50,711 nucleotides of DNA from an uncultured Bacteroidales bacterium (lineage in GTDB: Bacteria > Bacteroidota > Bacteroidia > Bacteroidales > WCHB1-69): NCBI GenBank assembly GCA_900315705.1, contig ONAB01000020.1:1-50711 (forward strand), read 5' to 3'. The translations under genes were made by a program, and so were the position numbers. The number at the start of each line of letters is the position of its first letter. Position 1 is the stretch's first letter. This document shows, one piece after another, positions 1 to 50,711 of the stretch. The notes beneath the pieces are model-generated. The model was not told the DNA's origin. It was given only the letters and a program-made list of their open reading frames with translations, and ran no database searches.

Positions 1-128
1 TTACGTTCTTCATTTGTTAATTTTTCCATTGTTGATCCGTTTTTGATTTGTTGTTTTGAGTTCTAAAAACGGTCAACCTATTTCAGGCATTGACATAAGT
101 TAATATCTGGTTGTTTCAAAAAAAATGT

Positions 129-136
129 TATTTTTG
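129..136 (+). promoter_or_regulatory. Bacteroidetes -7 element for tRNA-Ser
   Basis: TATTTTTG fits the Bacteroidetes consensus TAnnTTTG and lies 13 bp before the tRNA. A TTG at 111-113 is a weak -33 candidate with short spacing. Confidence 0.6.
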
Positions 137-149
137 CGCCCTCAAAAAT

Positions 150-237
<88 letters not shown>

Positions 238-240
238 ATT

Positions 241-268
241 GTAGAGACGTAATGCATTGCGTCTCTAC
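241..268. repeat. Short palindromic repeat after the tRNA
   Basis: GTAGAGACG (241-249) is the exact inverse complement of CGTCTCTAC (260-268) around a near-palindromic centre. It sits 3 bp after the tRNA CCA. It could be a tRNA terminator hairpin, followed by a T-rich stretch on the plus strand, or a dispersed REP-like element. The sequence alone does not decide. Confidence 0.55.
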
Positions 269-313
269 GTTTGTTTTAAACGGGAGGGTGCTATATCCGA
301 AAACGCGTCTTTG

Positions 314-1810
314 TCACTTCCGGATTTCCTCAATGCAATTGTCACTGTTGCGGTGATCGATGATATACACCGCATCTTCCGTCACCTTCAGCAACTGCTC
401 GAAATATATACCCAACGTAAACGGCATATTCGGGCTGGGATTCCTGATGATTTTGGGTTCAAAATGCAGGTCGTCATCCAACTTGCCCAATACCAAACAA
501 CGTTCACTTGGCTTTGTGGCAGACAACACTTTCCACTCGCGCTTGGGACCACCCGTGTAGTTCGACACCTGACCGTTGAACAACAATCTTGTCTCCCCGT
601 TCCATTCGAAGGCAACTGGCAAATCCTCGTGATTGTTCCCCGAACTTTGAGTGCCAAAAGGCCGCGTAACAAATGCCAGAGGCTCTAAATCTTTGTCAAA
701 CAGAAAGATGTAAAGATTTTTATGATCATTATAAGCCCTAACCGAGTTTCCATTCGAGACAAGAATGGACCGATGCTGGTGAGCCAACACCAAAAAACGC
801 CCGTCTTGCAAGGACAAAATCTGATACGGTTTGAAAGCGAATTTTTCCTCATTATAAGCATCGTAATCATACTTGACATCCTCTGGCAAATCAGGGATTT
901 TCACTTCATAAATGCCAGATTTGTCCACTTCTCCGCTCTTGTCTAATATAATCATCCCTACCCCGTTTTTTGTAGCGCCGAACATCATCAAACGCTGGTC
1001 GGCAAGCAATGCTGTATGCATATTGTACAGCCCCTCCATATCCTCTTCAATTTGCAAAGGCTTGTATTGCTGGTCTGTGGTAATTGTGACAAACCGTAAA
1101 GTCGTGTTGCGATCTATATAATGATGCTCTTCCACATAAACAGTTCCGTCATTAGCAAGATACCCCTCTACGACGTACGGTTTTTTCCCCCTGACTTTTT
1201 CCCTTGTATGGGCAATCTCACGTCCATCGACACCACGCACCATCACATCAATGGTGTATTCTTCAACACTTTGATTTGATGGATCTAAGTAGGTTAGATA
1301 GGCGAGTGTTTGACCGTCAGGAGAAAGTAAGACACGGGACAAATTGTATTTCTTATTCTCGACAGGCACAGAATACACCACTTTGGGTACAATCTTGCCT
1401 TTGATTTTATTCATAATCGGGAATGCGTACTGGAAAAAATCCATACTTTTGTTCTTTTTGTTGAATGATGAACCTAGCAGAACCGCCTTGTCATCTGCCA
1501 TAAATGCTGTGGAAAAACCGTAATCTTCGTCAAACTCATTTTCCATAACAACGGAACGGTTCTTTTTGTTATAAACGGTGACAAAAAATTCGTCATCATC
1601 ATTACCATAAACACTCTTGTCCACAGCACTAAAGTAAATATTGTTGTCATCCTCACCCAAGACAGTAACCCTGGCTCCTTCATCCATTCCGATTTCGGGT
1701 CCTTTGGTCGTGATGGTCTGTGCACTGCCATAAAAAAATGAGGTTGAGAAAAGGAAAACAAACAGCAGTATGCTTCTAATACGCTGTTTTTCAGAAATAA
1801 ATGCAACCAT
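314..1810 (-). CDS. Secreted protein, possible beta-propeller
   Basis: This encodes 498 aa with an N-terminal signal peptide: basic start, hydrophobic run LLFVFLFSTSFFYG, likely cleavage after SAQ near residue 31. I recognise no named family. The residue stretch LLSPDGQTLAYLTY (about 160-175) looks like a PD40/TolB-type propeller blade, and other strand-rich segments about 40-50 aa apart (for example around VTVYNKKNRSVV and LYIFLFDKDLEP) fit further blades, so a beta-propeller in the periplasm or outside the cell is plausible. No lipobox and no C-terminal sorting signal are seen. It is monocistronic: the tRNA lies downstream in the opposite direction and a 218-bp gap lies upstream. Exact function is unknown. 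Confidence 0.8.
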   Translation of the reverse strand: MVAFISEKQRIRSILLFVFLFSTSFFYGSAQTITTKGPEIGMDEGARVTVLGEDDNNIYFSAVDKSVYGNDDDEFFVTVYNKKNRSVVMENEFDEDYGFSTAFMADDKAVLLGSSFNKKNKSMDFFQYAFPIMNKIKGKIVPKVVYSVPVENKKYNLSRVLLSPDGQTLAYLTYLDPSNQSVEEYTIDVMVRGVDGREIAHTREKVRGKKPYVVEGYLANDGTVYVEEHHYIDRNTTLRFVTITTDQQYKPLQIEEDMEGLYNMHTALLADQRLMMFGATKNGVGMIILDKSGEVDKSGIYEVKIPDLPEDVKYDYDAYNEEKFAFKPYQILSLQDGRFLVLAHQHRSILVSNGNSVRAYNDHKNLYIFLFDKDLEPLAFVTRPFGTQSSGNNHEDLPVAFEWNGETRLLFNGQVSNYTGGPKREWKVLSATKPSERCLVLGKLDDDLHFEPKIIRNPSPNMPFTLGIYFEQLLKVTEDAVYIIDHRNSDNCIEEIRK

Positions 1811-2028
1811 TTTATTGAATTTTATTGTATGGGAGGACTTCTATTTTTTACTTCTTCGAGCTGCCGCCTATAATAATGCAAAGTCCGTAAAACATCAAGA
1901 TAAGCAAACAACGCTGCAAAATTAAAATATATTTCTATACATAAGACGCAAAACTTTCAAAAGGTTGCAGCTTGTTGATATTTTTTTTGTTTTAGTCGAT
2001 TCAACAATCTGATTTTTTAGTTAGTTAA

Positions 2029-2550
2029 TCAATTCATTCCGAGTCGCATGACTTGCTCGTACCGGCATAGGTTGTAGACCAGGTTTGTCAGGGTGTTGAA
2101 AGCCGCGTTCCGCGCAAAGCCGACCACCTCGTCCGTGGAAACCTCATCGATTTTCAACGAAGCGCCCAAGCGGTCGGAAATCTCGCCGATCCAGTCGAAC
2201 TGCGGCATCCCCTTGAACCTTTTCAGCAAGCAGAGTGTCTGGATGAGCTGTGCCGTCTCCTCGGGCTTCAGCAGCGGCCTGTAGATGGAGAAATCGGGAT
2301 CGGCATAGTGATAGCGGATGTTCCGCCCCTCCCGGAAACTTTCCACATCCGCATTCGGGGCGTATATCCGTTGAATCTGTTCTATGTCGCCGAGGATGGT
2401 GTTCATGGCCGACACAGGCGGAAAGTCATGTAGTTCCAACTCCTCATTGCATAATTCCATCATCTCCGCCATCGAATACTTGCGGTTTTTGTCACTCAAA
2501 CAGCGGTCAATGACCTTGATGCGGACATCTGCATTTTTGGAATTCGGCAT
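2029..2550 (-). pseudogene. Truncated WYL-type transcriptional regulator (N-terminal part only)
   Basis: The 173 aa match the N-terminal half of Bacteroidetes WYL-domain regulators. They start with PNSKNADVRIKVIDRCL, continue through a winged helix-turn-helix (about 20-70), and reach the inter-domain part with ADPDFSIYRPLL and EETAQLIQTLCLL (about 85-125). Full-length relatives are about 300-340 aa and continue into a WYL ligand-binding domain. Here the frame stops just where WYL would begin, and I find no remnant in the next 200 bp. It may still bind DNA or be dead. It is transcribed divergently from the ATPase/DUF4276 pair, and WYL regulators such as BrxR and CapW repress defence operons, so it was probably that pair's regulator (inference). 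Confidence 0.65.
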
Positions 2551-2730
2551 AACACGATACTTTTATGGCAAACAAGGTTGCAAAAGTAGCATTTTTTGTG
2601 TAACATATTGACGACCGGTGAAAAGTGGTTCGTTTAATTGACCATTTAATTCGCCATTCCATTCCTGATCCAGAATTAGACGACAATCCTATTAAAGATT
2701 CTGTGCATATCGCCTAATATGTATTTTTTG

Positions 2731-2738
2731 TATTTTTG
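2731..2738 (+). promoter_or_regulatory. -7 promoter element for the ATPase/DUF4276 pair
   Basis: TATTTTTG, a perfect TAnnTTTG, lies 44 bp before the ATPase start codon. Confidence 0.6.
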
Positions 2739-2782
2739 CAGGTTTAATAGAACTCTAAATTTGAAGAAATACAATAGTCGTT

Positions 2783-3856
2783 ATGATACTATCATCTTTT
2801 AGTTACAAGACTTATGGTTGGGAATTGGAGGAGATGAACGCCTTGAATCTTACCAATCTGCTCGTCGGGAAAAATGCGGCGGGAAAGACTCGTACTATCA
2901 ATGCATTGCAGAATGTGACCAGATTCATGCAAATGAATTCCATTGTTTTTGGATCAACCGATGGTTTTAAAACGAAAATGACTTTCGTGAATCCTCAGGA
3001 TGAGAATTGGAGAATGGATTATTCATTTGAAATAGACAAAAGTGAGGTTAAGGCAGAAAAACTACAGTTAAATGGCAAAACGTTAATCAATCGGAAAGAT
3101 GGAAAAGCTTCCTTTATGGGGGAGTCCATCAATCCACCTATTAAGAAATTAGTAGTACAGACACGTCGTGACAGAGAAGCGCACCCTGAAATTGAAGCTT
3201 TAATGGGATGGACGGAAGGGGTTGTCGCCGTTTCATGTTCAAATATTAATCCTTTTACTGTAATTTTAGGCAGCACTTCAACCATTGTCAATCCCCTTCC
3301 TTTTAGTACTTTGGTGGATTCGCTGAATGCGAGCATGAAGAGAAAAGTGCTTGAAAAGGCAAAACGGTTAGGGTATGATATTATAGACTTAAAAACTGTA
3401 CAAACAGGTACAGAAATACAATTGGTGTCAGTTAAGGAACGAAATATAAAGCACGACATCATGGATTTCCAATTGTCCAGTGGTATGATAAGAGTTCTCT
3501 ATTTGCTTTGTTTTTTGGAATTCCTGAAACGCGGGGAAATGGCAAGTATATTGCTCATTGATGATCTGGGAGAAGGCTTGGATTATCAAAGAGCTACACT
3601 TTTGGGAAAGGAATTGTTTGAAGTTTGCGAAAACGAAGGAATGCAAATGATAGCCAGCTCGAACGATTCGTTTTTGATGGATGTGGTCGAAATCTCAAAG
3701 TGGCAGATTTTAAGACGCAAGAACAGCAAGCTTTCCGCCTTGAACCAAGCAAACTCGCCTGAATTATTCAACTACTTCCGAATGACAGGATTGAGCAATT
3801 TCGATCTGTTCTCGTCTGACTTTATCGACACCTTCTTGGAAAGGAGCTCCAAATGA
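2783..3856 (+). CDS. ABC/OLD-like AAA ATPase of a two-gene defence-type module
   Basis: This 357-aa ATPase belongs to the overcoming-lysogenization-defect/RecF-like AAA_15/AAA_21 group. Walker A is GKNAAGKT (residues 29-36). An ABC-type signature (FQLSSGMIRVLYL, about 228-240) is followed by Walker B ILLIDDLGEGLD (about 255-266) and a switch region IASSND. There is no membrane segment. The stop codon overlaps the start of the next gene (ATGA), so the two are translationally coupled. AAA ATPases paired with a TOPRIM-like partner are typical of phage-defence modules such as PARIS (AriA/AriB) and Gabija; here the partner is of DUF4276 type. The ATPase is probably the sensor that licenses the partner nuclease (inference). 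Confidence 0.85.
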   Translation: MILSSFSYKTYGWELEEMNALNLTNLLVGKNAAGKTRTINALQNVTRFMQMNSIVFGSTDGFKTKMTFVNPQDENWRMDYSFEIDKSEVKAEKLQLNGKTLINRKDGKASFMGESINPPIKKLVVQTRRDREAHPEIEALMGWTEGVVAVSCSNINPFTVILGSTSTIVNPLPFSTLVDSLNASMKRKVLEKAKRLGYDIIDLKTVQTGTEIQLVSVKERNIKHDIMDFQLSSGMIRVLYLLCFLEFLKRGEMASILLIDDLGEGLDYQRATLLGKELFEVCENEGMQMIASSNDSFLMDVVEISKWQILRRKNSKLSALNQANSPELFNYFRMTGLSNFDLFSSDFIDTFLERSSK

Positions 3857-4593
3857 AGTATGCAGTGTATGTTGAAGGACAGTCGGAGATGCTGTTTGTT
3901 GCCTATGTACTGCAAGAATACTCCAACTACGACCCCGCCAAGTGTGGCTTTCTGTGCATCAATTTAACTGCTGATGATTATGAAAGAATAAGTTTCCCTA
4001 AACAAGGGGACATGAATTCAGGGGATTACTATCAAATTGTGAATGTAAACAACGACAACCTTGTGGTGTCGAAACTCAAAAAAGACATTCCTGGATTGAT
4101 AGCCCAAGGTTTTAATGTAATTATTGGCCTTAAAGATGTGTTCGGGGATCTTTATGGGCAGTTGATGAAGCAAAAGCCAGAAATAAACCGTGAAAAGATA
4201 ATGGAAATGCACGCGGCGCAGATGGGTGCCATCAACGCTGACGGTTTTGATTGCCGTTTGCATTTTGCCATTATGGAATATGAAGCATGGATGTTGGCTC
4301 TGATAGAGCAATATGTGGTTTCTAAGGAAAAGAATTTGAGAGATTTATGCCAACAACTGAATATCAATATAAATACAGACCCAGAGACAGACATTTACCA
4401 TCCTTATCCTTTAGTTCGAAAGATATTCCAAGCTTGCGACGAAGATTATCATAAGCATGGAAAAGAGTCATTATCATTTCTTTCAACACTTAAACGAGAT
4501 GATTATGAAAGACTTAGACGATCTGAAAAATGTGCTTCTTTTTCGAAATTCTTGGACAGTTTGTTGGGCGGTCAATGTCCCGTTTTGCCATAG
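3853..4593 (+). CDS. DUF4276 (TOPRIM-like) protein, predicted effector partner of the ATPase
   Basis: The 246 aa open with MKYAVYVEGQSEMLFV, the strand and VEGQ(S/T)E motif that begins DUF4276 and other TOPRIM folds; the Glu is a metal ligand in that fold. Later family marks are the segment FAIMEYEAWMLALIE (about 138-152) and DPETDIYHPYPL (about 177-188), matching the usual E-x-EAW and DPE...HP signatures. TOPRIM domains in this context usually cut nucleic acid. The start overlaps the ATPase stop by 4 nt, so the two are coupled and likely form a complex. The length fits a complete family member. Nuclease activity and defence role are inferred from context. Confidence 0.8.
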   Translation: MKYAVYVEGQSEMLFVAYVLQEYSNYDPAKCGFLCINLTADDYERISFPKQGDMNSGDYYQIVNVNNDNLVVSKLKKDIPGLIAQGFNVIIGLKDVFGDLYGQLMKQKPEINREKIMEMHAAQMGAINADGFDCRLHFAIMEYEAWMLALIEQYVVSKEKNLRDLCQQLNININTDPETDIYHPYPLVRKIFQACDEDYHKHGKESLSFLSTLKRDDYERLRRSEKCASFSKFLDSLLGGQCPVLP

Positions 4594-4645
4594 AGATTAT
4601 ATTGTACGCTGTGTACCAGTCTCCGATTGGTTGCTGAAATATTCC

Positions 4646-4653
4646 TATCTTTG
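4646..4653 (+). promoter_or_regulatory. -7 promoter element for rluE
   Basis: TATCTTTG fits TAnnTTTG and lies 24 bp before the rluE start. Confidence 0.55.
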
Positions 4654-4677
4654 CCCCCTCAAAAGTACCCATAAAAA

Positions 4678-5211
4678 ATGGTCATCCTCTTCAACAAACC
4701 CTACGGCGTGCTGAGCCAGTTCACTCCTGAGGCGGGACATCCCGCCCTCGACGGGTTCGGCTTCCCTCCCGGCGTCTATGCCGCGGGACGGCTCGACCAC
4801 GACAGCGAGGGCGCCCTGCTGCTGACCGACGATGGCCGGCTTATCAAGCGGCTGCTGGACCCGAAGAACGCCCACCCGCGCACCTACCTCGCCCAAGTGG
4901 ATGGCGAAATCAGCGACGAGGCACTGCATCAGCTGGCCAAAGGGGTCGTCATCAAGGGTTACCGCACCCGACCTTGCAAGGCCGAGCGGGCGCTGCCGCC
5001 CGAGAATCTCTGGGAGCGCGTGCCGCCCATCCGCTATCGCGCCAACATCCCCACCAGCTGGATGCGCCTCACCCTCACCGAAGGCAAAAACCGCCAGGTG
5101 CGCCGTATGACCGCAGCGGTCGGATTCCCCACGCTGCGGCTCATCCGTGTCCAAATCGGAGACCTCAGTCTGGACGGACTCCAACCGGGGGAGTGGAGAG
5201 TGGTCCGATAA
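4678..5211 (+). CDS. rluE: 23S rRNA pseudouridine(2457) synthase, RluE type
   Basis: This 177-aa protein matches RluE of the RsuA/RluB/RluE family along its whole length: [12 protein letters not shown] at the start, the catalytic motif GRLDHDSEG with nucleophile Asp40, and the C-terminal motif [19 protein letters not shown]. It has no S4 domain, as is normal for RluE. The enzyme converts a uridine in domain V of 23S rRNA to pseudouridine in the cytoplasm. It has its own promoter and is GC-rich compared with the AT-rich defence pair upstream, consistent with core genome. Confidence 0.93.
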
Positions 5212-5303
5212 CCCTCATCAGTATGGAATGTCGATTATCACGAGCATTTAACTCTGAAATTTTCTTTTATAACGCTTACCCAATGTCAATGATTCATTGC
5301 TAA

Positions 5304-6653
5304 TTATATCAGCGGAGCCATATATAACGGGAGAAACAATATGCCGTTCTCTTCTTTAAGGTCGGCTCCGTGCAGCACGATAGGAGTTGTGAGGTGTTCT
5401 CCAAATTTCTCCATACATTTGCGCAAGGAGGAAAGCGTGTAACGTTGCGAAGACTTTACTTCTATGGGCGTGATGTTGTGCCGGGAGGTCAATTTTCTTT
5501 TGGCAGTAAGGAAATCTATCTCCATTCGTTCGCTTGCGTCTTCGCGATCGGAATTACTATAGAAATAGAGTTTGTGCTGGCTTGCTGCAAGCATTTGTGC
5601 GACAATGTTTTCCACAATCATTCCTTGGTTTAACTCCAATTTGTTCAACAACAGTTTCTGATACAGTTCCACAGGTACTTTGCCGTTCTCGTCAAAAGCG
5701 TGGGAGATAAGCAAACCTGTGTCACCCATATAGCACTTGAGCGTGTTCCGTTCCATATTGAGGCGAAGTCCCACATTGGGTGCAGTGCAATTGTAGCAGA
5801 TGTTCACGACACCCGCATCAGCAAGCCAAAAGAAGGCATCGTCATAATCGCGGTAGGCTGCACCTGCCTCCAAAGCCGACAAACGGAATTTTTTCTCGTG
5901 TTTTTGCAATTGGGCGGGAATCTGCTCGAAAATGTTTTTCACTTTGTGTTCCAAACCTGCGGCGTATTTGGATATATCGTTGACATATACCTGCAAAATA
6001 CCCCGCTTCACCTGGTCCACTTTGTCAAAATCTTTAAAATCCACAAAGGTTTGGACTGCTTGGGGCATTCCTCCCACAATCATATAGGTGCGGAAATATT
6101 CCACAGCCTTGCGGTGAAGTGCGCCCATCGGTTGGCGTTTTTCGAAACATTGCCGTATGTATGGCATAAGCATATCGTTACCCATCGCCCAAAGGAATTC
6201 CTCAAAATCCATCGGAAACATCGGCATAGCCTCCTCTTCGGAAGGAATTACAATGTCGCGAACGTTTTTCTTAATGCTGACAAGTGAACCTGTTTCAATA
6301 TAATGGAACCTGCCGTCAGCCACTAAATATTTGATGGCGGCTCGGGCGCGCGGACAAAGCTGCACCTCGTCAAAAACAATGACCGATTTGCCCGGGGTAA
6401 GGCGTGTGCCGTAGAGGATTTGCAGGTTCATCAGCAATGTGTCGAGATCTTCCATCAGCGTGTCGAACCAACTCCAAACCACCTTGTCGGCTTTGTTGAA
6501 GTCAATGAGCAGATACGAATCGTACTCGTTACGTGCGAACTCCTCCACTATGTAGCTTTTGCCAATCCGCCGCGCTCCTTCTATCAGCACGGCGGTCGCA
6601 CCGTTTCGTTTGTTCTTCCAATCTAATAACTTATTGTAAATCTTTCTTTTCAT
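5304..6653 (-). CDS. AAA_14/DUF4143 family ATPase
   Basis: The 449 aa are typical of the abundant bacterial and archaeal 'ATP-binding protein, AAA_14 + DUF4143' family. Walker A is GARRIGKS (26-33), with the Arg-Arg pair characteristic of this group; Walker B is VIVFDEVQ (about 91-98), followed by a sensor-1 ETGS. The C-terminal DUF4143 region (about 210-400) ends in a PD-(D/E)XK-like stretch (EIDFLTAK... ITPIEVKSS). Cellular role is unknown for the family; it is often mobile and multicopy. It is monocistronic, and its promoter region carries three regularly spaced repeats (6670-6748). Confidence 0.85.
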   Translation of the reverse strand: MKRKIYNKLLDWKNKRNGATAVLIEGARRIGKSYIVEEFARNEYDSYLLIDFNKADKVVWSWFDTLMEDLDTLLMNLQILYGTRLTPGKSVIVFDEVQLCPRARAAIKYLVADGRFHYIETGSLVSIKKNVRDIVIPSEEEAMPMFPMDFEEFLWAMGNDMLMPYIRQCFEKRQPMGALHRKAVEYFRTYMIVGGMPQAVQTFVDFKDFDKVDQVKRGILQVYVNDISKYAAGLEHKVKNIFEQIPAQLQKHEKKFRLSALEAGAAYRDYDDAFFWLADAGVVNICYNCTAPNVGLRLNMERNTLKCYMGDTGLLISHAFDENGKVPVELYQKLLLNKLELNQGMIVENIVAQMLAASQHKLYFYSNSDREDASERMEIDFLTAKRKLTSRHNITPIEVKSSQRYTLSSLRKCMEKFGEHLTTPIVLHGADLKEENGILFLPLYMAPLI

Positions 6654-6669
6654 AAAATCAGCACCATTG

Positions 6670-6748
6670 TTTCAAGATTATTGAGAGTGCAAAAATACAA
6701 CTTTTCAAGATTATCACAACTATAAATTCACATCTTTTCAAGATTATT
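6670..6748 (-). promoter_or_regulatory. Promoter with three operator-like direct repeats at 33-bp pitch
   Basis: TTTCAAGATTAT occurs three times, starting at 6670, 6703 and 6736, so the pitch is exactly 33 bp (about three helical turns); copies 1 and 3 also share the next T. A minus-strand -7 element TATTTTTG (6690-6697) lies between copies 1 and 2, and copy 2 overlies the region 6-17 bp upstream of it. The arrangement suggests cooperative binding by one regulator, possibly the DUF4143 ATPase's own gene control. Confidence 0.6.
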
Positions 6749-6931
6749 CCGTTGTCCGAAAAATCCTGTCTCTGCTCATCATTGTCTTTGCTTTTACGGG
6801 TGAATATGCGGAAAAAGAGACTGGAATGATGTTGAATTTCTATGCCTTGAGGTAAATTAATAAAGATAATAAATTGAATATTAGTTATATATAAATCTTA
6901 AAAAAACTTAATGATAAATCAGAATATTATG

Positions 6932-6939
6932 TAGATTTG
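6932..6939 (+). promoter_or_regulatory. -7 promoter element for the AttH-like/PEP-synthase-like pair
   Basis: TAGATTTG fits TAnnTTTG and lies 20 bp before the start codon, leaving only a very short leader. Confidence 0.5.
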
Positions 6940-6959
6940 CGGCGTCTTAATATCGGATT

Positions 6960-7976
6960 ATGTTTTACAATTTGAAAAAACGGATTATGTGCCGGGCGTT
7001 GGCCAAAAGGAACAAGCAAAATCCTTTTGATTACCAATATGCCGAGAATTTTTCTCTTGATGGCGAAAAGGACAAATGGCTGAACAATTCCTACTATTTT
7101 TCCGCCCACGACGAGAAAATGTCCATCTTCGCCCGCTTGGGAAAGAGGGTGCATTCTGAAGAGGTATGGTTTGCCGTCTTTTTAGGCGGAAGTATCTATT
7201 CCTTGCGACAGGAGTTTTTTCCCGTCGGTGAATCTCCCCTCAGGGTGGAAAAAAACGGTGACAATTGGACTCTCTCTTTCCAAGGCAAGCTGAATGAAAA
7301 TGACGAGGTCAGCCTTCAAGCCACTTTTGCCGGCAACCAGAAACCCATTGATTTCACGAGCGATATGCCGGCGGAGAGAATGGCGGCGGGAATTGCCAAC
7401 GAAAAATGGAACAAGTCGTTTTTCGGCCAGCTTCAGAATGTCAGCGGCCAGTGCCATTACGAGCAAGAGGGGGTGCTGGAGGGCCAACTGACCCTGAACG
7501 GCAGCGCCACCGCTTTCCGTTTGCCCTGTGTGCGCGACCATTCCTTCGGCAAAAGGGACTGGAACTATATGAACAACCACCTCTGGCTGATGGCTGTCTC
7601 CCCCGACCAGCAGTTCAACTACTCCCTGGTCTCTTATCCCGTGATGAGTGTCCTGGAAATGGGCAATTACCGTGACGGCAAGGGCCTGCATTTTATGCTG
7701 CAGGCGGATTTGGATTTTGAGCAGATCAACCAGGGAACGATTCCCCGAGAATTGGCTTTCCGTGTGAAGTTGGACGATGCCAGGACGATTCCCGTAGAGG
7801 CGAAGTTCCTGACAGGTGTTACCTACCATTTTCAGGATGGCCAATATATTCTGTACGAGAATATTGCAGAATTCACAATCGACGGCAAAGTCTCTCGTGG
7901 CATTTTGGAAATCGGCTTCAATGCCGACCGCAACCGCTATTTCAATCAAAGAGAATTTAAAGAGATCATAAGATGA
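6960..7976 (+). CDS. AttH/CrtC-like (DUF7064-type) beta protein coupled to a PEP-synthase-like enzyme
   Basis: This 338-aa protein has no signal peptide and is rich in beta strands. The segment LPCVRDHSFGKRDWNYMNNHLWLMA (about 188-212) carries the RDHS-G-RDW signature I associate with lipocalin-like AttH/CrtC (hydroxyneurosporene hydratase-like) proteins and with the extra domain attached to animal and bacterial PEP-synthase-like proteins. Its stop overlaps the next start (ATGA), so both proteins are probably made in equal amounts and act together. The substrate is unknown; a small hydrophobic or alcohol-bearing molecule would fit the fold (inference). Confidence 0.65.
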   Translation: MFYNLKKRIMCRALAKRNKQNPFDYQYAENFSLDGEKDKWLNNSYYFSAHDEKMSIFARLGKRVHSEEVWFAVFLGGSIYSLRQEFFPVGESPLRVEKNGDNWTLSFQGKLNENDEVSLQATFAGNQKPIDFTSDMPAERMAAGIANEKWNKSFFGQLQNVSGQCHYEQEGVLEGQLTLNGSATAFRLPCVRDHSFGKRDWNYMNNHLWLMAVSPDQQFNYSLVSYPVMSVLEMGNYRDGKGLHFMLQADLDFEQINQGTIPRELAFRVKLDDARTIPVEAKFLTGVTYHFQDGQYILYENIAEFTIDGKVSRGILEIGFNADRNRYFNQREFKEIIR

Positions 7977-10321
7977 AGGTATATCAGTTAGGGCAAATAC
8001 CCGAGGAGATTTATCCTTTTGTGGGAGGCAAGGCGAAAGGGCTGGATATGTTGGTCCGGCAGGGATTCACAGTTCCCCAAGGCTTTGTCATTACCGAAAC
8101 GGAACAAATAGATGAAGAGGCTGTTTGTCAGGCTTTTGATGCTATGGATGCGCGGCAGGTGTCGGTGCGTTCTTCCGCCTCCAACGAAGACCAGTCTGCT
8201 GTTTCTAATGCGGGCCAGTATGAGACTTGCCTGTTTGTGGACCGTGCCCATCTGATGGAGAGTGTCAGGAAATGTCTGGACTCCCTGAACTCCCGGCGTG
8301 TGGAGGATTATGCCCGTCACTTCGAGTTGGGCCGGGGCGCGATGAATATTGTGGTTCAGGAGATGATTGACAGCGACAAGGCGGGGGTGCTTTTCACCGC
8401 CGGCCCGAACAACGGATCGGCCATCCTCATCGAGGCGGTCGAAGGGCAGGGCGAGAATCTGGTTTCCGGTCAGGTTTCTGCCCGCCGATACGAGATTTCC
8501 CGCAAATGTTACCGCCCTTGCGGCGACGATTTGCTCGCTGAAGATGAAATCAGGGAACTCTATGAAACCGGAAAAAAGGTGCGTGCGGTTTTTGGAGAGG
8601 AGAAGGATCTGGAATGGGCTATCCACAAAGGCAAACTTTACCTGTTGCAAATGCGCCCCATTACGACGGAAATTATTGATATTGAGGAGTTCGACCGTGA
8701 CGATGACCTGAGCGGGCACCTGTTTACCAAGAGGAATGTGGGCGAGATGATGCCCGGGGCTGTCACGCCGCTGACGTTGTCCACTTCTGCAAATGCCATC
8801 GACTACGGTATGCGCTATATGCTCTACAAGGCCGGCGTGTACCGCTCGCCATACGAGGAAAAGCCGCTGCGGCTGATTTCTTCCATATCGGGACATCTGT
8901 TCTTTGATATGAACCTGCTCTACAATATGTATGCTAAAGTTGGGATTGCCGATCCGCAGTCGATGAATCTGTCCATTATGGGCGAATATCACGACTATCC
9001 TCCTGTTACCGCCAAGTTCTCCAATCCGATTGTCCGCGGCATCAATTCCTTGAAATTTTTACGTTACGTGTTTTCCGGCCATCGCGCGATGAAGCGTTTC
9101 GATGCGCTGTTGACCAAAGTCCATTTTACCAAAACCTCTTTATACAAGGAACTTTATCAGAGTATCGACCGCAATCTTGCCTATTTGGACGAAAGCCTCA
9201 TCTACCACTATGCTTCGTCGTCGTATTCCGGCAGCGCCTCCAGCACCCTTTACAGGATGGTGGACAAGTATTTTCCCGACAAGAAGAAGTATCAGTCTTT
9301 TTTGTCGCATCTGCTGACCAATATCCCTAATATCGAAAGTGCCGATATCCTGTTGCGCTTGCAGGAGATGGCGTCATTGATCAAGAAGCGGGAGCCGCAG
9401 GCCGTGCATTTTACCGCCGGCGAATTGCTGGAGTACATTAAAAGCGATGCCGAAATCAATGCGAAATACCGGCAGTTCCTGTTCCGGCACGGCCATCGCT
9501 GCATCAAGGAGGCGGAGATGCGAAACAAACCGTGGAGAGATGACGAGATGCCGCTGATGAATTATCTGTTGAGCATTATCAACTCGCCGATGAACCTTAC
9601 CCAAAGCGAAGAAGCGATTGATTTTCAGAAAGAATTCGCATTCATCAAGAACCCGCTGCTTAAAAATGCCTCCATATCATTTGCCAAAAAGGCCCGGCAG
9701 GCGGTGGTGGACCGCGAATACACGAAATCCTTGCTGATTCGAATCATCGATTTGTTCAAAACGCAGTACGCGCGCTTGGCCACTTTGTTGGTGGAGGCCA
9801 ATCTCCTTGCGGATACGGATTTGATCTATTTTCTGACCCATTCTGACATCGGCAGGCTGATTGACGGGGATACCGCTCTCGTTGCTGTGGCCGAAAGGCG
9901 CCGGAAAGCATACGCCATCCAGGAGACCCTCTCTTTTGATGATATCTATATTGGCAAACCTACGGCGGATGTGCTCGATGTGAAGCAGAGCGATGGTGTG
10001 ATGAATGGTGTTCCCGTATCAAACGGGGAGTGTGAGGGGCGTGTGCGGGTCGTTTATTCGGTTGAAGACGCCAACAAGCTACAAGAAGGTGAGATAATGG
10101 TGGCGCGCTTCACCGACATTGGCTGGACTCCCTACTATTCGGTTGTCAACGGTTTGATTACGGAGATAGGCTCGTCCCTGTCGCACGGGGCGGTAGTGGC
10201 GCGCGAGTATGGGCTGCCCGCCATTGTCAATGTGAAAGGGGCCACCAAACTGCTGAAAAACGGCGACCGCATCAGGATGGATGCTGGCAAGGGAACGGTT
10301 GTCATCGCCGAAGCATCATAG
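7973..10321 (+). CDS. PEP-synthase-like ATP-grasp phosphotransferase (PigC/rifampicin phosphotransferase type)
   Basis: The 782 aa have the PPDK_N ATP-grasp domain at 1-235 (GGKAKGLDMLV at the start, VRSSASNED near 60, ending LYLLQMRPIT), a helical middle (about 250-680) and a PEP-utilizing swivelling domain at about 685-782. The catalytic phospho-His is His738 in SSLSHGAVVAREYGLP. The classical C-terminal PEP-binding TIM barrel is missing, so this is not a true PEP synthase. The layout matches rifampicin phosphotransferase and the prodigiosin enzyme PigC, which move a phosphate from ATP to a small molecule through the His. It is coupled to the AttH-like gene upstream. The substrate is unknown. 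Confidence 0.85.
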   Translation: MKVYQLGQIPEEIYPFVGGKAKGLDMLVRQGFTVPQGFVITETEQIDEEAVCQAFDAMDARQVSVRSSASNEDQSAVSNAGQYETCLFVDRAHLMESVRKCLDSLNSRRVEDYARHFELGRGAMNIVVQEMIDSDKAGVLFTAGPNNGSAILIEAVEGQGENLVSGQVSARRYEISRKCYRPCGDDLLAEDEIRELYETGKKVRAVFGEEKDLEWAIHKGKLYLLQMRPITTEIIDIEEFDRDDDLSGHLFTKRNVGEMMPGAVTPLTLSTSANAIDYGMRYMLYKAGVYRSPYEEKPLRLISSISGHLFFDMNLLYNMYAKVGIADPQSMNLSIMGEYHDYPPVTAKFSNPIVRGINSLKFLRYVFSGHRAMKRFDALLTKVHFTKTSLYKELYQSIDRNLAYLDESLIYHYASSSYSGSASSTLYRMVDKYFPDKKKYQSFLSHLLTNIPNIESADILLRLQEMASLIKKREPQAVHFTAGELLEYIKSDAEINAKYRQFLFRHGHRCIKEAEMRNKPWRDDEMPLMNYLLSIINSPMNLTQSEEAIDFQKEFAFIKNPLLKNASISFAKKARQAVVDREYTKSLLIRIIDLFKTQYARLATLLVEANLLADTDLIYFLTHSDIGRLIDGDTALVAVAERRRKAYAIQETLSFDDIYIGKPTADVLDVKQSDGVMNGVPVSNGECEGRVRVVYSVEDANKLQEGEIMVARFTDIGWTPYYSVVNGLITEIGSSLSHGAVVAREYGLPAIVNVKGATKLLKNGDRIRMDAGKGTVVIAEAS

Positions 10322-10339
10322 TTTTGAATGTTTTTTTTG

Positions 10340-10347
10340 TATTTTTG
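10340..10347 (+). promoter_or_regulatory. -7 promoter element for the fucosidase gene
   Basis: TATTTTTG, a perfect TAnnTTTG, starts 19 bp after the stop of the preceding gene and ends 33 bp before the next start. Confidence 0.55.
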
Positions 10348-10379
10348 CAGCATAGAATCGGTATAATCTCTGCTGAACT

Positions 10380-11921
10380 ATGACGCAAAAAAGAAGAACC
10401 GCCAAGCGTGTCGCCAACCTTGACGAGGTGGCGCGCCTTAACTATAGGGTGAAAAGGACATTCTTGCTCCTGTTTCTTTTCTTTTGGGGAATTCGCCTCC
10501 TGGCGCAGAATCCTCCCGCCCCTTACGGACCTGTGCCCACACCCGCGCAGGTGGCCTGGCAGCGGATGGAGATGAATATGTTCTGCCACTTCGGACCCAA
10601 CACCTTCACCGGTTTGGAGTGGGGCGAGGGCACGGAGCCAGAGGATATTTTCAACCCTGTTGCCCTCGACTGCGACCAGTGGGTGGCAGTGGCCAAGAAC
10701 GCAGGATTCCAAGGCATCATCCTCACTGCCAAGCACCACGACGGCTTTTGCCTGTGGCCCAACCCGCAGAGCACGCACACCGTGCGCGAAAGTGCGTGGC
10801 GCAACGGCCAGGGCGATGTGCTGCGCGAGTTGTCCGATGCCTGCCAAAAGGGCGGCGTGAAGTTCGGCATCTACATCTCCCCGTGGGATCGCAATGCGCC
10901 CACCTACGGCACATCGGCATACAACAAGGTGTTCCTCAAGACGTTGCGGCACGCCCATACGAACTACGGTCCCATTTTCGAGCAATGGTTCGACGGGGCC
11001 AACGGCGAGGGCCCGAACGGTAAGAAGCAGGTTTATGACTGGAAGAAGTTCAACGGGCAGACGAAGAAGCTGCAGCCCAATGCAGTGATTTTCAGCGATG
11101 TGGGTCCGGGATGCCGCTGGGTAGGCAACGAAGAGGGAAAATGCGGGCGCACCTGCTGGTCGCGGCTCGACGTGGCCGGGTTCGGTCCGGGTGCCGATGC
11201 CCCATCGCAGGACACGCTCAACGCTGGCAACTACAACGGCGTCCGCTGGATTCCCGCCGAGACGGACGTCTCCATCCGGCCGGGCTGGTTCTGGCGCGCG
11301 AGCGAGCACCCGAAGAGCGTGCAGGAATTGCTGAAGATCTACTATAACAGCGTGGGTCGCAACTCGTTGCTGCTGCTCAACGTGCCGCCCGACAACCGCG
11401 GCCTCATCCCCGCCGAGGACTCGCTGCGTTTGGTGGAGTTTCGTGCCGCCCTAGACAGTATCTTCGCGCAAGATCTGGCGAAAAAGGCGCATATTAATGC
11501 GTCTAATTGCCGTTCGAAGAATAAAAAATCTAATATTTTTGCTTTTGAATGTCAAAATGAGGTCCCGAGCAGTTTTAACTTAATAAACGATAGTTACGAT
11601 GCTTATTGGGCCACTGACGACACCGTAACTGCCGCGTGGGTTACATTGGAATTTCGTGAACCGCAGACCTTCAACCGCGTGATGCTGCAAGAATACATCC
11701 AGCTCGGCCAGCGCGTGGAGAAGTTCCACATAGAGGTAGAAGACAAGAACGGCCACTGGCGCACCATCGCCGAGGAGACCACCATCGGGTACAAACGCCT
11801 TGTCCTAACCGAGACAGTTACCACGAAAAAGGTGAGAATAGTCATCGACAGGAGCCGCGCCTGCATCGTGCTGAACCGGGTGGGGCTGTTCTTGGACAAT
11901 GTGTACCAAGGAGAACGTTGA
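10380..11921 (+). CDS. Secreted alpha-L-fucosidase, GH29, with C-terminal discoidin-like domain
   Basis: The 513 aa comprise a signal segment (hydrophobic LLLFLFFWGIRLLA, about 29-42, after an unusually long basic N-region), a GH29 catalytic barrel (about 45-370) and a C-terminal F5/8 type C (discoidin) carbohydrate-binding-like domain (about 390-513). GH29 landmarks are FCHFGPNTF (about 68-76), AKHHDGFCLWP (about 117-127) and FEQWFDGANGEG, where Asp205 is the expected nucleophile. The short conserved loop resembles GH29-B enzymes that cut alpha-1,3/4-linked fucose in host glycans (inference). An AT-rich linker (nt 11500-11580) separates the domains. The next gene's -7 element lies 36 bp after the stop, so this is probably a single-gene unit. 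Confidence 0.93.
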   Translation: MTQKRRTAKRVANLDEVARLNYRVKRTFLLLFLFFWGIRLLAQNPPAPYGPVPTPAQVAWQRMEMNMFCHFGPNTFTGLEWGEGTEPEDIFNPVALDCDQWVAVAKNAGFQGIILTAKHHDGFCLWPNPQSTHTVRESAWRNGQGDVLRELSDACQKGGVKFGIYISPWDRNAPTYGTSAYNKVFLKTLRHAHTNYGPIFEQWFDGANGEGPNGKKQVYDWKKFNGQTKKLQPNAVIFSDVGPGCRWVGNEEGKCGRTCWSRLDVAGFGPGADAPSQDTLNAGNYNGVRWIPAETDVSIRPGWFWRASEHPKSVQELLKIYYNSVGRNSLLLLNVPPDNRGLIPAEDSLRLVEFRAALDSIFAQDLAKKAHINASNCRSKNKKSNIFAFECQNEVPSSFNLINDSYDAYWATDDTVTAAWVTLEFREPQTFNRVMLQEYIQLGQRVEKFHIEVEDKNGHWRTIAEETTIGYKRLVLTETVTTKKVRIVIDRSRACIVLNRVGLFLDNVYQGER

Positions 11922-11956
11922 CATCAGGGCATTTCCCTCTTTCCGATGGTTTTTTG

Positions 11957-11964
11957 TATTTTTG
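11957..11964 (+). promoter_or_regulatory. -7 promoter element for the nuclease gene
   Basis: TATTTTTG lies 31 bp before the chosen start at 11995. It supports that ATG over an upstream in-frame one at 11899 that would overlap the fucosidase gene. Confidence 0.6.
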
Positions 11965-11994
11965 CCGAAATTATTCATAGAAAACGTTATCGAT

Positions 11995-12828
11995 ATGACG
12001 CAGAAAAAGAAGACCCGAGTGGCAATTGTGTTCTTGGCCATCCTCGTGGGATGCGGCCTCTTGACCTATTTGTTCTCCCAAAAGGGTGAATCAGCCGGCG
12101 TGCGGCCGACTGCCAGTTCCCGTTCCACGGCAGAGCCAACTCCCGATCTGCTGGAGATTCCCGTGCTGAAGGCGGACCGCCCCGAGCAGATCATCGCGCA
12201 CAAGGGCTACACGGTCAGCTACAACTCCGACTGGTGCGTGCCCAATTGGGTGGCATACGAGCTGACCCGTGAGGAGGTGCGTGGCACGGTGCCCCGCGCC
12301 GTACACTTTGAACCCGACCCCGATGTGAAAGGCGTTTGCCCCACCTATCGCGACTACTCGAGGTCCAGCTATACCCGTGGCCATATGGCACCGGCGGGCG
12401 ATATGAAATGGGATACCACCGCGATGCGTGAGTCGTTCTATCTCTCCAATGTATGCCCGCAGGACCACAACTTGAACGACGGCGACTGGAAGGTGTTGGA
12501 GGAGCAGGCCCGCTCGTGGGCTTATCGCTACGGGAGTGTCTATATCGCATGCGGTCCCATTATGTCGAACAATCCGGAGGTGATTGGACGCAATAATGTG
12601 GCCGTGCCCGATGCCTTCTACAAGGTGCTGCTGTGCAAGATCAACGGGCAATGGCAAGCCCTCGGTTTTGTGTTCGACAACAAGCCCGGACACCGTCAGC
12701 TCCACTATTATTGCCGAAGCATTGATGAGGTGGAGAACATCACCGGCATTGATTTCTTCCCCGCCCTGGATGATGAGATTGAAAACGCCATCGAGGCAAA
12801 GACCGATTTTTCGGCGTGGAGCAAGTGA
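11995..12828 (+). CDS. Membrane-anchored DNA/RNA non-specific endonuclease (NUC1/His-Me finger)
   Basis: From the ATG at 11995 the protein is 277 aa: a short cytoplasmic MTQKKKTR, one membrane helix (VAIVFLAILVGCGLLTYLF, about 9-27), a flexible linker, then the endonuclease domain. The catalytic motif reads YTRGHMAPA (His130; the usual D-R-G-H is T-R-G-H here). The metal-ligand helix reads NVCPQDHNLNDGDW with Asn161 as the Mg ligand. Family members cut single- and double-stranded DNA and RNA, here outside the inner membrane. The longer reading from 11899 has no promoter support. The last 5 codons and the following 75 bp recur imperfectly at 15896-15970. Confidence 0.9.
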   Translation: MTQKKKTRVAIVFLAILVGCGLLTYLFSQKGESAGVRPTASSRSTAEPTPDLLEIPVLKADRPEQIIAHKGYTVSYNSDWCVPNWVAYELTREEVRGTVPRAVHFEPDPDVKGVCPTYRDYSRSSYTRGHMAPAGDMKWDTTAMRESFYLSNVCPQDHNLNDGDWKVLEEQARSWAYRYGSVYIACGPIMSNNPEVIGRNNVAVPDAFYKVLLCKINGQWQALGFVFDNKPGHRQLHYYCRSIDEVENITGIDFFPALDDEIENAIEAKTDFSAWSK

Positions 12829-12900
12829 GTTTATGATTTTCCAGACTATAGACCATAGACCGTTGATTGTAAATTGCACGTTTCTAACATAACAAATGAT
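12808..12900 (+). repeat. Left copy of an imperfect direct repeat (end of nuclease gene and downstream)
   Basis: Three blocks recur in the same order at 15896-15970: TTTTCGGCGTGGAGCA (last codons of the nuclease), TAGACCATAGACC, and TTCTAACATAACAAATGAT. The pair brackets about 3 kb, suggesting insertion or duplication at the 3' end of the nuclease gene. Confidence 0.75.
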
Positions 12901-13142
12901 TATAGGATATAAAACTATCCTGAAGACGTTTTAATCCAATAGAAAAACCTCCGGAACAGCCTGTTGCAGCAAAAGATAACGCTGTGGTGCCAATTCCGAA
13001 GGTTTGAATGCGCAAAGAAACAAAAAAATCAATGCGTAAGTTTAACCTTCTTGAATAATTATTAGGGTATAGTTCACAACGGATTCGGGGAGATGTGACG
13101 ATTTGTGTAAATATAATCTTGCGGTTTGATTTGGATTTTTAT
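12901..13142 (+). other. Intergenic stretch with an imperfect inverted repeat
   Basis: AAACCTCCGGAA (12945-12956) pairs with TTCCGAAGGTTT (12994-13005), 11 of 12 positions, with GCAGC/GCTGT able to pair inside. It may be a terminator or structured RNA element downstream of the nuclease gene; there is no clear T-run. No coding frame is credible here. Confidence 0.35.
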
Positions 13143-13150
13143 TATTTTTG
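13143..13150 (+). promoter_or_regulatory. -7 promoter element for the ncRNA candidate
   Basis: TATTTTTG lies about 7 bp before the expected RNA start near 13157. CTTG at 13118-13121 is a possible -33 box with a 21-bp spacer. Confidence 0.55.
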
Positions 13151-13156
13151 CAACGT

Positions 13157-13357
13157 CAAAATTGACAATCGTTCTTTATTTGTAATAGTTCTTATAGGAG
13201 CGTATAACTTTCCTTGTCTTTTGAAATTTCCACGAACAAAAGCACAACAAGTAGTAAAGTTGTATCGCTCACGTGTATACGTGGGCTTTACTTTTTGTTG
13301 TGCAAGGTCGTGGAAAACCTCAAAAGGCGAAAAGTTGAGCCCGCGTTTCTTTTTTGT
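13157..13357 (+). ncRNA. Rod-shaped structured RNA candidate, about 200 nt (6S-like?)
   Basis: Nested complementary blocks form one long irregular hairpin: GCG 13200-13202 with CGC 13342-13344; AACTTT 13206-13211 with AAAGTT 13331-13336; CTTTTGA 13218-13224 with TCAAAAG 13320-13326; TTTCCACGA 13227-13235 with TCGTGGAAA 13308-13316; an 18-bp stem 13242-13259 with 13286-13303 (one mismatch, one G-U); and a cap CACGTGTATACGTG (13270-13283). It has its own -7 element and a T-rich end (13345-13357). A lone 200-nt rod with its own promoter is what 6S RNA looks like (Bacteroidetes form: 6S-Flavo), but I cannot confirm that identity. No protein-coding frame is plausible. Confidence 0.55.
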
Positions 13358-13425
13358 TAATATACACTCTCGGGGGGCTCGGAGAGCGCGTGAATAATGC
13401 CGCGAAAGTGCATATCGGAAATACA

Positions 13426-14286
13426 ATGAGAAAAAAAACAGTTAAAGGGAACAACAATCTTTTGGTGATAATTGCTATAGCAATGTTTTTGCTTTCCGCT
13501 TGTAATAAGCCTATGCCAGAAGCTCGCTTTGGTTACAGGATTACGAATGGAAATAATTATGCAACTTGCCACTTGTATAACTACTCTTTAGAGTCTGACA
13601 CTTATGAATGGACGATGTATTGTCCCGATGGATCTGTTGAGACTAGTTATTCATTTGAACCATTGTTCAGGTGCTATCAAGGTGGAACTTACAAAATCAC
13701 CTTGATGGCAAAAAACAAGTACGGAACTGACCGTACCTCACAATACTTCAATATTAATTCAAATGGTGGCGGCAATGACAATCCCACAGCTTCCGCATAC
13801 ACGATTACGTGGTTGCGATTGGAGAAAATCCCAATGTTAGATTCCAACAACAGTTCTTGGGATACTGGTCTTTTCGGTGGTGGAGATCCCGATATTAAAT
13901 TCCAAATCCAAAATTCAACCAACACAACGACATACTACACTAGTTCTGTAAAAAACGATGTTTCATCATCAGATTTTCCTGTATCATGGTACAATGTGAA
14001 CACTACTTTAGAGATGGGGGTAGAGTACCGTATTCGATTTTTAGATGAGGATGGCGGCGTCGATTCTGATGATATTATGGCTAATTGTATTTGGAAACAA
14101 GCTGGATATTTTTATCCTGGCACTTCATCATACACCTGGTATTCTACAGATGGTACTATCAAGTTTACGGTAGGTTTGTCTTGGATTTATGGAAAAACCA
14201 ATGGTTATGTAATCACTCAAAGTGTGTTGGACAATGAAGCAACAGAGGGGAGTAACATTCCCATTCACCCTCAACAATCAAACTAA
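13426..14286 (+). CDS. Lipoprotein with PKD-like domain
   Basis: This encodes 286 aa from the ATG at 13426. A lipobox signal peptide (LLVIIAIAMFLLSAC, Cys about 25) predicts lipid attachment. A PKD-like fold follows (about 40-110): GYRITNGNNYATCHLYN... YEWTMYCPDGS and GGTYKITLMAKNKYGTD, the classic 'tension-to-fluctuation' pattern. The rest is unassigned and rich in Asn, Ser and Thr. An upstream in-frame start at 13354 lies inside the ncRNA's T-rich end and would add a non-signal extension, so I reject it. It lies in the segment bracketed by the 12808/15896 repeats, together with the transglutaminase-like gene. Confidence 0.75.
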   Translation: MRKKTVKGNNNLLVIIAIAMFLLSACNKPMPEARFGYRITNGNNYATCHLYNYSLESDTYEWTMYCPDGSVETSYSFEPLFRCYQGGTYKITLMAKNKYGTDRTSQYFNINSNGGGNDNPTASAYTITWLRLEKIPMLDSNNSSWDTGLFGGGDPDIKFQIQNSTNTTTYYTSSVKNDVSSSDFPVSWYNVNTTLEMGVEYRIRFLDEDGGVDSDDIMANCIWKQAGYFYPGTSSYTWYSTDGTIKFTVGLSWIYGKTNGYVITQSVLDNEATEGSNIPIHPQQSN

Positions 14287-14380
14287 TAGATGAAAGCAGT
14301 GTTTTCTTGTGATAGATATTGGGATTGGCTATACACACATAAATCAAAGTTGAATTTATATAATTAATTTGTTTAGGATT

Positions 14381-15649
14381 ATGGATCCGAAGATTGATTT
14401 TTCCGTTGACAAAACGAAAGTGGCTGTGGGCGACATAGTTGAAATAAAGTGGAAATGTTATGATGACGAAGGCTCAACAGAACTCACCATCGACAATGGC
14501 TTCCGACAACTTACAGAATCGGTCGGTTCATTTGGTTGTAAAAGAATCCGCATCAATCGGGCAAGTGCGAGAAAAGTGCAGATTACATTGGGGACAGTCA
14601 TAAACGGCAAAAAATGCAGTAGAAGTATAAGTGTTGATGTACGAAACAAACGAAAATCTGCGGCTGGTGTCCTTCCTGCTGAAAACGACATTATGGAATT
14701 GGAGTATAATGAACAAGGAGAGGCCCCTTGGTGGAGAAACGTCATATTTTTTGTTGCCACTTTGTTAATCACTATCCCAATTCTTCCAGTTATTTACAAA
14801 CTAATCCCCAATTTGAACTGGAATGGATGGGATAGACTTTTGGAGTTTTTCTTGCTGTTGTGTGCTGTTGGCGCCGTTTTGAGCATTAGACGGTGGTTTG
14901 ATATTGTTGCCTTTGTTTTGATGTTAACGATTTTGACGATGGGGACAATAAAAGATAACGGTTACGGTTTTAGACAATTAGCCCAAGACTATGGTGTTTT
15001 CAAGTATGAACGTAAACACAATAGTAAAATCAAAACCAAACCGATTATTATCCCCAAAACGAAAGACAATAAGTATGAGGCGTATAACAATAAGATACGA
15101 TTAGCCGCAGATTACAAGAATCCTGTAGTACGCAATTTTGCTGTTCAACAAACCACAGAAGAACCTTTCTCTACTTTTGGAAGTCAACAATACTCTGATG
15201 ATTTAATGAATATAGTACACGCCTTCGCTGTATTTAAGGCAATTAACAGCAATTGGAAATATGTTCATGATCCCAACGGTTTTGAATACAATTCAAAAGC
15301 CAGCGAGACTATTCAAAATCGTTCAAATGGGAAATTCACAGGAGATTGTGATGATCACGCCATATTGATGGCAGCTTGTGTCCAAGCAGTCGGAGCTAAA
15401 GCGCGGATAGTCCTTTCAAGTGATCACGAAATATGTCATGCGTATCCAGAACTCTATTTAGGTTCTTATAATAATACCATAACGGCATTCTATTTTATTG
15501 AAAAGCTCTTCCCCGAATATAGAGGTTCGCAAGAATTCCATTACTATAAGGATGATAATGGGGACTATTGGCTGAATCTGGATTATACTGAACCTTATCC
15601 TGGTGGAAGATTCCTTCAAGACAGCATTATGTCCATCATTTATCTATAA
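14381..15649 (+). CDS. Membrane transglutaminase-like cysteine protease
   Basis: The ATG at 14381 gives 422 aa; an upstream TTG at 14369 is less likely. An N-terminal Ig-like beta domain (about 1-95) is followed by a cluster of hydrophobic helices (about 121-145, 152-172, 175-195) and a C-terminal transglutaminase-like domain (about 285-422). The catalytic triad is visible: Cys323 in GDCDDHA, His353 in CHAYPELYLG and Asp401 in WLNLDYTE. Such domains act as peptidases or amidases or in cross-linking; the substrate is unknown. It follows the lipoprotein by 94 bp and may share its transcript. I know no characterised protein with this Ig-TM-transglutaminase order. Confidence 0.75.
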   Translation: MDPKIDFSVDKTKVAVGDIVEIKWKCYDDEGSTELTIDNGFRQLTESVGSFGCKRIRINRASARKVQITLGTVINGKKCSRSISVDVRNKRKSAAGVLPAENDIMELEYNEQGEAPWWRNVIFFVATLLITIPILPVIYKLIPNLNWNGWDRLLEFFLLLCAVGAVLSIRRWFDIVAFVLMLTILTMGTIKDNGYGFRQLAQDYGVFKYERKHNSKIKTKPIIIPKTKDNKYEAYNNKIRLAADYKNPVVRNFAVQQTTEEPFSTFGSQQYSDDLMNIVHAFAVFKAINSNWKYVHDPNGFEYNSKASETIQNRSNGKFTGDCDDHAILMAACVQAVGAKARIVLSSDHEICHAYPELYLGSYNNTITAFYFIEKLFPEYRGSQEFHYYKDDNGDYWLNLDYTEPYPGGRFLQDSIMSIIYL

Positions 15650-15672
15650 ACCGGATTTTGCAGTAATTATAA

Positions 15673-15847
15673 CATCCCGTCAGGGATGAAAGCTTGGTAG
15701 GGGAATTGTTGTGCGGGAACATCCCGATGTCCCGTCAGGGACAACACCGCACCACCAATTGGGGAATCCCAATGTCTTGCCCCTGAAGGGGCCGTATGGG
15801 CACCGTGTGTTGCGTCCTCCCTACCAAGCTTCTGTCCCAACGGGACA
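15673..15847. repeat. Cluster of REP-like palindromes
   Basis: Three hairpins share one theme: CATCCCGTCAGGGATG (15673-15688), TGTCCCGTCAGGGACA (15728-15743) and TGTCCCAACGGGACA (15833-15847). They are framed by an exact 12-bp inverted repeat, AGCTTGGTAGGG (15691-15702) and CCCTACCAAGCT (15819-15830). A relative lies at 31155-31168. This looks like a dispersed non-coding palindromic element family. Confidence 0.7.
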
Positions 15848-15895
15848 TAGAGATTGGGAATAGGGATTACGCCATTCATAGCGGCGGTCTTCTAA

Positions 15896-15970
15896 CTTTT
15901 CGGCGTGGAGCAGGTCTCTAGACCATAGACTGTAGACCATAGACCGCAAGGTTCTAACATAACAAATGAT
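15896..15970 (+). repeat. Right copy of the imperfect direct repeat
   Basis: This copies the last codons of the nuclease gene (TTTTCGGCGTGGAGCA, 15897-15912), the TAGACCATAGAC block (present twice here) and TTCTAACATAACAAATGAT (15952-15970). It has no adjoining nuclease sequence, so it is the duplicate and 12808-12900 the original. Confidence 0.75.
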
Positions 15971-16000
15971 CGAAAGGTCTCCGGTCTATAATCTCCGGTC

Positions 16001-16237
16001 TCAGTTCTTTTTCCTAATGCTTAAGAAATAAACGATAACGGTTGTTATCAATGCACCTGCGGTATAAAGCCACCAATAACCAAGCGTGTCGGACAAGGTT
16101 GGTTTCTCCGTATTTGTAAATAAGTCGGCTAAATAGCACGTCAGTACTAAAAATATCAACTCTACTACAAATAACCCAATGAATCCGAATACCTTTTTGG
16201 CTTTGCTTTGGGTAGGATTACTGTTGTTTTCTTCCAT
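16001..16237 (-). CDS. Small two-helix membrane protein
   Basis: The 78-aa protein has a polar N-terminus (MEENNSNPTQSKAKK), one hydrophobic helix (VFGFIGLFVVELIFLVLTCYLA, about 16-37), a short loop and a second helix (WWLYTAGALITTVIVYFLS, about 55-73), ending in RKKN. It has no recognised family. A minus-strand -7 element 50 bp upstream supports real expression. Confidence 0.6.
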   Translation of the reverse strand: MEENNSNPTQSKAKKVFGFIGLFVVELIFLVLTCYLADLFTNTEKPTLSDTLGYWWLYTAGALITTVIVYFLSIRKKN

Positions 16238-16289
16238 TTTTCAAATATTTTTTGTTTGAGATAAAAGCAATCCGCATTTTTTTATGCGG

Positions 16290-16297
16290 CAAAGATA
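16290..16297 (-). promoter_or_regulatory. -7 promoter element for the small membrane protein
   Basis: On the minus strand this reads TATCTTTG (TAnnTTTG). A 6-bp inverted repeat CCGCAT/ATGCGG (16272-16289) lies at or just after the expected start of transcription. Confidence 0.5.
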
Positions 16298-16310
16298 CAA
16301 AAAACAACAT

Positions 16311-16340
16311 AAAAAAAACGCAGCCGTTTCCGACTGCGTT
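16311..16340 (-). terminator. Intrinsic terminator of the decarboxylase operon
   Basis: On the minus strand, AACGCAG pairs with CTGCGTT around a 10-nt loop, then a run of T follows. It lies 72 bp after the oadB stop. Confidence 0.8.
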
Positions 16341-16412
16341 TCTGTTTCATTCGGCGTGTGCCGTTAATGTATAGTGTTATGGCGAGGCGGGATGCCTCGC
16401 CGGGGGTTTCGC

Positions 16413-17558
16413 TTAGTACAAGAAGCTCAGGAGGATACCGGCGGCCACTGCGCTGCCGATCACACCGGCCACGTTGGGACCCATAGCGTGCATCAGCAGG
16501 AAGTTGGTCTTGTCGTACTTCATACCTTCCACGTAGGAGACGCGGGCGCTGTCGGGCACGGCGGAGACGCCGGCGTTGCCGATGAGCGGGTTGATCTTGT
16601 TGCCCTCCTTGAGGAAGAGGTTGAAGAACTTCACGAAGAGCACACCGGTGGCGGTGGCAATCACGAAGGAGAAAGCGCCTAAGCAGAAGATGAGAATGGA
16701 GGCGGGTCTCAGGAAGTTGGTGGCCTGGGTGGAGGCGCCGACGGTGAGACCGATGAGGATAGTCACGATGTCGATGAGCGGACCGGAGGCGGTGTTGGCG
16801 AGACGTTTGGTGACGCCGCACTCTTTCAGCAGGTTGCCGAAGAAGAGCATACCCAACAGGGGCAGACCGGAAGGCACGAGGAAGGCGGTCAGCAGGATGC
16901 AGAGCAGCGGGAAGAGCACTTTCTCGCGGTGGCTGACGGCACGAGGCGGGCGCATACGGATGAGGCGCTCCTTGGGGGTGGTGAGCAGGCGCATAATGGG
17001 CGGTTGGATCACCGGCACGAGGGCCATATAAGAGTAGGCCGACACGGCGATGGCACCCATCAGGCTGGGAGCCAGCTTGGAGGAGATGAAGATGGCGGTG
17101 GGGCCGTCAGCGCCACCGATGATGCCGATGGCACCGGCTTCCATAGGCGTGAAGCCCAGAAGCAGGGAGATGGCGTAGGCGGCGAAGATGCCGAACTGGG
17201 CGGCCGCACCGATGAGGATAAGCTTGGGGTTCGATATCAAAGCCGAGAAATCGGTCATTGCCCCGATGCCAAGGAATATCAAGGGCGGGTAGAAGCCCTT
17301 GACCACGCCGAAATAGAGGTAGTTCAGCACGGCTCCGTTCTCGTAAACCCCGATCTGCAATCCGTCGGTGAAGGGTATGTTACCGAGGATGATGCCGAAT
17401 CCGATGGGCACGAGCAACATCGGCTCAAATTCTTTCACAATACCGAGTGTGATGAAGAACAAGCCGATGAGAATCATTATGATGTGGCCCCACGTACAGT
17501 TTCCGAAACCGGAGTAACTGAAAAACTGGAGAAGGCCCTCTTTGAAAAATTCAAACAT
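16413..17558 (-). CDS. oadB: Na+-translocating decarboxylase, beta subunit
   Basis: This 381-aa polytopic membrane protein matches the OadB/MmdB family throughout. About nine hydrophobic helices are present, with the conserved GADGPTAIFISSKLAP motif (about 150-165), whose Asp belongs to the Na+ path, and the late motif GNAGVSAVPDSARVS. It couples decarboxylation of the carboxybiotin carrier to export of Na+. It is the last gene of the operon mmdA - oadG - biotin carrier - oadB, 40 bp after the carrier gene, and is followed by a terminator. Confidence 0.95.
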   Translation of the reverse strand: MFEFFKEGLLQFFSYSGFGNCTWGHIIMILIGLFFITLGIVKEFEPMLLVPIGFGIILGNIPFTDGLQIGVYENGAVLNYLYFGVVKGFYPPLIFLGIGAMTDFSALISNPKLILIGAAAQFGIFAAYAISLLLGFTPMEAGAIGIIGGADGPTAIFISSKLAPSLMGAIAVSAYSYMALVPVIQPPIMRLLTTPKERLIRMRPPRAVSHREKVLFPLLCILLTAFLVPSGLPLLGMLFFGNLLKECGVTKRLANTASGPLIDIVTILIGLTVGASTQATNFLRPASILIFCLGAFSFVIATATGVLFVKFFNLFLKEGNKINPLIGNAGVSAVPDSARVSYVEGMKYDKTNFLLMHAMGPNVAGVIGSAVAAGILLSFLY

Positions 17559-17598
17559 AGTTGCTTTTTAATTTTGTTGGTAATAGATGATTATCGGT

Positions 17599-18045
17599 TT
17601 ATTCAAACACCACGAGGATGTCACCTTCCATCACGGAGTCGCTGCGGTGGACGCGCACCTCCTTGATGACACCGTCCTTTTCAGCGTCGATGTTGTTCTC
17701 CATCTTCATAGCTTCGAGGAGGAAGAGGCGTTGGCCGGCCTTGACGGCGTCGCCGGGTTTGCAGAAGACGTCGAGGATGGTGCCGGGCAGCGGCGACTTG
17801 AGGGTGGCGCCGGCAGCGGTGGCTGCGGCGGGGGCGTTCTTCACGTTGGCGGGAGCGGCGGCAGGAGCGCTCTTGGCGGCAGGGGCTGCCACTTTCACCA
17901 CGGGTTTGACACGCGTCGTGATTTCAGTTTCCAGTTCTACTTTGTAGGGAGTGCCGTTCACTTCCACGTTCACGGTGTTGTCTTCAATGTCTCCCACTTC
18001 TACGGAATATTTGTTACCGTTGATTGTAAATTTATAGTTTTTCAT
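17599..18045 (-). CDS. Biotin carboxyl carrier subunit of the decarboxylase
   Basis: The 148-aa protein has an N-terminal beta domain (about 1-50), a flexible Ala/Pro-rich linker (about 52-80) and a biotinyl domain (about 82-148). The biotin-accepting lysine lies in EAMKM (about 113-117). It shuttles CO2 from the MmdA carboxyltransferase site to OadB. The gene is 24 bp from oadG and 40 bp from oadB within the operon. Confidence 0.94.
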   Translation of the reverse strand: MKNYKFTINGNKYSVEVGDIEDNTVNVEVNGTPYKVELETEITTRVKPVVKVAAPAAKSAPAAAPANVKNAPAAATAAGATLKSPLPGTILDVFCKPGDAVKAGQRLFLLEAMKMENNIDAEKDGVIKEVRVHRSDSVMEGDILVVFE

Positions 18046-18069
18046 ATTGATGATGTCTTTTTTGATGAA

Positions 18070-19029
18070 TTACTTGTTGATACGCGGGGCTTTTTTCATA
18101 ACCAACTCCTTCTGGGCCCACGGGGAATAGTGGGCGGAAGGCATATGGATGGTGATGACTTCGCTCTCCTCGTCGTGCATACTGTTGAAGTGGAGATGGA
18201 GGGCAGCCGTGATGGCAGCAATCTCCTCACCCGTCTGCAGCACGATGTCATCGTCCTTCTTGCCATCCGTGGAGGCGGCCACAGCAGCGGTTTTGCCGCT
18301 CTTCTCGGCCTCTTTTCTGGCGGCACGGCGCGACATTGCTCCGAAGACCTTCAGCATCAGATAGATGAGGATAAGACAGGAAAACACCACCGACATAGCG
18401 ATGATGGCCAGACCGATGCCGTACGGGTCCTCTTTCTTCAGCTTCTCCTCTTTGGAGGCCTTGATGGTGACCTCGTTAGAGGAACCCGGCGTGAAGTGGT
18501 CAAGGATGTGGGCGTTCTCGGTGATGCCGTCCTTGTCGTAACCAAAGACCAGGGCGGTGTCGCGGAGGGAGGCAGGGTAGTGCATAATGTCAATCAGCTC
18601 CTTGCCGTCGGAGGTGATGAGGGCCAAGTAATTCGTCTTGGAAGTGCGGACGTCGAAGTTGACGTGGAAGGTGCCGTACAGCGGCTCGCCATCCAGGAAG
18701 AAGATGACGAAAGAGCGCTGCGGCATAGCCGTGTGGATGTCAGATTTGGAGATACGGTACCAGTGGGACGGTATCTGGGCGCCTCTTTTGCCCATCGCGG
18801 AGAGGCCCGTGGTGTCGTCGGTGATGTAGCAGCCGGCGAGGTTGACCACATTGTAGGCGGGGTTGAACACCTCCACCCAGGGCACGCAGCGACCATACTC
18901 GTCCTGGTAGTTATCCACGTTTTTGATCATCATCTCGTTGAAGCGCAGGTCGTGGGTGGACTGTGCGAGCGCGCTGCCCATTACGACCGTTGCCAGCAAC
19001 AAGAACAAGATTTTGTTGAAATATCTCAT
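18070..19029 (-). CDS. oadG: OadG-type gamma subunit fused to a lamin-tail-like domain
   Basis: The 319-aa protein starts with a signal peptide (MRYFNKILFLLLATVVMGSALAQ). A periplasmic lamin-tail-like (LTD) beta domain follows (about 25-165: LRFNEMMIKN, WVEVFNPAYNVVNLAGCYITDD, HWYRIS). Then comes one membrane helix (about 200-222) and a charged cytoplasmic tail with the OadG family character. OadG alone is normally under 120 aa, so the N-terminal LTD domain is an addition, which I believe recurs in other Bacteroidales. OadG assembles the alpha and beta subunits and binds Zn in some species. It lies 27 bp after mmdA. Confidence 0.85.
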   Translation of the reverse strand: MRYFNKILFLLLATVVMGSALAQSTHDLRFNEMMIKNVDNYQDEYGRCVPWVEVFNPAYNVVNLAGCYITDDTTGLSAMGKRGAQIPSHWYRISKSDIHTAMPQRSFVIFFLDGEPLYGTFHVNFDVRTSKTNYLALITSDGKELIDIMHYPASLRDTALVFGYDKDGITENAHILDHFTPGSSNEVTIKASKEEKLKKEDPYGIGLAIIAMSVVFSCLILIYLMLKVFGAMSRRAARKEAEKSGKTAAVAASTDGKKDDDIVLQTGEEIAAITAALHLHFNSMHDEESEVITIHMPSAHYSPWAQKELVMKKAPRINK

Positions 19030-19056
19030 ATTGTGTTCTGTTTTTGTGGTAATGGG

Positions 19057-20616
19057 TTATAATGGGAGGTTGTCGTGCTTCTTGGCCGGGTTCTCCAGAC
19101 GCTTGTTCTTGAGTGACTCAAGGGCGCGGATGACTCTGAAACGCGTGTTGCGCGGCTCGATGACGTCGTCGATGTAGCCATACTGGGCAGCCACGTACGG
19201 GTTGGAGAACATCTTGCGGTACTCCTCCACGCGGTCGTTGAGGAACTGGGCCTTCTCTTCGGGGTTCTCGATTTTCTTCATCTGGGAGCCGTAGATGATT
19301 TCGGCTGCGCCGCTGCCACCCATAACGGCGATCTCGGCGGTGGGCCAAGCGTAGTTGATGTCACCACGCAGATGCTTGGAACTCATCACGCAGTAAGCGC
19401 CGCCGTAGTTCTTGCGCAGGATGACCGTGACTTTCGGGACGGTGCACTCGCCGTAAGCATAGAGCAGCTTGGCGCCGTGCAGGATGATGCCGCCGTACTC
19501 TTGGCCGGTGCCGGGCAGGAATCCGGGCACATCCACCAACGTCACGATGGGGATGTTGAAGGCGTCGCAGAAACGGACGAAACGGGCACCCTTGCGGGAA
19601 GCGTTGATGTCCAGCACGCCAGCCAGATACTTGGGCTGGTTGGCCACAATACCCACGGACATACCGTTGAAACGGGCGAAGCCGATGACGAGGTTCGGGG
19701 CGTACAGCGGCTGGATTTCCAGGAATTTGCCGTCGTCCACAATGCCGTTGATGACATCCTTCACGTCGTAAGGCATATTGGGATTGTCGGGGATGATGGA
19801 GTTCAGGCTGTCCTCCAGACGGTTGATGGGATCTTCGGTCGGCTCGTACGGGGGTTCCTCCATATTGTTGGAAGGGATGTAGCTGATGAGTTCACGCAGC
19901 ATAGCGATGCCCTCTTCCTCGTTCTCCACGGCGAAGTGGGCCACGCCGGACTTCTTGGAGTGGACGCTGGCGCCGCCGAGGTCCTCGGTGGTGACGTCCT
20001 CGTTGGTGACCGTCTTGACCACCTTCGGGCCGGTGACGAACATATAGCTCGTGTTCTTGGTCATCATAATGAAGTCCGTCAAAGCGGGTGAATAAACCGC
20101 GCCGCCGGCGCAGGGACCGAAGATGGCGGAGATTTGCGGAATTACGCCGGAGGCGAGGATGTTGCGCTGGAAAATCTCAGCATAGCCGGCAAGGCTGTTC
20201 ACACCCTCTTGGATACGGGCGCCACCGGAGTCGTTGAAGCCGATGACAGGGGCACCGACTTTCATAGCCTGGTCCATCACCTTGCAGATCTTCAAGGCGA
20301 ACGTCTCGGAAAGGGAGCCGCCGAAGACCGTGAAGTCCTGGGAGAAAACATACACCAGGCGGCCGTTCACCGTGCCGTAGCCGGTGACCACACCGTCGGA
20401 CAGGAATTTCTTCTTCTCCTGGCCGAAGTTGGTGCATCTGTGTTGGACGAACATATCGAACTCTTCGAAGCTGCCTTCGTCGAGGAACATCAGGATGCGC
20501 TCGCGCGCCGTGTATTTGCCCTTGGCGTGCTGCTTTTCGATTTGGTCCTGACCTCCTCCTAAACGAGCCTTCTCCCGCAGGGACAATAACTCGTTGATTT
20601 TATCTTGCATTGTCAT
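19057..20616 (-). CDS. mmdA: Methylmalonyl-CoA decarboxylase / propionyl-CoA carboxylase beta-type carboxyltransferase
   Basis: The 519-aa carboxyltransferase has the two crotonase-like halves of the family. The N-half has [22 protein letters not shown], and the CoA-binding [11 protein letters not shown] (about 127-137), followed by [13 protein letters not shown]. The C-half has [17 protein letters not shown] and [15 protein letters not shown]. With biotin carrier, OadG and OadB it forms the Na+-pumping methylmalonyl-CoA decarboxylase of propionate (succinate-pathway) fermentation. Oxaloacetate decarboxylase alpha is a different fold, which rules that out. It is the first gene of the operon, with a -7-like element about 67 bp upstream. 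Confidence 0.94.
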
Positions 20617-20682
20617 AAGATGTTGTTATTTAATTATTTATATTATTATGAATTAGATATTTCACACCTATATAATAGGCCG

Positions 20683-20690
20683 CGAAATTA
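20683..20690 (-). promoter_or_regulatory. -7-like promoter element for the mmdA operon
   Basis: The minus strand reads TAATTTCG, one mismatch from TAnnTTTG, just after the upstream gene's terminator and 67 bp before mmdA. Confidence 0.45.
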
Positions 20691-20691
20691 C

Positions 20692-20723
20692 AAAAAAAAA
20701 CGACAGGTTTGGAGTCTCTGTCG
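20692..20723 (-). terminator. Intrinsic terminator of the T9SS-protein transcript
   Basis: On the minus strand CGACAG pairs with CTGTCG, then nine T follow. It lies 32 bp after the stop of the 621-aa gene and separates it from mmdA. Confidence 0.85.
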
Positions 20724-20754
20724 TTTTTATAACTATCAAAATTTTACTTTTATC

Positions 20755-22620
20755 CTATTTCTTCACAATCTTTCTGGTTTGGCCGTTGGCCTTGACCACA
20801 TAGACCCCGGTGGGCAGGTCACCCAGGTTGATGGTGACGCTGACGTTGCCCTCGCCGTTGGCTTGCATCACGCATCTGCCGTAGATGTCGTGCACGGTGA
20901 CGCGCTCCAGTCCGTGGCGCTCGTCATAGAGGGTGACGGTTCCTGTGGTGGGGTTGGGCCAGGCCTTGAGGAAAGCGGAAGAGGCGTCGGGCGTTTCAAT
21001 GCCGCTGGGCCGCCAGCCGTTCATCACGGCCACGCCGCTGAGGTCGAAACCGGAGCTGTTCCACGGGGTCGGGTAGGGATCGTTGATGATGTGCCCGTAC
21101 TGGTCGCGGGTGGCGTACTGCGGGTTGATGCAGCCCACCACGTCAATGAGTCTCACGTGCGTGATATTCTGGATGTTGAGGTCGGGGGCTCCGGCCAGCT
21201 GCGCCAGGTCGAAGGGCGTGCCCCAGCCCACACGGTGCTTGCCAGCCAGGTTGTCCACCTCCCGGGGATTTACCGCGCCGCCGTTGGTGATCTGGTTGTC
21301 GGTTTGCGTCAGTGAGGTGGCGGGGAAGCGCACATAATGCTCGCCGTCGGAACTTACCTCCACGAAGGCCATTTCCAAGAAACTGTCGTTCAACGAGTTC
21401 TCAAACACGGCAAAGTCGTAGCCGTCGCCGTCCTGGATGGGAATGCCGAAGGTGAGCACGGCCACGCCGTTGTCACCCAGACTGACCACACCATCCGTGG
21501 TGGACTCGGAAGAGGCGCCGATGCCGTCCGAGTCGGAGCCGTAGCTGGCATATGCGTTCTGGGTGGCGATGTCAGTATAGCCGCGCGTGATGACACATCC
21601 GGTAGCCCAGCCCAAAATGGCCGGGTCCTCAAACCAGATGGCCTGGCAGTCGTCGCTGCCCACCGGACCGTCGAAAAGGGTGTCGGGCAGAAGGATGTTG
21701 GGCTCTCCCACCGGTGTCACCGGGGTGGTCCACACATAGTTCCAGTTGCCGAGGTCGGTTGCGGCGCCGTCTTCACCGAATTTGACGTAGTCGTTGTGAC
21801 TCAGGAAGAGGGAGTCGTAATATACCATCGACATTGCGCCGTTGACATTGAAGAGCCAGTAGTTGCTGGAGAGCGCCAGATTACAGGCGCCATCCTGGAA
21901 AAGGATGTCGGTGACAAGGCTGCCCGAGTGTGTGTAGGAAAACCGGTAGTCGGCGGCGGCAATGTCATCCATCATATCCTTGACGGTGACATTGCTGCCT
22001 GAGAAGCGGTAACCCCAGGCCAAAGCGGTGTCGGGATTGCTCCAGTTGGTAATGAAGACAACCTCGTTGCTGCCGGTGCCCACCCAGTACAGGATGTCGT
22101 TGGCGGAAATGGAAGCATCCTGAGCGACTGGGGGATTCGGGTTACTCACGGGTTCCACCGGGGTGGTCCACACATAACCCCAACTACCATCAGAAACGCC
22201 GCAACTCTCGTCACCCCACTTGATAACGTCATTGTTTTGGAGATAGTAGCCAGTATAGCCTACGTTGGCAGAGATGCTATTGACCAAATACCAGAAAAAC
22301 ATACCGTCCAGAGAGAGATTGTAGTTGTTGTCATTATAGTAAATGTCGTTCACAATGCCGCCAGAACCATTGTAGGAGAAACGGCTGTCGACGATGGCGA
22401 TGTCGTCCATCATATCCTCCACGGTGACGTTGTTGCCCGTGAAACGGTATCCCCAGGCGAGGGCCTTTTGGGGATTGCACCAGTTTACGATTAATATCGC
22501 TTGGTTGTCGCCTGTGCCTACCCAATATTGGATGTTGTCGGGAGATATGGTGGCATCATTTTGCGCGAAAGTGAAACTTGCCAAACAAGCAATGGCTAAA
22601 ATGCATAGAAGTTTTTTCAT
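20755..22620 (-). CDS. T9SS-exported surface protein of the cobalamin-regulated unit
   Basis: The 621-aa protein has a signal peptide (MKKLLCILAIACLASFTFAQ). Two tandem repeats of about 150 aa follow (about 23-165 and 170-315), each with ISPDNIQYWVGTGDNQ or SANDILYWVGTGSNE, then LAWGYRF, then a closing YVWTTPV. A further beta domain covers about 325-535 (DDCQAIWFEDPAILGWATG, YDFAVFENSLNDSFLEMAFVEV). The C-terminus is a type IX sorting domain (FLKAWPNPTTGTVTLY... LPTGVYVVKANGQTRKIVKK). It lies 26 bp after the BtuG-like gene in one unit behind a cobalamin riboswitch. It may be a surface B12-binding partner, comparable to Bacteroides BtuH (inference). Confidence 0.8.
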   Translation of the reverse strand: MKKLLCILAIACLASFTFAQNDATISPDNIQYWVGTGDNQAILIVNWCNPQKALAWGYRFTGNNVTVEDMMDDIAIVDSRFSYNGSGGIVNDIYYNDNNYNLSLDGMFFWYLVNSISANVGYTGYYLQNNDVIKWGDESCGVSDGSWGYVWTTPVEPVSNPNPPVAQDASISANDILYWVGTGSNEVVFITNWSNPDTALAWGYRFSGSNVTVKDMMDDIAAADYRFSYTHSGSLVTDILFQDGACNLALSSNYWLFNVNGAMSMVYYDSLFLSHNDYVKFGEDGAATDLGNWNYVWTTPVTPVGEPNILLPDTLFDGPVGSDDCQAIWFEDPAILGWATGCVITRGYTDIATQNAYASYGSDSDGIGASSESTTDGVVSLGDNGVAVLTFGIPIQDGDGYDFAVFENSLNDSFLEMAFVEVSSDGEHYVRFPATSLTQTDNQITNGGAVNPREVDNLAGKHRVGWGTPFDLAQLAGAPDLNIQNITHVRLIDVVGCINPQYATRDQYGHIINDPYPTPWNSSGFDLSGVAVMNGWRPSGIETPDASSAFLKAWPNPTTGTVTLYDERHGLERVTVHDIYGRCVMQANGEGNVSVTINLGDLPTGVYVVKANGQTRKIVKK

Positions 22621-22646
22621 TTTTTAATGATATTGATGAATGATGT

Positions 22647-23735
22647 TTATGAATTCAGATGCGGGGTGTTGTTGAACACGATTTTGGAGGGGTTGATGCC
22701 TACCTCAAAGGTGAATTTCTTGCGGCCGTCCTGACCGAAGCAATAGACATCGCCGGTGACGGTGAAGTTGTGCGCGTCGGTAATATACACATCCCCGTTC
22801 AGCGGGTTCACCGTGATGGAGTAGGGCGTCTCGATGACTGTGCCGTCGGTGATGAAGTTCTCCTTGACAATCTCTCCCGTGCGTAGATCAAGCACCTTGA
22901 TCCAAGAGTTGGAACTCGAAAAATCGTAAGAATAGACGTAGGCATAGTCGCCGGAAATGGCGAAGTTGAGCGCTGCGATGCCGAAGTCGGTCACCGAGAG
23001 GTCGGCCACATCGATCTTGAGCAGTTTGTAGGGCACGTTTATATAGTCGCCGCGCGAAACCAGGATTACATACCGGTCATCGTAATTGGCCACGACAGAG
23101 GGGTTTATGCCCACGGTGACGGTGTTGGTGACCGTGAAGGTGGCGAGATCGATGACGGAGACGGTGTTGTCGTAGTTGGGGTTGTCGAGGCCGCCGGAGT
23201 TGGACACATAGAGCTTGTGGTTGCAGACGCAGATGCCTTCGGGGTTGCGTCCGCAGCGCACGGTGCCGTCCACCTCCAACGTGGCGGTGTCGATGCGCAC
23301 CACGTCGCCGTCAAAGCAGCTGACGTAGGCCTTGTTTTCATAAAAACAGATATAGCGAGGCTGCTTTCCGTCCAGATTGATGGATTTCAAGGATTTGGCG
23401 TTCTCGATATTCATCACCTCCACTCGGTTGGAGTTGTTGACCACGGCGTAGAGCTTGGAACCATAGCGCTGCAGGTCGTTGCCGGTGTCGCCTAATCCGC
23501 GGTGGTTGGCCTCCAGGAAGATGTCGTCCGTTATCGCGCCAGTCTCGCAATTGTAGTAGGTGATGGTGCTGTTGTTGTGCTGGAAAGTGCCCTCGTTCAG
23601 GATGTATAGACCGTCGGCGTGCGTGTCCACAGGAGGTGTTGGCGTGGGAGGCTGGGGACCCGGACAAGCAGTGAACAGAATCAGCGCCGTTGCAAGAATG
23701 GCGTAAATGGAGAATTTCTTTTCGTTTAAATGCAT
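22647..23735 (-). CDS. BtuG-like surface lipoprotein (YncE/DUF5074 beta-propeller)
   Basis: The start at 23735 gives 362 aa with a lipoprotein signal (FSIYAILATALILFTAC, Cys about 24); a further upstream ATG at 23789 would bury the signal. After a Pro-rich linker the chain is a YncE-like seven-blade propeller: GLYILNEGTFQHNNST, KLYAVVNNSNRVEVMN, DTATLEVDGTVRCGRNPEGI, NTVSVIDLATFTVTN, then TPYSITVNPLNGDVYITDA. This is the fold of BtuG, the surface cobalamin-binding partner of BtuB in Bacteroides. It is the first gene after the cobalamin riboswitch, which supports a B12 role. Confidence 0.85.
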   Translation of the reverse strand: MHLNEKKFSIYAILATALILFTACPGPQPPTPTPPVDTHADGLYILNEGTFQHNNSTITYYNCETGAITDDIFLEANHRGLGDTGNDLQRYGSKLYAVVNNSNRVEVMNIENAKSLKSINLDGKQPRYICFYENKAYVSCFDGDVVRIDTATLEVDGTVRCGRNPEGICVCNHKLYVSNSGGLDNPNYDNTVSVIDLATFTVTNTVTVGINPSVVANYDDRYVILVSRGDYINVPYKLLKIDVADLSVTDFGIAALNFAISGDYAYVYSYDFSSSNSWIKVLDLRTGEIVKENFITDGTVIETPYSITVNPLNGDVYITDAHNFTVTGDVYCFGQDGRKKFTFEVGINPSKIVFNNTPHLNS

Positions 23736-23837
23736 TTCCTCGGCATTTTTAGTTAGTATAATGCTTCGGAAAAAAGAGAATTGACCCATAGAATGGGCTG
23801 CAACCGGTCTTAACTCCCGAAGCGGTTTTCAAACGAA

Positions 23838-23995
23838 ATGGTAGGTTTTCTGACTTGTCCCTCCTATGGCGTCTTCCCGTCTTGCGACAGTGACTTGGTT
23901 GCTATAGGAACGTAGGGGACTTACAGCAGCGGGTACTGTACAGGATTTGCACCTGTTTCCCTGCGGGTTTTTTCTGTTGAAAAACACCCTCCCAT
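23838..23995 (-). promoter_or_regulatory. Cobalamin (AdoCbl) riboswitch
   Basis: Reading the minus strand, the conserved core appears in order: CAACAG, then CGCAGGGAAACAGGTG, then CAAATCCTG, then GTACCCGCTGCTGTAAG, the CACTG box, GGGAAGACGCC, and the B12 box GACAAGTCAGAAAACCTAC (23841-23859). It sits between its own -7 element (24005) and the BtuG-like start 105 bp further on. Bound cobalamin is expected to turn off the BtuG-like and T9SS-protein genes. The TonB receptor gene lies upstream of the switch and is outside its control. Confidence 0.94.
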
Positions 23996-24004
23996 TTGGC
24001 GCGG

Positions 24005-24012
24005 CAAAAATA
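24005..24012 (-). promoter_or_regulatory. -7 promoter element of the riboswitch transcript
   Basis: The minus strand reads TATTTTTG, about 10 bp before the first conserved riboswitch bases. Confidence 0.65.
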
Positions 24013-24090
24013 GTAAAAAAACGGAATGCATCCCATCCCGGTTTGTTTTTAGATAAAAAACACTCTTTTTTCAAGACAAATGGCAAAAGA

Positions 24091-26577
24091 TTACCACTCC
24101 ACAGCCAGTTTTACGTTGATGAGGCGGCCGGTGAGGAAGTTGGGCATCGGGTACTGCACGTTGTACAGGTCGGTGATCCAGATGAAGGAGGAGACGTTGG
24201 AGGTACCCAGTACGTTGAACACTTCCAGGTAGATGCCGGCGTTTTTGATGCTGCGGATGAAGGCCGACTTGTGGCGCATCCGGTCGCGGCTCTGCTCTAA
24301 CAGCATAAACGAGAAGCCCATATCCACACGGCGGTACCAGGTGGTGCGGAACTGGCGCTGGTAGGCGGGGGCGTTGGGCGGGCCAAAGGGCAGGCCGGAG
24401 GCGAAGACAAAGTTGAGATGGACACGGAACTGCGGGTATCCAGGAATGTGGTCCTGGAAGAAGAGGTTGAAGGCCACACGCTGGTCGGTGGGACGCGGAA
24501 TATAGCCTGGCTCGATGCGGTTGCCGTCAGTGTCGTAATAATAGTCGCCGATGATATCCTCCGCCGTCTTCATCAGTGAGACAGAGAACCAGGACTCCAG
24601 CCCTTTGATGAACTCGCCGCTGAGTTTCATATCCAGTCCGGTGGCGTAGCCCACGGCGTCGTTCTCGCCGCTGTAAAGGATGCGCACGTTGTCCACATTG
24701 TACGAAATCAGCTGGTCCATATACTTGTAGTAGGCCTCCGCCGTGAGTTTGAAGGGCCGCCGCCACATTTTGAAGTTGTACTCGGCCCCGGCCACAACCT
24801 GGAAGGAGCGTTGCGACTTGATGTTGTGGTTTAGGGTGCCGTCGCGGCGACGCATCTCGCGGTAGAAGGCGGGCTGGTAGTACATACCGGTTTTGATGTG
24901 GAAGATCCAGTCGTGCCGCCAACGCGGGTTGTAGGTGAAGGCCAGTCGCGGGGATACCGTGAATTCCTTGGGGTTGAAGGTCCAATAGTGGAAACGCAGT
25001 CCCGCGTTCAGTGTGTAGTGTGGCAGGGTGTCGTCGTCGATTTTCCAAACGTCCTGCACAAAACCGGTGATGCGGAAAGTGTTGAGGTCGTGGGTGCTCT
25101 TCAGTATATCTTCGTCGTTGAAGAGAAGGAGACGGGAGGGGTCGTCGAAGGGCACGATTTCTCCCGGGGTGGTGTTGATTATCGGCAGGGTGTAACCCGA
25201 CGAGTCGCGCATCGTCCACTCGTCCACCAGGTCGTGGATGATCTCGTTCTGCACTTTCACTCCCCAGCTCAGCGTGTTGGAGTGGGGAAGTTTGTGATCG
25301 CCCAGCAGGTTGGCGGCGGAGACGACCGAGGTGAGATAGTTCCTGGCGTGCTCCAGATAGGTGCCGTAGGCGCGCACCGACACCTCCCGCGCGACGTTGC
25401 TGCCCAAATCAAGCTCCACATCGCTCAGGAAATACTGCCCCTGAATGTCGAAAGTCTCGCTCTCTTTGGCAAAGTAGGAGGAGAGAATCAACCGCAGCAC
25501 GGAGTTGTCCGTGGGTTTGTAGGTGAAGGTGAGACCGCCAAGGTAATTCTGGTATTTGTCCACCTCCTGCCCGTCAAAGTAGATGCGCAGCTTCTTGAAG
25601 TCGCTGATGGTGCCGGTGATTTGGCTGCGGTAAGTGGGGATGTAGCGATAGCTGTTGATGGAAAAGTTGCCTAAAAAGCTGATGCTGAATTTTTTGGAGA
25701 TATCCCAGTTCAGCAGCATCTGGGCATCGAAGAATCGTGGCTTGTAATCCACGATAGAGTCTATAGTTTTGAGCAACAGTGAGTTGTCTTTAAACCGAAT
25801 ACCGACGAGGAAGGAGAAACAGCTGTCAACCCGTCCTTCCGCGTGGGCAGAGGCGCCCATCAGGCTGCCCGACACTGAGCCGCCGTATTGCGTGGGGGTC
25901 TTGTATTGCACATCCAGTACCGACGACATCTTGTCGCCGTACTTGGCCTCGAAGCCGCCGGCGGAGAACAGCACGTTGCCGGTCAAATCGGTGTTGATGA
26001 AGCTCATTCCCTCCTGCTGCGCGCTGCGGATCAGGAAGGGCCTGTAAATCTGTATGTCGTTGACAAAGATGAGGTTCTCGTCGTAGTTGCCGCCACGCAC
26101 GTTGTACTGCCAGCTCAACTCGTTGGAGGAGGAGGCGCCCGGGAGCATCTTGATGAGCGACTCCATACCGCCGCTGGCAGAGGGTAGCTGGAAACTCAGC
26201 TTGGGATCAACCCGGACGTACCCGTTTTCGGCACGGCCCTGGATGTTGACCTGCTCCAGACGCGTGCCCACAGTGGGCATCACCACCGTGATGTTTCTCG
26301 TCTCCTTGGTCTTCAAGTGCAGCACAATCACCGTATCTTTGTGACTGATTTGCTGGAAAAGCACCTGAATGTCGGTGTTTTCGGGCACGTTGATGACGAA
26401 ATGCCCATAGTCGTTGGTGATAGTCTGCAGGTTCTGCCCCAGCACCTGGATAACCGCATTTTCGATAGGATAGCCCTCCTCGTCTTGCACGACGCCTTTG
26501 AGCACGGCTTTTTGCCCGTACACCATCTGGGTGAACAGTACAAACAGGAACAGTCCGAAAAACAGTCGTTTCTTCAA
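24091..26577 (-). CDS. TonB-dependent outer-membrane receptor with carboxypeptidase-regulatory-like domain
   Basis: The 828-aa protein has a signal peptide (ending MVYGQ, about 22) and a CarboxypepD_reg-like beta domain (about 25-100: LKGVVQDEEGYPIENAVIQVLG). A plug domain follows (about 118-230: MLPGASSSNELSWQYNVRGGNYDENLIFVNDIQIY), then a 22-strand-type barrel to the C-terminal aromatic residue (VKLAVEW). No SusD partner is adjacent, so it is not a typical SusC glycan importer. The cobalamin-regulated genes are directly downstream, so a B12 role is possible, but the riboswitch is not in front of it. It has its own -7 element 24 bp upstream. Confidence 0.9.
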   Translation of the reverse strand: MKKRLFFGLFLFVLFTQMVYGQKAVLKGVVQDEEGYPIENAVIQVLGQNLQTITNDYGHFVINVPENTDIQVLFQQISHKDTVIVLHLKTKETRNITVVMPTVGTRLEQVNIQGRAENGYVRVDPKLSFQLPSASGGMESLIKMLPGASSSNELSWQYNVRGGNYDENLIFVNDIQIYRPFLIRSAQQEGMSFINTDLTGNVLFSAGGFEAKYGDKMSSVLDVQYKTPTQYGGSVSGSLMGASAHAEGRVDSCFSFLVGIRFKDNSLLLKTIDSIVDYKPRFFDAQMLLNWDISKKFSISFLGNFSINSYRYIPTYRSQITGTISDFKKLRIYFDGQEVDKYQNYLGGLTFTYKPTDNSVLRLILSSYFAKESETFDIQGQYFLSDVELDLGSNVAREVSVRAYGTYLEHARNYLTSVVSAANLLGDHKLPHSNTLSWGVKVQNEIIHDLVDEWTMRDSSGYTLPIINTTPGEIVPFDDPSRLLLFNDEDILKSTHDLNTFRITGFVQDVWKIDDDTLPHYTLNAGLRFHYWTFNPKEFTVSPRLAFTYNPRWRHDWIFHIKTGMYYQPAFYREMRRRDGTLNHNIKSQRSFQVVAGAEYNFKMWRRPFKLTAEAYYKYMDQLISYNVDNVRILYSGENDAVGYATGLDMKLSGEFIKGLESWFSVSLMKTAEDIIGDYYYDTDGNRIEPGYIPRPTDQRVAFNLFFQDHIPGYPQFRVHLNFVFASGLPFGPPNAPAYQRQFRTTWYRRVDMGFSFMLLEQSRDRMRHKSAFIRSIKNAGIYLEVFNVLGTSNVSSFIWITDLYNVQYPMPNFLTGRLINVKLAVEW

Positions 26578-26600
26578 GATGCGGTTTTATTGTTGGACAA

Positions 26601-26608
26601 CAAAGATA
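26601..26608 (-). promoter_or_regulatory. -7 promoter element for the TonB receptor
   Basis: The minus strand reads TATCTTTG (TAnnTTTG), 23 bp before the start codon. Confidence 0.55.
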
Positions 26609-26647
26609 AATAGTTACGAAGAAAAATGATATTTATTGTACAATATC

Positions 26648-26690
26648 AAAAAAAAAGCTGCTGTAATATGCGTGATAACTACAGCAGCTT
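26648..26690 (-). terminator. Intrinsic terminator of rpmB
   Basis: On the minus strand AAGCTGCTGTA pairs with TACAGCAGCTT (11 bp exact) around a 14-nt loop, followed by a long T run. It lies 23 bp after the rpmB stop. Confidence 0.9.
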
Positions 26691-26712
26691 AAGGTTTTTG
26701 AAGGATAGAATA

Positions 26713-26946
26713 CTACAAAATACCCTTTTCGGATGCTTCAACGAGGCATTTGTAGATGCCTTTCTTGTTGATGTTGCGCATACCGTGTGCGGACACCTTG
26801 AGCCAAATCCATTCATCTAATTCCGGAACATAGAATTTTTTGGTATGTAAGTTCGGATTGAATTTTCTCTTGGTCTTGTTGTTGGCGTGAGATACGTTGT
26901 TACCCACAACCGGTTTCTTTCCTGTAATTTGGCAAACTCGTGACAT
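26713..26946 (-). CDS. rpmB: 50S ribosomal protein L28
   Basis: The 77-aa protein has the full L28 pattern: [23 protein letters not shown] at the start, then [16 protein letters not shown], then [17 protein letters not shown] near the C-terminus. Family length is about 78 aa. It has its own promoter (26994-27001) and a strong terminator. In many Bacteroidetes rpmB is followed by rpmG and a small DUF4295 gene; here nothing of that kind follows. Confidence 0.97.
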
Positions 26947-26993
26947 TTTTTCTCTATCTTTTTATGTTAATAATCCTTTTTTATTTTGGGCGG

Positions 26994-27001
26994 CAAAAGT
27001 A
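26994..27001 (-). promoter_or_regulatory. -7 promoter element for rpmB
   Basis: The minus strand reads TACTTTTG, a perfect TAnnTTTG, 47 bp before the start. Confidence 0.6.
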
Positions 27002-27053
27002 CACTTTTTTTCCAAATACACAACTGCTTGTGAATAAAAAAAATGATATTTCT

Positions 27054-30000
27054 TTATTCTTCTAAAATACAGCGTATAGAACAGCCGTCATCCTTTCTTT
27101 CCCATACGCTTTTTGTCTCCTCGCAGAAGTGGTATAGGGTCAAGGTTTGTGCTTTTTCGGAGGAATTGTTGTTATAAGTTGACCAAAATCGCGTCTCTCC
27201 CAGCAGATTTTCGTAGCGTTGCTCTTTGCCATTGTAAAAACCGGCCGGCAGTGCGGTGAACCCGGTGCTGTTGTCGCCGCCGCTGCCGTTGATCCAATAG
27301 AGCGGCGAGCGCAGGGCTGGCGCCCCGTGAAGGGCCAGCTCCGCGAAATGGATGGAGTCGGGCAGGAACCAGCCTTCCGGACAGATGCCTTGGAAATGTC
27401 CGCCTGGGGTGGGCGTGCCCCCGTTGGCGGTGTCGATGGCCGCGTACCACGTGTACAGATGACCGAAGAGGTCCACGTTCCCCACACTGTCTGGATGCAT
27501 ATCGGAGTGGTATGACATCGGCACCACAATCTCGCGCCCGTCGCTGTAGTGCCGCGAGCGCAGGTTGACTTGTGTCCAGCAGTAACGGTCGATGCGCACC
27601 GAGGGATAATGATAGCCGTCATAGTCAATAGCCTCAGGACAAGGCCCGTACACGATGGGGTCCACCACCGGCGCCGGGATGACCTCCAGGATGTGGGTGA
27701 CACTGCTGTCGCACCCGTTGAGTCCCGACAGGTGCGTGGTAATCGTATCGGCTTGGGTGAAGAGCAACCCGTCCCACAGATAGGGCAGTTCCTCCTCGTG
27801 GATGGTGTCGCGCAGGGTGTCGCTCCCGTTCGCGGCGTACATCGTGAGGGTGACGGTGTCGAGCAGCGCGCCCGGCATACAGCCTTGGTCTTCCAGTTGC
27901 GTCGCATAATAGCGGATGCCGCTCTTGACGACAGTTTCGTACAACGTGTCGGCACTTCCCGCGGGTCGGTCGGTGAAGACAACCGCGGTGATGCTGTCGC
28001 CATCTTGCCGTGTGATGGTGTAGGAGAAGGGGCCCGTGCCGTGCGGGGCGATGATGATAGGGACCGTCTCGCCCGCACAGACGGCTGTGTCGCGGCTGAG
28101 TTCCAAGTACGCCTGCGTGATGATCTCCAGCTGGATGCTGTCACGCAGCGGTCCGCAGCCCGTGCCCAGCACCTCTATGCGGTAGATGCCGTCGGGATGG
28201 CTCCCGGCCGGGATGTCCAGCACCGGATTCTGCAAGTGCGATTCAAACCCGTTGGGTCCCGTCCAATGATAGGTGACTTCGCCCAATGCGATGCCGTAGA
28301 AATGGCAGACGCCTCCCCCACATAGGGAGAGTTGGTTGAGGTGGTTCTCAGCCCATCCCTTCCGGATCTTCTCCAAGTCGCTGACCACGAAGTTGGTGAT
28401 GAAGTGGGCATCGCAGGCGTCGGTCATCTCAATCGACAAGGCCTGGCCATAATGGATGGCCAGTGTGTCAAAGTCGCCGATATGGTTCTGTCCGAGGATG
28501 TTGCCTGTGCCGTTCGGGGCGTCATAGACAGTGTAAGTGTAGGGCAGGGTGCCGTTCTTGCCCCGCGCGTGCACGAAGCCCATCGTGTCGCGGTCGTTGC
28601 AGACGTAGGATATCAGATAGTCGAACTCGATGGTCTCCCCGCCCCATACCACAAGGGTGTCCTTGATGAAACAGGGACTGCTGGCCGGCAGCTGGCTGTA
28701 GTTTTCTGGTAATGCGTACATACTGAGGATATAGGTGCCGGGGACTCCGATATACATCGGTTCCCCCTCGCGTACCGAGTTGGCAGAGTGGATGATGGTG
28801 TCTTCGGTGTGAATTTGGAAAAAGGTGTTCATCGGCACTCCGTCAAGTTGGAACTGCCCTGCAAGAGGGACGATTTCCAGCTGTGAGCATCGGTTCGTGA
28901 ACGTGTATTTCGGGTCCTCTGTGATGACGGGCGGTTCGGGGAAAAGGACCTCCTGCACAAGGGTGTCGTTGGGCTGGTCGCAGGCATGCACGACCACCCA
29001 CGTGTAGGTGCCCGACGGCAGGTGATCGCATCGAACCCGGATTCCGGCAGTTATAAAGCCGTTGAGGTAGTCGTGTTCGCCATATTCTATCAAAGCAGGA
29101 TTGCTGGGGTGCAGTTTTTCCACTTTGTAATGACCCACCGTGTCAATGTAAGCCTTGAAATTGTAATAATTGGTGTCAGGACTGCCGACCAAATAGAGAG
29201 TGTCGCCGAAATAAGTGTACACATTTTGCCCGAAAGTGGAGTCCAAAAGTATGATATTGGTCATTTGTTCTATGCCGATAACACGGTCCAAATCGTCGCA
29301 CAGATTCGATTCAGACTCCAGGGGCGCCCATTCGTAGAAATCGTCGCGCGCTGACGAGGTGGACGTTCCCGCATCGTGTTGCGTCACATACATTTCGGAG
29401 TGTATAGGACACCCTTTGGCATCCTGAATCTCTACCACAAGACTGTCTCCATCCAAAGTGCTGTCTATATCGTGTTGCAATTGCCAGTTGTAAACGAGGT
29501 TGCTGTATATTGTGTCCAGCACCATTTGACGGCTGAGGTCCGTCACAACGCAGGTGACAGGCAGTGTGATATAGGAATGTCGTTTCATTCCCTCATCTAC
29601 GTTCGTGATGCTCCCGGGCGAGGTGTAATATGTCGCTACAGCGCAGGCCGTGCTGTCGTAAGGTTCGGTGCAGAAGGTGTAATAATGGCGGTAGGTCCGA
29701 AATTTCACGAATCTGCGTATTAGTTCTTCCCCGAAGTGATATTTGCAGAGATCATAATAATTGGGTTCAACTTTGACCCTGGAGGTATGGTATGTGGTGT
29801 TCCTTGTGATGTTGCCCTGAGGATAAAGTACGAAGTCATAGTTCAGCACTGTGTCAGGGCAGGGGAGATGGCGCAGCTGGAGCTGGATGGTGTCGAACCA
29901 GGCTTCACAATAGCTGGATATGCGGGCCATCGTGTCGTGGAGAAAGACCGTGCCGTTGTCGGGCGGGATGACCACCCTCCATTCCGTCGTGTCACGCTCC

Positions 30001-30968
30001 GCATCCGGGGTGGGGTTGATGAAGCGGTATTCGTAGGTGGGTTTGCTGCCCGATATATAATAATAGTATTCGTCGTTGTGGTCGCCCGAAGTGGAGAGAT
30101 GGAAGATCTCCTTGAAGGTCACAATGTTGTAGGTGTAGGGGTCGCCTGAACTGTTGCGCAGCAGATGTCGGCTCGGGCTGGTGTCATATCGGACTTTCGG
30201 AACAGAAACGAAAACCGCGGGCGTGTAGTATCCGCAGCCATCGTGGCAAAGCAACTTGTAGTCGCCAATATCCAGACTGTCAATGGTGTAGTAGTGCTTG
30301 TAGTCGAATCGGTTGGGGTTGTCGCCCGAATGCTGGCAGGAGTCAAAGACGACGCTGCGTACAAGGAAAGTGTCGTGGGGCGTGCAACGCCAGATGTCCA
30401 CTGTGTAAGGGAAGGTTCCCTCCTCAAGGCGCACCTGCACCTGGCCGGTCGGCTGGCATACAAACGAGGGCACGATACCGTATGGCCTGTCGAAGGTGAA
30501 GAGATTGTAAATCATCCTGGAAGTCGGGATGGAGTAGCGGCTTTCCACCTCGACACTCTCTATGGAATCGCCGATGATGGTGTAGGCCCCCACGCCCGAC
30601 AGTCCCGTGGCGCACAATGCCTCCACTTTGACTTTGTAATGGCCTGGTCGCAACTGCATTACAAATGGGTTCGAGGTCTCCACAATGGAGTCCAGCCCGT
30701 GGTCCAGCGGGATGAACGAGTAGCGGATCTGCTCCAATGCCTCTCCAGTGGTGTCCGACAAAGTGCAGTAGATGGCTCCGTCAGCCTGACAGTAAGCTGG
30801 CGAGGAGGTGGCGGACAAGGTGATGGAACACCCTGATTGGGCGTAAGTTACGGTTGCCGAAATCCAAATTAAAGAAATAATTGTTAAAATGGACTTGCAT
30901 AAAAAAAGGAGCCCTGAGGCTCCCTTTTTCACGTCGGAATTGTAAATGAATCGTGTCTTTCTTTTCAT
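27054..30968 (-). CDS. Giant secreted protein with C-terminal FISUMP domain
   Basis: The 1304-aa protein begins with a long signal region (hydrophobic SILTIISLIWISATVTYAQ, about 26-44). The body is a series of beta domains, some resembling SprB/adhesin-type repeats (SPAYCQADGAIYCTLSDTTGEAL near the start; ELSRDTAVCAGETVPIIIAP near 990; GSDTLRDTIHEEELPYLWDG near 1085). The C-terminal 190 aa form a Fibrobacter succinogenes major paralogous (FISUMP) domain: YCWTQVNLRSRHYSDG, LFGHLYTWYAAID, GICPEGWFLPDSIHF and GFTALPAGFYNG. No type IX sorting tail is seen after it. A likely surface protein; its ligand is unknown. A terminator-like hairpin lies inside codons 14-23. Confidence 0.82.
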   Translation of the reverse strand: MKRKTRFIYNSDVKKGASGLLFLCKSILTIISLIWISATVTYAQSGCSITLSATSSPAYCQADGAIYCTLSDTTGEALEQIRYSFIPLDHGLDSIVETSNPFVMQLRPGHYKVKVEALCATGLSGVGAYTIIGDSIESVEVESRYSIPTSRMIYNLFTFDRPYGIVPSFVCQPTGQVQVRLEEGTFPYTVDIWRCTPHDTFLVRSVVFDSCQHSGDNPNRFDYKHYYTIDSLDIGDYKLLCHDGCGYYTPAVFVSVPKVRYDTSPSRHLLRNSSGDPYTYNIVTFKEIFHLSTSGDHNDEYYYYISGSKPTYEYRFINPTPDAERDTTEWRVVIPPDNGTVFLHDTMARISSYCEAWFDTIQLQLRHLPCPDTVLNYDFVLYPQGNITRNTTYHTSRVKVEPNYYDLCKYHFGEELIRRFVKFRTYRHYYTFCTEPYDSTACAVATYYTSPGSITNVDEGMKRHSYITLPVTCVVTDLSRQMVLDTIYSNLVYNWQLQHDIDSTLDGDSLVVEIQDAKGCPIHSEMYVTQHDAGTSTSSARDDFYEWAPLESESNLCDDLDRVIGIEQMTNIILLDSTFGQNVYTYFGDTLYLVGSPDTNYYNFKAYIDTVGHYKVEKLHPSNPALIEYGEHDYLNGFITAGIRVRCDHLPSGTYTWVVVHACDQPNDTLVQEVLFPEPPVITEDPKYTFTNRCSQLEIVPLAGQFQLDGVPMNTFFQIHTEDTIIHSANSVREGEPMYIGVPGTYILSMYALPENYSQLPASSPCFIKDTLVVWGGETIEFDYLISYVCNDRDTMGFVHARGKNGTLPYTYTVYDAPNGTGNILGQNHIGDFDTLAIHYGQALSIEMTDACDAHFITNFVVSDLEKIRKGWAENHLNQLSLCGGGVCHFYGIALGEVTYHWTGPNGFESHLQNPVLDIPAGSHPDGIYRIEVLGTGCGPLRDSIQLEIITQAYLELSRDTAVCAGETVPIIIAPHGTGPFSYTITRQDGDSITAVVFTDRPAGSADTLYETVVKSGIRYYATQLEDQGCMPGALLDTVTLTMYAANGSDTLRDTIHEEELPYLWDGLLFTQADTITTHLSGLNGCDSSVTHILEVIPAPVVDPIVYGPCPEAIDYDGYHYPSVRIDRYCWTQVNLRSRHYSDGREIVVPMSYHSDMHPDSVGNVDLFGHLYTWYAAIDTANGGTPTPGGHFQGICPEGWFLPDSIHFAELALHGAPALRSPLYWINGSGGDNSTGFTALPAGFYNGKEQRYENLLGETRFWSTYNNNSSEKAQTLTLYHFCEETKSVWERKDDGCSIRCILEE
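30901..30924 (-). terminator. Intrinsic-terminator-like hairpin inside a coding region
   Basis: On the minus strand (the sense strand) GGAGCC-TCAG-GGCTCC is followed by seven T, inside codons about 14-23 of the 1304-aa gene. No start codon in frame lies between the hairpin and the signal peptide core, so the hairpin is within the translated region. It could act as an attenuator controlled by early translation. Confidence 0.5.
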
Positions 30969-31059
30969 TTTTCTTTTTGTTAAAGATTTGATATTTAAGT
31001 AAATGATATATATTTATCCGTAGATGAGGATGAATAATGCCATCTCTTTTTTTGAGATG

Positions 31060-31092
31060 CAAAAATACAAAAATATTAATTAGATTAACAAA
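31060..31092 (-). promoter_or_regulatory. -33/-7 promoter of the 1304-aa gene
   Basis: The minus strand has TTTG (31089-31092), a 21-bp spacer and TATTTTTG (31060-31067), close to the ideal Bacteroidetes promoter. The start codon is 92 bp downstream. Confidence 0.65.
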
Positions 31093-31154
31093 AATAAAAA
31101 GAAAAATTTATAATAGATTAAATATAATAATTAATTGTTAAAAGGGGGGTCTGA

Positions 31155-31168
31155 TTCCCCGTCAGGGG
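31155..31168. repeat. Single REP-like palindrome
   Basis: TCCCCGTCAGGGGA has the same NCCCGTCAGGGN core as the hairpins at 15673-15743. It lies in the otherwise featureless AT-rich gap between the 1304-aa gene's promoter and the next gene. Confidence 0.5.
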
Positions 31169-31261
31169 ATTCATTTGACAGTATGTACGGTGGCGGTTCA
31201 TAGATAATAATGGCTGAAATAAAACACATTTAAAACTGTCCGAAAAAGGGGATGATTACAT

Positions 31262-31741
31262 TTAGAAATCATTTTCCATTTTCAGATTTTCTAATTGTTC
31301 AAGGAAGGCAGGATGATGTATTAAAAAAGACCTGTTGAATTGGATAGAGAAGCTATTATCATTTTCCAACAAAAAAGAGCCATCCCAGTCATATCCATAA
31401 ATGATTGGATCGTCCGAGCAAAGACTAGAATAAGCAAGGAAAATGGGGATTTTTATGGGAATTGTATCCATTTGTATAAATTCAACAATATTATCGCTCA
31501 AAGCTGAAACTTGTTTTATTCCCTCGACTGACAATAAAACGGTTATTGTATAGCGCTCATTGTTTGAATTAAAAAAAGTTTGAATGTCTACAATGAATTT
31601 TTTTGCCAGAACATAGCTAGAACCTGTGACGTTTTGAGAATCTGTACGAATGGTATCATAATTTTGGGCAACACAAATACTACTGAGGAAACAAAAACTC
31701 AAAGCAAGCATAATCTTTATCATTTCCATATAGAAATTCAT
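31262..31741 (-). CDS. Secreted protein, candidate immunity partner of the RHS amidase tip
   Basis: The 159-aa protein has a signal peptide (IKIMLALSFCFLSSICVAQ, cleavage near 26) and no recognised domain. It directly follows an RHS tip that ends in a predicted peptidoglycan-type amidase, on the same strand with a 113-bp gap. An exported protein at this place fits an immunity factor that would block the toxin in the periplasm. This rests on position only; there is no sequence match. Confidence 0.55.
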   Translation of the reverse strand: MNFYMEMIKIMLALSFCFLSSICVAQNYDTIRTDSQNVTGSSYVLAKKFIVDIQTFFNSNNERYTITVLLSVEGIKQVSALSDNIVEFIQMDTIPIKIPIFLAYSSLCSDDPIIYGYDWDGSFLLENDNSFSIQFNRSFLIHHPAFLEQLENLKMENDF

Positions 31742-31854
31742 TTAGTATTTGATATACATTTTGATATTGACAATTGATCAAAAGTGTGCAATAGAGGACG
31801 ATAACAATTATTGGATTTTTAATGCCTCATCTGAAAAAATATAAATATTATTAG

Positions 31855-32853
31855 TTAATTATTTATGCGATTATAATAACCAGATTCACCCCCAATTCCA
31901 ATAACATCACCGTATCCAATCAAATTGCTGCTTTTTAAAGGAACAACCATCGGTTTTCTGGAATATCCATTTTTTGTATATACATAAACATTGTTGTTGT
32001 TATCAGTTCCATAGTAAACGACAGCATGTGAAGAGCTTCCAATTGCGCCAGTTGTTCTGCTAATACAACCATTTTTGGCATATTTATCATACTTACTATT
32101 CATATATAGCGTTTTAGACTCAAATCGAATTATTGTTTTGCCAAACTGAGCCTCAGACCCATCCACACTCTCAAAGTAACTGGACAAATAACTATCGAAT
32201 ATATTAGCACAGGGTATATCACAGCCATTTTCTATTGGTAATCCCAATACCCCATAATAGGAGCTCCCCCAACAATTATAATAATCATCTTTTGCATTAC
32301 TGAAAGATTTAATACTGCGAGTGAATACATTATCAAGTATGACCTTACTTCCAGCTTTAATATTTTCATTAGAATTATACCCTTGCTCAGAGAGTAGAGA
32401 ACCTGCTTCGTCTATTGAACAATGCAAAAAGTCAGCTAGACTTTCCTTGTTATCACCCTCCTCAGCAAAAAGATTACCTTCTATGTCGGGTTTCCAAACT
32501 TCCTCCCCATTCGGATCCACCAACTTCACCGGGTTATTCGCGCAATACGTATAAGGCGACAATGATGGATATTTGTCACTCATCGGATCGACGCTGAGCC
32601 AGATGCTCAAATCGGAGGAATAATATCTTGAACCAAAGTAAGATAAGCCCGTTTCCGTGTCGCGTTCTTTGGCGGAGAAGGTGTGAGAGGAGTGGAGAGT
32701 GGAAAGTGGAGAGTGGAGAGTTGTTGTAGCGTCGGCACATTGTGGCGGCGGTGCTGTAAAGACAGTGTGTCCATAGTCTTCCCATCGTGGCGGCGTTGTG
32801 GCGGAAATGTTTCCGACCTCAAAAGTACAAAAAAAGCCAATTGCATTTATGTA
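31855..32853 (-). CDS. RHS-core orphan tip with LysM-like and NlpC/P60-like amidase domain; frame-blocked start
   Basis: The open frame is 333 codons but has no ATG or GTG; the first start-like codon is a TTG at 32610 inside the RHS core. Domains (numbered from 32610): RHS core end TFSAKERDTETGLSYFGSRYY (before 1) to CANNPVKLVDPNG (about 23-35); a LysM-like stretch EGDNKESLADFLHCSIDEA...IKAGSKVIL (about 51-92); then a papain/NlpC-P60-like tip with likely Cys113 (YYNCWGSSYYG) and His195 (SSSHAVVYYG). An ATG at 32785 sits in another frame, and four 7-bp repeats (32691-32718) lie between it and the core; losing one repeat would join the two. It is phase-variable or a slightly damaged toxin. The target is probably peptidoglycan (inference). 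Confidence 0.65.
   Translation of the reverse strand, partial: YINAIGFFCTFEVGNISATTPPRWEDYGHTVFTAPPPQCADATTTLHSPLSTLHSSHTFSAKERDTETGLSYFGSRYYSSDLSIWLSVDPMSDKYPSLSPYTYCANNPVKLVDPNGEEVWKPDIEGNLFAEEGDNKESLADFLHCSIDEAGSLLSEQGYNSNENIKAGSKVILDNVFTRSIKSFSNAKDDYYNCWGSSYYGVLGLPIENGCDIPCANIFDSYLSSYFESVDGSEAQFGKTIIRFESKTLYMNSKYDKYAKNGCISRTTGAIGSSSHAVVYYGTDNNNNVYVYTKNGYSRKPMVVPLKSSNLIGYGDVIGIGGESGYYNRINN
32691..32718. repeat. Four 7-bp tandem repeats between start codon and RHS core
   Basis: AGTGGAG AGTGGAA AGTGGAG AGTGGAG on the plus strand (CTCCACT units on the coding strand). A 7-bp step shifts the frame by one. Removing one unit joins the ATG at 32785 (reading MGRLWTHCLYSTAATMC...) to the RHS core in frame (...STLHSSHTFSAKERDTETG). 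Confidence 0.75.
32820..32827 (-). promoter_or_regulatory. -7 promoter element for the RHS amidase tip
   Basis: The minus strand reads TACTTTTG (TAnnTTTG), 34 bp before the ATG at 32785. The promoter supports that ATG as the intended start. Confidence 0.5.
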
Positions 32854-33317
32854 TCATCGTCCGATTTCTGGTGACAATCCACTGATTCAGAAATATTTGC
32901 GATACAAGTACACTCAAAAGAAAAGAGCCTTCCGCTCTCTGCGCAGATCGGCTTCTATGCGGTCGCCCGTTTTTTTTCCTACCTACCCAGCAAGTTCGTG
33001 GGTGGATTGCCACCTGTGGTATTGCTTCCTCATTTGAGCGGAAACGGACTTTCCGCTCAAGCGGTAAGTTGGTTGAATCGTCAATCTATTCGTGATGATT
33101 CTTCTTATTGTACTGCTCCATCATCTCCCCAATGTGATTAAACTCCTTTACCTTCCCTCTTTCAAATCACGTGTATTCAACTGTTTCTTCGTGTGATTGA
33201 CGAACGGATGCATATTGTGCTACTCATCGTAATGCTTCGAGGGGTTACGATAATGCTCCATAACTTCTTGATAACGTTTTTGCAGACGCTCATCCTGTGT
33301 CATATTCAAGTCAACGT
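32854..33317. other. Intergenic stretch with one strong inverted repeat and short remnant frames
   Basis: TTGAGCGGAAA (33034-33044) is an exact 11-bp inverse of TTTCCGCTCAA (33050-33060), a terminator-like hairpin without a long T-run. On the minus strand around 33095-33305, two short reading stretches (MTQDERLQKRYQEVMEHY and EFNHIGEMMEQYNKKNHH) separated by stops look like remnants of a small gene. No complete gene is seen. Confidence 0.35.
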
Positions 33318-34619
33318 CTAATCGGTAATATACTTGCTATTACAATTCTTGAGTATAGTATCAATGGTGATGTTATTTAAACCTAAATCAGAAAGTACAC
33401 AACAAATAATCAGACGTCGTACTTTTTGTGTCAAATCATGGAGTTTAAAGCCATCAAGAATATGCTGTTTTCTTTCCCTTGGCATAAAGTGAGCATAATA
33501 GTCTCTTGAATCCACAAGTTCTTCAACATTGATATTATCCTTCTGTATGCATGATATATCAGAAAACTTATCTAAAACAGCCTTCATGCGATTTGTAATA
33601 CTACCCTTGTATTTCGATCGAATGCAGTACCCGTCAAGAGCTCTTGCCAGAATTAGGAAATCCATGTTGCTAAACACTCTTTTCTTTTCCAAGCTATCAA
33701 CAAGATTATTTCTTACAGGATACATATCATTCACGTCCGCATACCAAGACCTCATTATCTCACCGAACCTATCCTTTATTGCATCATATCTCAAAAGGAA
33801 TCTTATAGGATCCACCTTTTCTGTGTCTTTTCCTCTCCAATGACTTGAAAAGAAATAAATGGCATGCAGATACTTTTCCCCATTGCCAAGCTCCTGATAA
33901 TAGTCTTCATCATAAATTGTTATTTCAGAAGCCTCAACTACCCTCATAGTCGCTATTGAAAGAAATTCTTCAAACTTATATAAATGCGACAGCAGCTTAT
34001 TAAAAGAGACCTTATCACTTCTTGATATCTCCAACCATGATGTCTGACCTATCTCATTACTAAGCATGGCAGGATCACCGCCCAGACTTGCTCCAGCCTT
34101 TAACTGAATTTTGTAACCATCATGCAAATCAACATCTGCCAAGGTTTTTCCTCCAAACAAAGACTCAAAAGAAAGGCTGATAATCTGTCCATTGTGCCCT
34201 TTGTTTTCCTGAAATATTTCTCTTAGCACCCCGGGATGGCACCAGTAAGATAACTCAGGGAAATGTATTGCCATCCTGAAACCACCTTCGTCATCCAATC
34301 CAGTATAATGCCGCCCGATGAAACAACACATACAATTGTATCTGATTACTGGAAAGAAACTGGACAAATTCACGCTTCCTGATGGATGACACTTTAAAAG
34401 CGTAACCTTCTTGGCGTTCTCTAAAGCACCATGAATCACAATTTCCTCGGACTTGTTCAAAAAAGCCACAACAGCATCATTCTCTTTATCAAAAGTTCCT
34501 ATCAGTTCAAGGACAATGCTCTCTCCTGGCTTATACGTAAGCACGCCAGCCACCTTATTATCGGGGTTATTAGGTTTCCACCAATACCCTTTATGTTCAA
34601 ATGGTTCGCTAAGCTTCAT
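33318..34619 (-). CDS. ApeA-type HEPN protein (predicted abortive-infection RNase)
   Basis: The 433-aa protein begins with an ApeA_NTD1-like beta domain: FEHKGYWWKPNNPDNKVAGVLTY (G-Y-W-W-P at 11-16), then IVLELIGTF and later FRMAIHFPELSYWC. The C-terminal helical part is a HEPN domain with the RNase motif R-x4-H (Arg372-DYYA-His377 in VDSRDYYAHFM). ApeA proteins are HEPN ribonucleases that abort phage infection. Its start overlaps the end of the STAND gene by 11 nt, so the two are translationally coupled and should work together. No signal peptide is present. Confidence 0.82.
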   Translation of the reverse strand: MKLSEPFEHKGYWWKPNNPDNKVAGVLTYKPGESIVLELIGTFDKENDAVVAFLNKSEEIVIHGALENAKKVTLLKCHPSGSVNLSSFFPVIRYNCMCCFIGRHYTGLDDEGGFRMAIHFPELSYWCHPGVLREIFQENKGHNGQIISLSFESLFGGKTLADVDLHDGYKIQLKAGASLGGDPAMLSNEIGQTSWLEISRSDKVSFNKLLSHLYKFEEFLSIATMRVVEASEITIYDEDYYQELGNGEKYLHAIYFFSSHWRGKDTEKVDPIRFLLRYDAIKDRFGEIMRSWYADVNDMYPVRNNLVDSLEKKRVFSNMDFLILARALDGYCIRSKYKGSITNRMKAVLDKFSDISCIQKDNINVEELVDSRDYYAHFMPRERKQHILDGFKLHDLTQKVRRLIICCVLSDLGLNNITIDTILKNCNSKYITD

Positions 34620-37600
34620 CTTCTTCCTCTACATCATACAATGTCCACCGATGACTGGGGGTTCTTCCAGGCATCATAAAACTCTCTTCTATTTTTTGGC
34701 TCTGCTCACCATATTGTTTTAGCTTGCCTATCTCAAGAACAGCCCAGTTGCTCACTTCCGGGTTAGTATGTTTTGTCAGTGGTTCTATCAATCCCGCCCT
34801 ATCATTGTAAATGCTTGCTGGGCCTGAAAAAGTCCCCAATTTATCACTCAAAGCAGTCCTAACCAGCTTATCACTTCCGTAATTATCCAACAGCATCATT
34901 ACTGGTTCCGACAAGGTATCGCCTTCGGTCAACGGGGCCAAAGCCATTAACATATATGATCCTTCTGGATAAACCTTGCACCAGTCTATCAACATTGTCA
35001 AGTTCTCTTTCTTGAAAATCAATGCAGGGAACGGATTATGTATGGTGCTGAATCCAAAGGCATAATAGAATTTAACAAAATTCTCATCCCCATCCTTTGC
35101 AGACATTAGAGCGGCCATCTCTGTCCAGGTGATTTCAAAATACTTTTCAAACATCACTTGTAGCACTTGCTCTACCTCATACCGCAAAGAGATTTGTTCT
35201 GGAGAGATGACATGATTGAAAATTCCTTTTACTAATGCTTGAGCTAACTCTTTCCGTTCGCCATTAGAGAGCAGTGTAACCAATATGTGTGAATAATATG
35301 AGTACACTACTAGGGTTGTCACATCATCTGCCCTCTTTATCATTTCCTTTTCAAACAGTTCATCCATCTCTGGATGCTTGTTATTGCTGCTCAAATACTG
35401 CGACATTGCCATGTGTAAGGCAACAACAAACGAATCAGGCAGAGAAATAACCTTGGCTAACAAACCCACAGCCTCCGGCGTTGATAGTCTGTCTATGCGA
35501 ACATAATTCCAATAAGTGATAAACATACTACAATCCACGACCTTCTGCTCTACTAACTCAAAGAGTTTATCCACGTATGGATGATCAAAGTTATAGTTCC
35601 TGACTGCAACCAATGAGAACATTAGCCATTGCTTCCCCTTCTCATAGACAACCTCTACTATTCTGGCAAAAACCTCCTCGCTAACTTCTTTCACATAATA
35701 TACGAAAATGCTGTTAGCTCTTTCTTCCAATAAATCGATAGAGTCCGAGGCAAACGTCAGTTGCTCTTCAGGTGTATTCAAAGATGCAAGTTTAATTGCA
35801 AAAGTATGCGGCAAGAAGGTTTGTGTCTGGTATATGTCTTTTAGGAGCTCTTTATTATATAGGTTCTGGCTTGCCATTTCTTCTGCCAGAACTTCATATT
35901 TCCTATTTACAATCTCACTATGCTCTTTGTCTGACAGTCCCAAATAGTCATTACACTCATAGCTTTCCACTTGGGCAAACCGAGAAACGAAGTCCGTTTT
36001 ACTTAATTTTGCAATCAACTGCTCTACTCTCTGCAAATGCTGAGCATACACTCGCGTTTCATCATCTTTTCTCGCAAAATGTAAAACATGCAGCAGGTCA
36101 TCCCATTCATAGTTGAGCATCTCCGCCACATTTTCTACCCTTGGCATAATGAGGTCAAACAGCCCAAAAGAATTTAAAGCACGGAAGTTTGATGCCATCA
36201 TTTTTATACAAGCATCGCTATAATCTGTTTTACTATCTATTTCACTTTGTAACAAATCAAGACAACCCGTAATATAGGGTTCAACCTCCTTCAAATCATA
36301 TGGGTCATAGAATGTATACGTCTTGTGACCAATAATAACATCCCCTCCAAAGCGTATGAAGTTTGTAGTCCAAAGGGCCCTGTCTAATGCTTTCATCAAA
36401 AGGGGCTTTTCTTCCTGACTATTTATCTCAGCCTTTAGAAAGTCCAATCTGGTATTCAAAGGAACGGATGTGGCAGGGAGCCTTACAGGGAATAATGAAA
36501 TAAACTGCCCTGTAGCATTATTTGATATATGCTCCACTTCCGAACATCCCAGTCTTAACATTAATTTGGCTGCTTTCTCAAAGGTTTCCGGCTTATAACA
36601 TAGCTTCTCTAACGTCCACACTAGTTCCCTGCGGCCATCTCTGATTTTCTTCAGTTCATCTAAACCCAAACCTCCCAGCGTATGAAAAAGACTGTCACAC
36701 ACAAAGTCTGGTTCTATTTCCACTAAAGAGCGGTATATTTTTGAGCCTACCTCTGTGTTCAGGAACTCCAATTTTGTTAACAGCTTTCCTGGTTGCAGCA
36801 GCTCTTTTATTAAATCCGACACTTTCTCATTATCCACCGCATCTTTTATTTTGTCAAAGAAAGGGGGTACAAGATTATCGGCCAAACCACTTTCCCTTAA
36901 AGTAAGGATAATGCTCTCCACCTGGGTGGCCGTACATTTTGCAAACCACTCATCATTCAGCATCTTGGAAATAGCAGGTGAGCGGAAACGGACATATACA
37001 CCTACTCTTTGCATCAGCCCCCTATTAAGGTATAGCCTAATCAGAGCATCAAACTTGTTAACCAGAACTGTACCGTCATGATTCAGGCCTGTAATGTTCT
37101 TATTAAGCGCTATAGTTACTATTTCCTTGTGAGCATCACCCTCATATCCAATACTTGAAAATAATGATAGAGTCTCCGCAATAATCCTTTCGTCGCTCCC
37201 ATTAGGGGCAGACAACAGATTTGATACAAGTTTTTGGTTACTGAAATCACGAATGTCGCCTGTATTCTCAATACCTTCAATAGCCTGTACAGTCATTAAT
37301 GGATTCCCGCTGGCAAACTCTTTAATCTTGGTGCTTACTTCATCCTGTTTACCATACAGACGGGCTATAATACCATCCACAACGTCCTCATAAGCATCAT
37401 TAAACCTGGTCACATTATATCCAATTCCTTGTGTTTCTGCCGGATTATCAAATAAAGAATATAACCTGTTTCGGGCTTTTTTACGATAATACAATCTTAG
37501 AATCTTTTCGAACAGAATCTCATCACAGTTGTCCAGTATTAGAACAGCCGCAACTTGTTTTTCAAAAATCTTTGAACTGGTTTCTATAACATCTGGCTCT

Positions 37601-38409
37601 TGGGATATTTGACAGTCGCAATACAATTTAGGCACATCATCCTGTTCGGCTAATATCGTTTCAAGTACCAATCTTGTTTTCCCAATACCATTCAACCCTA
37701 AGACCCTCAGAACACCTTTATTGTCTGAAATAGCCTTTTTTATGTTTCTGAGATTGTCATTAAAAACGAATTTCTTCTTAAAACCAAGTTCTTTCGTTAC
37801 CTGCTCACAGTCTTCATACGGCAACAGTTCATCATGGATATGCTTCAAAGCTGCCTTTGCGGACTTACTGATAGCCACCTTCAGGTCTTCTATAAGTTCC
37901 TTTTCAACTTTTTCAGCCTCAGGTGCATTTTGAGCTGCAAGGCAAAACGTGATGGGGTAACGTTTATGTCGTATATCTACAGGTCGCAAATAATCATTTT
38001 CGCACACATCACCAAACACTGTGTTTGCCACATGAATCACCTGTTCATGACGAAGGTGTCCATCTGCTCTTCCCAACTCATACATCACATTTTCGTTGGG
38101 TCGTTCTCTCAAGTCTGGCTTCTGGTTTGCCCATCTCTGAACCTTGTTAAACTTCTTATCTATGGATATATCTGCAATGAAGATATGGCACTCGTCATTC
38201 CTTTTCAAGCACGTGACAATCATATCCGGAGTACCAGGTTCGCCTCCAGTACCCTGCTTAACCTTAAAAACCACGTCTTTAAGATCACCTCTTCCCTGTA
38301 CTGCATTTGCGGCCTTTTGGATACAAGACAATATAAACTCTTTGTTGTTGAGTTTATCAGTCTTTGAAGACAACTGCCAAGAAAAAAATATATTAAGTAC
38401 GTTTTTCAT
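34609..38409 (-). CDS. TIR-like/STAND NTPase, predicted phage sensor-effector
   Basis: The 1266-aa protein has three parts. (1) A TIR-like domain, about 1-160: IFFSWQLSSKTDK, GEPGTPDMIV, FIADISI and ENVMYELGRADGHLR, where Glu111 occupies the place of the NADase glutamate. (2) A STAND-type P-loop NTPase, about 215-420: Walker A GLNGIGKT (238-245), Walker B VLILDNCDE (289-297). (3) A long alpha-helical solenoid to the C-terminus (about 430-1266), the usual sensor region. The layout equals Avs-type defence proteins: a helical sensor detects a phage protein, the NTPase oligomerises and the TIR effector fires. I do not recognise it as a named Avs family. The next gene starts within its 3' end. Confidence 0.8.
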   Translation of the reverse strand: MKNVLNIFFSWQLSSKTDKLNNKEFILSCIQKAANAVQGRGDLKDVVFKVKQGTGGEPGTPDMIVTCLKRNDECHIFIADISIDKKFNKVQRWANQKPDLRERPNENVMYELGRADGHLRHEQVIHVANTVFGDVCENDYLRPVDIRHKRYPITFCLAAQNAPEAEKVEKELIEDLKVAISKSAKAALKHIHDELLPYEDCEQVTKELGFKKKFVFNDNLRNIKKAISDNKGVLRVLGLNGIGKTRLVLETILAEQDDVPKLYCDCQISQEPDVIETSSKIFEKQVAAVLILDNCDEILFEKILRLYYRKKARNRLYSLFDNPAETQGIGYNVTRFNDAYEDVVDGIIARLYGKQDEVSTKIKEFASGNPLMTVQAIEGIENTGDIRDFSNQKLVSNLLSAPNGSDERIIAETLSLFSSIGYEGDAHKEIVTIALNKNITGLNHDGTVLVNKFDALIRLYLNRGLMQRVGVYVRFRSPAISKMLNDEWFAKCTATQVESIILTLRESGLADNLVPPFFDKIKDAVDNEKVSDLIKELLQPGKLLTKLEFLNTEVGSKIYRSLVEIEPDFVCDSLFHTLGGLGLDELKKIRDGRRELVWTLEKLCYKPETFEKAAKLMLRLGCSEVEHISNNATGQFISLFPVRLPATSVPLNTRLDFLKAEINSQEEKPLLMKALDRALWTTNFIRFGGDVIIGHKTYTFYDPYDLKEVEPYITGCLDLLQSEIDSKTDYSDACIKMMASNFRALNSFGLFDLIMPRVENVAEMLNYEWDDLLHVLHFARKDDETRVYAQHLQRVEQLIAKLSKTDFVSRFAQVESYECNDYLGLSDKEHSEIVNRKYEVLAEEMASQNLYNKELLKDIYQTQTFLPHTFAIKLASLNTPEEQLTFASDSIDLLEERANSIFVYYVKEVSEEVFARIVEVVYEKGKQWLMFSLVAVRNYNFDHPYVDKLFELVEQKVVDCSMFITYWNYVRIDRLSTPEAVGLLAKVISLPDSFVVALHMAMSQYLSSNNKHPEMDELFEKEMIKRADDVTTLVVYSYYSHILVTLLSNGERKELAQALVKGIFNHVISPEQISLRYEVEQVLQVMFEKYFEITWTEMAALMSAKDGDENFVKFYYAFGFSTIHNPFPALIFKKENLTMLIDWCKVYPEGSYMLMALAPLTEGDTLSEPVMMLLDNYGSDKLVRTALSDKLGTFSGPASIYNDRAGLIEPLTKHTNPEVSNWAVLEIGKLKQYGEQSQKIEESFMMPGRTPSHRWTLYDVEEEDEA

Positions 38410-38457
38410 AAACTATAGAGTTTACATACCAGTACGGCTTGATACATTAATAAACTA

Positions 38458-39471
38458 CTATTGACACCATGGGTATTTTATTTTGACTACACCTTCTTCA
38501 GCTAATACCTGCTCAGCCACTTTGATTCTTTGTTTAGCGGCCTCAACAATATTGAGTTTCAAGTCTATCATCTGTCGGTAATACTCCATATCGCCTACTT
38601 CTCTTCTTTTTTTCTCATATATTTGAATATCACCTTGCTTGTCCTTGATAATTCTTTTACTGCTGTCAATTACACCCAGTGCTTGGTTGACGGAATCGCC
38701 CTTCCATTTATTCTTGAAAGCCTCTACATCATAAAGATATTGACAATGCTCTTTCTCTAACCTCCACAAGTCAAAATAGTCCGTCTGCCTCATGAGTTCC
38801 AAAGCACAATCTCCATTAGATGGGTTGGCCTCAATAAAAGCCTCCAACTGATTCAAAGAGACAATATCCTCTTTGGGGAACTTCCTGTTTAGTGAGATAA
38901 GAAATTTATAGATAGATTCAAATTGCACTTGGGTAACATCATAGCTTTTTGCAAAGTCTATATCCTCTTGTGTTGCTTCAAGCAAAATGTTGTCTATAGA
39001 GTACAGAAGTTTTGATTTGTGTATGTCCTCCGGAGAACATAGTTCGTAATTCTCTACAAGGTCAAGGCAAACGTAATCATAACACTGCGCCACATATTTA
39101 GCGCACATCTGTCGGTTCTCGTTTGGTACCACTTTTTTCCCATTTTTCATCGCTATTAGAGCCTTTGTGTCGTATAATGTTCCCACAAATGTCCTAGCAT
39201 AAGTTATCAAGTCCCGTATTCTCCAGTCATTTCTGTATTCGTCCTTAAGCCTCATTATACACGCGGCCTCATCTTCTTCCAATAATATGCGACTGGGATT
39301 CTTTGTGATAACAATACTCGATGCATGTAAGATAGAATCATACCAGTAAAGCATAGCATGAGAGAACTGGCTCTTAGTACGCTTTTGTATCTCTCTACTT
39401 CTTTTGTCATTGTACCCTACAAGGATAATATCTCCCGGCAATAGAAAACCGACATTTATTTTATATAACAT
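38458..39471 (-). CDS. Permuted papain-like (YiiX/NlpC-P60 type) protein of the defence run
   Basis: The 337-aa protein begins with the circularly permuted papain-fold order of YiiX/YebB-like proteins: LLPGDIILVGYND (about 10-22) and the His motif SQFSHAMLYWYDSILHAS (His38), and later the Cys helix RQMCAKYVAQCYDYV (Cys123). The C-terminal third is helical with a probable coiled coil (about 265-325). There is no signal peptide, so it acts in the cytoplasm, perhaps as a protease, amidase or acyltransferase. It lies 48 bp upstream of the STAND gene on the same strand and is probably co-transcribed. The link to defence is by position. Confidence 0.7.
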   Translation of the reverse strand: MLYKINVGFLLPGDIILVGYNDKRSREIQKRTKSQFSHAMLYWYDSILHASSIVITKNPSRILLEEDEAACIMRLKDEYRNDWRIRDLITYARTFVGTLYDTKALIAMKNGKKVVPNENRQMCAKYVAQCYDYVCLDLVENYELCSPEDIHKSKLLYSIDNILLEATQEDIDFAKSYDVTQVQFESIYKFLISLNRKFPKEDIVSLNQLEAFIEANPSNGDCALELMRQTDYFDLWRLEKEHCQYLYDVEAFKNKWKGDSVNQALGVIDSSKRIIKDKQGDIQIYEKKRREVGDMEYYRQMIDLKLNIVEAAKQRIKVAEQVLAEEGVVKIKYPWCQ

Positions 39472-40433
39472 TGTTATGTATATTACACAGTATGATTAAT
39501 CGTTTCTCTTCCTCCCCATTGCGACAAAAACACCCACTCTCAAAAGCCCAAAGCCCTTTCAGAAACCCTTTCTTTTCTGCGTCACATCCGTTTTCTTTCC
39601 TCCTCCATCGGCTCATACACCCCGTCTTTAGCCCCCAAAAATCACTGTTCCACTCCCAAGACACCTCAATCAATGCCACTGCCCAGTTCCCTTTCTTGCA
39701 AGCCAGTCCCATCCGCGGGTGTCTTTAGCATTCTCAAGGGAACTGTTTCGATGTTGTCAGGGATAAGACCGACTATTCCTCCACGTTCTCAATATGGAGG
39801 AATAGGGGACGGTGTATCACAACCTCCTGAAAACCAAATCCTTCCAAACTCAGAGGGCTATATATGGATTCCCCCTTGCTTTGCGGACATTTATCGTTGC
39901 AAAGCTACAGAAAATTTTAATTTCTTTCTGTCAAAAAATCTTAAAATGTTTTTAGCGTTGGCATCCACCCAATCGAGTAAGATGTTTACACTAATCGGAG
40001 ATGTTCACCTCTTTTCGTCCGACATAGAGAAAACTCTGCAATAATTTTTCCCGTTTTCTTTTTCATCAGGTGTACCACGGTGAACTGGCTTGACAAATCC
40101 ATAAATCGTAACGAAGTCCGATTCTTCGACCTCGCTGTCGAATTTGGGGGTGATGAATGCATTGTGTTTTTTTGGTGGGCGTGATTTATCTAAGACACGC
40201 CGAAAGTCTGCGACATTGCACAAGACTTATTTTTCAGATGACGGTTCAAGAAACTTGTCTTTTACTTTTTTTCCACAGCCTACTTTCCCGTTACAACATT
40301 CCCCACTTTTTGAATAGGGTCAACGACATTTCCTCCCTACGAGGTGTTGACCAAATGGTGTCCGCCGTCAATCATACAGTGCGGAAATTTTTTTTAGAAA
40401 AAACGGAAATTATTCAATAAATATGGAAATAAT
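39472..40433. other. 1-kb gene-free gap between two divergent defence units
   Basis: I see no convincing gene. Contents: a minus-strand -7 motif TAGCTTTG (39899-39906), about 430 bp before the papain-like gene, which could start the minus-strand run with a long leader; an exact 11-bp inverted repeat CTATTCCTCCA (39773-39783) / TGGAGGAATAG (39795-39805); and AT-rich sequence toward 40430. Short open frames here lack start signals and family resemblance. Confidence 0.4.
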
Positions 40434-40464
40434 TTTGCTTGTATTAGAAATTTTTGTATTTTTG
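40434..40464 (+). promoter_or_regulatory. -33/-7 promoter of the IetAS-like pair
   Basis: TTTG (40434-40437), a 19-bp spacer and TATTTTTG (40457-40464) form a near-ideal Bacteroidetes promoter, 19 bp before the start codon. Confidence 0.7.
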
Positions 40465-40483
40465 CAGAAATTTTCAAAACTGT

Positions 40484-41668
40484 ATGGATTCGAATTTTGT
40501 TATTATTCAGGCACTTTGCCGTTCGGCCCTGGCTTCTACTAGAGAAATGACAGAGCATCAAATGGAGCGTCTTATAGATAACTATAGGAAGAATGGCAAG
40601 GATAAGGAGGCAAAATCGTTGGAAGGTATCTTGATTCAGGCGCGCAAGATGCAGCCAATGGAGCCGCTGAACTTTGTTATTTCCTCCATGGAAGGCGATA
40701 TCTTGACTAAAAACACAACGATACCTGTTGACAAGGAGACAGCAACACCAATTCTGGAAATTATTTTTCAAGATGATTTGGAACAAGAGGAGCCTATTTT
40801 CAACGATTCCATAAAGATGGCGGTTGATGCTATCGTGAACGAATGGAGAAACTATGACAAATTGGTTCAACTCAAGGCTTCTCCATCAAGGTCTTGTTTG
40901 ATTTATGGTGATCCAGGCACAGGTAAAACAATGCTTGCCAAATGGATTGCAAAATCAGTTGGGCTTCCAGTTGTTCTGGCCAAGCTTGATGGTATTATTT
41001 CATCATTTCTTGGTACCAGTTCCAGAAACATTGCAAACCTTTTCCGCTTTGCCAATAGACATAAGTGCATTTTGCTGTTAGATGAGTTTGATGCATTGGC
41101 TAAACTACGAGACGACCCTCAAGAAATCGGTGAAGTGAAGAGAATTGTCAACACTTTGCTCCAAAATCTTGATGTACGCTCGGAAAAGGGATTTACAATC
41201 GGGATTACGAATCATGAGAAACTGTTAGACCCGGCTGTATGGAGAAGATTTGATGTACAAATAGATATACCACATCCCAGTCCCTTGGTTCGGGAAAAGA
41301 TGCTTGCAAAATTCATTTTTCCGCTTGAATATTCACAACCTGAGTTGAAGTTTATAAGCTGGTGTATGAATGATGCCACAGGTGCTGATTTACGTAAACT
41401 CAGCGATTGGCTTAAAAGAGTACACATACTCGAAGAATCAGAAATCCATAATTTGCCCACATTGATGAGTCTTTTTGCAACAATGAATATGGGTAGAGTG
41501 CCGAAGAGAATCATAGAACTACTGAACGGTGACTTGGCAGATTTATGCAAAGAACTTACCAGTAATGAATTCCTTCAACTGAAACAAAAGGACATTGCGG
41601 CTTTGTTCGAAATGTCTCCGTCAACTTTAAGTAAACTCATCTCAAAAAACAATAAAAATGGCAGATAA
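40484..41668 (+). CDS. AAA+ ATPase, IetA-type partner of a subtilase
   Basis: The ATG at 40484 gives 394 aa (an earlier in-frame ATG at 40454 lies upstream of the -7 element). A helical N-terminus is followed by a FtsH/Cdc48-type AAA+ module: Walker A GDPGTGKT (142-149), Walker B ILLLDEFDAL (196-205), sensor-1 TNHEKLLDPAVWRRFD with the arginine finger. The tail (KQKDIAALFEMSPSTLSKLISKNNK) looks like a small helix-turn-helix. The next gene, a subtilase, starts 11 bp before the stop. AAA+ ATPase with S8 subtilase is the IetAS arrangement, known from Agrobacterium Ti-plasmid incompatibility and as a phage-defence module. Confidence 0.85.
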   Translation: MDSNFVIIQALCRSALASTREMTEHQMERLIDNYRKNGKDKEAKSLEGILIQARKMQPMEPLNFVISSMEGDILTKNTTIPVDKETATPILEIIFQDDLEQEEPIFNDSIKMAVDAIVNEWRNYDKLVQLKASPSRSCLIYGDPGTGKTMLAKWIAKSVGLPVVLAKLDGIISSFLGTSSRNIANLFRFANRHKCILLLDEFDALAKLRDDPQEIGEVKRIVNTLLQNLDVRSEKGFTIGITNHEKLLDPAVWRRFDVQIDIPHPSPLVREKMLAKFIFPLEYSQPELKFISWCMNDATGADLRKLSDWLKRVHILEESEIHNLPTLMSLFATMNMGRVPKRIIELLNGDLADLCKELTSNEFLQLKQKDIAALFEMSPSTLSKLISKNNKNGR

Positions 41669-44015
41669 TCAGATACAGTTTGTTCTTAATCCCAGATCCT
41701 TCATCGGGGATAAAGATTTGGTTAATGGATTTGGCCCGAACAAGGACTACTATGTCGGCAAAGACAACGAGTTTGTTGCCCACAAGGGAAATCTTGTTCA
41801 AGGATTGGTATCTATAGGTGTGGCCAGCCGAAGTAATCCATATTCTAGAGTTGCTTATGCCAAGGTGAAGATGCGTAGCGATGCTATTGCAAAGACTCAT
41901 CGTCCAACAAAGTCGATCTTTACTGTGAATAAGAGGAGTTATGTGGTAGGTGGAGCTGGTGTTGGCGAACTTCTTGTAGAAATGCATCCTGGATCAATAG
42001 AAAAAACAGTGCAGGCTATCAATAGGGCAGAGAATGTGACGCGAGAGAAGCCATCAAGAGCAAGATCGGAAGTTGGAGGTATACAGTCCATACAACTCTA
42101 TTCTTCAGAGGATAGGGTGCCGTTTACCCTAGCTGAAGTGTCGGCTTGGAAGGAAGAAGGTCTCGTTTCTAATGGCTATTATGTTAACATATTCCGTCCT
42201 CTATATGCGCTTTTCGAACCGATGCAATTGTCAGAAGATTTCAGAAACCTACTTCAATCTTTTAAAGATCATTTGGATTCTTTCCCTTATGTGAGCTACA
42301 AGGAACTTATGACTTCAGGACGAGGTGGGCAGGTGTTTGTGCATATTGAATCGGACACCGAGGACGATTATGCGGTTAAGAATGCCGAATTGCTGGATTT
42401 CCTGTCCGGACATCCATTAGTAAGAAAAGTTTCTGCAGCTCCTTCGATATCATCGTTTACTTCTTCAGAAGGAATAGGGTTGGATGTGGATGTTGCAGCC
42501 CCGAATGATATTTCAATGTTTCCAATTGTAGGAGTCATAGACAATGGTATATCAGAAATTTTTGATGGATGGAAGGTCTATGAATGGTCGGAATTGCCTG
42601 ATGATTTTAGAGTGGAAGACCACGGAAGCAAGGTGGCTGGGCTGCTGGTTAAGGGTAACAGCCTGAATGGCGAGGACCTTGTGCCCGAAAAGGATGGCTG
42701 CAGATTGGCAGATTTATGTGTGATTCCTTCAGATGGCAAATGGAAAGAAGTTTATCCACTAGGTGCGGAGAATTTTTTTGAGTCACTGATGAGTGCTGTG
42801 GAAGAGGCGAAGGAAAAATCTGGTGCAAGAATATTCAATATAAGTGTAAACCAAAAGGGAAGAATCCCCTCTGAAGGGTGGTATAGTGTGGCAGCCAAGA
42901 AATTTGATGAAATAGCTGATATGTTGGATGTACAGTTTGTCATATCGGCAGGAAATCTTCCCATAGACCAGTTGCGTGGTGAATGGATTCCAGCTGATCC
43001 TGAACAGAATATTGGCAGTTTGCTTCCAGAGCATTTAGCGCTTCCTCCGGCTGAGAGCCTCAGGGGTATAAGTGTGATGGCTCTTAATCCTAATGATCAA
43101 TCTCCAACGTCATATACGTTAATAGGTCCTGCTTATCAGGCCGGTGTGAAGCCTGACGTTGCTTATATCGGTGGATCTGCTGAAGATAATTCCGGGTTAT
43201 CTTCAATCAATATGACGGGCCAAAAGATATTAGTAAGCGGTACGAGTATGTCAGCACCTCTGGTTGCGAAGATTATGGCTGCTGTTGATAATAAGATAGG
43301 CGGGAATGCTCCCTTTGAATTGCTTAAAGCCCTATTAATTCATCATGCCCGATATCCTGACGTGATTATGGATGAGGTGTATGATGATGCCAAAAAAAAA
43401 CTCTATGGGTTTGGTGTACCGTCTTCTTCTGAAAAAATCCTGATGGAGGATGACCATTCATTCACCTTTGTGGTGTCCGAAAGTATTCCTTCAGACAAAA
43501 AACTGAGCTTGTCATTCCCGTGGCCTGATTCTTTAAAGAGACCTGGTGGTAAATGTAGAGGTAAAGTTAAACTTACACTCGTTAGCCGTCCTTTATTAGA
43601 TGATTCTTTTGGTGAGGAACTGGTAAGAGAGAATATAACAGCCTACTTGAGGGCGGGCACGGCTGATGGTAAGAAGAAGGGCCTCATGAGATTCGTGTTC
43701 TCGGATGTTAACGAAGAAGAATCAGCAGAAGAGGAGAACCTCATTAAGGATGCTTTTAAATGGAATCCTGTCAAGGTTTCACATGCGAATCTCAAGCATA
43801 AGAAAATTGACGGTGATGTTTTTTTGGAGATAGAATATCTTTCCCGTGAAGGTTTGGCTCCCAATTTCGATGGCGTGCCATTTGCTGCCATTCTCACAAT
43901 ATCTGATCCGAAAGGAGAGGCTCCTGTTAACAGAGAGATGAAGGCAGCCTTGCAGGCTATTGGTGTTCAATTGTCTGATATACAAGTTGCCGCACAGGTT
44001 AGAGGACAGATTTAA
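41658..44015 (+). CDS. S8 subtilisin-like serine protease, IetS-type
   Basis: The 785-aa protein has no signal peptide, so it is cytoplasmic, unlike most subtilases. The catalytic triad is complete: Asp295 in IVGVIDNG, His322 in EDHGSKVAGLL and Ser530 in SGTSMSAPLVAK, with oxyanion Asn in ISAGN. The N-terminal 270 aa are a beta-rich region specific to this group, and the C-terminal 220 aa a jelly-roll-like part. It overlaps the AAA+ gene by 11 nt, so production is coupled. In IetAS the protease is thought to be the toxic component held or directed by the ATPase. Confidence 0.86.
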   Translation: MADNQIQFVLNPRSFIGDKDLVNGFGPNKDYYVGKDNEFVAHKGNLVQGLVSIGVASRSNPYSRVAYAKVKMRSDAIAKTHRPTKSIFTVNKRSYVVGGAGVGELLVEMHPGSIEKTVQAINRAENVTREKPSRARSEVGGIQSIQLYSSEDRVPFTLAEVSAWKEEGLVSNGYYVNIFRPLYALFEPMQLSEDFRNLLQSFKDHLDSFPYVSYKELMTSGRGGQVFVHIESDTEDDYAVKNAELLDFLSGHPLVRKVSAAPSISSFTSSEGIGLDVDVAAPNDISMFPIVGVIDNGISEIFDGWKVYEWSELPDDFRVEDHGSKVAGLLVKGNSLNGEDLVPEKDGCRLADLCVIPSDGKWKEVYPLGAENFFESLMSAVEEAKEKSGARIFNISVNQKGRIPSEGWYSVAAKKFDEIADMLDVQFVISAGNLPIDQLRGEWIPADPEQNIGSLLPEHLALPPAESLRGISVMALNPNDQSPTSYTLIGPAYQAGVKPDVAYIGGSAEDNSGLSSINMTGQKILVSGTSMSAPLVAKIMAAVDNKIGGNAPFELLKALLIHHARYPDVIMDEVYDDAKKKLYGFGVPSSSEKILMEDDHSFTFVVSESIPSDKKLSLSFPWPDSLKRPGGKCRGKVKLTLVSRPLLDDSFGEELVRENITAYLRAGTADGKKKGLMRFVFSDVNEEESAEEENLIKDAFKWNPVKVSHANLKHKKIDGDVFLEIEYLSREGLAPNFDGVPFAAILTISDPKGEAPVNREMKAALQAIGVQLSDIQVAAQVRGQI

Positions 44016-44272
44016 ATATAAGCAAACAATATTTTTGTTGGCATATTTGTTGTTATGGTCTGACTCTTTTGTATGGCTAATCCAGTATCTGGCCGCAAAT
44101 GAAGAAACGACTCTTTTTCGCGTAATTATCAATCTTGCCGCACCGCTGTCTTTCGGGCTAAGTGTTGGTTTTTAGGGATGGGCCACTCTCTCAATTGTCA
44201 TGTTGCCAAGAAACAGCGACATTTCAGTCCATACCAATCATTCCGCACACAATTACGTGTTTTTCTAACTGT

Positions 44273-44280
44273 TACCTTTG
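44273..44280 (+). promoter_or_regulatory. -7 promoter element for the ParB-like gene
   Basis: TACCTTTG fits TAnnTTTG and lies 22 bp before the start codon. The rest of 44016-44302 is AT-rich with no gene. Confidence 0.5.
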
Positions 44281-44302
44281 CAACCAAAAACAGCAATCGT
44301 AA

Positions 44303-44941
44303 ATGGAAGACACGAAAAACAAGTTTGAAATCACCTACAGGAACGTGGACGAGCTTGTCGAGCCCGACTACAATCCCCGGAAAATCACGGCGAAGCAGAA
44401 GGAGGACATCCGCAAGTCCATAGAACGCTTCGGCTTCGTGCAGCCCATCGTGGTAAATGTCAACCCTGACAGAAAGGATATTGTCATCGGCGGCAACCAG
44501 CGGCTCAAAATAGCCAAGGGGATGGGCATCGAGACGGTCCCGTGCTACGAAGTCAACCTCAATGAAACGGATGAGAAGGAACTCAACCTGCGTCTCAACA
44601 AGAACCAGGCGGAGTTCGACATCGACATGCTGCGCACCTACTTCGACAAGCAGTTCCTCTTCGATGTCGGTTTCTCTGAAAAGGAAATCGGCAGGATAGA
44701 GAGCGAGTTCGAGAAGAAGTTCAACGCCGTGACCAACGACAACTGCGAGATGCCGATAGTCGCGCAGTTCAACGAGCGGTACGACACCGTGATGATATTC
44801 TGCAACAACGAACTGGACTTCAACTGGATGCGGAACGTGCTGAACCTCAAGCCCAACCAGGACTACAAGAACAGCAAGGTCGGCGAGGCGCACGTGATGA
44901 CAGTGCAGGAGTTCCAACAAATATGGGAGGAGGCCATGTGA
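44303..44941 (+). CDS. Phage-type ParB/Srx-domain protein
   Basis: The 212-aa protein has a ParB N-terminal domain (about 10-100): LVEPDYNPRKI, QKEDIRKSIERFGFVQPIVVN, then IGGNQRLKIAKGMGIETVPCYEV with the G-G-N-Q-R motif. The C-terminal part (about 100-212) is unassigned. Chromosomal partition ParB proteins are larger and have an HTH core; this short form is typical of phages and of DNA base-modification clusters. The next gene, a TET-associated glycosyltransferase, begins 1 bp after the stop. Base composition is higher in GC than the defence genes to its left, so it arrived separately. Confidence 0.8.
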   Translation: MEDTKNKFEITYRNVDELVEPDYNPRKITAKQKEDIRKSIERFGFVQPIVVNVNPDRKDIVIGGNQRLKIAKGMGIETVPCYEVNLNETDEKELNLRLNKNQAEFDIDMLRTYFDKQFLFDVGFSEKEIGRIESEFEKKFNAVTNDNCEMPIVAQFNERYDTVMIFCNNELDFNWMRNVLNLKPNQDYKNSKVGEAHVMTVQEFQQIWEEAM

Positions 44942-44942
44942 G

Positions 44943-45332
44943 ATGACACCGACAACGATTAAGATAGTGTGCCCGTCAAAGGGCAGGGCGGACAATGTGA
45001 GGACGCTCAAACTCATTCCCACCCTATCGCTCGTTGTGCCCTACGACGAAGCCGACGACTACAGGAAGAATTATCCCGACACGGAAGTGCTGGCCATCCC
45101 TGAACGCATAAAGGGCATCACGCCGACACGCCAATGGATATTGGAGCTATACGCCGACGAGGACGTGTTCATGATTGATGATGACGTGACCTCCGTAAGG
45201 CGCAACTTCGTGTTTGGGGACCAGGAGATTTCCGTCACCGACCCGGAGACAATCCACGACATCATTGAGACAACCACTATAATTGCGCGGCTTGAGGGCG
45301 CGAAGGTGTTCTCTTTCTCCAAGATCTTATAA
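44943..45332 (+). pseudogene. Truncated TET-associated glycosyltransferase (TAGT) of phage origin
   Basis: The 129 aa match the start of TAGT-type glycosyltransferases: IKIVCPSKGRADNVRTLKLI, VVPYDEADDYRKNYP, then ITPTRQWILELYADEDVFMIDDDVTSVRR with the D-D-D metal/sugar-nucleotide motif (about 78-80). The frame ends after FSFSKIL, where the family continues for about 100 more residues. TAGT genes next to ParB occur in phage clusters that hypermodify DNA bases. Truncation coincides with the RHS leader scar 77 bp further on, so recombination at the RHS cassette probably removed the rest. Confidence 0.7.
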
Positions 45333-45408
45333 TGCCTACACATAAAAGCCCCGAGATCTCGTAATTCTGGATATAAAATGGTTATTTATTGGATGTGGTC
45401 GATACAAC

Positions 45409-45451
45409 ATTTTGGCGGGTATGTGAGGGTGTGGTTCATGGCGCGAAGATA
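45409..45451 (-). repeat. Scar: RHS-tip leader without its tip
   Basis: This region matches the promoter/start leader of the orphan tips at 47217-47281 and 48766-48821 (TTTTGGCGGGTATGTG..GGTGTGG.TCATGGCG). On the minus strand it reads a -7-like TATCTTCG (45444-45451), then ATG and NHTLTYPPK, then runs to a stop. The RHS core that should follow is gone. It lies just after the immunity gene 45471-46313, where the next cassette would begin. Confidence 0.75.
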
Positions 45452-45470
45452 GGATTTTTTTTATTATCTG

Positions 45471-46313
45471 TTATTCTATTAGCTTTATAACGCGGTATGG
45501 TAATGCCGTCAAAAGTTTATCTCTCTTGAATATAATTCTCAACGAACAAGAGAAAGCCCCATTGCCAGAAATATCCCCTACTTGAATCTTAAGATTACGA
45601 ATATTTTCTGGCAGGAATGGATTTGTATTAATTGTGCAAGAATATGACTTTGACAAAACATTGCCGTCATCATCATCGATTAAAAGGTATTCAATGTATA
45701 ACTTAAATAACCGGCAATAGGTGCCTTTCCTTTTATAATTAAATTCCCAAGGGTCACACGGTGGGCTATCACAAATAACCAATCCACCTGTGCATAGTGG
45801 CCCTACGATTTCCCCCAATAATATGTCAGAATACAACGGGAAGGAACGTATATCGGATTTTAGTAGCGTGTCTTTAATAAAATGGTAATAAGTATCTTTC
45901 GTTCCTTGAGTTTTCAGACACTCCACACCTGCTATACTAAATGATAAACCTGCACCGATACAAGCGTTGCTAATGAAATGGTTGGCAAGGTCTTCGGCAA
46001 TTCGCCGTTCAAGAGAGTCATTCGGTTTTATAAACGTGTATTCCCCAACTGTCACGTCCGTTGTGTCATAGCGGACACGCATATAGTCTTCCGTTTTAAG
46101 TGGTACAAGGTTCTTCATATTGGATTTCTTGTCCAAGAACACGGCGCAATAATAATTATCATCTATATTTTCCTTTTCTCCTGAATTATGGAAAACTGAC
46201 AACAGGTAGACAGTATCAGAGCATATCCCAATAATAATCTGCGCATTGCCCTTGATGAAAGAACCGAATAGTAGGCATAAGCCCGCAATTACTATTTTGA
46301 ATAACTTGTTCAT
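45471..46313 (-). CDS. Secreted protein, candidate immunity partner of the metzincin RHS tip
   Basis: The 280-aa protein has a signal peptide (FKIVIAGLCLLFGSFIKGNAQ, cleavage near 25) and no recognised domain; several Cys suggest an oxidised periplasmic or outer location. Its ATG overlaps the stop of the RHS metalloprotease tip by 4 nt (ATGA), so both are made from one message. Such coupling is typical for toxin and immunity genes. The role is inferred from position and export. Confidence 0.6.
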   Translation of the reverse strand: MNKLFKIVIAGLCLLFGSFIKGNAQIIIGICSDTVYLLSVFHNSGEKENIDDNYYCAVFLDKKSNMKNLVPLKTEDYMRVRYDTTDVTVGEYTFIKPNDSLERRIAEDLANHFISNACIGAGLSFSIAGVECLKTQGTKDTYYHFIKDTLLKSDIRSFPLYSDILLGEIVGPLCTGGLVICDSPPCDPWEFNYKRKGTYCRLFKLYIEYLLIDDDDGNVLSKSYSCTINTNPFLPENIRNLKIQVGDISGNGAFSCSLRIIFKRDKLLTALPYRVIKLIE

Positions 46314-47260
46314 TCTACTTTGATTTCAGCATTAGTATCTATAGGAGCAGAACCGTTAATGTAGTCAATCCTCACCTTTGCTCCTTCCACATCGAGACCA
46401 TTGTTATCTAGCATATACTTGATTATCATACGGATGTCGTCATTAGAAATATCTTTCATTTCAAAACCATTGTCTGGAGTGGCAGTGTATTCCATTCTTC
46501 CCTCTGAAGGGTAATATGGTTTTCCTTTATCATCAAGACCTAACAAATGAAGAATTTCATGGGAAATTAGTTTATGATAATCAATAAACCTTGTATTTTT
46601 CCAGATATTCATTGAAAAATATTTTCCCGAGGACGTTTGTCCTCCAGTTATGTGGATTTTCCCCGACTCTGTTTCCCGGCTCTTCTCTATTTCTGTTGAA
46701 CCCATAAAAGCGTTTCCGTAGCAACCATCATCTCTTGCTTGGTCGATGGCATTAACAATCATCATGTCTTTCTCAGATAAATTTCTATGGTAGTCCTCTC
46801 TTTTCTTGGAATCTGGAGCGACAGGATTGATGGCAAATTTCAAAGTGTATTCCACACCATCAACTGTCACTACTTTTGTGATGTCGTTGATCTCCTTGAC
46901 AGCGGGCAACAGTTTGTCGTACGCTTCTTGCGAAGCTGTATAAATATTCATCTGAATTGTGATGGTTTTGTTTTCACCAGAATTATCTATAACTACAACA
47001 AAATCGCTTCCGTCCACATCCACCATCTTTATCGGATTGTCCGCACAGAACTGATAGGGGCTCAGCGACGGGTACTTTGCCGCTTTTCTGTCTATGCCCC
47101 ACCACCGTCCCAGCCTCGTGTCATACTGCCGGAATTCGTACCCAGTCAAACCTCCTTCCACAAACACCTCATTATCAACCTCCTGCCCATTGAAAAAGTA
47201 CCGATAACCCCCCATAGCGGGAAGAGGGAATTTTGGCGGGTATGTGGCGGTGTGGATCAT
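46310..47260 (-). CDS. RHS orphan tip with metzincin-type zinc protease domain
   Basis: The 316-aa protein starts with the leader [15 protein letters not shown], continues with the end of the RHS core ([52 protein letters not shown], about 16-86), and ends in a unique domain (about 90-316). That domain carries HEILHLLGLDD (234-244): His234, His238 and Asp244 are expected zinc ligands and Glu235 the general base, the HExxHxxGxxD form of metzincins. It lacks the long RHS barrel, so it is a displaced tip that would need to recombine into, or be expressed apart from, a full RHS gene. The coupled gene downstream is the likely immunity. Confidence 0.8.
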   Translation of the reverse strand: MIHTATYPPKFPLPAMGGYRYFFNGQEVDNEVFVEGGLTGYEFRQYDTRLGRWWGIDRKAAKYPSLSPYQFCADNPIKMVDVDGSDFVVVIDNSGENKTITIQMNIYTASQEAYDKLLPAVKEINDITKVVTVDGVEYTLKFAINPVAPDSKKREDYHRNLSEKDMMIVNAIDQARDDGCYGNAFMGSTEIEKSRETESGKIHITGGQTSSGKYFSMNIWKNTRFIDYHKLISHEILHLLGLDDKGKPYYPSEGRMEYTATPDNGFEMKDISNDDIRMIIKYMLDNNGLDVEGAKVRIDYINGSAPIDTNAEIKVE

Positions 47261-47281
47261 GGCGTTAATGGTGCAAAGATT
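47217..47281 (-). repeat. RHS-tip leader, copy 2 (promoter-like box, start codon, first codons)
   Basis: The plus-strand stretch from GCGGGAAGAGGG through GGATCATGGCG is nearly identical to 48766-48821. On the minus strand it has a -7-like AATCTTTG (47274-47281), an ATG and the codons for [14 protein letters not shown], fused to the RHS core Met-Gly-Gly-Tyr-Arg. Confidence 0.8.
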
Positions 47282-47388
47282 GGATTTTTTTGGTTCGTGT
47301 GATGATGAAGTTGTGGTTTGGCGACAACGGGGAGTAATTTAGGACAATGATCAGAAGCAATTGAAAAATTCAGGCATACAATCAAATA

Positions 47389-47904
47389 CTATTTCTGTTT
47401 CTTAAGTTTTATGTCTTTCATATACACCTCATTCTCCGCCTCGTACCCAGCAGGTAGTGTGTCATGCAAAACAAATGTGGGAACCACGATGACCTTTTCT
47501 CCATAAATACCAGACGTGGGATACTTGTATCGAATTATTGATAACAGAGAATCCTCGCTATACTGCAAAACCTCCACCTTGTAAACCCAATCTTGCTCAT
47601 GAAAATCCGACATAAAATAATCCTTATTCTTATTATGGAACAAAGAATCAGGAGTATAGTAATAAGCTAACATCCAATACGCCTTCTCAATACACTTGAC
47701 TTGTTTCCCTTTGCTGTATAATCTATATGGTCGTATGGTGTCACCGTTCCAATTGTAGCAGTATTTCACCTCAATGGCTTTACGCTTGAACCATTCTTTG
47801 TCAATAGCGATTCCAACAATGGGACCGACAACAAATGTACCGATTAGGAAAAACAGCAGCATCGGGACAGGGTATTTTTTTATTATTATGTCTGTAGGCC
47901 ACAT
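47389..47904 (-). CDS. Membrane-anchored protein, candidate immunity partner of an RHS tip
   Basis: The 171-aa protein has one N-terminal membrane helix (PVPMLLFFLIGTFVVGPIVGIAI, about 12-34) and a soluble part with no recognised domain. It starts 5 bp after the stop of the preceding RHS tip on the same strand, as expected for an immunity gene. Function is by position only. Confidence 0.55.
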   Translation of the reverse strand: MWPTDIIIKKYPVPMLLFFLIGTFVVGPIVGIAIDKEWFKRKAIEVKYCYNWNGDTIRPYRLYSKGKQVKCIEKAYWMLAYYYTPDSLFHNKNKDYFMSDFHEQDWVYKVEVLQYSEDSLLSIIRYKYPTSGIYGEKVIVVPTFVLHDTLPAGYEAENEVYMKDIKLKKQK

Positions 47905-47909
47905 ATTTA

Positions 47910-48809
47910 TTATGATTTGTTGTCCTTCACTTCCTGTTGATAATCCTCACTTTCCCATTGAGGATTGGTTGGAGTACCAACATTATTCATTTTAATGGAT
48001 GTTTTAATTTCAAATTCTTTGAAAGGATGAAGCCAATTCCCATGCTGTGTGTATTTTAGATAATTCTTCCCATCAACTTGGTATACATCTAAATCAGGAT
48101 TTAGGTCATCATATTCTAATCCTTTATTATTAATTAGCTTTCGCAGACGGGTCTGTTCTTCGTATGTTATAGAAAATGATGACTTTATTTTGGTCTCGGT
48201 AGTAGTAGCCACCGCACCAATTCCAACACCCACACTTGCACCAAAATACCAATCCTGATCCCTTGCTTCAACGGATCCTCTACAAATTGGTGCTAAATCC
48301 AAAGATGTAATGCTACCATTTGAAAATGCTTGACTAAAAGTCTTGGCGCCGAAGTCAATACCATAGTGTTTCTTTACACCAACAAGTAATAATCCCCCAA
48401 CGGATTCCTTGTCTGAAATTTCAAATGTGGAATAATAGTGAAAAAATGTAATCCCAAAAGCATCATAGGCTCTTCCTTCGCCTCGTGCATAATTCCATCC
48501 ATATTGTGCGATACCACCAGCACTATTAAATTCTTTCGTGCTGAACACAACTTCCAGCCCTTCCAACTCCATCCCGTCCACAACCCTGTTCTCCGCAAAC
48601 GCATACGTGCTGTTCCACGGGAATTTGGCGGCCAAGGGGTCCACACTCCAAAATCTCCCTATCCGCGTGTCGTGCATACGGTACTCGAAAGCGTGCAAGG
48701 CCCCTTCTCCAAACACCTCATTATCAGCCTCCTGCCCGTTGAAGAAGTACCGATATCCCCCCATAGCGGGAAGAGGGAATTTTGGCGGGTATGTGGCGGT
48801 GTGGATCAT
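47910..48809 (-). CDS. RHS orphan tip with unrecognised C-terminal toxin domain
   Basis: The 299-aa protein carries the shared leader ([15 protein letters not shown]), the RHS-core end ([51 protein letters not shown], about 16-82) and a unique C-terminal region (about 83-299). The unique part has no motif I can name; a Gly/Ala-rich stretch ([14 protein letters not shown], about 190-203) could insert into or cross a membrane. The candidate immunity gene begins 5 bp after the stop. Confidence 0.75.
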
Positions 48810-48821
48810 GGCGCGAAGATA
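48766..48821 (-). repeat. RHS-tip leader, copy 3
   Basis: Same leader as 47217-47281. The -7-like element on the minus strand is TATCTTCG (48814-48821), one mismatch from TAnnTTTG. It overlaps the 5' upstream gap and abuts the preceding gene's stop at 48828. Confidence 0.8.
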
Positions 48822-48827
48822 GGAATT

Positions 48828-49448
48828 TTATTCACACTTGTCGAAAGGATCATGTCCGAATGTTGTGATTCTCCCGTGTGTTATTTTGAGCAGAAAAGGG
48901 ACTTTGCGTAATAAATATTGGCGTTCTTCAGGGCGTGTCACCTGAAACACAGGTTCCTGATACTCTGTTTCCAAAAGTCCTATACCATGATTTGATGATG
49001 AATTATGGGATGGAGGAGCCCCTATGTTGTCCGTGTCAAAATGGCACGCCAGCAAATACAACTTATCTGACGTGAGTTCCAAGAACAAACGTGATTCGAC
49101 AGAATCATAGACAAATTGAAGACGATATAATCCGGATAGGGTTCCTTCGCCTTCTTTCACTTCCAAATACGGGAGCCCATCGCGCATAACCACTTTCCAA
49201 GGTGAGGCACCATCGTTTTTATGTCTTTTCATTGATTCTGGGTCCAGTTCCATTAACAGGAGTGTTTTATTGTTATATAACTCCAAAGAGGGAAACTTGA
49301 AATCATAAAATGCACAAGGATCTTCGTTAATCTTGATTTTTACCACTGTCCAAAGACCTATCAAGTTGTTCGAAATTGTGTCTTTTGTGCAGCCACTCAG
49401 AACAATTGCAAATTGGAGCAACATTCCTATAAATAATATCTTTTTCAT
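48828..49448 (-). CDS. Lipoprotein, candidate immunity partner of the edge RHS gene
   Basis: The 206-aa protein has a lipobox signal (ILFIGMLLQFAIVLSGC, Cys20). The body starts like a lipocalin-type 'LIGLWTVVKI' strand (about 29-38) followed by LELYNNKTLLLMEL and YRLQFVYDSVESRLFLELT; a small beta barrel of the lipocalin-like/DUF4923-type group is possible but not certain. Its ATG overlaps the upstream RHS stop by 4 nt (ATGA), so the two are coupled, as for toxin and immunity. Confidence 0.65.
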   Translation of the reverse strand: MKKILFIGMLLQFAIVLSGCTKDTISNNLIGLWTVVKIKINEDPCAFYDFKFPSLELYNNKTLLLMELDPESMKRHKNDGASPWKVVMRDGLPYLEVKEGEGTLSGLYRLQFVYDSVESRLFLELTSDKLYLLACHFDTDNIGAPPSHNSSSNHGIGLLETEYQEPVFQVTRPEERQYLLRKVPFLLKITHGRITTFGHDPFDKCE

Positions 49449-50711
49449 TCTTTATTTCGATTTGGGTCTAACGGCCTCATTCTTCCTGTTTGATTGAAAA
49501 TCTTTATGCCAATTTCATATATTTTAGGATCTTCTGTGTAGTTTTTCCCAAATAGAATCACATTCATAATCTTTGCAAGGGAAAGGGGATTCATATATTT
49601 CTGAGGGATGAATTGCTGATTGGGATCTTTCAATATCTTGTCGATGTCCTTTTCCACCATCTGTACGTATTCTTCCTGTTTTTTGATAATTTGATTCTCT
49701 TTATAGGCAGAATACAGTAAACCATAATAAAAAGCTTCATTAAGAACAGTGACAGTCAACATCCCTCCTATGACATATTTTGTGGAAGAACGGGGGGTGC
49801 CAACAAATTGTGGCTTAAATCTTTTATCGGGCATAGTATAATTTGAGGATTTTGTTTTAGGAACCGTTATTCGTTGAATAATTGGATTATGGGCGGGATC
49901 TGTTGCTCCGTATGTGTTATCCATTTGAGGAATGGGAACGTCAATTCCTTTAAACATAAATTGAAAAGAATGTTGTTTCGTGCTAATGCCAATATCCCGA
50001 CAGCCAGTTTCACTGTTATACGTCCAATTGTTGATGTCTTTGACGGAGGCCATATACATTTTTTTGCATAACGGTGAAAGATTTTCAGTGTTAATGTAAG
50101 CGCCGTCAGATTGAAATACCCATCGACAAACGTCAGCATCCAAATATTCCAGTCCCTCCAACTCTCTTCCGTCCACAACCCTGTTCTCCGCAAACGCATA
50201 CACACTGTTCCACGGGAACTTCCCCGCCAGCGGGTCCACGCTCCAGAACCGCCCGATGCGGGTGTCGTGCATGCGGTACTCGAAAGCGTGCAAGGCCCCT
50301 TCTCCAAGCACCTCATTATCAACCTCCTGCCCATTGAAAAAGTACCGATAACCCCCCATAGTAAAACTTCGGCCCGGCATAGGGAAGCCGAAGGGGTAGT
50401 AATCGGTGTAGGTGACAGCGAATGGAATGAACTGCCACTGACCATAACTGTCTTGCACAAGGTGCTTTCGGTCTTGTGCTGTGTAGGTCACATTGCCCAA
50501 ATGATCCGTAAATTCATAAACACGAGCCCCAATCGTGTTGGAATCCTGCAGCCAAGTGCTGTTTGCCGTTATCCAGACCTGCTGCTCCAACACACCCAGA
50601 CGCTTGCTGCCATACAGATACCGCTCTGTGGCTCTCAAGGTGTCTCCATTCTGCCGATAAATGCACATCACATTGCCTGTGGCATCGTGAATGTAGAAAG
50701 TCACTCCCGAG
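49445..50711 (-). CDS. RHS-repeat protein, C-terminal part; continues past the window
   Basis: The frame is open to the window's right edge. Visible parts: RHS/YD-repeat core (FYIHDATGNVMCIYRQNGDT, YEFTDHLGNVTYTAQD), the core end ([50 protein letters not shown]), and a unique tip of about 235 aa. The tip has one hydrophobic segment (VIGGMLTVTVLNEAFYYGLL) and no recognised catalytic motif. Unlike the orphan tips, it has true RHS sequence (YTDYYPFGFPMPGRSFT) before [11 protein letters not shown], so it is probably the in-frame tip of the full-length RHS gene that feeds this array. Confidence 0.85.
   Translation of the reverse strand, partial: SGVTFYIHDATGNVMCIYRQNGDTLRATERYLYGSKRLGVLEQQVWITANSTWLQDSNTIGARVYEFTDHLGNVTYTAQDRKHLVQDSYGQWQFIPFAVTYTDYYPFGFPMPGRSFTMGGYRYFFNGQEVDNEVLGEGALHAFEYRMHDTRIGRFWSVDPLAGKFPWNSVYAFAENRVVDGRELEGLEYLDADVCRWVFQSDGAYINTENLSPLCKKMYMASVKDINNWTYNSETGCRDIGISTKQHSFQFMFKGIDVPIPQMDNTYGATDPAHNPIIQRITVPKTKSSNYTMPDKRFKPQFVGTPRSSTKYVIGGMLTVTVLNEAFYYGLLYSAYKENQIIKKQEEYVQMVEKDIDKILKDPNQQFIPQKYMNPLSLAKIMNVILFGKNYTEDPKIYEIGIKIFNQTGRMRPLDPNRNKE

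Follow-up and report, generated by a model that had tools for sequence, protein, structure and literature searches.

Among described systems, the nearest to the central gene of the locus considered here is PD-Lambda-4, in which a protein A with a STAND/repeat core is accompanied by a partner protein B. A table of PMC10952713 credits PD-Lambda-4 to Vassallo et al. 2022; the name is absent from the main text of PMC9519451 and, as a term, is rare in the literature searched. A second point of reference is the TIR-STAND-TPR protein of P4 satellites, which passages of PMC9122126 present as a single-gene defence, validated by others, and in which context P2-like phages and P4 satellites are described as carrying exchangeable defence cargo (PMC9122126). 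For the C92 family of papain-like proteins, the Pfam description is that of an amidase. ApeA is said to have been described by Gao et al. In a commentary on that paper, ApeA is stated to comprise HEPN domains (a passage of PMC7699616); a 2013 survey records it as embedded in type I restriction-modification operons of epsilonproteobacteria (a passage of PMC3710099), and a preprint, cited by its title in PMC13405049, has deoxydinucleotides activating an ApeA. The window, by which is meant the whole stretch of 50,711 bases analysed here, carries side by side a C92 papain-like protein, a TIR-like protein with a PD-Lambda-4_A-type STAND core and an ApeA-type protein.

Layout and setting of the run

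The sequence-only reading had described three minus-strand genes, and these are indeed present and intact: a papain-like gene is followed after 48 bp by a TIR-like/STAND gene, which overlaps an ApeA-type HEPN gene by 11 nt (Table 1). The motif positions given with them (His38, Cys123, Glu111, Walker A 238-245 and R372-x4-H377) likewise agree in numbering with the alignments. The overlap in itself is unremarkable, since 7 of the 25 adjacent same-strand pairs among mechanically chosen ORFs of the window overlap, and IetA and IetS next to the run do so by 11 nt too. Matches to a Bacteroidetes-type promoter pattern number 3 in the window against 0.87 expected, none of them directly before the run, and sigma-70-type matches number 33 against 18.9 in shuffles; there are 3 terminator-like matches (5.0 in shuffles), with none of these 3 in the gap of the run. 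The STAND and ApeA genes probably share a single transcript, which would amount to co-expression, not to a shared signal.

Table 1. Positions of the genes, domains and motifs of the run and of its divergent neighbours, in window coordinates.
Feature	Position	Strand	Remarks
Papain-like gene	38458-39471	minus	337 aa, ORF open
His38 codon	39358-39360	minus	predicted catalytic, invariant in 7/7 aligned rows
Cys123 codon	39103-39105	minus	predicted catalytic, invariant in 7/7 aligned rows
TIR-like/STAND gene	34609-38409	minus	1266 aa, ORF open
TIR-like domain	37840-38409	minus	residues 1-190 of STAND protein
Glu111 codon in NVxxELG	38077-38079	minus	predicted catalytic, invariant in 7/7 TIR-like rows
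Walker A GLNGIGKT	37675-37698	minus	residues 238-245
STAND stop / ApeA start overlap	34609-34619	minus	11 nt, ATGAAGCTTAG
ApeA-type HEPN gene	33318-34619	minus	433 aa, ORF open
HEPN motif R372-x4-H377	33489-33506	minus	R372 and H377 invariant in 5/5 rows
IetA (AAA ATPase) and IetS (S8 peptidase), not in run	40454-44015	plus	11-nt overlap, PADLOC

The run is adjoined by a divergent IetAS pair (PADLOC: IetA 1.6e-148, IetS 4.3e-208). GC3 is 0.32-0.50 for the ORFs from 31262 to the end of the window and 0.63-0.81 for 10 of the 13 ORFs at 6960-30968, the exceptions being 13354-15649 (two ORFs, 0.37-0.38) and 17587-19062 (0.53). Most simply, then, the run lies in a horizontally gained defence island. 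The 50,711 bases also form the start of a contig of 50,967 bases (C1) in a second genome, G063, of another genus. By tetranucleotides, with 5 and 6 contigs sampled, the stretch from 20 to 32 kb resembles its own genome (0.78-0.88, against 0.38-0.54 for G063) and that from 32 to 50 kb resembles G063 (0.77-0.90, against 0.03-0.42 for its own genome), with the first 20 kb favouring neither. One of the two bins may be wrong, or the contig may carry an island, or it may be chimeric.

Several other features of the window were recorded. At the island edge, a low-GC minus-strand segment at 31855-32610 is, on our reading and with no Pfam hit, a possible Rhs/YD-repeat C-terminal piece. Beside IetAS, at 44303-45332 on the plus strand, a ParB_N piece of 212 aa and, 1 base further on, a TET-associated glycosyltransferase (TAGT) piece of 129 aa together resemble a split phage-type DNA-modification gene. 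A second defence-like pair, of low GC, is found at 2783-4593 on the plus strand, where an AAA_21/AbiLi-like ATPase overlaps a 246-aa gene by 4 nt; a tRNA-Ser (150-237) lies about 2.5 kb away. Repeats 87-95% identical occur at 47154-47264, 48552-48813 and 50147-50361, within a gene row (47154-50361) that gave no Pfam or PADLOC match where scanned, and a cobalamin riboswitch (23823-24006, minus, 88.2 bits) stands just upstream of a DUF5074/NHL gene.

The three proteins and their relatives

The papain-like protein scores 33.5 bits with the Pfam family PF05708, Peptidase_C92, for which the cut-off is 27, and, as far as its sequence tells, is a permuted papain-like member of the C92 (YiiX/YaeF-like) family; a sequence search for solved relatives gave no convincing match. 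Its gene occurs in 2 of 295 genomes of the order (the window's own included), and relatives were found at 18 viral loci and in 96 plasmid records. Phage records held a papain match in 1 record and no match to STAND or ApeA. At one locus (L068) the papain gene stands between baseplate and tail-completion genes as named by PHROGs, and at two others (L070, L071) likewise by similarity of the neighbours, a setting which we take to be the P2-like layout. Elsewhere, papain genes lie beside an integrase (L066), near AbiH genes (L011, L075) and, in a pair of related plasmids from Rhizobium (L014, L015), downstream of IetAS-like genes. Membership of an IetAS module was rejected for the papain gene, given that the association is seen at only those 2 of 25 papain loci and that the window's gene is divergent from IetAS; the pairing is accordingly treated as co-residence in an island.

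In the TIR-like/STAND protein, Pfam placed no family above its cut-off, with the CAP12 TIR sub-threshold at 13.9 of 24.7 bits, and a sequence search for solved relatives gave none at E<=1. In the structural check proposed for the TIR-like domain, residues 1-190 are predicted to be TIR-like with SfSTING as best match, but the TIR and DNPH1 rows are tied within 1 Z. DNPH1, a nucleotide N-hydrolase (8rpt_B), scores 11.6, so that the fold by itself does not settle the substrate. In that comparison the domain comes closest to divergent TIRs, such as those of TIR-STING and SPARTA. Glu111, presumably the TIR catalytic glutamate, is also present throughout a wider alignment (20 of 20 rows), a biased count in that 17 of these rows came from a retrieval by two patterns, of which one includes the NVxxELG motif. 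In Walker A, G238, G241, G243 and K244 are invariant in all 10 aligned rows, and the C-terminal part of the protein reads from its sequence as a helical repeat.

Residues 203-1241 match the PADLOC model PDLC03991 (PD-Lambda-4_A) at E=5e-26. At E<=0.1, PADLOC, the library of which presumably holds Avs models, returned for this protein two models of PD-Lambda-4_A and, at chance level, a Cas7, and nothing else. With no Avs profile among these hits, identity with Avs (AVAST) is not indicated. In the Foldseek list for a low-confidence model of residues 1-470 (pLDDT 56.7), Avs4 comes at rank 14, amid AAA+ and NLR proteins; across the 50 rows shown, these NLR-type, Avs4 and many AAA+ matches all have TM-scores <=0.40, too weak to be used. 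Within the family, 2 of 105 genomes have the STAND gene (its own and the identical contig); the figures are 3 of 392 for the order, 4 of 395 for the class, where 1 of the 4 matches is in the TIR-like part only, and 9 of 392 for the phylum, the own genome being included in each of these counts. A word-based scan of genomes gave only the identical contig as a close relative, and one of viral contigs with a single-protein query gave no close STAND or papain relative.

The third protein is of ApeA type by PF18862 ApeA_NTD1 (151.3 bits, 4.7e-44) and PF18739 HEPN_Apea (48.1 bits, 2e-12), both above cut-off, and by PADLOC PDC-S58 (3e-48). Its gene occurs in 4 of 392 genomes of the order, its own included, and a sequence search for solved relatives produced no convincing match.

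Co-location in relatives and the readings of the run

Relatives' loci with their flanks, taken from plasmids, genomes and viral contigs, were tallied with HMMs for the four modules at E<=1e-5, the HMMs being built in part from the same relatives. Neither ApeA nor papain occurs at any of 20 STAND loci, which is, for this sample, the outcome of the adjacency count called for by the sequence-only reading. STAND, papain and TIR-like genes are absent from all 12 ApeA loci, and ApeA, papain and the STAND core from all 22 TIR-like loci; among 25 papain loci, none holds STAND or ApeA, and a single one (L010) has a TIR-like gene ~5 kb off, with two IS91-family transposases between. The only other copy of the run found is on the identical contig. 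As to sampling, the first scan gave 18 STAND, 12 ApeA, 25 papain and 21 TIR-like loci, with 2 STAND and 1 TIR-like added later. The loci are a non-random sample in which near-copies are counted (L011/L012, L014/L015, L068/L070, L077/L078 and L104/L105). Among 52 plasmid records with a match to the STAND protein, those fetched were 8 in which the core matches and a further 2 matching in the TIR-like part only (L007, L010); for papain they were 6 of 96 and for ApeA 1 of 3. Every locus from the alignment-based viral scans (18, 8 and 20) entered the tally, as did the genome-search matches. Two of the contigs, L009 and L047, are short, L019, with its STAND gene in two ORFs, is described only, and informative flanks are available for only two TIR-STAND fusions besides the window's (L037, L115).

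Within these sampling limits, the tally rejects one coupled three-gene system. Of the view with which the analysis began, the genes, domains and motifs stand, and their coupling into one system is not supported, the families being apart at 20 STAND, 12 ApeA and 25 papain loci. From these counts, and from the TIR-like loci, it is probable that three families which are apart in the distinct relatives examined are stacked in the run, each likely to be anti-phage alone, and not coupled. With the adjoining IetAS, the whole is best read as a stacked defence island, in which the single-gene defences would be separate and a pair of them probably co-expressed. The relatives' settings argue for the same conclusion: some relatives occupy prophage cargo gaps by themselves, some are next to integrases (as are ApeA genes at L086 and L087, a TIR-like gene at L098 and, by similarity, others at L099, L100 and L102), and some are guests in restriction-modification operons. 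Counted on the same side is the validation of TIR-STAND-TPR by others as a single-gene defence (a passage of PMC9122126).

The operons bear also on the meaning of tight spacing. ApeA lies within type I restriction-modification operons at L045 and L082, and at L082 overlaps HsdS by 4 nt, showing that tight coupling to an unrelated gene occurs. In another such operon (L115, 1341-15391) the TIR-STAND gene starts two bases after HsdS. Such spacing, therefore, indicates co-expression at most, and suggests that, within a defence island, functional partnership is poorly predicted by tight gene overlap. Two of the 20 STAND loci, both in restriction-modification operons, have a HEPN-type gene other than ApeA within 300 bp: at L030 a PD-T7-3-like gene (PADLOC; no Pfam hit) 43 bp upstream, and at L035 an Abi_2 gene 291 bp downstream. 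PD-T7-3 is listed under HEPN in a passage of PMC10952713, and Abi2 is included in a passage of the HEPN survey PMC3710099. Taken together, L115, L030, L035, L045 and L082 suggest that restriction-modification operons repeatedly host STAND genes and HEPN-type genes.

If the three genes are indeed separate, each would have its own mode of action. For TIR-STAND, a phage product may be bound by the C-terminal repeats, upon which the STAND NTPase would oligomerise and cluster the TIR-like domains, whose Glu111 would then break down NAD+ or a related nucleotide and so stop growth. With ApeA, a small ligand made in infection would activate a dimeric HEPN RNase (R372, H377), and host RNA would be cut. 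The papain-like protein may be a Cys123/His38 hydrolase carried as defence cargo.

Against separate genes it can be held that L030 and L035 do have a HEPN-type neighbour, and that a young partnership would escape the tally, given the overlap, the 48-bp gap and the lack of any close copy but the identical contig. The alternative that survives best, and which we nonetheless consider unlikely, is a unit of TIR-STAND and ApeA with two effectors, where, once phage is sensed, a nucleotide signal made by the TIR-like domain, or docking of ApeA by the STAND assembly, would switch on the HEPN RNase as second effector; if true, one receptor would drive two killing activities at once. It is consistent with the 11-nt overlap, with the similar GC3 of the two genes (0.41 and 0.37), with the HEPN-type neighbours at those 2 of 20 STAND loci, with few near relatives in which a recent pairing could be seen, and with Thoeris, whose TIR signals to a separate effector (a passage of PMC9122126). 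It is weakened by the lack of ApeA at all 20 STAND loci and of STAND at all 12 ApeA loci, and by the ApeA gene that overlaps HsdS instead; activation by deoxydinucleotides, as in the preprint's title, moreover needs no STAND partner. Similarly doubtful is its more specific form, a young, lineage-specific unit in which the TIR-like STAND receptor is translationally coupled to ApeA, such that one signal leads to both nucleotide depletion and RNA cleavage.

Far less probable is that the papain-like protein is a protease which activates ApeA or TIR-STAND, as trypsin-like proteases do in Hachiman and AVAST. The 48-bp spacing on the same strand would fit, as would the nuclease-protease principle itself, which exists for Hachiman and AVAST nucleases (PMC12799240); neither STAND nor ApeA, however, is found at any of 25 papain loci, and C92 is, per Pfam, an amidase family. 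Decay of the run into an inactive island piece, brought to mind by fragmentary-looking neighbours (the Rhs-like piece, on our reading, at 31855-32610 and the ParB_N/TAGT pieces at 44303-45332), is hardly credible for three open genes with lengths like their relatives' and with the examined catalytic motifs kept.

Comparison with PD-Lambda-4 and other known systems

In the relatives examined the three-gene run does not recur, and the pairing of a TIR-like module with the STAND core does, as follows from L037, L009, L115, L005 and L019. A TIR-like domain is fused to the core in the window, L037, L009 and L115, and on two rhizobial plasmids (L005, L019) the TIR-like module is a gene of its own, placed shortly downstream of STAND. 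In a tree of 20 cores, the window, L037 and L009 form one group (support 99/99), with L115 outside it on a long, unsure branch; a single origin of all four is possible. Other cores bear other N-termini. Of 16 aligned proteins, the window's included, 10 show at the N-terminus a D-G-rich motif and, after it, FQxKA or a similar string; by eye, and not from a profile hit, we read this as a predicted PD-(D/E)xK-type nuclease signature. The N-terminus of L018 is an alpha/beta hydrolase by Pfam, its relative L017 aligning with it there; for an E. coli relative of this alpha/beta-hydrolase STAND no DNA match was found. The overall picture suggests that N-terminal effectors can be exchanged on the PD-Lambda-4-type STAND core, which would serve as a chassis for a predicted nuclease-like domain, an alpha/beta hydrolase or a TIR-like domain.

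What is new is modest, namely the swap of a TIR-like effector onto a PD-Lambda-4-type core. In literature on ApeA, HEPN, STAND, TIR, NLR and YiiX/papain defence, searched by titles and the starts of abstracts, with few preprints or subscription journals and no supplements, the arrangement was not found among the matches listed. PADLOC named no PD-Lambda-4 B among the neighbours scanned, a result which is meaningful only if its library has a B model.

Set against known systems, then, the papain-like protein is a Peptidase C92 or YiiX/YebB-like cysteine hydrolase in its Pfam match above cut-off and its retained His and Cys, but falls far under the cut-off of the YiiX equivalog (17.3 of 216 bits). 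The HEPN protein shares ApeA_NTD1, HEPN_Apea and the R-x4-H motif with ApeA and Apea-like HEPN proteins, and is an ordinary member at 21-30% identity to four aligned relatives, differing from ApeA elsewhere in its STAND neighbour, which is present at none of the 12 other loci. The P4-satellite TIR-STAND-TPR protein has the same kinds of domain, as compared through the description in passages of PMC9122126. With PD-Lambda-4 protein A, the central protein shares the STAND/repeat core (residues 203-1241, PDLC03991, 5e-26), but the first 205 model positions are unmatched: the match begins at model position 206, whereas that of L034 spans positions 4-1278, and in the window a TIR-like domain stands in their place.
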